Positions 1 through 64,000 of a stretch of 64,000 nucleotides of DNA are shown in pieces. Source of the stretch: Membranipora membranacea (taxonomy: Eukaryota; Bryozoa; Gymnolaemata; Cheilostomatida; Membraniporidae); the NCBI GenBank assembly GCA_914767715.1, contig OU612072.1, forward strand, positions 18,602,001 through 18,666,000. The letters are read 5' to 3'. Under the pieces are notes generated by a model. That model ran no database searches. It had not been told where the DNA came from and was given only the letters and a program-made list of their open reading frames with translations. Both the position numbers and the translations under genes were made by a program. Each line of letters opens with the position of its first letter. Position 1 is the stretch's first letter.

Positions 1-522
1 ATGGTAGCTAAATGCTTCCAACACTTAAAATTGAAGATATTACTGAAACGCATTGGTATGGGTAACAATGGCCTAAAAATGTAGCTAAAATTAAGTCTGT
101 AATCGCCTAGGCCTGCCCTGCAACTGTTATCGGACACTGGCAAAACAAAACTAGAGAGAATCCAGAGCTCTGTGGTTTAGATCATGCTGCCATCTTCTGA
201 CCACAGTCAACTGACTGCTGTGTTTCGTTGGGCGATCTGTTTGCAACCTCAGGGCAATTTAGGACAGATATTGTCATCCATTCAGTAATGTCTACTAAAT
301 GATAGCTAAATGCTCCCAACGCACATACCTTGTGAGATTACTGAAACACTGACAAAACAAGACTAGAGAAAATCCAGCGCTCTGCTGTTTGGATTATTCT
401 TCCATCTTCTGACGACAGTCAACTGACAGCTGGGTTTCGTTGGGCAACCTGCCTGCAATCTTGGCAAATCTTGCAAATTGGCACAGATATTGTCATCCAT
501 TCAGTAATCATGGTTCCAAATC
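1..522. repeat. Diverged direct duplication, two units of about 200-290 bp
   Basis: Two units lie head to tail. The first runs from the window edge to about 296 and the second from about 299 to 520. Both contain GATAGCTAAATGCT-like or GGTAGCTAAATGCT-like starts, then CTAGAG(A)AAATCCAG, CCATCTTCTGAC, CAGTCAACTGAC, GTTTCGTTGGGC and end in a shared 20-base block around GACAGATATTGTCATCCATT. They differ by many substitutions and by about 60 bp of extra sequence in the first unit, so the duplication is old. No coding potential was recognised. The first unit may continue beyond the left edge. Confidence 0.7.
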
Positions 523-560
523 ATGGCCATTGTGGCAACATAGATACCCTGTCTAGTTGG

Positions 561-632
561 ATATATATACTTTTATTGTCATTCTACATCATCTTTAGGA
601 ATGTTTTTCATGCAGTGACAGAACAAAAAAGA
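561..632. repeat. Left member of a 7-kb-spaced inverted repeat pair
   Basis: About 70 bases here reappear as reverse complement at 7467-7533 with one 3-base indel. The shared core includes GTCATTCTACATCATC and GCAGTGACAGAACAAAAAA. The two copies point away from each other and bracket the complete NHL-repeat gene at 1789-7032. They could be the ends of one large element or two independent insertions of a short dispersed repeat. Flanking target-site duplications were not found. Confidence 0.65.
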
Positions 633-1788
633 AAAAACTTATGCAGAGAGAAAGAGAAAAAATACTCAAGTAACAAGAATTAATAGGATATAAAGTGCTT
701 TATAGGATATAAAGTGGATGAAAGGGCTATAAACTTTTACAATAGCACCCGTGAGTGTTTCTTGTTAGCAATTGCATCTATAATGCATAGCTATTGTTGG
801 TACAGCTCTATAAATCTTAGCAATCAATAGAATGAATACTATAGCACCTTGGGAAGATAACTCTTACAAAACTAAACCTTGCTTGTGGCGAACAAAATCT
901 GAAGTTCAGAAAAAAAACATAGGGGAGTCATCGTTCCTACTTGCTTCATGAGTCTGGCCTTCGACTGAAGCTGGGAAGCTTTTGGACACTGTTAGCTCAC
1001 TCTTTTAATGGCAGCTACGGCAGAAACTCCTCTGAAAGAGCGAAATCAACCAGAAGGCACTATACCGAATGCTAAAACAGGGTTGCACCCAGTAGAGAAA
1101 AAAATTCTCCTTTCTTGATAACTCATTCTTGTTCATTTATGGATTTCTTGATACAACCTTATGGCATGTTTTGTTTGCTGTCTGTGCTATAATTTGCTTC
1201 AAGTTTGAATTCAATGAAAGGAAATAGATTGTTTGTGATAGAACAATTCCCACACAATTTTTAAGACATTTTATATTAATATTAAGGATTATAAAGCAAT
1301 TTTGTGCGAATGAAACTTGCGAAATAATTGGCATTACAGTAGGGTAGAAATTCTGATTTATAGCTGCTTATAATATTTACATTGATAAGGGTCTATCTTA
1401 TTTAGATGATTCTGTACTGAGCAGTGAAAGTTTCACCTATTTTTCTTATCAGGTCTCTGAAGCACACAACAGTACCTGAAATTTATGCGTTCTTTGTGCA
1501 AACAGGAAAAACTGATTTGTCCAATTTAGCAACCTTATGATACAGATTTTGATAAGAGCATATTACGTCAACAGCCATCAGTACCAAGGACAGCGCCAGG
1601 CAGTGAAAGGCTCTCCTATCTAAAAGTTGACGCACATTAAAGATACCAGGTCATATATAGTTGGTACTAATCAAATATCTCTGCAGTCAGTTCATGTTAG
1701 CCGAAGCTTCAATCACTTGCCTTGCTGAGGTGAGACTAGAGGTGTAGAATAAATTTTACTATAGTCTCTTGAAGATACTCAGTCAGTC
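633..1788. other. Upstream region of NHL-repeat gene; no gene recognised
   Basis: No recognisable coding exon or RNA gene was found in this stretch. It directly precedes the proposed first coding exon of the NHL-repeat gene and so should hold its promoter and 5' leader. No TATA box or initiator was convincing enough to call. A run of 14 C residues lies just downstream, at 1982-1995, inside the first intron. Confidence 0.4.
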
Positions 1789-4700
1789 ATGGAGCAGAGA
1801 CAGGCACTCTTACTTGTAAGTACAATGATAATTTCACAATAGCACCTAAATTGATATTTCATAACATTTAGAAACAAACGCAGTAGTAGATCCTGAAAAT
1901 CTGAACTGAAAATGACTTGCTGTGACCCTCAATTCACCTCTAATCCTCAATGGTGTATAAGCTTTCCATTATAAGAGAATTCCCCCCCCCCCCCCTCCAG
2001 AACTCAGGTGGCTTTGAAGTTCATAAGGTAACAAAGTTATTCAAGGCTATTGTTTTGGCAGGTGTTATGCTGTGTTACTCTGAATACTGGGTGGTGTATG
2101 GATCAGGAAACACAGTCACTAGTTGATCGGTGAGTCATTTGGTCAATGTCCTGAATCTTTATTGATATTTAATTATTAATTCTATATTAATTTAATTGAT
2201 AATCACCCACGGTAATCAGACACTTTTTGAAATCAGACAAAACCTTTATGTGATAATTAACGTTAATTATATTATATTATATGACACTGCTGCAATAAAT
2301 TATCAGTCTTTATTGCGCAGACTGATTCCAAATGTTTCATATTTTAAAAAATATATCAATCTTCACTAATTTGTTATAATTTACAGACTACAAAGATCTA
2401 CAGTTTCTAAGTTCAGCACCTCTCACTATGTTTATCACATCGAGATTGACGTCTCAAACCCAAACAATATTATCTATGCGGACGAAAACTCGCTGAAGAC
2501 CAGTGACGGTAATTCCTCTACCATCATAGCAGGAAGCCCCCGTGAGGAAGGATACAGAGAAGGGAGAAGATCTGAGGCTAGGTTTTCAACAATCACTGGA
2601 TTCGCACAGATTACAGATAAACGTGTAGTTGTAGTTGACTGCGGTAATCACTGTCTGAGAATGATAAATCGTCATACAGATCACACCTCTGTGTTTAGAG
2701 GACAGTGTGAGTCAGCCGGATACACAGATGGCCTTCCTGGCCAGTTCAACCATCCCTATTCCGTAATAAGAGACAATAAAGAGCATGGTCAGCTTCTCGT
2801 CGCTGACTCATATAACTGGGCTGTGAGGACCGTAGATATATACTCAGCTGCTATTGGGACTTTTGCAAAGTTTGATATCAGTTATATCAGTTATATCCAG
2901 TACCTGACACAGGATGACAATGGTGACCTGTATGGCACAGGGGGGCACAAAATCTACCGTATCACATACAGAGAGAAGACAATCACTGTTATCTCAGGAG
3001 GGAGCCAGGGCTCTACAGACAGCACTCTCCTAAACTCTCTTTTCAACCAACCACATGGCCTCGTCTTCATAGGTTATCAGACACTGCTTGTAGCTGAAAG
3101 GTACAATAAGATTCGACTAGTAGACATGAACGCAGACAAAGTGTCCACGCTGGATCTGTGCTCAGGATGTTTCCATGATCCCTGGTCTCTGCTCATCACT
3201 AATCACGCTCTGTATGTCGGACAATACACACTACTCTGGAAGTTTGTATGTGAGTATATTTTACACATAAATAGTGTCTTTCTTGTTATCCCAAGTTTTC
3301 TAGAGTATAATTGCCCATTCTTACTTTACTATTGAAATTGCGGCTTGATTCTTGTTATATGTAACAATGCTTTGCTCACCTGAAGAAATACCTCCAGCAA
3401 GGCATTTCAAAATAATAAAACTATAAAGCGGCACTGGCTCTGCGCCTTGCTCCCTGTCATGACAGTCATTGTTGACACTAATGGTGCAGCCTTTAGTGGA
3501 TGAAGCATATCATTCTCTTGCTATGTCAAACTATTCATTTCTAATTCACCTAATGATGTCAATTTTTACTGACAAATTAACTTTTTAATTTTCAATCAAG
3601 TTCCTACGACAACCAGAGCGGCATGTGAGACTAAAAATTTGTCGCTCTATGTAACATCTGATGACGAAAGAGCAATAGTGGAGATAATTCCCAACATAAA
3701 AACTATACTTGCTGTTGGTAGTCATGTTATTTACAAAGACAACTGCCCTATGAATGTCATGGTCATAAATAATGGTGAGTATAAACACTTGAATTAGTTT
3801 AATACCAATTTGGAATTTCCCATGTTAGTACATTGTAATACTACACACCTATCTTTGTTGGTACACAAGCACCAAGGCTCCAATCCTAATCTTGGATAGA
3901 TGTATTTCCACCTGCTTTTATTTGTGTTCTCATGCCAAGTGTAAATATTATTATTACATGTAGGAGCCTCAACCGATGCACCTTGTCAGGAGAGTAACGT
4001 CACATTGTATGTGAAATCTGATGAGGAGAGAGCAATTGTGGAGTTAACTCCTGATGTACAGACTAGATTCGCTGTGGGTAGTCACGTAGTCAACAGAGGC
4101 AACTGTACTATCAATGTTATAGTCGTGAATAATGGTGAGTATAAATATAAATAGTTGATTGGCATCAGTTAGCCATTTATTAAGGTACTTGGTGTACCAA
4201 AAACTGAGATTTGGACTCCAATAACTATGATCATCAATTACATTCTCCGTACACAAACACTGGGACTCTAATCCAAAATTTACCTGATTAAAATTTGTCA
4301 ACTGATTGTTTAGTATTGGCGATCCATGATACATGTTTTTTACATCCTACAGGAACTACTACCGGGAAACCTTGTCAGGACAGAAACATGACTCTGTATG
4401 TAACATCTGATGAGGAGAGAGCCCTGGTTGACACGACTCCTGACCAACAGACTGCATTTGCTGTGGGTAGTCATGTGATTTACAGAAACAACTGCACTAT
4501 CAATATTCTTGTCATAAATAATGGTTAGTATAAGTTTAAACAGGTTATTAACATAATAATATAAAGATCGTTAGTTACTCATTGTCATACCTTGTTGTAC
4601 TTTAACACAGACATATATGACCGTCACACTCGGAATACAAGCACCGAGATTACACTTCATTTCTAACTGGCATATTATTATTACTGCTTGAATCATCTGC

Positions 4701-7032
4701 CAATATTGTGATACTTTATTAGCCAAATAGTATCTTACTTCTCATAGCCACCTCATTTGGGAGATTTTGCTGCTTCTTTGTATATTCTTGTTCATATTGA
4801 CTAAACACAGCTAACTGCTAGGTATCATTCGTTTTTCCAACTGGTACTTTACTTTTACAACAATGCCAACTATGACTGTTTTTTCAGGTACAACTTCCAC
4901 ACTAGAAGAGTGTCCAGAAGTGATTAGTGGAATTGTCTCTGCAGCTACTGGGTTAGCAATGCTGGATTTCACTCTAGATGAAACCACTCATACACTAGAA
5001 CTACCCATTGGGGTCTACAACTATTACATAAATGGAGAAAATACAAACTGTTCACTCAAAGTAGAAATTAAAGGTACAGATTACAGTAGTGAATTCTTGT
5101 AGTGAAGTACTTATATTCAAAGTTAGTTTCATGAACTTGAAATAGCGCCAATACAAATTGGAAACTGCAATGCCCATGTAAACCGCCTACAATCACACTC
5201 GACACAGTATGAACTAAGAATTATTGATATTGTAGATTATTTGTTGGTAAGAGAATTAGATGTCGTTGCCAAGTATCATAACATAAAGTGTACAGTACTG
5301 ACTGATAAGGTTGCTCTATCTACTCTAACAACCCTCGCTAATGGTCACGCCAACCAGATAAGAGAGATATGTAAACGTGGTAAGTGATTTATTAAAGATA
5401 TCTTTACTGGCAAATACACAGCATAGGTTAAGAGACATAGAAAAACACCATCGCCTCAAGAACAAACCGATATATCTTCTTTCACAACATGTAAAACTTA
5501 ACTTTGATGTAGGACTGATGTTTGCCATGAGATACTAGTCAATCCCTCATCCCGTATTTATCTTGTTTTCATAGTCAAAGCTTCATATAAACGGCTGCAT
5601 AGATAACTTAATACTAAGGTTAAAATAAACATAGCCAGTACTAGCAAACTCAAAAACAACATGGATCCGGTATTTAAGCTTTAACAGTGCGGAGTGATTG
5701 TGACGGCTTATTCTAGGGGAAAATTACTGCAATGTATGATTTAATACCTGATCAACCATATTGTAAGACTTTTGATTTGTAGACTGCAGCCCTAAGGATG
5801 GTTTTAACGATTCCCTATAGTTAGACTTTCAGCTTCGGGGATTTTTGACTTGGGATTTTACTGACGTAACTCAGACTATTGTCAATCAATGTATAACCTT
5901 TATTGATGAGCTTTACTGAGATTACTATCGTGAAATCTAAAAAGATTAACACAAACAATGACTATATATAAAAGCATTACACAGGTTCTCAAAAAGTTAC
6001 CTTTATAGTTTTACTTTACAACTTTTAAAATAAAGTGTTATTTCCAAAACGTAAAATAAAAAGGTGTCAAATTAAGCCTTTATACAATTCAAGTTATATA
6101 TAATATAATTAATCCTTGAATGAGGAATGCATGTTGCAATACAATGATAAGGTTAAAATTCATACCTTTTGCCTTTTTCCTCTAAACTGATTGTGTATAT
6201 ATCTTGATCTAACTGAGCTGAGTTCATAATAAAGTGAACTGCCTTCTTTGACATGTAAAATTACACTGAACCAGGATACGTTTTGCCAGATATACAGGGA
6301 ACACACCAAAACAAAGACCAGGGCGGGCCCAAATCCCCCCAGACCAATCACGGACAGCCAACGCCCCATAAAGATGTTGGGAGGTGGCCAGAAGCCGCAA
6401 CGAATACACTCCTCGACACAATACTGCACCCTGGATCCCCTGTTTGAAGAGTAAATTACTCTATTGTCCCCTGAAATTGGACTGAACCGAATCCTGTGGA
6501 TGAGAGCAGTGACAACTAGTTTGGAGTTGAAACGAGTCTCCAGCTTAAGCTGGTGAAACAAAAGAAGTTTTAATTTAACACATACTACACGAGTTTGTTA
6601 CGTAATGAATTTTAATTTGTTTTTGTTAAGCTGATGAGTATCTTTACAATGATCCTCAGACAAAGCTGAGCTGTGACAATGATACTCTGACAGTTACCTG
6701 GTCTACTGATGTCACATTTGACGGTACAGTTACAGATATACCCAAAGACATGAAGAAAAGACTGACAGACAGTCTCCTAGAAAAGAGCAGAAACCCAATT
6801 CTTGATATTGTGGTCATCAGTAGAATGCCTCCGTGAGTAAATATTATGTTCCTGTTTATTTGGGATCATGTGAAACCAAACTCAGCTGCCACTTGACATT
6901 ATTCTGTTTTCCCCATCTTGTAGGCTGGTCTATCCAACAAAGACAAAGACAGGAGCGTACGCTGAGCTGGTTCTGACTTCTTCATGTCTACATAATAAGA
7001 AGTATGACAAGAGAACAGATTCTTGTGTCTAA
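1789..7032 (+). CDS. Secreted NHL-repeat protein with three tandem one-exon cysteine modules (10 exons)
   Basis: Exons: 1789-1815, 2062-2129, 2387-3249, 3601-3774, 3964-4134, 4353-4523, 4888-5073, 5236-5379, 6631-6832, 6924-7032. All junctions are GT..AG and in phase, giving 704 residues. Exons 1 and 2 encode a hydrophobic signal peptide (MEQRQALLLVLCCV, then ending near GWC). Exon 3 encodes a beta-propeller of at least three NHL-type repeats, each with a G-Y/S-x-(E/D)-G-like start, a hydrophobic strand and a VVDCGN/VADSYN/VAERYN turn. Exons 4-6 each encode one module of about 57 residues, with one Cys near the start (ACET, PCQE, PCQD), SDxERA, AVGSHV and a second Cys before an xxVINNG-like end. 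Exons 7-9 resemble the modules only loosely. The exon before the stop ends in a Cys-rich tail. No membrane segment follows the signal, so an extracellular protein is inferred. Ligand and role are unknown. Confidence 0.85.
5380..6630. other. Long intron 8 of the NHL-repeat gene
   Basis: This 1.25-kb intron separates the eighth and ninth coding exons. It contains overlapping open frames on both strands at 6160-6560, including a stretch with GC-rich, proline/glycine-rich codons around 6300-6450. No known domain was recognised in either direction. It may be a decayed repeat. Nothing else was identified. Confidence 0.4.
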
Positions 7033-7466
7033 CAAAGTACCGAGTTTAACCAGGTTGACCACTTTACAGTATGGGCATTTAGTAGGGATTATAATGACAG
7101 AAGCTACTCATATTATTGTTAGTATACCTCACAATTCCATTGATTCATTGTGTGATGCTTGATCAAAATGTTTTACATTAGAAAAGTTAATCAGGGGGCT
7201 GTGCTACCTTACTTACTTCTTAGAACCCCTACTTCCTTTCTTTTTATTGCATTACATTACATTAGCTCTTCCTTGATTAATTGCAAAGAAACTTTACAGC
7301 AACATTGGCGGTAAATCTGAGTTTGTAGAAAGAAAATGTTGCCCTATATTTTACCTTATAATCAATCTAAATTGAAAAATCGATGGTAACAAAACCTTTG
7401 AAAATTATTCATTGTCAGTGTTTTCCGCTGTACCCGAAGGATGTCATGTCAAACAAAGGATGTCAT

Positions 7467-7533
7467 GTTTTTTGTTCTGTCACTGCATGAAAAACATTCC
7501 TAAAGATGATGTAGAATGACAAAAGTATATATA
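7467..7533. repeat. Right member of the inverted repeat pair flanking the NHL-repeat gene
   Basis: This is the reverse complement of the block at 561-632, sharing TTTTTTGTTCTGTCACTGC and GATGATGTAGAATGACA. It lies 435 bp after the stop codon of the NHL-repeat gene. Between the stop and this block (7033-7466) nothing was recognised apart from a presumptive 3' UTR. Confidence 0.65.
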
Positions 7534-7859
7534 AACCGAATCAGGGTGGACAAGAGCCCTCGCATACCTATTGGTAAGCACCTGTCATCTCTATGGTCAG
7601 GTTCTGTTCCTATGGAATCAAATTTAATCCTGAGATATGTTTTGGCGGATTTCCTTGGCTGTCACTGTCGGTTTTTGATTAGTCTAAAGATGCTACACCT
7701 TTCAAATTTTAGCAAGCCTTTCTTTATGCCTATGAGACAATGCAACTTCCAAAGTAGGAAGAAAGGAGCTTAGTCATGTTTGGCGGTTAGATGAAGGATA
7801 GTGTGTGCTATTTCCATGTACTATTATTTGCACCGATAAAAAGATAGTAGTCACATCAA

Positions 7860-9405
7860 CTACACGACTAGCAGTGTGTGGTTAATTATACTGTGCTCTT
7901 ATCAGATGTGTGACGCAAGCCAAACAGGTATATATACTGAATTACTGACCGTATAATGGGATGTTGTCTTTATTTCTGACCTTGCAATAATGACATTGAT
8001 ATGAGAAACTTGCGTCAAAGTATTTTATATCAACAAGTAAAAGGCCCACTCGGTGCTCTTATCTAATGCATGTACACTGCATGTAAGTGGCAATATTTAG
8101 AATTTATGTAGGATAGAAGTGTGACTTTTCTTATTCCACTACCTCTTGAACTTAGCATTGATAAAACCTTCTCACATCAACAAGGTTTAGATCTTCCGCA
8201 GCAAAATAGGAATTCGGCAGTCTCACAAAGATGATGCAAACAATTTTTCCAGGCTTTATAGTTAGAAATTCAAATAAGGTATAGTCAAGAAAAAGAGGTG
8301 GGATGGCACATGCTGCTGAAGTTAGAGTGAGCTCATTGTTTACACCTCTGAGAATGATGAATAACTTCATAGGATGGAGGGATTGGCTGTGCTATCAGTT
8401 CATGACTCCTGGATGCCATTGATTCATCACTGTAATGCATGATATTACACACCAATAGCTTTGCGTCTCTCAATGTTATCTATTTATACACATGACCAGA
8501 TATAAAGCATACCCACACAACCCCATAAATATTGCGGACTGGAAATTACTGTACTTTGTAAAGTTTCTGTCAATATACATAGTCAGTTTGCAATCATGAG
8601 GGGAGTATACAGTTTCCAATCTTGTGTAAAATAAAGTTTCATTCATTGAATCCTGAAGTTACTGGTACAAAAAACTGTCTTTGTTGACTACGTTGAAGTA
8701 CATCGCTCGCAGTCACTCTAATTTGGTGCTAACAGGCCTTGTTGAGTCAGATCAATAGGCAGGGAACCTGTGTGTAAGAAGATCACATATGCAGTAGAAA
8801 ACGAAACAACAATCACTTGGAGTTCCTGATTATAATATCCCACAAGGCAATCTTGAAGCTGCAGTTTGAACTCTCACCGACTGCTTGTACCCAATTATTC
8901 CCTGACCTCCCTATAGACTGACGTCTGATAATTCATTTTATATGAGATTATTCAGTAGAGAAAAAAGGTAGATCATCTAAGATGGTTGTAGGTAAGGATA
9001 GTATACCTATATTCAGCGACAGGAAGTGAATGGTTAATTGTGTGCGCTCTTATCAGTTGTGTGACATACATAGTGAGCATGTGGTCATATATCTTGAACC
9101 GTAGGAGACCATTACATTTAAAATTGCCTGCATTAATGACCTAGTAATATTTACATGGAAAAGAGATAATTCGGTCAAATCTATTCAATAACAAATGATT
9201 GCTGACCTTGCAATATTAACATTGATAAGAGATACAAACGTCAACAGTATTCAACTACAACCATTGAAAGCTTCACCTGGCACTCTTATCAGGGGATTGA
9301 CGCATGAAGCGCTGAGTGGTAAAATATTAGGAATTCATGTAGAGCAAAAAGTGTGACTTTTCCTAAGTCGCTGGCATGTGAACTTGAACTAGTGCTTGCT
9401 TCCTA
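7860..9405. repeat. Degenerate direct repeat, units near 7860-8160 and 9020-9405
   Basis: Both units contain GTGGTTAATT or ATGGTTAATT, GCTCTTATCAG(A/T)TGTGTGAC, GACCTTGCAATA, ACATTGATA(T/A)GAGA, a second CTCTTATC block, ATTCATGTAG or ATTTATGTAG and GTGTGACTTTTC in the same order. Substitutions and indels are frequent. Units are about 1.15 kb apart. No terminal inverted repeat or coding frame was identified, so the class of repeat is unknown. The stretch between the units (8160-9020) holds nothing recognisable. Confidence 0.55.
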
Positions 9406-9678
9406 GATATTGTTTACTTCCTTAGTCAATGGCATCAAACTATTTTCTTCAGAAAATTGGCGCAGACATTGCAGCCTGGCCCTAGAAGCACCCCTACTTA
9501 ACTGTGACAATTGTGATTGAAATTGTGACAATTGTGGTTGATTGCGACAATTGTGATTGAAATTACGACAATCATGAAACGTACAACATTTTTGTTCATG
9601 ACATACCAGCAATTCCCCGGATGCGATTTTGTTTAACCAATGACATCCTCTCTCAATTTTTGTATTTTAAGATTAAAG

Positions 9679-9715
9679 GAGTTGCACCCTCTTTCTTTCA
9701 AAGAGGACAACTCCT
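9679..9715. repeat. Short imperfect hairpin (GGAGTTG arms)
   Basis: GGAGTTGCACCCTCTTT on the left is nearly the reverse complement of AAAGAGGACAACTCC on the right, with a 5-base loop. The arm motif GGAGTTGTCCTCT is also the outer arm of the palindromic element at 20074-20452, so this may be a minimal relative of that family. Confidence 0.5.
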
Positions 9716-9847
9716 TATGAATTAATTTTAAATGATGACACAATTGGCTCATGCTTTTAATTGCACTGCTAGGCAATTGATGCCAAAGGAGTTGTTAATA
9801 TGTAAATCAATCAATACCAACTGTGAATGAGTACATTAATCAACACT

Positions 9848-9991
9848 GTTGCATCTAGATGTCAGATCATGTGACATGTCATAGCAATCGAGGACGATTG
9901 CAGCCAAGGGGGTGCAGATGTTGCATCTAGATGCCAGATCATGTGACATGTCATAGCAATCGAGGACGATTGCAACCAAGGGAGTGCAGAT
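9848..9991. repeat. Two-copy tandem duplication, 72-bp unit
   Basis: The units 9848-9919 and 9920-9991 both begin GTTGCATCTAGATG and contain CATGTGACATGTCATAGC and ATCGAGGACGATTGCA. They differ at only a few positions, so the duplication is recent. An open frame crosses it on the minus strand but encodes no recognised domain and is not treated as a gene. Confidence 0.85.
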
Positions 9992-10714
9992 GTCACATCC
10001 ACAGCAGCAAATAGGAGAATTGTCTATACCAACATCAGACACAATAACAACATCCAATATCTTTGCCAGCATCATCATCAGTACACTCAAACCTCGACTT
10101 GAGGACACGCAGTTACCAGCCAGTGCATCTTACCGCGAATCAAGGACACGCAATTAAATTAAAATCTAAATTCTCTTCTTAATACCGATGCCACTCACTC
10201 TTGCAGCCGATCAACACTGGATCAACCCACTCTTGCGGCCGATTCAACCCTCTTTTTGTGGCAATTGAGAAGTGTGTTTTATTCTTGTTTTTTGCTGGTG
10301 TGCGTCAGCAGTTTTTTAAGGTGTTTGGAACCATGCTATATAAGAGCATGGTTCACCAATGGAAGGGCCTCTTTGTTTGCAACTTCATTTAGAGACAGGT
10401 CAGTTTTTTTTAAACATGAAAGTTTTACAGTCTTTATCATAATATTTTCATTTATTGTACATTTAGTAATATTTATAGGGAAATAGAACTTGCCTTATTA
10501 TTTGATAATAGCACAGTATAACACTTGGTTGGATTATTTATATCATCAACTAATTTAGTTAAATGAATTAAATTGAGCATACATGGCATCATTAACTAGA
10601 AAGTATAACTTGTTGAAATGAGACATGCATTGTTAAGTTGAATTGCGTTTGATGTTAAACTTGGGTGCCGGACGACCACAATAGTATAGTTAGAACTAGA
10701 GTAAGGGGGTAATC
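9992..10714. other. Stretch upstream of the LINE; possible LINE 5' leader
   Basis: This region carries a short repeated phrase, ACTCTTGC(A/G)GCCGAT, at 10197 and 10230. It then runs into AT-rich sequence up to the LINE ORF1 start. Part of it may be the 5' untranslated region of the retrotransposon, but the element's left end and target-site duplication were not identified. Confidence 0.35.
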
Positions 10715-11680
10715 ATGAACTGCAACATATGTCAAAAAGGGATATGAGGAGGCAATAAAAAGGTGCTGAAATGCGGTACATGTCATATAAGATTCCACGC
10801 TACCTGTCTGGATGATTGGAAGGACATGACAGCAGACCAGCTCAAGGTTTTAACAATGCCTGGGGTATCATGGTACTGCTCGACATGCCTGCCCACACTA
10901 TCTCAGTACATCCATGCTCCTAATCTGGAAAAGAAACTGGATCATCACACCATGGAACTGCAAGCCATTAAAAGACTGGTGACTGAAAACATTCAGCAGA
11001 GCAGGGACTCTTTTGAGCAAACCAAAATCCAGTGCACTCTAGCTTCGAGGCACGGGGAAGCGGCAGCTCGAATTGGTACCAAGCTGGCTGAAGATATCAG
11101 GAACAAGCATGACATGGAGGAGGCCGCGGCGCGTAGGCGAAGTGCAATTTTGTACGGTGTGCAGGAAAGCCTCCACCTGGAGGAACACTTGCTCAATACT
11201 TCCGGCAAAATAAACTTCAAATACAGGTCGCTGCAGCAATCCTTCCGACTAGGTAATCCAAATCGATCTGTCAACCAAATGAGACCCAGACCAGTCAAGC
11301 TAGTATTTGTATCAGAGCTATCAAAGAACGAGTTCATGTCCAGTTACAATCGCTGGGGTGAACGCGGGACTACCTTTGCTAAGCCTGATCTCTCAAAAGA
11401 GCAGAGAGACATCGAATACAAACTTCGCCAAAAAAGGAATGAACTGAAAGCCAAGAACCCACACAAAAACTATAGGATCAGACTGGGTAAAATATGGGTG
11501 CAGTCAGGAGTAGACTGGTTCCCTGTGGATGAGGTTGAGAGGATGAGTGATCAAGGTTCCCATTCCCCTCGGCATCATCTCACTGGTTCGCCCCAGTTAC
11601 ATGCTGACAGGAGCCCTGGTTCTCTTCTCCACGGTAACTGGCCTGCACCTGGGGCTGCTGGCGTTAACACGGGGTGCTAG
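10715..11680 (+). pseudogene. LINE ORF1 with PHD-type zinc finger; one internal stop
   Basis: Reading from ATG 10715, the product starts MNCNICQKGI and meets TGA at 10745-10747. It then continues in frame to 11680, a total of about 321 residues. The Cys/His pattern C-x2-C, C-x2-C, H-x2-C, C-x2-C (last pair WYCSTC) is that of a PHD finger and spans the stop. A charged, probably coiled-coil stretch follows (around residues 70-140), then a region beginning RRSAILYGVQE that resembles the RNA-binding fold of LINE ORF1 proteins. The TGA may be a CGA-to-TGA mutation or a sequencing error. Known LINE ORF1 proteins bind element RNA. This ORF's stop overlaps the extended open frame of ORF2. Confidence 0.75.
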
Positions 11681-11726
11681 TCCTCTTCTGAGCTTAACAG
11701 ACCTAGCACAGAACAAAAAATCCAAT

Positions 11727-14438
11727 ATGGACTTAATCCAACCCAACAAGTCCCTCTCAGTTATGTCCTGGAATTGTAATAGCATCGCTGGAAAATCCCA
11801 TCATCTTGACTATATGATCCACCTGCATAAGCCTGACATCATAGCTCTAACTGAAACCAAGCTAAACCAAAATATTTGCGATTCAGAAATAATTTCTAAT
11901 TACACTGTGTACAGACGTGATAGATTTACAGGTCAGGGTGGTGGCGTTCTTATAGCGATATCAGACACATTAAACATTAAAGTTTTAGACTACTATGTAG
12001 ATACACAAAATGAAATAATCTCTCTTGAACTCGATTTTTGTGAATTCAGTTTTGTTATTGCTTGTTATTACAGACCACCTAATATTAAATCTGTCACGGA
12101 TATAATTCACTGGCACGAAAAACAATGTAGTCCCAATGTAATGGTAGTTGGGGATTTTAATCTGCCTGAAATCGATTGGGATTCTAAAACATTGAAATCA
12201 ACTCGGGATTCACATATGCATGGTATGTTCTTGGACTTTCTATGTATTAATGACCTGTCTCAGCTCGTTATAGAGCCCACCCACAAGCTAGGTAACATAC
12301 TCGATCTGGTCGTAACCAATATGGATATTTCAACCCCTGTAATTGATCTGAGCTCTTCCGATCATTCTACTGTTTTTGTTAATGTTAATATACCATTTGA
12401 AAATGTTCCATTAGACACCAGGATCTCCAAAACATATTATAAGTTTGAAGACGCAAACCTAGAGTCACTTACTACACAGTCACAGAATTTAGAGAATTTC
12501 ATTTCCTCGCAAATTCACAAAAATGAAATGATTGATACAGTCTGGAATACGTTCAAAACCATGTTTACCGAAATTACTAAATCTAATATCCCTAATTACC
12601 CAGTAAAGTGTCGCAAAAAGCATTGGATTACTAGGCGAACAATTACCCAAATTAACAAAAGAAAGCGAATGAAGAAAACTCTTAGGCGCCATTACTCCCT
12701 ATTTAATGCCCAAAAACTGGAAGACCAGAGCGATTACTGTAAAAAGCTTGTAAATGATGACTACAATGTTTACATAAATGTGCATATTTGTGATAAACTA
12801 GCTCAGGGAAACTCAAAACCTCTTTTCAAATTTATTGCAAGCAAAAAAGGCCAAAACAACACAATAAAATGTATTGAGAATTCTAAAAATGACCAGGACA
12901 TAGCTGAGAAATTTGTTGAGGCTTTTACTTCTGTGTTCACTTATGACGATGGCTTACTTCCTACCCTCCAGGCTACCTCTCATCAACAAGATAAACCCAT
13001 ATCAGTAACTGAACAAGGCGTGTTAAATTTACTTATTAGTTTGGATCCAACAAAAGGAGCCGGTCCAGATAATTTAGCACCTGCTCTATTGAAATTCATG
13101 GGACCTTACATTTATAAAATAATTACAGCAATTTTCAACTATTCTCTAGCCGAACAGTGCGTGCCCACAGACTGGAAGACAGCCAATGTCGTGCCTATCC
13201 ATAAAAAAGGTGCCAGAAATGTTGCTCTCAATTAAAGACCCATTTCTCTAACCTCAGTTCTGTGCAAAACCATGGAACATATTATAGCCCACAATATTCA
13301 TAGTTACTTAGATGAATATAATATCCTTTTTAAATATCAACATGGATTCAGGCCAGGACACGGATGTGACACTCAGTTACTTAATACCATATCCGACTTC
13401 ATAGACTCCTATGACTCCAATATTATAAGTGATCTCATCGTTCTTGATTTTTCGAAAGCCTTCGATGTTGTTTCACACACAAAGCTCATTCACAAACTAA
13501 AATCAATAGGTATTCACTCTCAGACAATAGGCTGGATCAAACACTGGTTGTCAAATCGCACTCATCAAGTGACAGTAAATGGTGTTACTTCAAACTCTCA
13601 TTTAGTTACTTCTGGTGTGCCTCAAGGTTCCGTCCTGGGGCCCCTGCTTTTTCTTATTGATATAAATGACATGCCTAACTCTGTTCTTAATTCCAAACTT
13701 AAATTATTTGCTGATGATTCTTTACTTTATAACAACATTAAATCTGACTCTGACATGCTTAATCTCCAACTCGATCTTGACAGTCTGGTGTCTTGGTCTG
13801 AATCCTGGCAAATGAAGTTTAATGCTGACAAGTGTGAAACAATGCGTATCAGTAGACCTAAGAATAATTCAAACTCGGACCCCTCGTACCATATTGGAAA
13901 TGCTAAACTGGCATCAGTAGAACAAATTAAATATTTAGGTTTTAATATTGATAATAAATTAACTTTTGATGCACACATTAAAGATATTTGCCGTAAAGCA
14001 TCGAATAACCTGCACATGCTCATGAGATCTCTGAAAAGAGCCAAAACTCGTACTAGACTTACAGCATATAAAAGCATATGCCGTCCTATTTTGGAGTATG
14101 CCACCATTGTATGGTCACCTCATAAACAGAAAATGATTAAACTGTTAGAGGCTGTAAACCGCAAGGCGTTTAGATGGTGTTTCAAAAAACGAAAATATGA
14201 CTTTATATCTCAACTTATGGACGAGGCGGAGTGGCATACTTTAAAAAGCAGACGTGAGATAACAGACATGAAAATGTATCATAAAATTATGTCAGGTTGT
14301 GTTAACATTGATGTAGATAGATTCAGTCTAAACCAAAGTTGCTACAACACCAGAAAAGGTGCCTATCACCACTCAATTCAAACCAATGTCCAGCGCTTCT
14401 CCTTTAAACACCGGATATTCAGGAAGCTTACGAACTAG
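11727..14438 (+). pseudogene. LINE ORF2: endonuclease and reverse transcriptase; one internal stop
   Basis: The frame is open from 11547; the first ATG after the ORF1 stop is 11727 and is used here. The endonuclease part has MSWNCNSI at the start, TETK, YYRPPN, GDFNLPEIDWD and SSSDHS, all conserved catalytic-core motifs of LINE apurinic-like endonucleases. The reverse transcriptase part has the RPISLTS block, GFRPGHGCDTQLL, LDFSKAFDVVSH, SGVPQGSVLGPLLF and LFADDSLLY, which is the active-site FADD form of YxDD. After it come the usual YLGF and thumb regions, ending QRFSFKHRIFRKLTN. The codon before RPISL is TAA (13233-13235) where the family normally has Tyr, so this is a single in-frame nonsense change. 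The rest is intact for about 900 residues. Confidence 0.85.
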
Positions 14439-15690
14439 TAAAATGCCCTTGCACACTGTTTTGTTGCCTATTCATTTACAGGTACTTTCAAAAACACTCA
14501 CACTCAGACATGACCCACTCCATTCTTCAAAGTTCTCATGAACCCTCTGCTCCTGTTCTGTCTGCTATGGAGTGGTTGTCCTTACGGGACCCTGGGCTCA
14601 GTGCTACCGAAGTGCTCTCACTTCTCTCAGCCCGTTTTATAGTATAATTATGATTAGCTGGAATTACAAGTACTCCTGCCCATCCACTTTACTTATACAG
14701 GTTGTTGCAATGATTCTGCCATTAAATATTGACCTTAAAACTGTATCTTGTGCTGTCCTTTTTTACTCCCTCACAAATACGTGTATTTCAACTCAGCACA
14801 GTTGTATGTCAACTAACCTCTACCACGGGCCAATCCGGGTGCAGAGGTAAGCCAGGACACTGACACTGCGAGGGAGGGAAAATACAGCCAAGTCAACACC
14901 AGTCGGTCTGAATAACACTGCCATTCACTCGTCTTCATAATTTCAGAAGTAAAATACTGTTATAACCATGCCGTTGTCTACTACTGCACATCGCTTATAA
15001 AGACCTCGTCGACGGCGATTAACAAGACGAAGACGAAGACGAAAACTTGATAAGAATTAAAAGGCATGCTCTTGAGTCAAGTGTTTGATCTCGAATCAAA
15101 TGAGATCGCATGTAAATAAGTCAGTGTCACATAGTGAGAATCATCATACCGAGCTCGTGAGCACAGATCTCAGTAGCGGAGAGTTAATGTGCTGACTCCA
15201 TAACCCGGAATCCCACAGCAACACCTAAACTTACAGTGCAAACTGCTTCAACAGAACACCTCAGTGTCACACCACCTGTATTTGTGTCTGATCAAAGAGT
15301 TAGAGTCTCTAACTCTTTGGTCTGATCAAGCTGCAATCAATCTGCAATGCATTACACCTATGCCAACCTCAGTAGGCAGTTTTCAGTCAATTTATTCCCA
15401 GGTTAGACAAGCCCATAGGGAACCATACACTGGCCTAAACATACCGGTACAGCCCTTGGAAGGTCATTATCAGTCGAGGGGAATAACTATTCAGACTAAT
15501 CCCCAACCATGATTAAATCATGGGTCAAGGGGTACAATCATCCAATCATACCCCAAGCCAGGTCTCAACATCACACGGGGGGACAACTGTAATGTTCCCA
15601 CCATTACCTCAAAAGGCAATTCTTACCCTCCTCAGTAATGCTCTTAGAATCATACCTCACCAGCAGAGCCCAAATCATGAAAGTCGGAGA
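14439..15690. other. LINE 3' flank and unassigned repeat-like sequence
   Basis: No gene was recognised here. The first few hundred bases probably include the 3' untranslated region of the preceding LINE. Around 15022-15045 there is a short AGACGA-type hexamer run, and near 15297-15322 an inverted repeat built on AGTTAGAGTCTCTAACTCTT. Small open frames carry no recognisable domain. Confidence 0.35.
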
Positions 15691-16590
15691 GTCAAAATCA
15701 AATTCACTACCAATCACATGCGGAGTCCCACAAGGCTCCATTCTCGGCCCCATCCTCTTCAACCTTGCTATCAATGGATTGTGAACGTCTTTTGAAAACT
15801 CATTTGCTTACGCATACGACACCTTGTTATTCTGTGAGGCAACAAGTATACCAGAGGTTCTAGAATAATCCAATACTTTATTGGAAGATGCATCTCAATG
15901 GTATAGCAGTCATCTCCTAAAACTCACAATAAGAAAACGCAATTTTGTATCTTCTCAAACAGGAATCTAAAAGATTATTACCACTTGAATTTTCAAAACA
16001 CAAAAATTGAATCACAGCTATCAATCAATGTTCTGGGAGTTGCTCTCGACACAGACCTCGCATTTCATATCCATGCTACTGATGTTGCAACTAGAGCAAA
16101 CAAACTAGTCTATCTTATTTCTAAACTTAAAAAATACATGAACGTTGAAGAATCCCTTAAAACTTACAAAAGCATTGTCCGACCAATTGCTCAGCAAATT
16201 ACCTAGATACTACACAAAAGGTCACTGGAACAATTGAGAAAGTTCAAAATAGAGCAATCAGAATTATTGATCTGCTCCCAAGAAATTTTCTGTCACAACT
16301 GGTAGATTGCTTTTAAATTTACCCACTACTGAGTAGGCGACAATACCTTTTTCATAATTTTACACATAAAAAAGTTGCAAAAAACAAAGCTTCTAAGCAT
16401 ATCCTTAATCTAGTTCAAAAGTCCCGAAAGCATCAACGTTGTCTGAGAAGCAACTGCACTATTATTAAACCCTCATTCCGAACAAATTTTGGAAAATCAG
16501 CCCGTTTAAACTTACTTCACCAATATACACTTAAAGATAAATCAGCTAAAACTCTTCTGTCTCATTTTAACAGGAACATGATACAGTAAA
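15690..16590 (+). pseudogene. Decayed LINE reverse transcriptase fragment
   Basis: Conceptual translation in shifting frames shows CGVPQGSILGPILFNLAING at about 15720-15780. It then shows FAYAYDTLLF, where the catalytic YADD has decayed to YAYD. At 15985-16200 comes a LGVALDTDLAFHIHATDVA-type thumb segment with a KTYKSIVRPI motif. Frameshifts and stops separate the pieces, so the copy is dead. It differs clearly in sequence from the LINE at 10.7-14.4 kb and belongs to another subfamily. Confidence 0.75.
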
Positions 16591-16599
16591 CTCATAGAT

Positions 16600-19500
16600 T
16601 TATTGAAGAACTTGTTAGCCACATAGCAGGGTAGAAGGGGCTTGGCCTGATACTCTTGTTTCATTGGTTTACTTATTTGTATACAGACATTGTTAAAGCA
16701 CATGGTTATATTAGATGTATTTTATAGATGTAGTGCCTTACTAATACTACAAATACTCTCTATATGCTTATATGATGTATGCCTCTGACACTTCACTAAA
16801 ATAGCCAGCTAAGATCACCACACGCCCTGAACTCCCGCATTAAAATAAAATACAAACAGAAAATATGCTTGAAGAGCAAAGATAGAAAAACACCAGCCAT
16901 CCAATGTAGAACCACTAAGAGAGAAAACACCTTTTTGAATGCTATTACGATTTTTCAACTAATGCAGCTCAGACTCCTTTTATTTTGTTTTACTTATGTG
17001 CCGTACTTTCGATGCTATCACCCAATTACAGGATGGATATTAGTAATAAGGCAATAAACAAACTTCACTTAAACATTTGCTAATTCCAACATTCAAGCTA
17101 GTGTTAGACTTTATATCACAAATAACAACTCGACGAAGCAAATGAAAACATCACTTAGTGAGCTGAATTTTGGTTAGTACCTTATTAATCATCCTAGTAG
17201 CCTCTTTCAAAACTGCACAAAAATGGTCTCAGAGGATGCTGAATATTCTTTTACATTTTGCAGCCTCGATATGTTTTTATTCAAGTTGCGGCAAGGGCAA
17301 GTGCTACCTTACTTGCATTTAATAATAGATTACAACGTTCGATGGTGCTGTCACAAATATTGAGGTTATCAATGAGACACCACTGCTGTTGAATGATGGG
17401 AGCAAATAGCTGCAGATATATTCAACTAAGAGTTCGCATTTACCATATTTGAATATAAGTATTGTAGAACAAGTTTGTTCCCTCTGTGGTCGCGGAGAGA
17501 TATCCCTCCACCACAGAGGGAACAAACTGATGTATATATTTTAGATCCTGGTGACTTTAGCAAACACCGACTGCCCTTTGATTTCGGTCTCTAAGAGGTA
17601 TTGTCAGTTATTTTAAGCTTTGCAACAATACCTACATTGAAGCCATCAAATCTGTGATGAAAGAACATCGAAACATCTGAAATTAATTTGTGTCAATATA
17701 TATAAATAGAAAATAGGGAGTTGTCTTTACTCTCATAATCAAACAAGCCACGCCCCTTCTACCCTGCTATGTGGCTAACAAGTTCTTCCTAGATTTATAT
17801 CTTTAGCATTCTATCATATATTTCTTATTTTCCAAACTGTTAATTCTTCGGCTAACCAGCTCCCTAACTGCAACACTATTATCCGATCTTATTATTCTTC
17901 AATACTTTTTTACCTCATAACCAGTATGTAGCATGTTATTAATTATAATTAACTGGACAAGTTACCTATAATAGAATTATTTTTGTTATCTGTACACTTC
18001 TAAGAAAACCTCTATAAATAAACAAATATTATGGTCACACCAGTCAGGGGACAGCTGCAAACCTACAAACACTATCCTTTGACACAAACAGGGGAGTTAA
18101 CTTCACAGACCCGACCTCCTTTGTCCAATCATCAGTCATGGGGGACAACTCCTCAGTTCTCCATATCTTGGTAAAATCAGCAGCTGAGGGAGAACAGTCT
18201 CATATTTCATCAGTCGTTACTCAATACATTGGTAGTAGTGACCCGTCACTGCCTGGTATTGCTCATCATGGTCTTTGGACAACTCCTAATCTCTGCTCCC
18301 TCTGTCGTCAATTTGATGTCTCAACCAATCAACACATACCCTGCTGCCTTCTTGTCAGTCCGCTCCCAGAGTTGCCAATCATATAAGAAAAGTTACTTGT
18401 AGGGTGTTATATACTACATAGCGTAGAGGGTAGGTTAATGAAAGCATGGTAGCATAAATTATGTGAATAAAGGGAAAAAAGAATCAGAGAGCGGCAAACA
18501 AAAATGCAAGTTAACAATATTAGGTAGGATTAAATGAAAATTATTCATGAGCCTGGGTCGATTTAGTTACAAATGCATGAAATATTTTGTCAGATAAGCA
18601 ATACAATCTAATACAATCTTATACAATGAAATGTATTCTACCGACAATATAATTTTTATTATTGTAATGCATGTAAACATGAAAAATATTACATAAGCAC
18701 GAACAACAATATTAATGATAAAAAATTAAGATGCCGAGAGGTGATGCCTATTATTAACAAGAGGCCAGAATGAGTTGAGCTGAAGGTCATCAATGTTCAC
18801 CGTGTCTTAGCCAACGGCATGATTCACTACGGAATACTTGGTGATTGTTGCTTCAATCATGACTTTTACTAGAGGTGGCTTAGTCCCATAGTTTAGTTTA
18901 TTTTTGTATCCTTTATCATGGTATTAATAAAATTGAATGCCAACAATGTCGGGTTAAAAATGACTAAGAGCGGATATCATTAAAATAAGTCATTAAAAAG
19001 GATTTGATACGTTTTTGGTATCTACATAGTTGAGGTCTAAAAATAGTTTTGCAGCGAAAAGATGTTCTGCATTTAATTCTGAAAATTTGACTAAAAAGAG
19101 GGTGTGTTTGATTGACCAATTGGGTTTACAGTATATTTTCCTTCTTTTTTACATCTACTGATCAACTCCATTTTCTGATGATATACAATACATCGAAACG
19201 CCACACACACACACAACTAGATTACGAATTCCGCCAATATCAACATTAAAGAAAGCTTGTCACTCTTAGTACTAACTCAGCAAGGCTTAAACCTATACTA
19301 AGGCCATAGCTTTTGTACAAAATGCACTTATTTCAATATATTGTATCACCTGGTTGTGATGTTCCAAAACACCATGTTTCCAAGTGGGTTTCGAGGTCGG
19401 CCTAGATTGTGCTAAGCTGTCACCTTTTGCATGTCCTACGAAATATGCATCCATTCCCATGAACAGAGCAGAGTCTATACTTTAAAAAAATCTGCCATCA

Positions 19501-19617
19501 TCGGGAGTTGAACCCTGTCTTAAAAATCTTGTCACGACAGCTAGATTATAGTCATATTACCCTGTTTTTACCTGTGTGTCCACAGAAGAACAGATTTGTT
19601 CCTCCGTTTAGAGTATC
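16600..19617. other. Gene-poor stretch with one unassigned ORF
   Basis: Nothing was identified with confidence. An 82-residue open frame at 18138-18386 (+) starts MGDNSSVLHILVKSAAEG and contains CSLCRQF and HIPCC. It has normal-looking composition but no recognised domain or flanking splice-site support. A tRNA-like B-box on the minus strand near 19504-19518 (GGGTTCAACTCCC in reverse complement) is probably a relic of a tRNA-derived repeat. Confidence 0.35.
17472..17528. repeat. Perfect 19-bp hairpin
   Basis: AGTTTGTTCCCTCTGTGGT is followed by a 19-base spacer and then its exact reverse complement ACCACAGAGGGAACAAACT. The perfect stem suggests a recent miniature palindromic insertion. No target-site duplication was recognised. 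Confidence 0.75.
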
Positions 19618-21905
19618 TTAGGTGGATCTGATGTGAGTCCACATTTTTTGCAAAAGCCAGGCAGCTAAATCGACTGTTATTGAGAGAACAATACATGAGA
19701 TGCTATGTGTATCTCCATCATCTCCGTCATCATCAACATCAGCATCTTCATAGTCGTCGTGTTTATCTTCTTCCTCAGCCACTAAGACAAAAAAACAGCT
19801 TTGCTTGAATCAATCTCCAACAAAGGATCGATAGATTATTGTGTGCCATATTGTTCCAAACCCTGTGTATACATGGCTGTAAGTGGGTTATGTGTAACAT
19901 TTGCAATCTTAGAAGACTACAGGCAAAGAATGTATGCTAAAATCCTAAAAGTAAGACTTGGAAATCTACTACTGACGACGTTAATCCGCATCTTAGAGGC
20001 GGAGATTGAATGCACCTTGTAAACATAATCAATGTTACATATAATGCTGTTATTTTTCTAGGCTCTTATCTATGCCTCAATTTGGAGTTGTCCTCTCTCC
20101 AGTTTGGTACTTTTAACCAACGCCGCATAGGAAAAGCCTGCTGAAAGAGGGTTATATTGAAAACCGCTAATGTTAGGATAAAAATGATCTTAATTTTAGT
20201 GACGAAACTCATGAATGATTCTGCCAAATTGTCCGCAAAACAGGCGGAAAATGCTATAATTGACCACCGAAATACTAAAATTATTTCCCAAACTATGTCC
20301 ATATGAGTTTTCAATGTTGCAGATTCTGAATCGAAAATAATTTTTATCCTCTTATAAGCGGTTTTCAAGATAACCCTCTTTTCAGCACATTTTTCCTATG
20401 CGGCGTTGGTTAAAAGTACCAAACTGGAGAGAGGACAACTCCGAATTGAGGCCTAAATCGGAGCTCAGAAAACTGTCTATTGCCTATGTATTTAGTTTTT
20501 TTTTAAGTTGTTCATGATCAGCCTTTCTCACCTAATTTGAATAAGAAGATTCTCTCCAAACCTCCAACATAAAGCTTTTCTCCATCAACGAGTAGTGAGT
20601 AAGGCACAACTAGGGAGCAGTTAGATAGTCCACCTCCAACGCTCTGCCACACAGGCCACGCCCCTGAGCATATCGTCCAGCCGGTACCAGTATCTAACTC
20701 TAATATTCTGAGCTGGTGATACCAAGTGTCCGCGACCACCAGTACCTGATCGGACAGAATAGCGACTCCACTCGGATGATCAAACTCTATCTTAGACAGC
20801 TCGACTTTCCTCTGGTATGAGTATTGATATATCACTGAAGCAGACTTTGTTGTTGGTGATTTTAAAAGCTTTTCATTGTATAAAGATTTAAGAAATGGAG
20901 TTGAGGACGATCCAGCTATGAGAGTGACTGCCTTACTTTGATAGTCATATTTGGCAACACCATGTTCAAATGTAATGTAAAGGTCACCGGTTGTCTGATG
21001 TTGCGTAATACCGCGGAAATAATGCACATAGCTGAATTTTGATAACGTTTCTGTATATTTACTGCTGATCGCAACAGTCTTGAAAGCATTGTTTCCCCAG
21101 TCATAAATTATGAATTGGCTCAAGTTTTTAGCGTCCAAAATAATTGACAAAGGCCACTCAAACTTTGCGTCATAGCCATCTTGATCTCCATTTTTCATGC
21201 AGCTTCCTGCATAGGGATTAGTTCGCTGATTTAATCTATCGACAAGCCTCACACAGTGATTTCCATGGTCAATCACTATAAGCTGTGTTGGAGACAGGCT
21301 GGCAAACCCAGACACTTCTTCAAACCTCGCTGCTCTGCCGACCCCTTCAATGTATCCCATTTCTGTAGCAGAACCAGCGATCAGCTCCGTCGTCTTGCCG
21401 TTTGTGGTTTTGAGACAACTGTTATCAGCAAATATGATATTACTTGGGTTGAAAATATCTCGTTCTATGTGAGAGACGAATGTATCTGTATCAACAAAGG
21501 TAGTTCCCTCTCCCTGTGAGGATGAAAACACGCTGTGATGACTGACCACTTTCCTGATTTTAAATAAAAAAATATATACCTCTACCCTCTCCACTTTCAA
21601 AGAGTCCCCGTGACTGGCACCCTGATTGCATGCAGGACTGTGAATCATGCAGACTGTGTGCGTTCTGCAGCAGTGCAACAAAGAATTCTAATATTACATG
21701 TAAAGTATACCTACACATTTAGGATGTAAGACCCTGGTTCAAGGGAAATATTTAGTTTGAGAGTACGTCTTTAGACTGTTTGCAGCAAGTTTAATCGTGA
21801 AACAATCATTTGGCTGGATATTATGACACACAGACGATCTAATTACTGGACTCACCTCAATGCGAACACATTTATGACAACATTAGTTAACATCCACAGT
21901 ATAGC
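19618..21905 (-). CDS. NHL-repeat protein with signal peptide and acidic tail (4 exons)
   Basis: Exons on the minus strand: 21905-21856, 21664-21580, 21513-20532, 19781-19618. Splice sites are GT..AG and phases agree; the stop is TAA at 19620-19618. With the in-frame ATG at 21893 the product is 422 residues; an earlier exon is possible. The first exon gives a hydrophobic signal-like start (MLTNVVINVFALR). The third encodes the propeller, with NPSNIIFADN, AGSATEMGYIEG, VIDHGNHCVRLVD, FIIYDWGN and VVADTWY. These match the NHL repeats of the gene at 1789-7032, and the two exons end at equivalent phase-1 donors, so the genes are paralogues. The last exon differs: it has no cysteine modules but a run rich in Asp/Glu, then a hydrophobic stretch (SISCIVLSITVDLAAWLL) near the C terminus. 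That stretch could anchor the protein in a membrane. Confidence 0.75.
20074..20452. mobile_element. Palindromic miniature element inside the NHL gene intron
   Basis: The outer arms GCCTCAATTTGGAGTTGTCC and, in reverse complement from the right, GCCTCAATTCGGAGTTGTCC match over at least 100 bases, including CTCCAGTTTGGTACTTTTAA and GAAAACCGCT. The centre is about 170 bp of less paired sequence. The flanks read CTA..TA at the two ends, compatible with a TA target as used by Tc1/mariner-type elements, but this is weak. It lies in the third intron of the minus-strand NHL-repeat gene. The open frame across it is a by-product of the palindrome. Confidence 0.8.
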
Positions 21906-22105
21906 CTGAAAAAAAATACCTTTCACTATTCAATATATTGTTTTAACAAGATGGTAACAAGGATTTGTTTAATTTAACCGAGAGGTGTGAAGTATAAGCA
22001 GGAAGAAAAGTTCAGTGACTTTTTCGCACATGATTGAGTTAGGGTAGGGAGATTTATTGCTCCTGTAACATTTATTCACCCACATTCCTTTATATGAGTT
22101 GAACC

Positions 22106-22499
22106 CAGTGGCGTATATTAGCACTCACGGCCCACGGATTTCCGTGAGTGACTGAATAGCTCAGTGTGTAGAGCGTCCCGCTTTATAATCACTGTATATC
22201 AGATTGTTGTGGGTTCGAATCCTATTAAGGCCAGTTTTTTTCAAAACTTTTCCCGTAATCTTCTACTGCTATTGAGTTGTTTTCTGAAAGTACCCAACAG
22301 CTCAGTGAGCTATTGAAATACCTCTCTGCTTGCACTATTTTGCTACCGATATGCAAAAATTTCCATGGTGGGAGGGCGCTTAAGCGCCCCTCCCACACCC
22401 TCCCCGCCACGCCTACAGCATGTGGATCGGGCTGCGCCCGATCATTATGCTCATCTCTAAAAAGTCAGTGAGTGAAAATTTTTAGAATATACGCCCCTG
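22106..22499. mobile_element. hAT-type miniature element with embedded tRNA-like block (copy 1)
   Basis: The ends are CAGTGGCGTATATT on the left and AATATACGCCCCTG on the right, which are inverted repeats of each other. An exact 8-bp duplication GTTGAACC flanks it (22098-22105 and 22500-22507). CAGnGGCG termini with 8-bp duplications are typical of the hAT superfamily. At 394 bp it cannot encode a transposase. A second copy with a different target duplication lies at 34983-35390. Between the ends are a tRNA-like block and a GC-rich segment with inverted GGGAGGGCGCTTAAGCGCCC-type symmetry. Confidence 0.9.
22150..22234 (+). ncRNA. tRNA-like sequence inside the hAT miniature element
   Basis: TAGCTCAGTGTGTAGAGC forms a D-arm with a GCTC/GAGC stem and resembles a pol III A box. 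GTGGGTTCGAATCCTAT forms a T-arm and contains a perfect B box GGTTCGAATCC. The anticodon arm is eroded here. In the second copy (35026-35109) GTCCGCCTAGTAATC keeps a CTAGTAA loop, which would be anticodon AGT (Thr). It is not a functional tRNA because the acceptor stem does not close. It is probably an internal pol III promoter relic captured by the DNA transposon. Confidence 0.65.
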
Positions 22500-22507
22500 G
22501 TTGAACC

Positions 22508-23574
22508 TTACCTAGCTAAAGAGCACAGGGTGTTGCCGGCCTTTTATAAACATGATGCAATGATACAGAAGCAGCAGTAACATATCTGTTTGTGATCTCT
22601 TTGGGCACAAAATAGCTATGAACTTTGTTCATATCCTATACTTACATGCATCCCCATAATAGATTTGTAGTGATAATCCACTTGTGATCAACTAGTGATA
22701 ATTTCAAAGCCCTAGGAGTCCTTGAATTAAGAGCCAGATATATTGTTCTTTTATTAGACCCACAACGTAGACTCAGTCTTTCAGAAAAGATAAACAGCAA
22801 TGAGGTACTATTAGGCTTTTTACTAGCAAGCAGCTTATGCTACTACTATTTCAATTCAAAAGGCTGTAACATAATACCATTTGCTTAGCAGGTATTATGT
22901 ATAACACATTTTTGAATAGGTTTGTCAATAATAGAAAGATCAATAGTGAATACAGACTGACTGCATAGCAGTCATTGAATGAAAATATTCTTTGTTAAAA
23001 ATACATGAACCAAGTAACACCATCATAGATACATGACAACTGATTGAAATGTGTTAGCAGCAATTAGGGATAATGATAAAGAGGGGTGTTTTAACTGCCA
23101 TTTAGTTATATTATATGATATTGGGCCTAATGGCTGGAAAGTTATCTTGCTAGGATAGCCAGCATGGAAACAAAATAGAGTGGTGTGCATACCACTTCAC
23201 AACACACAGGTCTTTAGCTATAAACCATGAGCCAAGCGCTGTTTCGAGCCCTTCTCTAGTACAACCTCCTCATGGCTGGCCCCTGCGGCATGAAGCCACC
23301 CTTGTGTGTTGATGAACCTCTCAATCCATCTGATCCCGCCCTCATCCACGGCTTTGTTGTACTTGGCCTTCAGCTTATATCTGGCGGCGCTCTTCTTATT
23401 TCTTGGGCACCTCATCAACTACCATCTCCGGTCTTACCTTTGGGCTTTCTTTCGAGAACCACGGGTTTGCTTCCCAGCCAATGCCATGCATGCAGTTGTC
23501 ACAGCACCAACAATCTCGCTTATCTCCAATCGTAATTGAGCATCTCTGACAGTCTCTGAGACAGATCGGCTACC
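22508..23574. other. Gap with weak LINE-like relics
   Basis: No supported gene. Overlapping frames on both strands at 23218-23540 read like decayed retroelement sequence leading into the reverse transcriptase relic that follows, but no motif could be named. Confidence 0.3.
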
Positions 23575-24440
23575 AGCCTAAAATAGGAGCCATGAATGTG
23601 CTCCTGCAACTCATAGATGACATAACATCAGACCTGGATGGCAAGGGAGTCGGCTATGTGCAGCTTGCATCACCCATAGTGCTAAGTAAAATAAGACATT
23701 CTGGTTTCAACCCAGAGATAATAAAAAGATCTTCGTTTATCTGCAAGAACGACAACCATGTGTTGAACTGAATGCTGCCAGCTCTGACTACATCCCATTA
23801 GAAGTGGGCGCGCCTCATCGGACAAAATTCGGTCCGCCCCTATGCTTGATCAACATGAATGACATACAGGTAGATGGGTATAAATCTCTGCCGAAATATG
23901 CGGACGATTCGTCATTCCATATGACTGTTCCCAAAATAGCAGCAATATTATCTCGCCTGCTATACAACAAACTCAGGTATTGTCAGTTGAGACAAATATG
24001 CTCCTCAACACATGCAAGACTGCTATCGTGAATTTCTCGCTAAACTATCGCAACCAACTATCAAAGAGCGAGCAAGTGATTTGTGACCAAAGCTAATTTT
24101 GTAGGAATTTTAGTTGATAAACCCTTTACCTTTCAAGATCATGTATAGAACATTCAGTCAAAAAATGCAACTCAAAGTTGTTTTTAATGCGCCAATTACG
24201 AAAGATCGGAATGGATGGTTTGAAGACATGCTATTTTGCAAATATACCTTCCGTTTATCTTATGCATCCCCTGTATTTTTCCAATCATTATCCAACATAT
24301 CGAAGCTCAAGTTTGAACAAGTACAGGAATCAGCCACCAGAATAATTGAGGAAGACATGGATTATGCTGAAAGACTTGAATTTTTAGAGCTGCCTACTCT
24401 CTGTGATTATGTTTCTGAGATGTCTAAAACTGTTTGCTAG
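23575..24440 (+). pseudogene. Decayed LINE reverse transcriptase fragment
   Basis: Pieces in several frames show NVLLQLIDDITSDLDGKGVG (about 23593), then FGPPLCLINMND and LPKYADDSSF (about 23830-23920). KYADD is the intact reverse transcriptase active-site motif. After these comes a thumb and C-terminal piece at 24114-24440 with SYASPVFF and a KFEQVQESATRII motif typical of LINE ORF2 ends. Frameshifts and stops separate the pieces, so the copy is dead. Confidence 0.7.
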
Positions 24441-24569
24441 GTGCTACCTTTGAGGGTTTTTATAGTGGTCATTCGCAAATAAAATGAAATGCGGATAGCC
24501 ATGTTACCACCAAATAGAGGTTTTTCAAGGTGAAAATTCACTCCGTGGTACAGATCATATACTTATGGT

Positions 24570-25428
24570 CATGGGCGTCAGAAGGGTTGCTCAGGGTGCT
24601 CAAGTGAGCACCCCTTGGGAGGTTTAAAAATTTTTATTTAACAATTGGAGTTGTTTATCCTTGTCAGTGTCAGAGGAACTCCTTGTAGTCAATAACTGGG
24701 CCAATCATTTTGCCCTGTTGTTGTCGTTGCCCAATCAACATAAATTCTTAATATTTCATTTGATCAATTATCTACATTTATCAAACTTTTATAAAAAAAA
24801 AAGTTGTGTGGGAGAGGAAGATGTGTGAGCATAGTGTAGTTACTGGCGCTAAATAACTATCTCAGGCAAACAAAGACATCCCAAAGGCTCGATTCTCTGG
24901 CCCTCATTAACATCCACTGCTCTGATGAGGTAGACGTGGGCCATGTAATCGATTCCTTTTCCAGGCTACACAGCAGAAAACTGGAGCTGGGTACAATTTT
25001 ACCATTCTGCAACGTCAATGACTAATAATCAATCAAATAAGGCCTAATAAATAAAGGTCTTGCAGGTGCAAGAATGCTGTATGTATTTACTGGTAGTTCA
25101 CTAAGTACTCTTTGGTCTGTTTTTAATCCAACCATTTTTTAAATTTGTTCACGAATAAACTATCTAACTAGGCTACTACCAGGGAACTCAGTGTTTTCTT
25201 TTATCGCTAGAACTTTCAATCAGGGCCCGGGCAAGAAGCTGTTGCTGTTAAATATTTTTGGTATCATGCTTGGTGTTGCTCATCCATAAAAGTTGGCTGG
25301 TATGTACCAGAATGTCTCTTTTTGGGTCTCGAATTTCAAAAGATTTCCTCACCCTCCCCGCTTACACATGCACTAACTACTCCACAGCTAAAAGGAGCAC
25401 CCCTTGGTACATCCTTCTGACACCCATG
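24570..25428. mobile_element. hAT-type non-autonomous element, 859 bp
   Basis: The termini CATGGGCGTCAGAAGG and CCTTCTGACACCCATG are 16-bp inverted repeats with one mismatch. The element is flanked by an exact 8-bp duplication CTTATGGT (24562-24569 and 25429-25436). Sub-terminal blocks GAGCACCCCTTGG also appear inverted near both ends. No transposase is encoded. The 8-bp duplication points to the hAT superfamily. The termini differ from those of the 22106 element, so this is a separate family. Confidence 0.85.
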
Positions 25429-25436
25429 CTTATGGT

Positions 25437-26760
25437 CAGATTTTCGGAATCTTTTTTTTTTCTAGGGTCAGTTTTCACCAACTTGTTGGGAAGTAAGTTT
25501 TGATGGATTATGTAAGACTGTAGCAATTATCACAGTGACAAAAATCATGTTACACAATTACTTGTCCACAGCATTTCAACACCTGGCTTGGACGCTACGT
25601 GATCCTTCACAGCTGAATAGTCATAATACACAATTTTGATCATGACTGGTTGTGAATGAAATGAGGCAGTTATCCCCTTTTAGTGCAATGACACACAACT
25701 CCTTACCTAGCCAAATCACAGGGTAGGGGCATATACTATTTGCAGGAAGAAGGCTAGTTTACTGATCAAAGTCCAAAGCTTAGCGCCACCTTAGCGACAT
25801 AGAGCAAGCGTAGCTTTGAGTGATTCTTTACTGCAGTGATTAAGTGATTCCTGAAATCAGTGATCCTTGCTATTTAATCGAGGTGATTAAGGGGGGTGTA
25901 CCACCAATATTGTATGTTTTCTGAGTATTCCTCCCAAAAATTTTCCATTGCATTTAGGGGCAGAAATATGTGTAGAATAATATCCTGAGGTTCATTTTGG
26001 TCAAATCCATCTCATTCACTTGTTATACATCATATTTTGGCTAGATGTAAGGTTGGCTTATGCTGAGATTCTTCTAAAATTTCAGTCAATTCATTGCTTG
26101 ATTTGGCATATCTTCTGCGGACCCACTGCCAGTAATCAGCATACTGTTTTGTAGCATTTTTTGTGCTGAGCAGGTTGACATTTGAGATTGAGATTGAAGT
26201 AGCTAATCGCAAGGCATAGACAATTTTAAACAACAGTGTGAGAGCCAATCAAATTACATGATCACGTGATCACTCGTTGCACAGTGAGGTTTCCAAGCCT
26301 TGGCAGTTAATTATCTAATTATTCATCCAAAATTGGATTTTCAGGCAAGGTAAACATCTAGAGAGAAGACTAGTTGGCTGAATGCCTCAGTGTATTGCAG
26401 AGACAGTATAATATGATAACATGGTGCCTTTTATACTGGCAGAAATAGGGTGGCAAAAGGCCCAAAATACTACAGTAAAAACTGTTACAATGGCTGCGCC
26501 CAGGTTAACAGATTGAGTAAATATACAATAGAGAGATGGGCGAAATACAATACAAAAGGTGGAGCCCAATAATGGGGTAAGCTAGTAAGGTATACGATTG
26601 CTAGGAGTAGTGATTTGGAGTTCTCTACATTGAATTGAGTATTTTGGATGGTTGTCTGTACAGTAGTAATGACTTCAAAAGAACAAACGTAGCCTCGCTG
26701 TATATTTGGCCTCTGAAATTAAGTCCTCAACAGTTTATAATAATGCACAAAACCAGAGCA
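25437..26760. other. Intergenic stretch; nothing recognised
   Basis: Short open frames on both strands (for example 26030-26248 and 26387-26569 on the minus strand) have no recognisable motifs or splice support. No RNA gene or mobile element was identified. Confidence 0.4.
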
Positions 26761-26818
26761 TTATGGCAGGTTATGGCAGGTTATGGCAGGTTATGGCAGG
26801 TTATGGCAGGTTATGGCA
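26761..26818. repeat. Decamer tandem repeat (TTATGGCAGG), 5.8 copies
   Basis: Five perfect copies of TTATGGCAGG and a partial sixth follow each other without spacers. This is a microsatellite-like array, probably of variable length between individuals. Confidence 0.97.
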
Positions 26819-27022
26819 CACAATGCTTGACATTTACAGTCAAGCTGCCTGCTATATTTTATCATAATAGTTGCTAAAGAAACTATCTCTTATATTTTAT
26901 ATTATCTGGCATCAAAAAAGAGTGAAAATATATTTAGAAAAGATACCACTTGTCGCTTCAAAACATAAAAAAAATTCTATAATGATGGGATATTTCCATT
27001 CGGACAGTAATCCGTGAGAATG

Positions 27023-30000
27023 TTATGAAGTACTCAGTTTGATAAAAACAGGTTTGCTACTCCTGTCTACAGTATAGCTGAAGTTGGTAATGATCCTAAA
27101 CCCTGACTTGTCTCTAACTATCCCGGCTACATCAGTGAACAGGCTCACCAGTTCTACATAAAGTGATGGCTTATAATCAGGGTGCAAATTCTGTTCCTGA
27201 ATTAGCGAATCTAAGCCATTAGATGCTTGAGAGATTATTTGGGTCTTGGGTCGTACAACTTGTAGGTCCCTATCAGTCACTGACACAGAGTTTGCTGCTG
27301 TAGATAGAGAGGACACTGGATATGCGCTGCTGCTGGCTGCTTGAGCAGAATCCTGAGCGCTGCAGGATGAGGGTGTGGCATTCAGAAACAGCTTAATTTT
27401 CTCAGCTAGATGGTGTCTCATCTCTCGGAATGCTATGTTCTTCTGTGGGGATCTGAAGATGAGAGAAACGCAGTCATGAAAAACTATGTAAATACGACAA
27501 AGGTCGCAGGGCAGTGCAGCGGCTTATTTGTTGTATAAGCTGTGTTAAGAGCTCTTTAAATGAAAACCTTTTCAAGCAACGCAGCCAACTTCTAAAAATC
27601 CTCTTTGAAGTGATTGTGAAGGATTCAGGTTTTTTGTATCACTTTGGAGTTCTCAGTTTTGTTTAGAAAACTGTTATAAGGTTCATCAACAACATATGGC
27701 CCAGTTTCACCTCATTTTCACTCAATGTTGAGATGTGAAGGTACTAAGAAGGTACTATTTTTATGATAGTACATGTATATACAAAATAGTACCTTTGTAG
27801 TACCTTCCAATCTCAACTTTGAGTGAAAATGAGTTGAAACTGAGGCATATGTCGTTGATGAACCTTTAAACAGTTTTTAAATTAGACTGAGAACTCCAGA
27901 ATTATACAAAAAACCTGATTCCTTCACAATCACTTTAATAAAATGACAACGAGTGCAGCTATTATGGATTGCAGTTTCACGGTGCATCCATCCACGTCTA
28001 CTATTAGATACTGTTCAGTTTCAAAGGAGTGTATAACTTTCTGAGAAATAGCCAGCTATGAAATACTTGCTGAAAGTACCTTTGTCTTGTGAAAAAAAAT
28101 CTTTTGTAGCTTCTGAAATGAAGTTATCTACATACATCATTAACTATAATTCGGTTGTTGATTCAATTTATCTGACCATATATTTACAAAAACTCAACAT
28201 TTATATGAATTAATGGGGTCACCTAATGCTAGGGTTGATCGACTCACTTGTTAATCTGAAGAACAGTATACATCACATGACAGTCAGGAGGGATAACTAC
28301 GTCTGGCATGGGGTGACCTAAGTATTCCTCTCGTATCTTCTTTGGATTCAGCTTTTTCTTAGCAGGCTCAAAATCGTCTCGTATTCTGACTATTTCACCG
28401 ATCTCTTTTGTTTCTCGGCTATATGGGACCATGTTGTACACAGGAGGTATCCTTCCTCGGCAAAATGACAACATCATCAGCTGTGAATACAACACATGTA
28501 ACCATATAGACACTTTCTATGATACTGGATAATTCACCTAAGGCTGCTTTGTAGGGAAAATGTTTCATTGATTATTATTGTAGCCTAGCTCTTGAAGTCA
28601 TGGAGCAAGTCCAATCCAGCTGGTGGATATTTCCATCATTAAATTCTTGCACAGCTACCACTATTAAATATTAGCTAGGCCGCAGTATCTGCGCCAATTT
28701 GCTCTCTGTTTGCAGGCAGGTCGGAACACACCTGGGGCCAACCAAGCCCCAGTAGCCCCACTGCAGTGGGATTCGAACCCACGACCTTCAAACACTTGCA
28801 TGTTGAAGTCCGGCGCTCTAACCAACTGAGCCACCTCCTACTCCTACTGACTATGATATGCTATGGTCTTTGGGCAGTCTTTACAGCTGGACTACTACAG
28901 TGAGTAGACTCTCACATGGCGGGCTCTTTAAAGGTTCCCAAGCAGGGTTCACCATGCTAGACAAATCAGCAACACCATGTCGTGCGCGAGAGTCTTTTAC
29001 TTACCTGTTCAAACTTTCATTGCATTTGAACGAATAGGGGCCCCTTGGCAGCTGCTCAAATACACCAATGTCTAGCCGCAGCCTCAAAAACATGCCTCAG
29101 CTGTTGATGTAGGCTTGTGATGATGCGTGTTGTTTCCTCATGATTATATATACCATTCATACTTAGTTCCTATTGGCTTAAAACTAAGCATAAGTCATGA
29201 GTGTGACATTATGGCTTATCAATGCATATTAAAAACTGAGTTTTCCACTAAACTATGGTATTTTCAATATGACAGTTGATTTAATCCTCAACATACATGT
29301 CTGTATTCTCATTTCAAACTCACCAACACATTCTGGATAATGAAATAATCAAACGATATCTGATTTTGACCAGCCATTATACCTCAAAGGTCACATGACT
29401 TATGCTTAGTTATAAGCCAATAAGAGGAACTCAGTATGAATGGTATATGTAATCACGAGGAAACAACATGCATCATCATTAGCCATCATCAACTGAGGCA
29501 TGTTTTTGCAGCGGCTGATAGACATTGGTGTATTTGTGAAGCTGCCAAGGGCCCCTATTTGTTCAAATGCAATGAAAATTTAAACAGGTATGTAAAAGAC
29601 TCTCAGGCACAACATGGTGTTGCTGATTTGTCTTGTATGGAATCCGGAGACCTTTAAGATGTGGAGAAGGATATACCTGGGGCATGTTGGGTCAAGAGAT
29701 AAAAATCTGTTTGAACATGAGGTCACCCAGCTTAAAAGACCTTGACAAGCCTTTGAAAAGATCAAGTCACCTTGGGGATTCCTTGAAGTAACTCTGCACA
29801 AAAGCACTCCACAAGTTGTTGAACAGTTATTGGTTGATCATCCACACCAGATATGTCACCATCACCCTCTGAATCTCCGTGAGCCATCACAACCAGAGCC
29901 ACGATCTGTGAGTCTCCAGCACTAGACACAAACTTCTCTATACCTTCTATTATAGATGTAGATGAGAAGTTGAACTCAGAGGTCACCTACAATCAAAGAT

Positions 30001-33000
30001 CAAGTTGAATTTTAAAAAAGGATCAAGAGAATTGTATTGACATGGGGTGCTGTTGAACACTTACCGATGGTTGCATACCAAAAAAAACTCAATATTTTAT
30101 TTGATTTTTCCGGTTCATGATTCATCTGTTTGGAATCTGATATGCTTCTACGCACCACAACCCCTCGCCAACAAATGGTTTCCCGAACTAGCAGAGTTGG
30201 TCAATGATTTAATGGGGTAAACTACAGACTATGATCCATGGAAATGAGATAGAAGCGGGGATATATTATGGATATACATGAAATATTGATCAATTGATAT
30301 AATTCTATGATGTAGCTGCAAATACTCACTGCAAGGCCAAGCTGGTTTTGTAATATATGCAATGCGTCCTCGTATTGAATTTTCCAATCGGGTCGACCTT
30401 TCATATTACATAATATCAGAGCTTTCCCTGCACTCCTCCTATTGATGATGTGACTGCCGGGGCTTGGTGAATTTTGGCGCTGAATATCATCCAGTGTAGT
30501 ATTAGGTAGGTGTTTCCCAAGTGTAGAATTGATGGAGACACTGAGTACCCCTTCGCTTTTACATGTGTCAGTGATGTAGGTGCCAAGTTGATGTGTTGGA
30601 AGAAGTTCCTGCATCCACCTAAAACGCAAAACTATAGCTTAAATCAGTATCACTTGAAGCCAGCAGCAGTAGACCTACACATCAAATACTCTATGCATGT
30701 TTTGTAAAGCTGCAATTAGCAAGCACTTTCAATCATGACAGGCTTTTGGTGTGTTTGGACCATAACAAGTAGTGAATTATTCTTTCTGTACTCAAGTGAC
30801 TGTTTTGTTTGCGGATCTTGCTGCACATCAATGATTATGAAGTCTGGTCCTGGTGGACTGATGTTCTTCCTTTTGCCAGTTCTTCTTCTGATTACAACCT
30901 GAAAACATAAACCATGTGTTTGAAGTTTGAATTAAAAAAGACGGCTCTCATTGGGCCAGGAGTGCATGATAATCTCAGTAGTGAGATTGAGGCGGCTCAC
31001 TGTACAGATAAGCAAACAACGGTTTGAGGCATTCCAAGATTTATAGAGTGGTGGTTTCTCATCAGATAGAACAGCTGCCTGCATTCACTTTAAGACCTGT
31101 ATGTTAGGAGCACAACTGGCAGTTAGATATGAGGATAACAAAATCAATGATTCAACTGAAATGGCGTACCTTGGGTTGACCCTGGTTCTCGGGCATATCC
31201 ATTTTCCAGAGTGCATACATGATGTGTCCATCGTCGAGTTGTCCATCTTCGATAAGTAAATAACCCAGCGTCTGATTCTGTGTGTTAGAAAAGATTTACA
31301 ACATCGAAAAACTTAAGATTGAGACTGAGAAGACCCAACATAATGTGATTGTATCTCTGAAACATTGTGATACGATTCAGTGGCAGTATTGACTTGGTGT
31401 CAGAAACCATTTTTGAAATAATTCCATCATGTAGCAAGAAAAGGAATCAAGCCGTAAAAAAAAGTGCAATCAAACCACAGATTCATAAGAACTACCAACA
31501 CAGGAACATCTCTAGTTGGAGCTTTATTTATTTGGTCAATTACTGATAATAATACACGCACATACCTTTTCATGTTTAATGTGCCCAAAGGAGGCAGATG
31601 CTTGGTTAAATGCGGTCGATGCTTGATCAAGCAGGGAATATTTCAAGGTGCTATGCATGGCCACAGCCAGCATCTGAGGTTTTCGAATGAAATAAACTTC
31701 TCCATCACCAATACACCTGGCCAATAAGTAGTAGTGATAGCTATAGACAGTCGGATCAATGTCTTTTAAGAGGCATAAGCCCAAAGTCATAGCTTCAGCT
31801 TGTCCTGAGCAATTGGCGAGCTTGTGTACGACGGACACTGGATTGACTCCGTCCACGTTTCTTTGCGTGAGCATAAACCTTCTTCTCTCGAGCGGAATCT
31901 CCATCAGCAAGGTGGCAAACATGGCTACCTCACCTAAGATAGCTGCATAATGCAGTGGGCTATTGCCAAACATATCTCTGACAAGTATCTTCTCCACTTG
32001 CACTTCGTTAAGACAATCCCTGATCAAAGTCATATAGTTTTCAGGATCTATCTCGCCAGCAGCTAAATGGAAAGCGTTTTGTTGCATGTTGTTTCGGTGT
32101 TCAAGCTGTAGTTGCATGTCAGAACCAGCATGTTCAAAGTATTGAAACATAAATTTAACCACGCTAACTGACCCAGAGCTGATAGCGTACATCAAGGGTG
32201 TATTTCCGTTACGATCCGGCATGTTTATCATTACTTCGCTGACAGTTCTTGATGGTTGGTCTGTGGGAAGGATAGTTTTTGGGGTAAAAGCTGATGTTTT
32301 GAGATCGAAAGGCATATCTTGTCCGAGTGAAAACAAATATGTCGCTACACCATCATCAAATCGTGTCTTACAAGCCGTGTGCAACGCTGTTCCCCCATTT
32401 TCATCTAGAGCCAAGATGAATAATTCATGCTGTCCAATATGGATTGATTCCAACAGAAATTTAGCATGGTCTATTGTACAAGCTATGTGCAGTGCTGTCC
32501 CTCGTCTATTACCAGGCAACTTTATTAAGCGTTCTCTATCAGCAACATTGGCAAGCATAAACTTCATTAACAGTACTCCGTTCCCAGTATTATCACTAGC
32601 TTTGTGGAGCGCAGTCTCGCCCCAGTCATTAAGAGTAAAAATAAACTCTTCTTGTCTTGTTTTTCCTACTGCATCAACAAGGATTTGAGCTGTTTCCATG
32701 TTAGAAGCACGGTGAAGGGCCGTACCGCTAGTGCATAGAGAAGTCATATGTTCCCGTTGATGGCATACTGTGAATAATAAGGCTTCAATGTCAATGTCTA
32801 ATGAAAGGAGGTGACTAACTATCCTGCAATCCCCTGAACTTGCAGCGCTGTGTAAAAGTGTTTTCCCCTATGTTATTTGTGGCAAAAACCATATCGCTAT
32901 GTGACCAAAGAAGTGCATCGTTTTCATTGCATGGGTTGTCGGAAATTATGACTTCACCCGTTTTACTGTCTGCTTTCAACGGCAGCAAATAACTTACTAC

Positions 33001-36000
33001 TGAAAAGTTCCTCTCTCTGCATGCGATGTGTAAAGCGGTGTCGCCATCTTCATCGCCAATTAAAAGCAATGACTTTCTTAGCTTCGGCGGAGTAGCCAGA
33101 ATGAGCAAAGCCATCACATCTCTGTCTTTGGCCTCATGTAAAGCTGTACCGTTTTCATTTGTGTAGAAAAGAAGCTGTGAATCAAATTGATCATCAGATA
33201 CAATGCATTGAATGACATCTTTCTTCCCCTCTTTGCTGGCGCTGTGAAGTGCAGTCCCACCATGGGCATCAAGGGTACTCAGAAACCCACATTTGTTTGG
33301 TTCTGTAACAGTTGATAATAATAGTGTTGCCATTTCAGCATGCGCAGCCACATGAAGAGCGGTACCAACACCCATGCGACTCTCCTCGCGACTACATTTT
33401 AGGAGCATATTGTCACAAACAAGACCTAGCGAGACGAAATACTTCATGATGTTCATCATTCCACCTTGAGAGGCAAGATGGAGGACAGTACTACCATACG
33501 AGTTAGCCATTTCAAAAAGTCTTTGCCCTAAAGGTGGCATTCGCTTGGGATGAGCTCCACCATGTTCTTTAAGTTGTGGTAAAGTTGCATTCAGCAAAAA
33601 CTCCACAATATCTAGCCTCTGTGCTCTAACTGCAGCGTGCAGGGCTGTATTACCAAATTTATCACATGCAAAGAGAAGTTCTTCCCGGTTCACACGGCTG
33701 ACATTATCCAGAAGAAGTTGTGCTAGCTCTCGACCTCGCGCATCATGTAACGCAGTGCCATAATCTCCGCATGACAGGATGAGTCTGTCCGTATCGACGG
33801 ATAAATCCAGCAAAAGTGCAGCGAGCTCAATGTTGTCTTTTTGGCAGGCATAATGAAGAACAGAGTGACAATAGCCGTTGACTGGAGTGTGAGTGAAGAG
33901 TCTATCCCATATTTGATGGGCAACAATCTTGGCTCCATGAGTCTCCAGAAAGTTGAATAAAGTTTCTTGACTTTTCAGAAAGTAGTCTAGTATCACATCT
34001 TTCTATGGAATGAAAGAGGTACGTTAGGAAAATCATGATTTTGACCTCGAAACAGCAGATAATGGCTGTGTTATGTTGGGTAAGTTTGCCCGTATATTAT
34101 GTTGCTCTTATTCTACTTGTAATTTGCAAGCAAAATTGATTAATAACTGAATCTACTTAGTCGGATTGCTCGCTACCCTGAGGCCTGAATACAAAAAAAT
34201 TGTGAAATATTGAGATTTTCAGAACACTTGAAGGAAAGGAATAAGAGAAATAATACGGATTATTGTGTAACATGGTTGTGACGGGACATTATGACATTAT
34301 AGGGGGGGGGGGGGGGGCGCAGAGAAGAAAAGACCATGCAATTTTTTATATGCGACCATTTGGTCTGGTAGGCAGGGAAACTAAGATTGAGACAACCAGC
34401 AAAGTTATTCACAGGCCTCTCATTATTGGATCGAAATTCATTATACATTTAAAACAATCAATCACCCATCCATCCATCATCTCATAGGAGAACTTACTTG
34501 AACAGGACATCAAATTCTTAATATTTCTTTCCAAAGTCTTATATCAGTGTCCTAGACAATGCCTGGGTAATCAATCTTGGTGATTCAAAAGGTTTGTTTT
34601 CCCATACAAAGAATTGACAGACAACCCAAGTAAAGACAAAAGCAAAATTTGCACAAGAATTTGTGTTTAAAGCACTGAATTAGATTCTTCTCTTAGAATG
34701 GAAATAGTATCATAGCGTTATATGGTTAGGACACTAAACACAGGGACCCATCTGACTGTTATCTGATTGGCTGTCCCTAGTAGCATGAATAATTAGCCTG
34801 AGAAATTGTCTTGTTTACAAAATTGCAAACAGTAATTATACCCCATACAGTGTCGATGATTAGGGCATTTCTAGATTGCTACTAGGGACTGGCTATTTTT
34901 GCAAGCCCTTTGTTTTGCAAAAGAAAGCTAATGATGCTATTCCAGATATGGAATTCAATGGTTTAAAGGTATAACCATAGACCAGTGGCGTATATTAGCA
35001 CTCACGCCCGCGGATTTTTGTGAGTGGCTGAATAGCTCAGTGTGTAGAGCGTCCGCCTAGTAATCATTGTTAATAAATTTGTTGTGGGTTTGAATCCCAT
35101 CAAGGTCAGTTTTTTTTTCAAATGGGTGCTTTATAACTGGAGCATTTTTACCGTAATCTTCTACTGCTATTGAGTTGTTTTCTGAAAGTACCCAACAGCT
35201 CAGTGAGCTATTGAAATACCTCTCTGCTTGCACTATTTTGCTACCGATATGCAAAAATTTCCGTGGTGGGAGGGCGATTAAGCGCCCCTCCCACACCCTC
35301 CCCGCCACGCCTACGGATCGGGCTGCGCCCGATTATTATGCTCATCTCTGAAAAGTCAGTGAGTGAAATTTTTTAGAATATACGCCCCTGCCATAGACCT
35401 AATATACTCCCTAGACAGGACAATGCTTATGCTTCACTGATCAGAATATGTCCCACTTAAAAAGCACGACATGACGTAATTAGTTTGTGCAGTGAGTCAT
35501 AGTTTACTATATATCCATCAATGAAATAATGTGAAAAATCAAGGGACGCTGGGCATGATATCAGCCCCTGTCCAGCCCCTTATTATTCAAACACAAAGAA
35601 AATTGGTGAGTGTATGAAAAAGACCTTTCCGCACGATATGGTGTTAATAATTTTTCCCCAGATCCAGAACTGTTTTTATGATAAGATACAATCATTAGCC
35701 AATAAACTTTGAAATAAATACAGCCATTTACCCTCAGCACTTCCATCACTACTAAAAACATGTAAAGAATACCTATAACACAATATCACAAATATTTTGT
35801 TGGATGAGCCAGATCTAATCACCACCACCATCATCTTTTTTTCTTCAAAATTATTCCTAGCTGTGACTGAACACAACCAGTCTGCTCAAATCGGATTGCT
35901 AATTTTATTGTCGCGTCACCAGGAAGAAAATATATTTGCTGTTAAATGAGTATGCAAACTACAGATAGCCGTTGTTCCTGAGTATGTATGATGAAGCTAG

Positions 36001-38350
36001 AGTATGTTACGATAACTTGAAATTATTATATGGTTGTCAGAATCTAATGGCCTTCACAGTGGCCAAACTTAATTTTGCCGATGCGATGCCGGTAAGGTTC
36101 TTGAGTTTATCAATGTGATGACGGCGTCATCAGTGAATGTCAATTGCTTCCTTGACCCACACACAGAAACAGCAGTGTGAAAAAAAGTAGTCAGTACAAC
36201 AGAACGCGTCATTATCTGAGAAAATGGAACTACATGTAACGATGAAACTACAGAGGAAAAAGGACGGAAGCAGTGACCCTAATAAATTCCAAAACTGGAA
36301 GACAAATGCCGGCCAAATGATCACCAGCATTCTTGCTTGACTCGGCCGAGAGTTGCGTGCTCATATGCATCACAGCTTCTCACAAGCACAAACCTCCGCA
36401 GCCGGCAATAAATTTTTGTTGGTGTCAGCTGAGGTTTAGTCTTAATAATGGCTATTAGTATACAACCCAGTCTAGGCCACAAAATAACGTATCTGAACCC
36501 TTTATTTAGACAGCCAGAGAAGTTTTTGAATTAATGAGCAGCAACAATCCCAATGACTAAAAAATTCATCTGTAAGGAGACATTGTCAATTAAACAGAAA
36601 TCACTGTTTAGTGTGCTGCAGTATCTTGAGAAGTATAGAGATGTCTGCATGGCTCCGCCTTGATAGAAGCTGAAATAGTTGTTATGAGAATTATTAACTA
36701 TTGAATAAAAATAATGTAAATGTAACAATGAGAATAATAATAATGATAATTACAGGAATTGTAATTTACAAATACTACTCGAATTGACATTCACTGTTGA
36801 CGCCGATATCACCTTGATAAACTCAAAAACTCAAAAGGCCTTACCGTCATTGGCAAAATTAAGTTTTGCCACGGTATTTCATTTTCCTGTAGTTGGAGAT
36901 TATTATTAGAGTCACTGCTTCCATCCTTTTTCCTCTGTAGGTTTTCATCATTACATGTAGTTCCATTTTCTAAGATGATGATGTGTTATGGTTTGCTTTA
37001 TTATAACAATCATCGTATCAACAGGCGATAAGATTGGAGTGGTACATGAAAATGAACATTTTAAATTCTATTGTGAGCTGACATGTAGTATGAAAAAAGC
37101 TTTGTAAACGTTTTCTTGTCCTGCACTTTGGTGGGCGATAGATGGTATGCAGGTGAGAGGATATCTTTGCACAGTTAAAAACAACACGACTAAAAAGAGG
37201 ATGGTCTTCATTATTAGCAGTTTTGTTAAAAACACAGTTTTAGACATCTCAGTAATAACTTCGTTTTTTCACACTGCTGTTTCTGTGTATAGGTCGGGAA
37301 AGCAATTGACATTAACTGTTGACGCCAATATCACATCGATAAACTCAAAGAACCTTACCGGCATTGGCAAAATTAAGTTTGGCCACGGTAAAGGCCTTTA
37401 GATTCAGACTACAGTACCAAAGTATAATAATTTTAAGTTATTGTAACATACCCTTGCTTCATCATACATACTCAGGAACAACAGCTATCTGTAGTTTGCA
37501 TGCTCATTTAACAGCAAATATCAATTCTTCCTGGTGAGGCGACAATAAAATTAGCAATCCGATTTGAGCAGACTGGTTGTGTTCAGTCACAACTAGGAAT
37601 AATTTTAAAGAAAAAAATGATGATGGTCGTGGTGCTCGTGCTTAAACCTGGCTCATCCAAAAAAAATATTTATGATCTTGTGTTACAGGTATTCTTTACA
37701 TTTTTATAGAAGTGATGGAAGTGCTGAGGGTAAATGGCTGTATTTATTTCAATATTTATTGGCTGATGACTGTCTCTTATTATAAAAAGGTCAGGTTCTG
37801 GAGACAATTAATGAATACTATCTTGTGCGGAAAGGTCTTTTACAAACACTCACCAATTTTCTTTGTGTTTGAATAATAAGGGGCTGGACAGGGGCTGATA
37901 TCATGCCCAGCGTCCTTTGATTGTTCACATTATTTCATTGATGGATATATAGTAAACTTTGACTCACTGCACAAACAAATTACGTCATGTCCCGCTATTT
38001 AAGTGGGACAGTATTGAATGCTATTAGCCTGTCTAGGTTGTATATTAAGTCTATGGGTATAACATAATTGTTTGTACTTTCCGTAGAGTTTAAAGGTATA
38101 TTATTGATCTGGTGCTGCCCAGTCCAATAAGAAAAAGGATATTACATAGGCCTACATTTAGTACAGATTCTTTCACATCTTGAATGCCCACCTTTGTCTT
38201 GTCAAGATCTTTCCATTTTGTGCTAGCCTGAGTTGAAGTCGAAGACTTTTCCGTCGAGATGGCTCCGTATTCAGCAAGTATTTCAATCAACTCCTCACCC
38301 GGTGATGCAATTTTGGTGTAGTCCTTGTCGGAGCTCACTTTTGGACCCAT
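27023..38350 (-). CDS. Ankyrin-repeat protein with C-terminal caspase-like domain (8 exons)
   Basis: Minus-strand exons: A 38350-38192, B 34002-31566, C 31277-31170, D 30898-30792, E 30618-30330, F 29986-29771, G 28480-28248, H 27452-27023 (stop TAA). All phases join. Exon B encodes about 16 ankyrin units (TALHxA/PLHYA cores); one extra A in the run at 32861-32864 shifts its frame. The exon is 2437 nt, one base over a multiple of three, and dropping that base gives about 1325 residues. Exons E-H form a caspase fold. E has the first strand (GKALILCN) and LGLA. F has VVMAHG with the catalytic His (codon 29881-29879). G has LSFCRG with the catalytic Cys (codon 28462-28460), where caspases have QACxG. 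H has a p10-like end (RIITNFSYT). The His-Cys spacing is 43, against 42 in caspase-3. A cysteine protease or pseudo-enzyme with an ankyrin interaction platform is inferred. Exon A is less certain; a second in-phase donor lies shortly downstream of the one used. Confidence 0.8.
27608..27935. mobile_element. Foldback element in the last intron of the ankyrin-caspase gene
   Basis: The left arm starts AAGTGATTGTGAAGGA and the right arm ends as its near reverse complement (TCCTTCACAATCACTT). Arms of about 150 bp each pair almost throughout, including TTTTGTATxA, GGTTCATCAACAACATATG and TCATTTTCACTCAA. The hairpin tip contains nested GGTACTA repeats. No target-site duplication was recognised. It lies between exons G and H. 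Confidence 0.85.
28670..28843 (-). mobile_element. tRNA-derived SINE-like element
   Basis: Reading the minus strand, GGTGGCTCAGTTGGTTAGAG is an A box and D-arm, and GTGGGTTCGAATCCCAC is a perfect T-arm with B box. The spacing between them is that of a tRNA. The acceptor stem does not pair (GGAGGTG against TGCAGTG) and the anticodon region is extended, so it is not a working tRNA. The sequence that follows in the same direction (GGCCCCAGGTG...GACCTGCC) would be the SINE body. The right end of the body is unclear. It sits in the intron between exons F and G of the ankyrin-caspase gene. Confidence 0.65.
28929..29662. mobile_element. Foldback element, about 730 bp, in an ankyrin-caspase intron
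   Basis: The arms of about 330 bp read outward as TTTAAAGGT...GACAAATCAGCAACACCATGT on the left and, in reverse complement, the same series on the right. Paired blocks include GGGGCCCCTTGGCAGCT, CACCAATGTCTA, AAACATGCCTCAG, GTTGTTTCCTC and TACCATTCATACT. The loop, roughly 29220-29390, is unpaired. No coding capacity was recognised. It lies between exons F and G. Confidence 0.85.
34976..38055. mobile_element. Large foldback element with CATAGAC termini, nested in an intron
   Basis: The left end CATAGACCTAATATAC and right end GTATATTAAGTCTATG are inverted repeats, flanked by an exact 8-bp duplication GGTATAAC (34968-34975 and 38056-38063). Long arms pair from the ends inward: the left arm is about 35391-36320, and the right arm runs from 38055 down to about 37250. 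A second inverted pairing joins 36200-36290 with 36895-36990. A motif of about 100 bp (GACGCC...GATAAACTCAA...CTTACCG) occurs three times, inverted at 36050 and direct at 36790 and 37310. Without the hAT miniature element inserted in it, the element is 2664 bp. No transposase was recognised. It fills most of the first intron of the ankyrin-caspase gene. Confidence 0.88.
34983..35390. mobile_element. hAT-type miniature element with tRNA-like block (copy 2), nested
   Basis: It has the same termini as the 22106 copy (CAGTGGCGTATATT..AATATACGCCCCTG), flanked by an exact 8-bp duplication CCATAGAC (34975-34982 and 35391-35398). That target is the terminal motif of the surrounding foldback element, so this copy jumped into the foldback after the latter was in place. 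Internal order and tRNA-like block (35026-35109) match copy 1. It has an extra segment of about 20 bp near 35121 and lacks a few bases elsewhere. Confidence 0.9.
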
Positions 38351-39113
38351 TTGTATTCAAAGCCTTCGATGGCTGTCACTTAATGATCAAACGTTACCCT
38401 AGCTGAAAAATTAACACAAAGACATTAAGCCACTGTAAAACTTATCCAAAAGTCAGAGCCCTTGTCCATGTAAATTTTCTGGGGGCTGAACGAACCCTGA
38501 CATCTCAATGGGTAACAAAGCGTTTCGCTGTATGGTTTCTGTACCAATTTTTATCAGGATCATAAGGATGAAAAAAGTAATTTATTTAAGTTTATGTCAG
38601 CTAGATTATTGTGTTCATGAGGGGTTCATGAATGTGTAGAGTGAAAGTGTGTACACCCTATGGTGCATTGCATGGTTGGGGCTGTGAAATCAATCTAGAA
38701 TGCTTCCTCAGTGTGACTCGAACTGAGGACTCCTTATGTAATGATCGCTTGGCAGTGAATCGCAATTAAGTCAACTCATCATACCTTATAAAGAAAATTT
38801 TGATGGTGCAAGAAGCCCGCTTTTCACTACTCAAGAGTTGTGAACTCACATCTCATAAGCTCTTTCCAACCAACCACTCCACTGCCACCCTAGCGTATGG
38901 GTTGAGGTTGGCCAGTGTCAATAGTCTTAGATGGTTGATGGTGGACATTGACTCAGTCCATTGCACAAATTTATGCAGTTCTGAATGGGCACTAAAAACT
39001 GTCGGTGGCGAAGGGTGTTGTAATTAATGTTGGTGGTGCTGTTTGGGCTACGTCTTACAGCGCTCAAAGCCTCAACGGCATTGTTCTAAAATACAATCCA
39101 GCATTGTTATACC
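38351..39113. other. Promoter-side flank of the ankyrin-caspase gene
   Basis: This stretch lies upstream of the proposed start codon of the minus-strand gene. No promoter element could be identified. A degenerate tRNA-type B box on the minus strand near 38715-38730 (AGTTCGAGTCACAC) may be a SINE relic. A 75-residue open frame at 38800-39027 has no recognised domain. Confidence 0.35.
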
Positions 39114-39464
39114 CATTACAAAATAAAGTACAGTTGTAAAATACCCTTAACCAGTGGTTCCTACATATTGTAGCAGCGATTGGTTTGTGTATACCCACAA
39201 ATGAGTGTAGCAAAGGTGGAGAACTGAGGCTACCATACACGTTCCCCAACCATCGATCCAACCATCCAACCGACCATCCAACATATAATCAGACAGGCAT
39301 GCAAATTTTACCTGCCATTGTACTCCTTTGTTCACCAAACAAAAGGCCTTTTGTTATACAAGTCTCATAGGTGTCTTGGGACATGCTTGAAGACAGACTC
39401 CCAAACATAGGCCCTCAGGGCCTAACCAACGGGGTCTTTTAGAACTATACTTTATTTTGTAATG
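39114..39464. mobile_element. Inverted-repeat miniature element, copy 1
   Basis: The ends CATTACAAAATAAAGTA and TACTTTATTTTGTAATG are exact inverted repeats, enclosing 351 bp. The interior has no coding motif. A closely related copy follows 45 bp downstream (39510-39838), sharing GTACAGTTGTAAAATACCCTT, GGAGAACTGAGGCTA and AAACAAAAGGCCTTTTGTTA in order. No clear target-site duplication was found, so superfamily is unassigned. Confidence 0.8.
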
Positions 39465-39509
39465 CCTATCTACAAATAAATATTTTTCTTTTTCTTTTTA
39501 AGACATGTC

Positions 39510-39838
39510 CACTACAAAATAAAGTACAGTTGTAAAATACCCTTTACAAGTGGTTCCTGCATATTGTAGCATAGGGTGGATTGTGTATACCCACAAATGA
39601 GTGTAGCAAAAGTGGAGAACTGAGGCTAGCATACACGTTCCCCAGCCATTGATCACACACACCCAATATGCATTCAGACAAGCAAACTTTGCCTGCCATT
39701 GTACTCCTTTGTTCACCAAACAAAAGGCCTTTTGTTAAACAACTCTCATAGGTGTCTTGGGACATGTCTCCCAGACATCGGCCCCCAGGGGCCAGGGCCT
39801 ACATACTACAGCATAAGTAGACTTTATTTTGTAATGTC
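39510..39838. mobile_element. Inverted-repeat miniature element, copy 2
   Basis: It has the same interior as copy 1 and ends (T)CCACTACAAAATAAAGT and ACTTTATTTTGTAATGTCC. The close tandem arrangement suggests one insertion near the other or a local duplication. It is followed directly by a LINE relic. Confidence 0.8.
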
Positions 39839-39925
39839 CCGTTCAGCACCTGCATCACACGACGGTCTCAGAACATCCTAGCGTTTCATTGGGCTACAAA
39901 CTTAAAATATGTCTTAGCATGGGAC

Positions 39926-40810
39926 ACGGAACTGGACTTGTTCTGTATAAACTGGATTGAGGAATGGCTCCATCGACAAAGCTCTGTGGTCTCAGTGAAT
40001 GGACTCCTCTCAAAGGAGTTCCATGTGAAGTCTGGGGTTCCACAGGGCTCCGTTCTTGGGCCTCTTCTCTTTATACTGTACGTAAATGATAACTCAGAGG
40101 ATATTAAAAACAGTGACTGTCGATTATATGCAGACGATACCATCCTAAGCTCTGCCTCTGATCCAAATCTAATTCAGGATGACATAAATAAATTATATAT
40201 CTGGGCAGGGAAATGGGGAATGAAGTTCAACAACCTTTAATGCTGTCATCTCCAATTTGGATCAGAAATCCCCACCCATACTTTTTTCTGGGATATGAAC
40301 CGATTCCAGCTTCCGTCTCTGTTAAATATCTAGGTGTGCATATTGATTACAACCTAAAATGGAACACACATATATCTAAGGTAGCTGCCAAAGCAAACAG
40401 GTCACTTGGAATGGTAAAAAGACACTTGAAACAGGCCCAAAGAAAACAAAGCTCATTGCTTTCAAGACCATGGTGAAACCCATTTTAGAATATGCATGCC
40501 TAGTGTGGTTGCCACACACAGCAGGTCTTACAAATACCATTGAGAAGGTTCAAAACAATGCCCTCCGATGGATTTACAGGTTAAATAAAACTGATAGCAT
40601 AACTGAATGCCGTAACTTAAATAACATTGAATCTCTAGCTGATAGGGGAGCGGAGTTAGACACCCTCTTCCTACGCAAAGTGGAGGCAGGGCTATTTGAA
40701 ATAAAATTGAATAAATGCATAAGGTTCTCATCCAAAACACGCAACACTAGCAGGCAACACCATAAGCTGGGTCCATCGTACCAATGCATGGAAATTTTCG
40801 TACTTTAATC
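39926..40810 (+). pseudogene. LINE reverse transcriptase 3' fragment with frameshifts
   Basis: Frame pieces show SGVPQGSVLGPLLFILYVND and LYADDTILSS (catalytic YADD intact) with WGMKFN. After a shift come VKYLGVHIDYNLKWNTHISK and, after another shift, KPILEYACLVWLPHT with RWIYRLN. This is the C-terminal half of a CR1/Jockey-like ORF2. At least two frameshifts make it non-functional. The 3' region to about 41150 may be its untranslated tail, ending near a short AAGT repeat at 41133-41147. Confidence 0.85.
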
Positions 40811-42740
40811 GAATTAAGGACCAAGTGAAGGTCTACTTCCCCCCTTAACCCTCTTAACAACATCAATGACTGGTGTCTGGCCTGTATCTGGCCTGCTGCT
40901 GATGTGTGTGATTATATTTTTTTTTCCCTAATCCTGGCATTAAACTGTGTAACCATGCTTACATGTGAGTATAAACACTATATGTTCAATAGGTACTAAT
41001 GGTGACCATACCATTCTCCCTGTGGTGACTCACATTCTGACAACATCTCTCCCCTCAAGTTACCCCCAATGGTCATAAAACTGGTTTAATATCCTATATG
41101 CCTTGAACTGGCTCCTAGGATTAATTGGGAAGTAAGTAAGTAAGTATGTCCACCACTATCTATGATGAGTAATTGCCAATTGCCTTGGCTGTTGGTGTTA
41201 TGCAAGGCATTAAGTAGAGTCAGGGAGAATGACAGCTGGTATCTACTTTCAAGTGATCAATGTATTGAATGGACAAACCAGATGACGTTTAACCAAATTC
41301 TGCCTCTTGACCCAAACTATACAATATGCAATTGCATTACTTCAGAGATAAATGGCTACACAAAAAGATCCATTTTTTTTATTCATTTCATTTGTAAAAC
41401 CGGAAATTATTGCAAATTGATATAGTGTGCTCACTGTTACACCCTATGATCCAATTGGAACCGCTCTCTCAACTATCATCCAATCATGGCAGTTAACACA
41501 AGCTGAATATGTCGTAGATTCCAATCTCCATGCAAGGGCGGGTACTAAAACAAGAAGGGAGGTTGTACCAGACATGCATTGATCACCTCAATTATGAGTC
41601 ACGGAGATTTTTGTTTTTTACAAGATGATTAGTTTTGCAAGCCCTATCTTTCTCAAGGTTTAATTCACAATCATCCTGTGTCAGCAAGCTTGTCAGAAAC
41701 AGGCTAGTTCACATGTCAAGTTTTTGTTCATGTCAACAAAATTTTGCCTGCTGTGGTGTGATCAGGATTCAGAGTGAGACTCCTGAGAGACCTTGAGCAG
41801 GGAGAATGGCTCTCCCTGCTTTGAGTCATGGCCCTTTGGACTTACTTATAATACATGCCTTTACTTATCCAATTTTCAGTATCAACCGTTTTAGGGTGGT
41901 TGATTCTGGACATTGGCAAAGTAAAAGTCACAGGGGCGGCCCATGTCTAGAGTGATCATCCATGATCATGATTAGAAGTGTGACTGAGGCGAGAGGAGGA
42001 CGTGAAGAATCTCCTACACCACAGCTACGCTTGAGTCCAATTGAATCACTACATACTCCTGGCACCAACGTCGTGCCTGTATTGTGCCCCGCATGTCCGG
42101 TATCAAGGGTATTACCCATTGCACCAACAGTGCATTACAACCCAGTAAAACAGTCGCAATCACATTGAGCTTCTGAAATTCACACAGTCATCCCACTGGC
42201 TGTAGCTATTTGACCAGTGAATAATGGGATCTATGATGCTCAATTTGGTGAAATGAGTAAAGAAATACGTCTTGTTGATTGCCACTATTACTTGTGACAT
42301 GAATAATGAGATGAATAATCAGGAAAGGGTCCTCCAAGCACTGGTTTGGCTTAGAGTGTAAGTATGATAGTGATGGTGCAAAGTGTATCCCCTGAATAGC
42401 CAATACAACATCTTATTATGGACTATAATGTCCCCAGACATGTGGAAGTTGTCGATCCATATTGATCCATATTGAACGTGAACATTGCCGTTTTCCCTGA
42501 ACCAAGAAGTGTCTTTTCACGTTCCTGGTTGGATAACGATGGCGGTAAAATATTTGTACAAAACTAAAGATAGGATTTGGCTGAGAACAGTGAGATGGCA
42601 TTAAGGGTAGATAGCCCAGTTTTCTGCTTACTAGCTCCAGCGAATATCTGTTGCTGCTGTATTTTTTTTATTTTGTCTGACAGTACCAAGTGCATTCCTC
42701 TGTTCTTGCCCAGGATAAACCCTGCACACTTGATGACACG
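40811..42740. other. Intergenic stretch upstream of PARP1
   Basis: No supported gene. CAGGGGCGGCCCATG at 41933 looks like a hAT left terminus, but no partner end or target duplication was found. An open frame at 41962-42168 (+) is proline-rich without a known motif. A block at 42191-42385 recurs in diverged form at 48911-49120, inside a PARP1 intron. The PARP1 promoter should lie within the last few hundred bases; no element was called. Confidence 0.4.
42191..42385. repeat. Dispersed repeat, copy 1 (upstream of PARP1)
   Basis: It shares C(C/T)CACTGGCTGTAGC, CTTGTTGATTGC, CTGGTTTGGCTTAGAGT and GATGG(T/G)GC(A/G)AA in the same order with 48911-49120 inside PARP1. The copies are diverged, so this is an old repeat of unknown class. 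Confidence 0.55.
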
Positions 42741-45700
42741 ATGTCTGACAGAGAGTTACCATTCAAGGCGGAGTATGCCAAGAGCGGTAGGGCTGGATGT
42801 AAGGCGTGTAAGGACACAATCGCTAAAGACTCGATGAGACTAGCATTGATGGTCCAGGTATGTTTAATTTTGATTCGTTTTTACAATTGATATACTCTTT
42901 GTGTTGTATGAGGCGATTGAATAATGTGGAAACAGAAATAAGGCTTTTGTACATGCACTTCTGTTACATGAAGTATCAGAGATGTAATTTGAATCATAAT
43001 CTCGTTGTGACAGCTACCTTACTACCCACTGTACCAAGTTTGATCTATTTCACCAGTAGGCCCTACTGTTGTGTTCCCGATCTGTCTTCAGTCTAATGCT
43101 AAAACTCATTGACAGGAGTGAGGCTTGAGATTATAATGATAGCAAGCAATGCAAGATCCACCAATTTTTTTATATTGTTTTAGTCACCGTTCTTCGATGG
43201 GAAGCAGCCTAACTGGTTTCACTTTGCATGTTTTTGGCGGAGAGCCAAACCCGCTGACACTACAGAGTTTGCTGGTTTTGACAGCTTGAGGTGGGAGGAT
43301 CAGCAGAAGATTGTGAGCAAACTGGGAGGTGAGTCTGATTTAACTGTACATGGTATTTCTTTCAATTTGAAAATCATTTTTTACTAAAACTAGATATCGT
43401 AGCCAAACCTAGTATTGGAAATGGTAGTAGGAGATAATGCCATTGAATAGAAAAAGTTTGATATCAAATTGTTTCTTTGGTAAGCAGCTATCGCTTCTTT
43501 TCTTCTTTTGTACATACAGGATTAATAAATACCTACCTACCGATAGCCATTAGCTGGCTGGAACAATAAGATTAACAAATGGATTTCAGTTACTTGTCAC
43601 CAATAGGCTACCCTGCTGAGTTTAATTTGCGCACGCACTGGCTTCACACACATCTTACAGGTTTTTCGTATTTCCTGAAGATACACAATGAAGAAACCTA
43701 GCTTTGCCTAATTTGACACATTCAATCATATGGAAAGTTATATTTTGCTCAGATATTGTCAATTTGAACATAACACTTAGTGAATAGCAGTTCAGCTCTA
43801 ACACAGCAATCTTTCTCAAGAGCAGCTGTAGAAATTTTGATTAATCGTTCAGAGCATGTGGCTTCAGGGTTATGTTTGGCACCCACTAATGCTCTGATCT
43901 ACCTACAATTACAGAACAACCAAAATTTTGCTGTCACCGATGCTTTTGGATATGGTTAATGATAAGTCTCCACTTTCTTATTAAACCAACAGGTGGAGGA
44001 GGAGGAGGCGGGACATCATCTAAACATAAGGGCGGAGCTTCCTCTGCTGCTGATGCTAACGATGATCATAAGAACTTCACAGCTGAGTACGCTAAATCTG
44101 GTCAGAGTAAATGTAGAGGATGTGATGAGAAAATTAGTAAGGTGAGACTTGTCACTAATAGGGGGGGGGGCATGTTCTACATTCCCACATGCAATTTTAA
44201 CCTGGAAATCCCAGGAAGCTTTGGTAAAGCTCATACATATTTTGCTCGTTTGGCAATTTACGCTGTTGGGGTGCAATTTTCGGTTGCGCTCAGCAGACAT
44301 GCGTTTTATGGTTAATGTCGCCTTATAGCACTGACCAGACATCTGAGCCCCTCTGATATGCATTGTTCTCTTAGCTTTATCGCTTTAGTTGTCCCAGAAT
44401 TAGATTCAGTGTATGAATTACACAATTTTTAGTGAGCATATCGCCTCAGGTAAAAGGGCAAGCCTGCTGGGGTTAATACCGATCTGAATTGTCTAATAAA
44501 TATGATTAAATGGATCTATATCTGTGGCATGTAAACAACCTTCCAATGATGCAACTTTAACCTTGCGTTTCACTTAATGTCATGTCCATGTCGCATGTAC
44601 CATCATTTATCTCACTGGGAATTCTAGAACACTGCATTGTGGGATACGTATATATATATATATGGAGTGTCAGTACTATATTTACTTGTATATACAGGGA
44701 GATGCTAGACTGGCAGTGAAGGATTATTCTAGTCAGAGAGCAGTGATGTACGGGCCACAGAATCTCTGGTACCATGTTATGTGCTTCTCTACTAAAAGGG
44801 ATGAAGTCGGATTTACTAAACAGATGAATCCTGATAAGTAAGTATATATGTATATATAGATTACTTTTACCTATTTTTGGCCAGACCTGCCAATATCGGA
44901 CAATGTTATCAGACCTGCCGACTGCATAGAGAGGCTGTTGTGTGAGAGTGCGCTGTATTTATAGTATGTAACCATTGAAATCCATATGAGACGAGTTTAA
45001 TTCTGTGTATGTAACGATATGTGTCTAACATTGAAAACTCGCATGAGAGATAAATAACCTTGAAATCAGAATCAGCCCTGCCAAACACAGAGTGCGACTG
45101 AAGATTGTAAATTATCGTCAGTGATTGTATAAATAACGGCCGAAAAATTTAATGCACCCTTCCTGTTGCTATATCGAGCTAGGTTACTCTGTTCATCTCA
45201 TAAAGAGTAGGTCTCTCTACTATCACCCAATTTTGTGGAGGACACACTCTCCTAGTTGAGTTCTGCTAGTTGATGTGCAGCTGGAAATAAGGGAGGATTT
45301 CTCTTCTGAATACTGTTTTTGTAATTGTTGTTACTATTTCCTAGGATGGTCGGATGGACCTCTTTGTCAGCTGAGGATCGAGAAGAAATCATCACTCATC
45401 TTGGTAAAGGAGAAAAAACGTAAGTTTATAACCAGTACTTATTACTGCGCCGATGATGAAATCCCAAGGCTCAACATTTTTTGCCAAAGAATGATTAAGT
45501 CAATTACTAGATGTTTTTTTTAAGGAACAGCAAGGTAATTAGTCACTGTTTCAAGCCGCACTTCGCTATTTAATTTCTCTTGTAACCTTGACAGGGTACC
45601 CTAGGGGGCTCCAAGTTACTCAGAATATTGTGTCTATGCTATAGACACATAGAGGTTCTCCTGTTCATAGTATGAAATGACAGATTTTCTGGGTCTACAG

Positions 45701-48700
45701 TAGCAAACGCTAAATTTTCAGTTGCAAGTCAGATTTCCTGGTGGTGTGATTGTCAACCCTAGACATGTTAATATTAGTTAGAGTGTAATTCATCTAGTTT
45801 GGGGGTAAATTAATGTCGGCTAGCACTAAATTTGGGCTAGCTGTGGTGTTTGTGGGTCTTCTTAAAAGAATGAGGGTGGGTAAATGCTAGCTAGCTTTTC
45901 AAGCGTGCAAGCAATGGCACACAGTTCTCCTGCAAACACATTAACACTCTAGGGAATCATAATAACTGAATAAAAATTGTAATTCCTTTTAGTTTCAGAC
46001 GCATCAGCAATTCACTAGATTGCAAAATGATATGAGTGATGTTGTTTGTTAGCGGTTGATATTACTTAGGATGTTTAGAATTTTTATTTAGGTTCTTTCT
46101 TATATTAACAGAAGTAAGAGGAAGGCAGCGGCTGCAGATGTAGTGGATGCTAAGAAAAGTAAACCTTCAGCTGCTGAAGTGAAGGAGACTAAACTTCTCA
46201 AGGTGGGTTTTTTTAACTTTATTGGCATAATTTTCATTCGATGATAATGTTTTACAAAATCAGCCTTCCAAGAAAACAAAAAAAAGGGGGAAAAAAAGCA
46301 AAAACTTTCAATCAAGATGACGAAAAAGATAATCAGAAAAATTGCGTTTCAATGATTTATAATTAATTATTGAACGTAAATTAAATGGAATATTGTTAAG
46401 AGTAAATGCTATAATAATATCTAAAAAGTTATTTGAAGTTGGGTGTAGCTTGAACATGTGTCTCCGATTGAAATTGCGCGAAAAATTAGAATGTTCTAAC
46501 ATATGGTTTGAGCCATATGAGGAATTTCTTACACATCTTTGGCCAATAAATAAGTTTGCAATACATTTAGAGATTCATTAAGAGCTGACTCTTATTCATT
46601 GCCAAGAGTATTCAAGATTTGCAAATAATAGATTTTACAAGAGTGAGTAGTACAGATCATGAGTAAAATAGAAATTTCCTGCCCCTGGCTAACTCTTGAC
46701 CTATTATAGTACCACTGAGCATTTGACAGGTTTGGTACATAGTCACAATCTTGTATATTACCTTTACTTCACACACAAATCCCACGCCTGTATATCAAAG
46801 ACATGATCCTGTTAGGATGACTGCATAGCGAGCTACCAAGCTCCACCAGGATGTGCCATCTCATTCCAGTTTCTCTTGAATGAAGATCCAATTGTTCAGA
46901 TACATATTTATCTTTTTTATTTAGCCTTTGATGGGTTTCTCTATATTACTCTTGAAAAGACAAAATCCACAGTATTCCTACAGTATTGAAATCCCTCCCC
47001 CCCCCCCACAAAATTTGACACTTAAACTTCCTCCTCTCAAGATTCTGTTTCTCAGTTTTCCCTGAGCTTCACTTGCACTGAAATAATTCTAATCTAAGAT
47101 GTGTTGAACAAAGAAGCAATTTTATGATTCAATATTGTTATTATTTTGTTATACAGGAGCAAAGTGAGATGATATGGAAGTTTAGAGACCAGTTAACTGA
47201 TGAAGTCTCCAGCACAGCTATGAAAGGCTTACTAGAGTATAACAATCAGGCTGTAGTAAACTCTGAGAGTAAACTACTAGAGAGACTCAGTGACTGTCTG
47301 GTGTTCGGGGCGCTAGCACCCTGCCCAGAGTGTAAGGATGGCCAGCTGGTATTCAGGTTAGCTTTTGAGACAGCACAATTTGATATTCCATTTTGTCACT
47401 GGATGATATTATTTTTAATCGAATGCATTATTTCACTCATTTGATTCCACCAGTTGAGTATGTTTTTTGCATGTGTTGGGGCAAATGTAGTATTGTATAG
47501 TATTGAGTATCGAAAATTCTCATTCTCTGCATTATGATGTCACAGTCTCCCGGAAGTGCAATACAAGAAACAAGCACTTCCGGGAAACCGTGACATCCTA
47601 ATGCAGAGAATGGGAGTAAACTGCCCTTATGGGAAGCACTTTTTCAACCGTCAATAATTCATGCCAAGTAGAGCATTTAATTTTTTTACCATGCAAATCT
47701 GACACAACTTTATCTAAAGTAACTGCCTGACTATAACATGTATTGGTCTTTGGGTAGTCTTTAATGGCATGAATTCTTTTTCTGAGGTCGATTATTTTGT
47801 TTAGGCACAGCCGTCCCACTCACCAGCTCATGATATTGATGATACATTCCTCCTACTGTCCATCTAACAAATCTCTCTTTTTTAACACTGAAGTTGAGTA
47901 GTATATACTGTAGAAGGCTGTATAACATTGATGGGTTGTCGTCTTGTTGAACGATTTATTCATTATTTTCTTTCAGGTCCGATGGTTACCATTGCACTGG
48001 CGATCTATCGGAGTGGACTAAATGTTCATTCATGACTCGAACACCCAAACGGGTCGCCTTCAAAATCCCCAAAGAGTACCATGACGTTGCCTTCCTGAAG
48101 AATTACAAATATCAGAAGCGCGAGAGATTGTTTAACAAAGCTTCACTGGCAGCGAGCAGCATCAATCATCAGGCTCTCTCCGGCATCAAGTTCTTTGTGC
48201 AAGGTGAATAAATTATGGCTCTTTGTACAAGTTAGTGGGGGTTACTCTAGGCCTAGGGCACACTGTTCAATTGATATACTTTTGCATGTATATTTCTGAT
48301 CCGATCGATAGATAGTGAACTAATTCACTTAGCATGAGTACCCTCAGAAAAAATGTTGTGTGAAGACTCGAGTTTAGTGGTGCTTCTTCTCAGCCAAGGG
48401 AACGAACTTGATTTCTATGTGCAGGCCTAGAGCATCTAAATCATACTTTTTCTTGTAATGTGCCCTGAGCTGTTTGAACAATTAAAGATAGTTTCAATAA
48501 CCTTTTATCTGATAAAGCTGTCCTTGGCTTAAGACGAAATGCGCTGCTATCTTGTAAGAATTACATATCAAAAAATCATATGCAAATGCCTAGCTGTTAC
48601 ATAAGTGGGTCTGCATATCCAACTACCTTTGTCCATAGATATAAATATAAAAAGGGACTTTTTTTATTGATGCCTTTTCCCCTAATAATGAGAAAAAGAA

Positions 48701-51700
48701 TTTAGTTGGCAGTTGTCCATTCTTGTCAGCTTGGCAAGTAAAGAAGATAACTCAAATTTTAGTAGTTATGTCTCATTTCATCACAATTTTAGAGTTGGAA
48801 AAATCATAACCAAAAAATTGTATTTGATCTCACTGCATGATGGAAATAATCTCCGTAATTACAGTCAGTAAATATTTTTATTCATAAAAGGCAGGCAGAG
48901 CGAGATAGGAGTCCACTGGCTGTAGCGCAAGCAAGTCAGCTCTCCGTATGAGATGCGCGATGTTTGATGTGGTGAATTTGAGTAGTGGACTACGGCACAA
49001 AGGGAAGGTGCCTTGTTGATTGCGAGTATGCGCTGATGAGTTGACGGAAAGCAAACATCCCTGCGCTGGTTTGGCTTAGAGTCAAAGCATGAGATTGATG
49101 GGGCGAACATTGTTGCAATGGAACAATGAAGAGTTTGCAGCCTCACTGGTTTTGCAACAGTAAAAACACAATATTCGCTCAGGGATAGATGTGAAGGCAT
49201 GATATGCTCATCAACACACAGTGTTGCATCATGCTGTTGGGGCCGGCCATGAGGAGGTTATACTAGGCCTGTGTGTTGTGCAGCGATATACATACTACTG
49301 TACGTTGTCTGTATTTGAGCTTTTGTATAACATATATATTCAATCAAAATGTAACTCTCAAAGTCTTGAGGAATTGATGACGAAGAATTGACTCAATCTT
49401 GATAATGCAGTGGAATACCAGCCTGACACCTAAAACCTAGTCTGAGCACCCAAGACTCTTGCCCACCAGCCTGGCACCTAAAATGTTGGCATATATTATA
49501 CCATCAAACACAAAAATGTACAATTTATTTTTACAGGTAACACAGACAAGGATAAGGCAACTCTGAAGAACATAGTGACTAGCCTGAGTGGTACTCTAAG
49601 TACTAAACTAGACTCCAGTGTTAGTGCAGTGATAAGTACTAAATCTGATGTAGATAAGATGGGTAAAAAAATGAAAGAGATCAAAGAACTGAATATACCT
49701 GTTATCTCTGAAGGTAAGGGATTATTTGTCTACAGGTGCCCCAACTGATTGTATGACACACTATAGCCGTTGTGAATTTATTATTGATAGAGCATCATGA
49801 TGAAATATAATTTTGCCTTACTGTGAATGCAAAAATATCTATGAAACCTCCTAAGTACAGATTCTGAGATGAGAGACCCGGACCATGTGAGATTCCTTAG
49901 ATTAGCTAGCCGAAGCCATTTATTTTCTCTTTTATTTTAATGCTCAATAGTGTTATTTAGGATTAATTGAAAGCCAACAGTAACTAGGTTCTAGCAGGTA
50001 TTTTGTTTATGACAATGTCCTTTGCTCTGTAACTCAGTTGTTCATGAAATAAATGAAAATCCCTGCCTTGAATCTTTATCACTATCCTAGAAATTGGTCA
50101 TTTAAAACAAGCAAACTTAAAATTAGTTTAATTGTTTATATAAGAAAAATTTGCTTGCAGTGTATGAACAAACAAATAACACTCATTCTATAGAACTATA
50201 TATTTAAATGTTTGTGATGATCACAGGATTCCTGGAGGCGTGTAAGGAAGGCAAACCTTCCGACTTATTCCCAGCCTATAGGATTAGCGACTGGGGAGAG
50301 GACTTAGACGAGAAATCATTCGCTGATGTCGTCGATTCTACAAAGTCCAAACCAACTAAGAGTGCTGCTGTACGCGCTGCCGAAACCAGGGCAGGTGAGT
50401 CGATGATACCTTGGAGGAGCTTATTATTTGTAGGAGGAAAATTTTGTCATTTCCCATGTTTGAAATAGGGGAACTTTGGCTAGGTAACCTTTAATCAACC
50501 TCTTTACTTTATGATAACTCCAACATCAGCTAGTAAAAATAGGCACTAAACTCCATGACTTAACACAATCTGATATTTTTTAATATTCTGAACTCGGGGT
50601 TTATTTCAGTACTCATGGTGAGAGGTCCAAACTTTCACACCCATTTGAACTTTCCAAGTTCAACTGTGATATTGAAGCTATTGTACATAATCAAATTTGA
50701 ACAAGGGGGGATAATTTTTATCAGGATTCTGATTAGTTTAAAATAATCGTTATAAGATAAGGAGACATAGTGTTTATTAGTGTCATAAGCAGAATGACCA
50801 GGTACTGCACTTGTACAAGTATTTGATTTAAAAATCTCTCAGCCAAAAAGATGTTTTATATCTTTGTTTCGAACGAAGATTATCCATATCCTCTACCTTT
50901 TGTATACAGTAAGAGTTTGATATTTATTACAGAGAAGGCGTTCCTGAGAGATGATATCGGTGTACAGAAACTGATGGTTAAGGGAGGAGCAGCTGTAGAC
51001 CCGGACAGTGAGATGGACAGTGTGGCTTCTATAATGCAGGTAATACCATCACACTTTCAATAGAAGACAAATTTGATCATATCTAGAGGGTTGCCTATTT
51101 GCAAAGGAAAATTTTTCCTACTTGTTCGTACAAAAAAGTTATATTTAACAGACGTTCATATATATAATAATATATATATATATCAATTTTATATTCTGTT
51201 CAAGTCACAGATGACACATAAGACCATGCATAAAACAAATATCATAAAACCTCATATCATGATATGTTAATTGGCGCTCGCTATGATTATGTCAACAGAA
51301 CAAACAGACTGAACTAACATTTACTAACATCTAGCTGTTTTTCACTCCTCTTAGGTATTCTGTGTATTTGAGATGATCCCACTCTACCAATGATGGGGAT
51401 GCTACTCCAAACAATTACAGGTTTTAGGTGTGGTTTAAGTGCAATTGGCAAAGATTTGTGTTGAGAAAGCACGTATCGGTTATTTTTTTTCAATTGAAGT
51501 TACCCAATGGTAATGGTTTCATTGCCTGTGTTCTTGTAACAGGTCCTAGGTTGGAGCTGGCTACAGTCATCTAATTTGTTGTCAAGAGAATTAAAGCTCG
51601 TGGATAGATAGGTTCATTGGGCTTCCGAATAGAGGAACGATATTCATCAGATATTATCGTTAATATTGCATTGTATATCTTCTCAGGAGAAGAATTCTCC

Positions 51701-54700
51701 ATTGAATGCTGTTCTATCATTGGTTGATATCAGTACTGGAGCTAACTCCTACTACAAACTACAAGCTCTGCAGCATGATAAATGCTCCAGGTATGTGGAT
51801 ATGTTCTCAGGCTAAGATTTAATCAACACGGGCATCAATGAAAAGACAAACTGGAACTATCACAAAATGCCTTGTCTCTCAGATTTTTTGATTGCAAATT
51901 GTCTAGGTATTTAGTGCCGCACATTTGAGACGTTTTTCTGTTGAGAGCATAGAGTATATAATAACTCTATGGTTGAGAGTTTTTGTCAATCGGCTATCAA
52001 TTTACAATTCTTTTCAGGTCAGTATGAATTCTCTTATTTGAGGTCATAAATCGTTTTCTAATTCTTAGTACCTACGAGTGAATGCTAATCAAATCATTAT
52101 TGACTCTGTTTTCAGCTACTATCTGTTTCGCTCATGGGGAAGGATCGGGACAACAATAGGAGGTAACAAGCTTGAGAGCGGATCTAAGGCAAAAATCATC
52201 CACAGATTCAAGGTGAGCATTTTATCCATTAGGCTGCTGATATTAACGGTTTTCTGATAACAAATATTAGTATGGCAGTAGGGTTATATTCAATCATGTT
52301 TTATCGGTTCATCATGTCAGGGATATTACAGCCACCCACTTGTAAATATTTTATACGACTGACTTTAGAGCGTAGAAGGACTTTGTGTTGATCAATGTGG
52401 TACAATTTCTATTTTTCCATGGGCTTAAAAGTTTCTGAACTGGCCTTAAAAGGCTCTCACAATAATGGGAAACTGTTGATAAAACTTGATTACATTATAT
52501 GTTGAGAAAAAACCTGATAAAATTATCGAATTTAAAGCTCAATTTTTGACTGTGATCGTTTATTTCAGGAGTTATTTGCTGAGAAGACAGGAAACGAGTG
52601 GGGAACTGGAGAAATGGTAAAGAGACCCGGTAAATTCTTCCCTCTGGAGATAGACTACGGCCAGGTGAGACTGTGTGCTCAGACCTTGAGACAATTTTCC
52701 AATGATGCATATTCCTAATTTTCTTGCACTTGTCCAATCATGGCCTCACAAATTGATGCTGTTACATCAAATTGTTTAAGCTGGGCAGAAATCTCCTTGT
52801 GATCTCACTAACAGGTATGCCTGACCACAGCCGCATTCCGTTGGACCATCCACATTTTGAGTTGTGCCAAGTCTTCTTGAATGACAGAGTTGCCTCATAA
52901 TTTGAAAAAAGGAGGACAATTTCCAATCACATTACCAAATTACTTCAGGGCCATTGGAAGTACTGTTTTACTAAATTAACTAGATATAATATGAATCTAA
53001 TGTTTATCTTTGTTAGGAAGATGAGGCTAAGATTTTGGATGTGAATAAGAAAGCGGGCACGTCATCTAAACTCCACAAATCTGTACAGAAGCTTATACAG
53101 ATGATATTTGATATAGAGAGTATGAAACAGGCTATGTTAGAGTTTGAGGTATGTGTCTTATAGTATAGAAGTGAATTTATGGAATTTCCTATACCCTGTT
53201 TACTCCCATACTGATAACTCGATTGCACTATTACGTTGTGTAGCTATGATTGATAGAGTTGGTATTTGCCAAGCGTGCCCGATATTTATTGAAGGACTCA
53301 TCTTCGGGCGGTGATACAGTTTTCTTTAAACTTTTTTTAGGCTATAATTAATAAATTTATAGTCTATAAGTCAGAGAGAACCATGCAATACTGATCACTC
53401 AGCACATCATTGCTTCCTTTCGATTCAAGTTTGCTAACCAGTATGACGGGAGTGTCTTAAAATGAGGATGTGCTGAATGTCCAACTTTATGTAAACCCTC
53501 TGTGAGTTTGTTTTGTATGTTTGTTTGTTGTAGATTGATATGAAGAAGATGCCTCTGGGTAAAATCTCTACTAAGAACATAACCAGAGCTTATAAAATCC
53601 TCACTGACTGTCAGAAGGTAAGGTACCAATTAGAAAATCAGTCAGTCAGTCCTTCAATATCTACTGATTGGAAGCAATTTTGAGCAATTTTTAATGCCAA
53701 ATAAAAAGGTTGTGTCTGCACGATAATCTTGTGATTTAGACTATAGTTACTCCCAAAGCTAAAGGTTTTACTGTAGCCCATGATTGTCCCCTAGCGTGAG
53801 TCTGGAATTCTCCCAATTGAAGAATTGAGACTAATTGAATCGATCCAAATCCCCTGCTGCAATAGATCAAGATTGATCAAGCTAAGAGTTGTGGACAAAC
53901 TACCTGCTTGATCCAGTTTGCCTGCTTTTGGAGTTGCTCCCCCCTCTACTGATGGGCGTCAATTGGAAATGCAGGTGAACCGGATCAAATTTGATGCGTT
54001 ACAACAGAGGCAGTTAGAGCCTGCTCCGAGTGATTAATAGTATTTTAGGAAGCCCCAATCATAGACTTAATATACTAATATAGTATATTAAGTCTATGGC
54101 CCCAATCATCACATTCTATGAGTTACTCACAGGGCTGTAATATTTATGTTTCAGTTAGTAGATGAGAAATCCACACCAGCCAGACTCGTTGATAAGTCTA
54201 ATCAGTTCTTTACTATAATTCCTCATGACTTCGGTATGAAGAAACCTCCAGTACTCAACACTACTGATCTTATACAGGTAAGGTTTATATATACTGAGCC
54301 TGACATACACATGGATTGAGGCCATCGGGATCCTTCTTGAGTGATAGTTCCAGCCCCACGTGCCCTATGGCTGATATTTGTTGCTGGCTTTTATAGCTGC
54401 TTCTACCCACTAATAAGATGCCAGCTACTCAATAGTGGGGGCAAGTCTCAAGTCTGAAATGTTGAGAAGGTGTTGACCTAGGTATGCTATGATTTGACGC
54501 ACTCATGTTGCATGTTTAACTGACTTCCTGCTGTTTGTAGGCCAAAGTCCAGATGTTGGATAATCTGAAGGAGATAGAGTGTGCATACAGTCTTCTCAAG
54601 TCCAGCTCGGGTGGGTCTGAGGACGACCCGCTAGATGCTCACTATAAATCACTAAATACTAAGATTGAGGCTTTGGACCGTAAGACTGAAGAGTTTGATC

Positions 54701-56294
54701 TTATAGAGCAGTATACTCAGAATACACACGGTAAAACTCACTCCAGCTACTCACTAGATGTCGATGAGGTATGTGCCTAATGTGATCTTCCACACTGTAA
54801 TTTGATTATACTAGTGCCTGCGAAATAATGCTGAAGTGAGTTTGTGGCTTGGTCCCAAAGTTCTCATTCCTGGACGTTCGCTGTTGAGAAGAATGATGAG
54901 GTCCATAGGAAGTCAGTTTTACACGTTTTTTACCATGAACATATACTATTTGCGTTAGCATATATTATTATTTTTATTATATCCTATATGGTTTTACGAT
55001 TCCTCTGAAATTGAAACTTTGTTGAATCTATAAATTGTCCCCTCTTGGAAAAAATGTGCTGGCCATAGTGAAGTGCAGTGAAATATTAAGGGTGTAATAA
55101 TTTTTTTTTCTGATCTAAATCGATCTTTATATTAACTGGCTACCAAAAGAGAGAGAAGTTCTGCACTGGTACAATTAGGTCATATGAGACAGGTTTTGAT
55201 ATGGGTTCATAAGTCATAATCCTTTTTGCTATGTTTAATCTTTGACCTTTGCTCCATGTATAACTTTTGACAGGTATTCACTATTAAGAGAACCGGTGAG
55301 AAATCTCGATACTCACCGTTCAGAGATTTACCTAACAGGATGTTACTGTGGCACGGATCGAGGATGACTAACTTTGCTGGTATACTCAGCCAAGGATTGA
55401 GAATCGCTCCTCCTGAGGCCCCTGTGGTATGATAACTTTAATTTATGTTGGTAGTTTGTTGAAAAGTCTAGACACAGAGGATAAGAAAAATTGGAAGGAC
55501 AAGATGAGTGAGAATTAAAATGAACTTTTTTCTATTTTATTTGTAAAGCTATACATAGCAGTAAGAAAACAAACTCTGTCTTCGTTTGTTGATCCAAGTT
55601 TTGTTTCAGTCTTGCTTGCAAGCATGCGATTTTGCCACATTCTGGGTGAAAACATACATTCAGAACTTAGAAAATTCAAAGGTGCTTGGTTAACAGGGTT
55701 AAGCAGAGTGTATGAGCCTCTTTTTGCACGGTACCAAGAATTGCTGGGAACCTCAATGACAATACTAGGTATCGATCATAGAGTCATCATACTCTATTAT
55801 TTATCTCTATACATAATAACTCTATGTTATCGACTAATCTCACTACTTCTTGCTGTTGTAGACCGGATACATGTTTGGTAAAGGTATATACTTTGCTGAC
55901 ATGGTGAGTAAATCAGCTAATTACTGCTACGCTAATAGAAGTAATCCCTACGGACTGTTACTTCTATGTGAGGTCGCTCTTGGTAACATGTAAGTTATTC
56001 ATCAGAAGTCGTGATCATTAAGCAAGCCTCATATCATGTTGGTTTAATCTGATGTATATATTATGTTTATGCAGACCAAGACTTGCACATGAACATGTTG
56101 GTTACATATACTGTTATTCTTAAGGCTCAACGTAGTTGTGCACCAAAACTATCCAGGGTTCAAATTGGATTCAAAGATGATCCATTTTGGAGTTTGGTAC
56201 ACTATTTGGAGTTGCACCCCCTCTGAGCTGCTAGCCCCCCAGCAGCAGAATGAGAGGAACTCAGTATGGTTGGTTGGCTGGTTGGTTGGTTGGT

Positions 56295-56357
<63 letters not shown>

Positions 56358-57410
56358 TTGGTTTATTTTGTCACAAACATTAGGAATACCAAAAAGAAAC
56401 ATAAACAGAATGAGTAAAGTAAAGTCTGACTTCTAGTATGCCGGTAAACTGGATTGAACTCGGGTCTAGGTTCACATGCTGCTTCTATTAAAAATTTAGA
56501 TATTGGGAGTTGTCTTTTTTGGAGCTACCTTGTCAGTCATATGATAAAGGCCCCAGTGCAGGGGGAGCAACAGTTTATTTGAATAATTTTAACTTTCCTT
56601 ACGTTACATGAGGTTTCTTTTTCTCTTCTAATTTGCTCAAGAATATCTCACAAGTTTAGGAACTGAGTTGTCAAGAATTTTAATATTAGCACTATCGAAT
56701 ATATGAGTTAGTCCTAAGAGTGTTTGTATTTGGTTTCAGGCATGAGTTAGGCGGTGCCTCCTACATTACAAAGTTACCTAAAGGTAAACACAGTGTTAAG
56801 GGATGCGGGCGGACGGAGCCCACCCCCTCACAGGATCACAAAACTAAGGATGGGGTAACTATACCACTCGGTGTGGGACACGACTCCACTCCTAGTATGG
56901 GCAGCACTTCACTTCTCTATAACGAGTATCCTTTTATCAACAAAAACATGACCTTTGAACCTTTTTGTTTCGTGATTTTAACATACTACCGTATGGGATG
57001 GAGAGTTGCACGGACCTGAAAATGGTGATAGCAAGCTATCACTATCACATTGCTCAGAATTATCACTCACTTAGTCTTTCAACTAATCAAAATCGCTCCA
57101 AATTGCTCACTCAGAATGTATATAGTTCCATCAATGACTGAGCGATTTGAAAGCGAGAGCCTAGTAGGTATCGCCCACTCATCGAGTGAGCAGTCAGATT
57201 GCAATGTTGGCTGTTTATAATTGAAAGACCCACCCCCCTGTTTGCTTTAGCTTTGGGACGTTTTTGGTGTTGTCGTCCATGAGATTTTTCTCTCTCAAAT
57301 CCCACAAAGTTACTTTGCCTTGACCTTCATCCCTCAGATACATTGTGTATGATGTGGCTCAGCTGAACATCAAATACATGGTTAAGTGTAAATTTAACTA
57401 CAAGTACTAG
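42741..57410 (+). CDS. PARP1: Poly(ADP-ribose) polymerase 1, complete, 22 coding exons
   Basis: Exons: 42741-42857, 43184-43328, 43993-44141, 44698-44837, 45345-45419, 46112-46202, 47157-47356, 47977-48203, 49537-49713, 50227-50394, 50933-51039, 51687-51790, 52116-52212, 52569-52664, 53017-53148, 53534-53617, 54155-54277, 54541-54768, 55274-55426, 55862-55989, 56740-56925, 57338-57410. They total 3000 nt, 999 residues; human PARP1 has 1014. Domains in order: zinc finger 1 (C20, C23, H52, C55), zinc finger 2 (C128, C131, H163, C166), bipartite basic region 211-226, PADR1/zinc finger 3 (C295, C298, C312, C322), BRCT about 382-450, WGR about 545-630 (SWGRIG), helical domain, then the ADP-ribosyltransferase with the H-Y-E triad H847 (LLWHGSR), Y881 (GKGIYFAD) and E976 (YNEYIVYD). 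It makes poly(ADP-ribose) from NAD+ at DNA breaks in the nucleus. The start ATG opens the conserved [20 protein letters not shown]. Confidence 0.97.
45411..46165 (+). other. PARP1 nuclear-localisation region with DVVD candidate caspase site
   Basis: Exons 5 and 6 join to encode S-K-R-K (210-213), then A4, D218-V-V-D221, A222 and K-K-S-K (223-226). Human PARP1 has the same arrangement: a KRK cluster, the DEVD214 cleavage site and a KKKSK cluster. DVVD fits the DxxD preference of executioner caspases. That it is cut in this animal is an inference. Confidence 0.7.
47521..47611. repeat. Near-perfect hairpin in PARP1 intron 7
   Basis: CATTCTCTGCATTATGATGT, then CACAGTCTCCCGGAAGTGC, a 14-base loop and the reverse complement with a few mismatches, ending ATGCAGAGAATGGGAG. 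The stem is about 38 bp. It looks like a miniature foldback insertion. Confidence 0.8.
48911..49120. repeat. Dispersed repeat, copy 2 (PARP1 intron 8)
   Basis: This is the diverged counterpart of 42191-42385, sharing TCCACTGGCTGTAGC, CCTTGTTGATTGC and GCTGGTTTGGCTTAGAGT. The minus-strand open frame across it is not supported as a gene. Confidence 0.55.
54060..54098. mobile_element. 39-bp perfect palindrome with 8-bp target duplication (minimal foldback element)
   Basis: The arm CATAGACTTAATATACTA, a 3-base centre ATA and the exact reverse complement arm make up the whole insert. It is flanked by an exact 8-bp duplication GCCCCAAT (54052-54059 and 54099-54106). The arm matches the termini of the 2.66-kb foldback at 34976-38055, which also has an 8-bp duplication. 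It therefore looks like the two termini of that family with the interior lost. It lies in PARP1 intron 16. Confidence 0.9.
56267..56363. repeat. Tetranucleotide array (GGTT/GGCT)n in PARP1 intron 20
   Basis: About 24 tetranucleotide units: GGTT at both ends and a long central run of GGCT. Open frames on both strands here (W-L-A-G or P-A-S-Q repeats) are by-products of the array and not genes. Confidence 0.97.
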
Positions 57411-60116
57411 GTGGAGACAATCACTGCAATCATCGAGAGGAGAAAACTACGATACTAATCACAAGAAACCAAAGAACTTTGTCATGACAGGATATGCCAT
57501 ATTATTTTTCTTGACACGCTGGTCCTTAGATGAAAAACTCTAGTACTTTCTCCTGATAAGAAATATAATAGAAACTATTAGACCACTCTGATAGTCGGGA
57601 AATGGTGAAGCTATAACTATGTTTCTTTTTCGTATCAGCTTAGTTTGTCTTATCAAAGTGAGGAATCATTATACTTTGTTGTTTTGTCTTGTGTTTTGCC
57701 ATATTCTAGTGCTCGATTGCCATATGCGCTTTTGCATGACATGATTGTTTCATTTTTGCATGTAATGATTGTTACATAAATCATTCCAAATGCTACAGAC
57801 ATATTTGTAGTTAGATGCCTCTTCATTTTCGTTTCATTTTGGCATTTTTATTCCTACCCATATAATTTTCTAAACATTTTCTTTTCAGTGATTTCATTTT
57901 TCTACCTTCTTTCTTTTCAGAAAACACATAGAATACATACTGTTGGCTAAAATCGGATGTTCTATCTCACAGCTTATTCCAAAGCATGCGCAAAATTAAG
58001 CATTAGTCGATAAATTGCAGCGGGATTCAAAGATATTCCAAGCTTTCACCAACTGAGTGAAATCTGAACCCTACTGACTGCAATATAAACAGTGAAGGGA
58101 AATAGTGCTCTCGCTGCTCTTGCCCTGCAATATATTGTTTGATTTTCAAAGGAAAGCTCTAAATCTTTTAACCTGAGTTAAATTGAGTTTAAAACACCTT
58201 TTTGGCACAAAATTTGAAAGCAAATGTTGTGGAGAAGAAAGACGAAACACTTTTTGTATGGAGTTGCTTCCTTACAAATCCATACAAAATAAACTTGAAC
58301 AATAATGAGTGAAAGAGAAGTGTCGGTTTTGCTTGGGTATTCAGCCTCAAGTGGGTCAAATATCCGACAGTACCCCTGTGGTTTGTTGGCACCTCAATAA
58401 GCAACCTTTATCATATATCTCCTCCGGCGTACTGGAGAGAAAATGTTTGTTCTTTTGTAGACATACAGTAAAACAAGGTATTATGTCTGGAAAACGATAC
58501 TGTGTAGTAGTGGTAGAAAGTCTCGGTTGTGAGACTTGTTCCCACAAGACACTGTCTCGTAGAGACAAGTCGAGACACGCTCTTGATACATATCGACACT
58601 TGTTCATTACAAACACTGTTTTTGTCACGGTTTTTGGGTTTTTTGAGACCAAAAACCTAAAAGCACAAAAAAAGTGGCAGTTTTCAATTTTATCCGTTAT
58701 TTTATCGATATATGTCTCATCTCAGTCTCGTTTTGAATTTGTTGCTGTCTTGGTCTCGTCCTGTCTTGCCAAATCCGACAATTTGCCATCACTACGTGTG
58801 TGGCCACCTTGTTTTTATTTAAACTATTGGTAACACAATAACTTGATCAACAATAATAGATGATCATCATTATATCCTCATATCTGTGTCATATTTTGTC
58901 AGGTGACCATCACAGTGGCTGTCTCAGCCTGACCTGACCTCATTAATCGTTCTCATGTAGTGTCTGAATGTGGTGCTGGTAGGACTATACAGGGCTATAG
59001 TTTAGGAAAAAATGGTAGGGGAGGCAGAAATCCTTGAGGGTGTGAAGTAACATCAGGTAGGGTATTGTAAGTGTATTGTAAGTTGAGTGAGGGGTCAATC
59101 CCCAGCCTCCAAAGCGTTTCAATGATATAAATAGCATATGGAAGTCCCAAATGAGCTGAGTCTGACATCGAATATTCAATTATAGCATTTTAATGCCACT
59201 CTATTGTGCATTCTAGGGGAGGCAGATCTTCCCGAAACCCACCCACTGTTCCACGATGCCTATACCCTGTATGCGAAGGTTTTATAGTGAGTTTATAGGT
59301 GGTTGGCAGTTGTCACTCGTAGATTTTATTTATCTTATCATCATATTCTCGCGTCGTGTTTTATGATGCAATTTTAATTATTTTTTTTGTTTTAACAGAT
59401 AAAGTTTTAGAATTTGATATTTTATCACATGTACAATACTTGGAAATCATTGTTTCTGAACAATGATTTCTTAACGTTTTACAAATAAACTGCATTTTAT
59501 TATTATTGAAGCTTTTAAGACCAATGAATATAAGTTGTGACGCACGGGACTAAAAATTAGTAGTATCACGTTTGAAAAGAATAATTCTGCATAAACTGTG
59601 CTGTTGCGGAGTTTACACTACCAATGAGCACAAGCAGGCTCAATCCCATCATAAAAAACATGTTTGAATAGTTTCTGTTCTCCACTCAAAGTCAAATGTG
59701 AAATCAAACAGAAAAAGTGGGGTGCTTGACCAAGGAGTTAGAGACAACTCCTTGGCATGACTAAAGCATAATTTAGTGTCCTGTACGCCGACCTGCGCAT
59801 CACAACACTGGTGGGTTATATTTTGCCATACATATCGCTATAGAAGAATTTTGTTCTTCACTACAATAGTCACCCATTTCGTTATATTACTAAGTTTAAT
59901 TTACACAATTTTGGTTAGTTTTAAGTCCCGTGGGTAACAATATAATTTTTCATTTGCCAACAATTCCAAATTTTATGTCCTAGGCTCTGTAAAACAAGCT
60001 CTTTGCTGTGTATAACAGCCTAGATGCTTCTGCTATCTGAATGATTATTGTCAGATTTTCCAAGGTAAATAGGACGTATTTTGTGTCCTGTGCATTTCAC
60101 GCGGTATCCAGATATT
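57411..60116. other. PARP1 3' flank; no gene recognised
   Basis: The first part should hold the PARP1 3' UTR, but no convincing polyadenylation signal close to the stop was identified. A 174-residue open frame at 58309-58833 has an irregular composition, with GAGAC/GTCTC inverted repeats in its DNA (around 58520-58580), and no domain. A perfect 12-bp hairpin (GAAATCATTGTT..AACAATGATTTC) lies at 59443-59470. Confidence 0.4.
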
Positions 60117-60380
60117 TTCCCAATATCATTTTCCCACCAAGCCATTTTCCCACCTCCCTTTATCCCACCAAGCCATTTTCCCACCAAGCCATTTCCCCAC
60201 ATATCCGTTTTCCCACCAGGACGATTTCTCACTGATCCATTTTCTCACCAGGATGTTTTCCCACCAATTTGTTTTCCCACCACAATATTTTCTCACCAAG
60301 CTGTTTTCCCACCTGGACATTTTCTTACCAATCCATTTTTCCACCCGGACGTTTTCCCACTTGCCATTTTCCCACTATTA
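60117..60380. repeat. Degenerate minisatellite, 16-20-bp unit
   Basis: About 15 imperfect copies of a unit like CATTTTCCCACCAAGC follow each other, with variable 4-8-base linkers. The TTTTCCCACC core is the most constant part. Open frames on both strands across it come from the repeat and are not genes. Confidence 0.9.
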
Positions 60381-61695
60381 TTTTTCTCGAATGAACGCTG
60401 GTAGCTTCTCTCTATTTTTTGTTTCTTTTCCTTCCGCTCTTTTTCAGGCATTAAAAATGGTAATTGAAAGTAGTGTTATAGTCTCGTCATAAAAGTTTTG
60501 TTGCAGTTCCTTTTTTATTCTAGAATCCCAAAGTCTGTGACATTTGATGTTAAAAATGCTGTTAGAAGTTATGAAAATGACTTGAACAGTTTTCTCATGA
60601 TTTTTCACAACTTGCATTGCATTATGTCACTGGCATTTTATTCCAATGGTATTTTGACACGAAATCCCGAGTGACATTCTAGAAATTCTCAAATCACCGA
60701 CGCTGATGACATCTTACAACTGTTTATAGTTCCCAGGCTATATTATTCATGCTAGTAGGGACAGTCAATCAAATCATTGTCGGATCAGTTCCTGTGTTGT
60801 GTTATGTTTATATTTCCGTACCATGAGAGGAATTTCATTCAGTGGTTCCAGTGCATGTAAACTAGAAAGACCATCATATTATTAGCTTTTTTATGATTAA
60901 CTATTTGTCTGCAATATGTGTGGACAAGGTTCTAGAGTTCTAGAGAGATTCTTCACCTGGGATTATTCGTTTCATATATGTGGTATCCATTGATAAAGAT
61001 GTGTAGGGTCTCAATATAGTAAAATTAGTCAATATTCATAATGCAAGGTTAAGGCAGCATCCATTCCACCTAAGAACTGCCCTTGCACATCAGATGGAAT
61101 ATTAAAATATTTATTTCAATTTTGGTGCAAAAACAGTAATGGAAAAACATTTGCAAACTATAAATGTGAACATAAAATAATATGAATGATTACACTATCT
61201 GCGTTTTTACAATATATAGGCCAATATACAGGTATATAGTACAAGAAATTAGCAGTAGGTAGTTCAACAATTGTGCTAACTTTGGGTCTTAGTTACATGG
61301 ACACAACAAAAACATGAAACTACAGTGATTAATTAGCGATAATTAGTACAAGTCAAATGCAATAATCTTAGAAAAACAAAATGGCCGGAACAGGATTTCT
61401 GAGAGGCAAAAATGTGACAATTACATGACTTCAAATACATATTATAGTTATCGCCTTTTTATGAATCCTTCGGAAACCTTTTTGAACAAATAGAAATATC
61501 CCAGTTTGTAAAAAGTGCAAGTTTGGTCAAATCAAACAAGTTTAAAACAATAGCGAAGATCAATTTAGATTGTGACAGTGGAAAATATAAAATATTGTGA
61601 TATTAGCAGTATTTACAATGTAAGTGCTTAATGATTAGATAGCTATCAAAATGCTATTATGGACTCCCGTTCTTTGCCTGTAACAATACTTGACT
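60381..61695. other. 3' flank of the right-end caspase gene
   Basis: AT-rich sequence with no coding feature recognised. The part next to 61695 should be the 3' UTR of the minus-strand caspase. A TTTATT (AATAAA on the minus strand) at about 61108-61113 is a possible polyadenylation signal, unproven. Confidence 0.35.
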
Positions 61696-64000
61696 TCATG
61701 ACTGGCGCAACACCGTTGCTACTGTCAGCTCTTTCTTTCTTTCTTTGAGATAAGTCTTGTACTTGGTAACAGACTCTACTTCGAACAGCTGTATCCGGAT
61801 TGCCTCGTGGCTAGATAGTGATTTCCCAACCATTTCTAAAACATGAATACTTTATTCAAGTGCATAAGACAATGAAAATTCCTCCGGGTTTTTCTCATAT
61901 TTTGTCTATTTAATAATCAATGGAACATGACAAAACTCTGATTTTCGTCATAGGAATTGGGAACACATAGTCTAAAATTCCTTTCGACGTCCTTCATATA
62001 AAATAACAGGCGTCACTTGTGGAATCATAGGGCAAGTTTTACACATATGCCACTCAACGGAATGTTTCCATTCTCCGTCAGTCATTTAACTCATGCGCCA
62101 AAATGGACTCACCTTTGAAGACAATTCTTGTTTTCCTGTTATCAGGTAGCACAGGTTTAGTGAGCGAGTCAGGATGATCTGCTGTTCTCATATTCACTCC
62201 TGGTGATAGATACAGTTTCCTGCCATTGGTCAATGTACTGATTGTTACTGGCAGCTGACCTTTACCTTGTTCAGTTGCTCGCTCTCTTACAACAGACTGG
62301 ATCTAGAAAGATAACATACCAAAATATGTGTGCCTTTGCCATGTTATCATTTTATGCTGTATCTTGGATGATGATACAAATATGACACAGCAGGAAGGTA
62401 AAGCATATCTCTTACTTGATAACGAGGATGGCTTTGAAATCAAGATGATGATCCCATTTGTTATTGAGCTTATGCCTCAAATTTTTAAGTCACCATATAT
62501 TACATTGAAGACAAAAGCCCATAAACTTCCCAGACATCCGAAATACTCTCATCATTTGATTAGAACAGCAGTGTCATGACCCCTACTTTGTGCCATCTGA
62601 CTTGGCATTGGATCTCTCCAACCCTCAAACCAATCTGAGCTGACACATTGGCTAAGAAACCATCAATAAATTAAACCCCCTAATATCAACAGATTCAATA
62701 CCCACAATCTGCGTCTGAAATTTGCACACCATGTAAAAGCTCAAAAGAAGACAGCCGAGGAGAGAAGTTCAAGATCAAACATGACCACTGAAACTAATAC
62801 ATGTGGCGGAAGCTTCCAATTTAAAGTACATAACAATTTATAATATATTACTGTTTCGCCTAGCTGCACCACATGACTGTTTCCTGCACGTTTGTAAAAT
62901 GTTGCTATTAAAGCTCTGATGAATACTGATCCATATTTCTTGCGACGGTAGGCAGCATAGTCTGCAATATTAGCACAAAAGCACACATAGAATAAAAATT
63001 AAATTTCACTCAGAGATTTTAAGCTCCGCTAGCATAAGTACTTTGGGACCGGTTCATCTTTTGTATAGAAATTATGACCAGGAACTGCATTTGTATAGGT
63101 AAGTTTAGCCCAGCAAATCGGCAGGTGAATATAAGGAAGGAAATAGATTCATCCGGGCCTTCCAACCCCAAGGGGACTGGGGCAATTGTGTATCCTCCCC
63201 TAAGGGGACTGGGGAAATTGTGTATCCACCCGACAAGAATTGAACCCACAAGACTAGCAAAGTTACAGTGTTATAAGGAGGAAGCAAACGGTTAAAGGTG
63301 AATAACTTATCACAGGTAAGACCTTACCATCAAAGGATGCTTTGAATATAATAAGATCATCCAGAGATAGACGACTTTCATCATTGTAAGGCAATACTGT
63401 TGTCAGTGAAGGTGTATCTGGAGCAGCAACTGGTCTCAATATCTCGTCAATACCTGTGGTTTTATGTAAAGATATCATGCGCCAATGATAAATTGCTGTA
63501 ATCAGTATAGGGACTGTTTAAAGAACTAGGCGTTTGGCAAGTATAATACGATAAGCTTGACTAGGAAAGGGGGCTGTGGTGCCAAATTGGACTGTGTAAT
63601 CAGATATTGCATGTCTAACTACTCTAGGTTATGTCTGCGGGAGTCATGGCCTGAGCTGGGAACCTTTCGTTTCTCCTGACATTTCTCATTATTTTTTGTT
63701 CACACGTAATAATAAAAGAAGTTAACACTCCGGGATAATTATATTGCATATTGGGCTCTATGACGCTTCGCGTGAACACTGACACGCATAAGAAGCGTGG
63801 AGTACAGTCGCGTCAAACATCACACCTTGATTTTGTATTTGTGGCTCTGTCTTGTTCTGTTCTGTTGTCGCACCTGGCAACCCTTGGCTCTGTCCTACAG
63901 CAGTGCTGGAATCGGATGACTCTCTCTCCATTCTATTCACTACAATGTCAGAATAAAATGACATGTTGGGGGAGCAAGACAAATCCCTTCTCATCATATG
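61696..64000 (-). CDS. Caspase, C-terminal (p10) part; 5' end beyond window
   Basis: Minus-strand exons: from the window edge to 63826, then 63453-63328, 62961-62852, 62302-62113, 61835-61696 (stop TGA). Phases join at every GT..AG junction. The edge exon and the next encode the linker between large and small subunits, rich in Ser, Gln and Glu. The p10 core follows: LIIFKASFDDYAAYRRKKYG, SVFIRALIATFYKR, then VVRERATEQGKGQLPVTIST and KLYLSPG. This matches the small-subunit pattern of executioner caspases: a substrate-loop tyrosine and arginine in YAAYR, GSxFI, VxRxxxxxxGK.Q.P...STL and xKLYL. The catalytic His and QACxG Cys belong to the large subunit and lie off the right edge. After KLYLSPG comes an unusual extra tail of about 80 residues, ending in a Lys/Glu-rich helix (KTYLKERKKEL). 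Confidence 0.88.
63095..63290 (-). mobile_element. tRNA-derived SINE-like relic in a caspase intron
   Basis: On the minus strand TGTGGGTTCAATTCTTGT resembles a T-arm with B box. It is followed by two copies of a 30-base unit (GATACACAATT(T/G)CCCCAGT). The A box is weak. The arrangement is that of a tRNA-derived SINE whose body begins with a short tandem duplication. It lies between the second and third caspase exons listed above. Confidence 0.5.

Follow-up and report, generated by a model that had tools for sequence, protein, structure and literature searches.

Caspases that carry a CARD or a DED are recruited through these domains to separate sensors. A gene of the bryozoan Membranipora membranacea seems to carry a long array of ankyrin repeats in their place. 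This raises the question whether ankyrin repeats and a caspase domain are joined here in a single protein and, if so, what kind of caspase such a protein might be. The gene lies in a stretch of 64,000 nucleotides (C8:18602001-18666000), referred to as the window. The genome searched comprises 339,339,785 bases in 18 pieces.

Organization of the ankyrin-caspase gene

In our gene model, eight exons on the minus strand (38350-27023) encode a spliced protein of 1322 residues (Table 1). Exon A contributes 53 residues, exon B the ankyrin array, exons C and D together with the start of exon E a linker, and exons E to H the caspase. The introns are GT-AG, with one weak donor at exon D, and the junction phases agree throughout, provided that a one-base slip in exon B is allowed for. 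An earlier note, made from the sequence alone, had described a large exon with about 16 ankyrin units followed by six exons in consistent phase that end in a caspase fold. Both points were borne out: the phases of exons C to H agree, the caspase is matched by profile, and exon B holds 16 units. A motif scan returned 17 T-x-L-H-like matches, of which the one at residue 750 was dropped as spurious, and Ank_2 matched the spliced protein, scanned as two overlapping pieces, with an E value of 1.4e-54. The earlier note had overlooked that, owing to the slip near 32865, the ankyrin exon of the window copy is not a single open frame.

The Pfam search of the spliced protein that had been proposed as a check found both the ankyrin families and PF00656 (Peptidase_C14), and no other family above the Pfam cut-off in the two pieces scanned. 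Pfam detected neither a CARD nor a DED, in agreement with the proposal that an ankyrin array stands in place of such a prodomain. Also absent by Pfam were the NACHT or NB-ARC NTPase of NLR/STAND proteins, the Roc-COR tandem of ROCO proteins, and LRRs. Residues 1-55 match a nearly identical twin copy at C8:18578542-18578706 (95%). The N-terminus encoded by exon A is the least certain part of the gene, because the matches listed in the genome search include none to exon A in the diverged paralogs. The introns contain inverted repeats of 65-230 bases that resemble small mobile elements (35449-38010, 28952-29640 and 27605-27938).

Table 1. Features of the ankyrin-caspase gene and of its right-hand neighbour, in window coordinates.
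Feature	Position	Strand	Basis
Exon A, residues 1-53 with the proposed start codon	38192..38350	-	open frame, donor GTGGGC, phase 0
Exon B, 16 ankyrin units	31566..34002	-	Pfam Ank_2 1.6e-43 and 2.1e-26 in its two frames; twin exon open
One-base slip within a brief G/A run where two frames overlap, in this copy only	32815..32867	-	two overlapping frames; twin without slip
Exon C, linker	31170..31277	-	phase 0, GT-AG; identical in twin; present in shorter form in broken copy L011
Exon D, linker, weak donor GTCACT	30801..30898	-	twin has same donor; L011 has same bases after donor
Exon E, last part of linker, then first caspase strand and its L1 loop (ALILCNMKGRPDW)	30330..30618	-	gene model, Pfam, alignment of four members
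Exon F, caspase large subunit, catalytic His1066 (MAHGD; codon 29881-29879)	29771..29986	-	PF00656 8.7e-5, 22.7 bits, frame alone
Exon G, catalytic Cys1109 (LSFCRG; codon 28462-28460), linker between the subunits and first strand of the small subunit	28248..28480	-	gene model, alignments
Exon H, remaining small subunit, insert of about 85 residues, stop codon	27023..27452	-	gene model, alignment
Neighbour, separate LRR-Roc-type gene, 3' end of caspase match	63806..64000	-	PF00656 C8:18665806-18666249, E 6.4e-7

The caspase domain and its active site

PF00656 matched the window protein with 44.4 bits (E 2.1e-11; cut-off 21.4) over profile positions 2-211 of 233, corresponding to window residues of about 998-1292. 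His1066 and Cys1109 lie 43 residues apart, which confirms the spacing that the earlier note had read from the MAHG and SFCRG motifs. We aligned four spliced caspase parts, from the window gene, a paralog on C6 and two paralogs on C8; splicing of the paralogs was modelled on the window phases and the observed borders, with some junction residues guessed. All four match PF00656, and the three paralogs are 37-39% identical to the window gene in this part. Three features are invariant in all four members: the AHGD motif, LSFCRG, and an Arg of the L1 loop, which follows the first strand and is short. As judged from these sequences the family looks catalytic, and the invariant dyad favours a protease over a pseudo-enzyme.

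The L1-loop Arg is a candidate for the large-subunit Arg of the S1 pocket, a putative equivalence given that known caspases have a longer loop there. The small-subunit loop reads SPR, SPR and SLR in the three paralogs. Set against the SWRR of L001, a caspase-like gene described below, the Arg of these loops presumably sits at the caspase pocket-Arg position. In the window gene and its twin the loop is SPQK and this candidate Arg is absent. Its loss lowers the support for an Asp-specific caspase in the window pair, not for membership in the domain family. The pair may have an altered specificity or a weaker activity. Of the two readings that the earlier note left standing, cysteine protease and pseudo-enzyme, the dyad favours a protease for the family as a whole, and an altered or weak enzyme is possible in the window pair.

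Searched alone against PDB, the window sequence gave 6 matches at E up to 1 (best 0.0035), four of them caspases and two phosphoglycerate kinases. A profile of the four members gave 51 sequences at the same threshold, and 47 were caspases, including the first 45. The best match was an ancestral caspase-6 (2.2e-7), and CED-3 (1.3e-6) and caspase-2 (2.7e-6) were among the others. The matches run mainly over the large subunit, and His and Cys of the profile align with those of the PDB caspases in the three alignments shown by the search. The window protein differs from the aligned PDB caspases in the active-site motif (LSFCRG versus ACRG), in a shorter loop after the first strand and in a small-subunit insert.

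The same arrangement recurs in the genome

A genome search with the caspase part of the window gene returned 57 matching places at E up to 0.1, which were grouped by hand into 20 loci. In the corresponding search with the ankyrin part, 52 of 186 candidates were scored, with at least 131 matches. An ankyrin match lies upstream on the same strand at no fewer than 14 of the 20 caspase loci, namely the window gene, its twin, a broken copy (L011) and 11 diverged loci on C3, C4 (three), C5, C6, C8 (two), C9 (two) and C11. The ankyrin and caspase matches are separated by 0.3 kb in the window gene and the twin, by 0.7 kb in the broken copy and by 0.4-4.0 kb at the 11 diverged loci, where the frame that holds the ankyrin match is open over 518-882 aa and free of internal stops. 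The ankyrin exon on C6, read directly, is open over 572 residues and matches Ank_2 at 7.8e-35. Caspase support consists of a single weak exon match at each of two of the 14 loci (C4:30728430, E 0.02; C5:13882743, E 2e-4). With 52 of 186 ankyrin candidates scored, six caspase loci had no ankyrin match (C8:5401989, C8:5130798, C6:25408597, C2:15471673, C4:22800067 and C1:20168030, the last with a caspase E of 0.04).

Because 11 diverged loci and two duplicates keep the order of the parts, a chance origin of the arrangement is very unlikely. The combination of ankyrin and caspase parts that had been noticed at this one locus is a conserved architecture of many loci. Long frames on C7, C10 and C1, distant from all 20 caspase loci, hold many further ankyrin matches, so the genome contains ordinary ankyrin genes too. 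Numerous ankyrin frames of great length, open for as many as 2345 residues, cluster in the first 3.2 Mb of one chromosome (C7:32010-3195150).

The broken copy L011 (C8:18597821-18600628) lies beside the window and has kept the end of exon B, followed in order by exons C, D and E; neither L011 nor the following 26 kb gave a match to exons F-H. Its alignment to the window gene contains one stop each in B, C and D and several indels; dN/dS is 0.38 over the compared parts, with a very uneven dS (0.77 in B, 0.18 in E). The exon order indicates that a single duplication carried the ankyrin and caspase exons together.

A distant ankyrin-caspase, L021 (C4:11391001-11401000; features 6415-9811), was found by neither the caspase-part nor the ankyrin-part search. 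Its ankyrin array is partly degenerate (Ank_3 9e-5 in one frame). In the frame 8519-9109 a tail that by eye is ankyrin-like, and was not scored by Pfam, runs directly into the caspase (7.4e-9). A later exon carries QAC at the catalytic Cys, the small-subunit loop is AYRN, and the intron position just before the catalytic-Cys exon is common to L021 and the window gene. A one-base slip, here within an A run, affects the ankyrin exon of L021 too. Run over the sampled caspase loci, a model built from the ankyrin units of the window gene matched nothing beyond the window, L011, L021 (weakly) and one weak place in L012. Under a looser ankyrin motif, 11 scanned loci yielded three matches (L014, L020 and L029), discarded because by eye they do not resemble ankyrin.

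The frame slip and the twin copy

As assembled, exon B measures 2437 nt, one base beyond whole codons. Its open frame shifts near 32865, inside an ankyrin unit, with one frame ending at 32815 and the next starting at 32867. The twin, whose exons C-H lie 61 kb away at C8:18567663-18571940, was found in the search with the caspase part and is 98.7% identical to the window gene across 7.3 kb. The ankyrin exons of the two copies differ by 8 substitutions and one 1-base gap in 2443 aligned positions, and that of the twin is open. Exons C-H of the twin are 98-100% identical to those of the window gene and have the same splice borders; its exons B-H translate to 1269 residues with the final stop only. 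In the search itself, four of the six caspase matches of the twin had 95-100% identity. The other two (82 and 84%) are low because the matches run beyond the exons, and the window's own rows there reach 81 and 89%. The coding sequences of the two copies differ by 19 substitutions, 7 silent and 12 replacing (pN/pS 0.49, from small numbers).

The slip is confined to the window copy, and the twin is the open representative of the pair. The window copy may represent a null allele, a pseudogene of very recent origin or a fault of the assembly. Errors such as one-base slips should be rare in the type of assembly used here. It was built from 66-fold HiFi and 173-fold 10X reads, according to the part of the genome report consulted (PMC10290214). 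A short intron at the slip, with a good donor (GTAAGT) and an acceptor nearby, was considered and rejected: splicing there would cost an ankyrin unit its second helix and loop, and the twin reads through the site without interruption. Programmed frameshifting is also unlikely, given that the slip of L021 lies at a different site, the twin has none and the frames at the 11 diverged loci are open.

Other caspase genes of the genome

A search of the genome with PF00656 gave at least 145 matches (140 scored of 515 candidates), to be read as matches and not as genes; the same search found nothing in the control genomes (0 of 14). We picked 22 regions of 10 kb around such matches by hand (L009, L013 and L014-L033) and ran Pfam on a selection of long frames taken from 18 of them. 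A Roc match lies upstream on the same strand in 10 of the 22 (E 1.5e-4 or better), three of these matches (L009, L024 and L033) being under Pfam's cut-off. Ankyrin repeats occur in a single region, L021. At least two sensor-like architectures of caspases occur in this genome, the ankyrin-caspases being one. The LRR-Roc-caspases share with the window gene a repeat-bearing, sensor-like part upstream of the caspase; they differ in their Roc and LRR domains, which Pfam did not find in the window protein. One such gene (L009:2306-6182, minus strand) straddles the right end of the window and lies mostly beyond it; its caspase frame scores 2.8e-9, with Roc (7e-6) upstream.

At L033:5809-7893 (plus strand) an LRR-Roc frame is split by an in-frame stop at 6736-6738, possibly in a broken copy. 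L001:1282-2334 (plus strand) encodes a one-exon caspase-like protein (PF00656 8.9e-38) in which SSTG replaces the catalytic Cys motif and the small-subunit loop is SWRR; it is likely a pseudo-caspase. A prokaryotic origin was considered and set aside: a family-alignment scan of the genome contig collection matched 90 stretches, and none was confirmed. A search of a phage collection came back empty, a result that carries no weight either way.

Discussion

In this study, we identified a family of ankyrin-caspase loci in a bryozoan. The explanation of the window gene to which we give a somewhat better than even chance is that it is one gene, a recent copy in the ankyrin-caspase family of Membranipora membranacea, and encodes a one-piece sensor-caspase that is switched on by ankyrin-driven proximity. 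In such a protein the ankyrin solenoid would replace the CARD or DED prodomain as the part for recognition and recruitment. Binding of a ligand or target protein by the ankyrin array would bring two caspase domains together, and their proximity would switch the protease on, as dimerization does for initiator caspases. The active protease might then cleave itself and downstream substrates, leading to cell death or an immune response. Initiator caspases are described as monomers that are activated by dimerization and possess a basic S1 pocket (PMC12052993, in part). The growth in copy number, the near-identical twin and the decaying duplicate fit a fast-turning sensor repertoire, and a link of the ankyrin-caspases to immunity is a guess from this copy number and turnover. 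The immune or stress sensing proposed in the earlier note is likewise conjecture.

Other explanations have to be weighed against a one-piece sensor-caspase. It is highly improbable that two adjacent genes, one for ankyrin repeats and one for a caspase, were wrongly joined by the gene model. The linker exons C and D are indeed short and the donor of exon D is weak, but order and strand are the same at 14 of the 20 loci, with gaps of 0.4-4.0 kb where the loci have diverged, the end of exon B travels together with exons C to E in L011, and in L021 an ankyrin-like tail, as judged by eye, and the caspase share one open frame. The chances are much closer to even, though still short of it, that the window copy itself is dead or null, a recent duplicate newly disabled by the frame slip. 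The twin lacks the slip, the third copy next door is clearly broken, and errors are expected to be rare in a HiFi and 10X assembly of this depth. Against this stand the single lesion in about 4 kb of coding sequence and exons C-H, which are otherwise open and as similar to the twin as described, and the location of the slip, a short run at which the assembly may have gone wrong.

The window pair could also encode a cFLIP-like pseudo-protease or decoy that kept the fold and lost caspase specificity. SPQK in place of SPR or SLR points in this direction, as does L001, another caspase-like gene of this genome without the catalytic Cys, but His and Cys are intact in the window gene and pN/pS between window and twin is below one on few changes, and we regard this as unlikely. 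Only slightly more weight falls on a protease of development or tissue turnover, such as the regular regression of bryozoan polypides, to which the ankyrin repeats would give a fixed substrate or location instead of a role in sensing microbes. Ankyrin repeats bind many partners, and nothing in our data favours immunity; however, 14 ankyrin-linked loci that include a twin and a decaying copy resemble a sensor repertoire and not a single-purpose enzyme.

With the animal initiator caspases (CED-3, caspase-2, -8 and -9; C14) the predicted one-piece sensor-caspase shares the domain by profile, the His-Cys dyad, the order of large and small subunit and an N-terminal interaction part, which is a long ankyrin array in the window gene and a CARD or DED in the initiator caspases. 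Caspases with a non-enzymatic prodomain have been described with CARD or DED (PMC12052993). In fungi, ANK, WD40 or TPR repeats are fused to S8 or CHAT proteases in sensors that control gasdermins, according to the part of PMC12881547 consulted. These sensors would be a parallel in function. As presented there, they likewise join a protease directly to superstructure-forming repeats in one polypeptide; they differ in that the protease is an S8 serine or a caspase-like CHAT protease and the genes are often clustered with gasdermin (PMC12881547). Among the metazoan TRADD-N/Death-like proteins, ankyrin repeats and caspase are both variable C-terminal modules of one repertoire. There, as far as the consulted part of the source goes, ankyrin or caspase follows a Death-like/TRADD-N unit (PMC8195603), which Pfam did not find in the window protein.

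Among the best-ranked open-licence papers, searched by titles and the starts of abstracts, we found no ankyrin-caspase in an animal and no dedicated study of bryozoan caspases, and no open-licence paper on caspases of Membranipora came up. The word 'ankyrin' is absent from a study of bivalve caspases (PMC7836458) and from a caspase review (PMC12052993), and the consulted parts of PMC8195603, PMC6337361, PMC11378527 and PMC13326412 describe no animal ankyrin-caspase. 

It is tempting to speculate further that bryozoans built one-piece sensor-caspases at large scale, as ankyrin-caspases and LRR-Roc-caspases, with recognition and protease in one chain and no death-fold adaptor. This tentative idea, to which we give somewhat less than an even chance, is based on 14 ankyrin-caspase loci, one of them broken, and on 10 LRR-Roc-caspases in 22 regions. 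If true, such large-scale sensor-caspases would be an animal parallel to the fungal repeat-protease sensors, with a possible use in the recognition of pathogens or of colony self and non-self. A conserved family with ankyrin array and caspase in one chain suggests that an animal lineage shortened the caspase pathway to one protein, and makes bryozoans a place to look for unusual cell-death architectures. The idea of a shortened pathway is testable with the twin, by asking whether a ligand of the ankyrin array suffices to activate a caspase.

Other elements in the window

The window also contains a LINE-like element on the plus strand (10748-14438) with PHD-like, endonuclease and reverse transcriptase frames, and a second LINE-like fragment, similar by eye, near 39821-40808. 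NHL-repeat frames lie at 2370-3335 on the plus strand (5.1e-7) and at 20518-21687 on the minus strand (2.7e-7), and are possibly interrelated.
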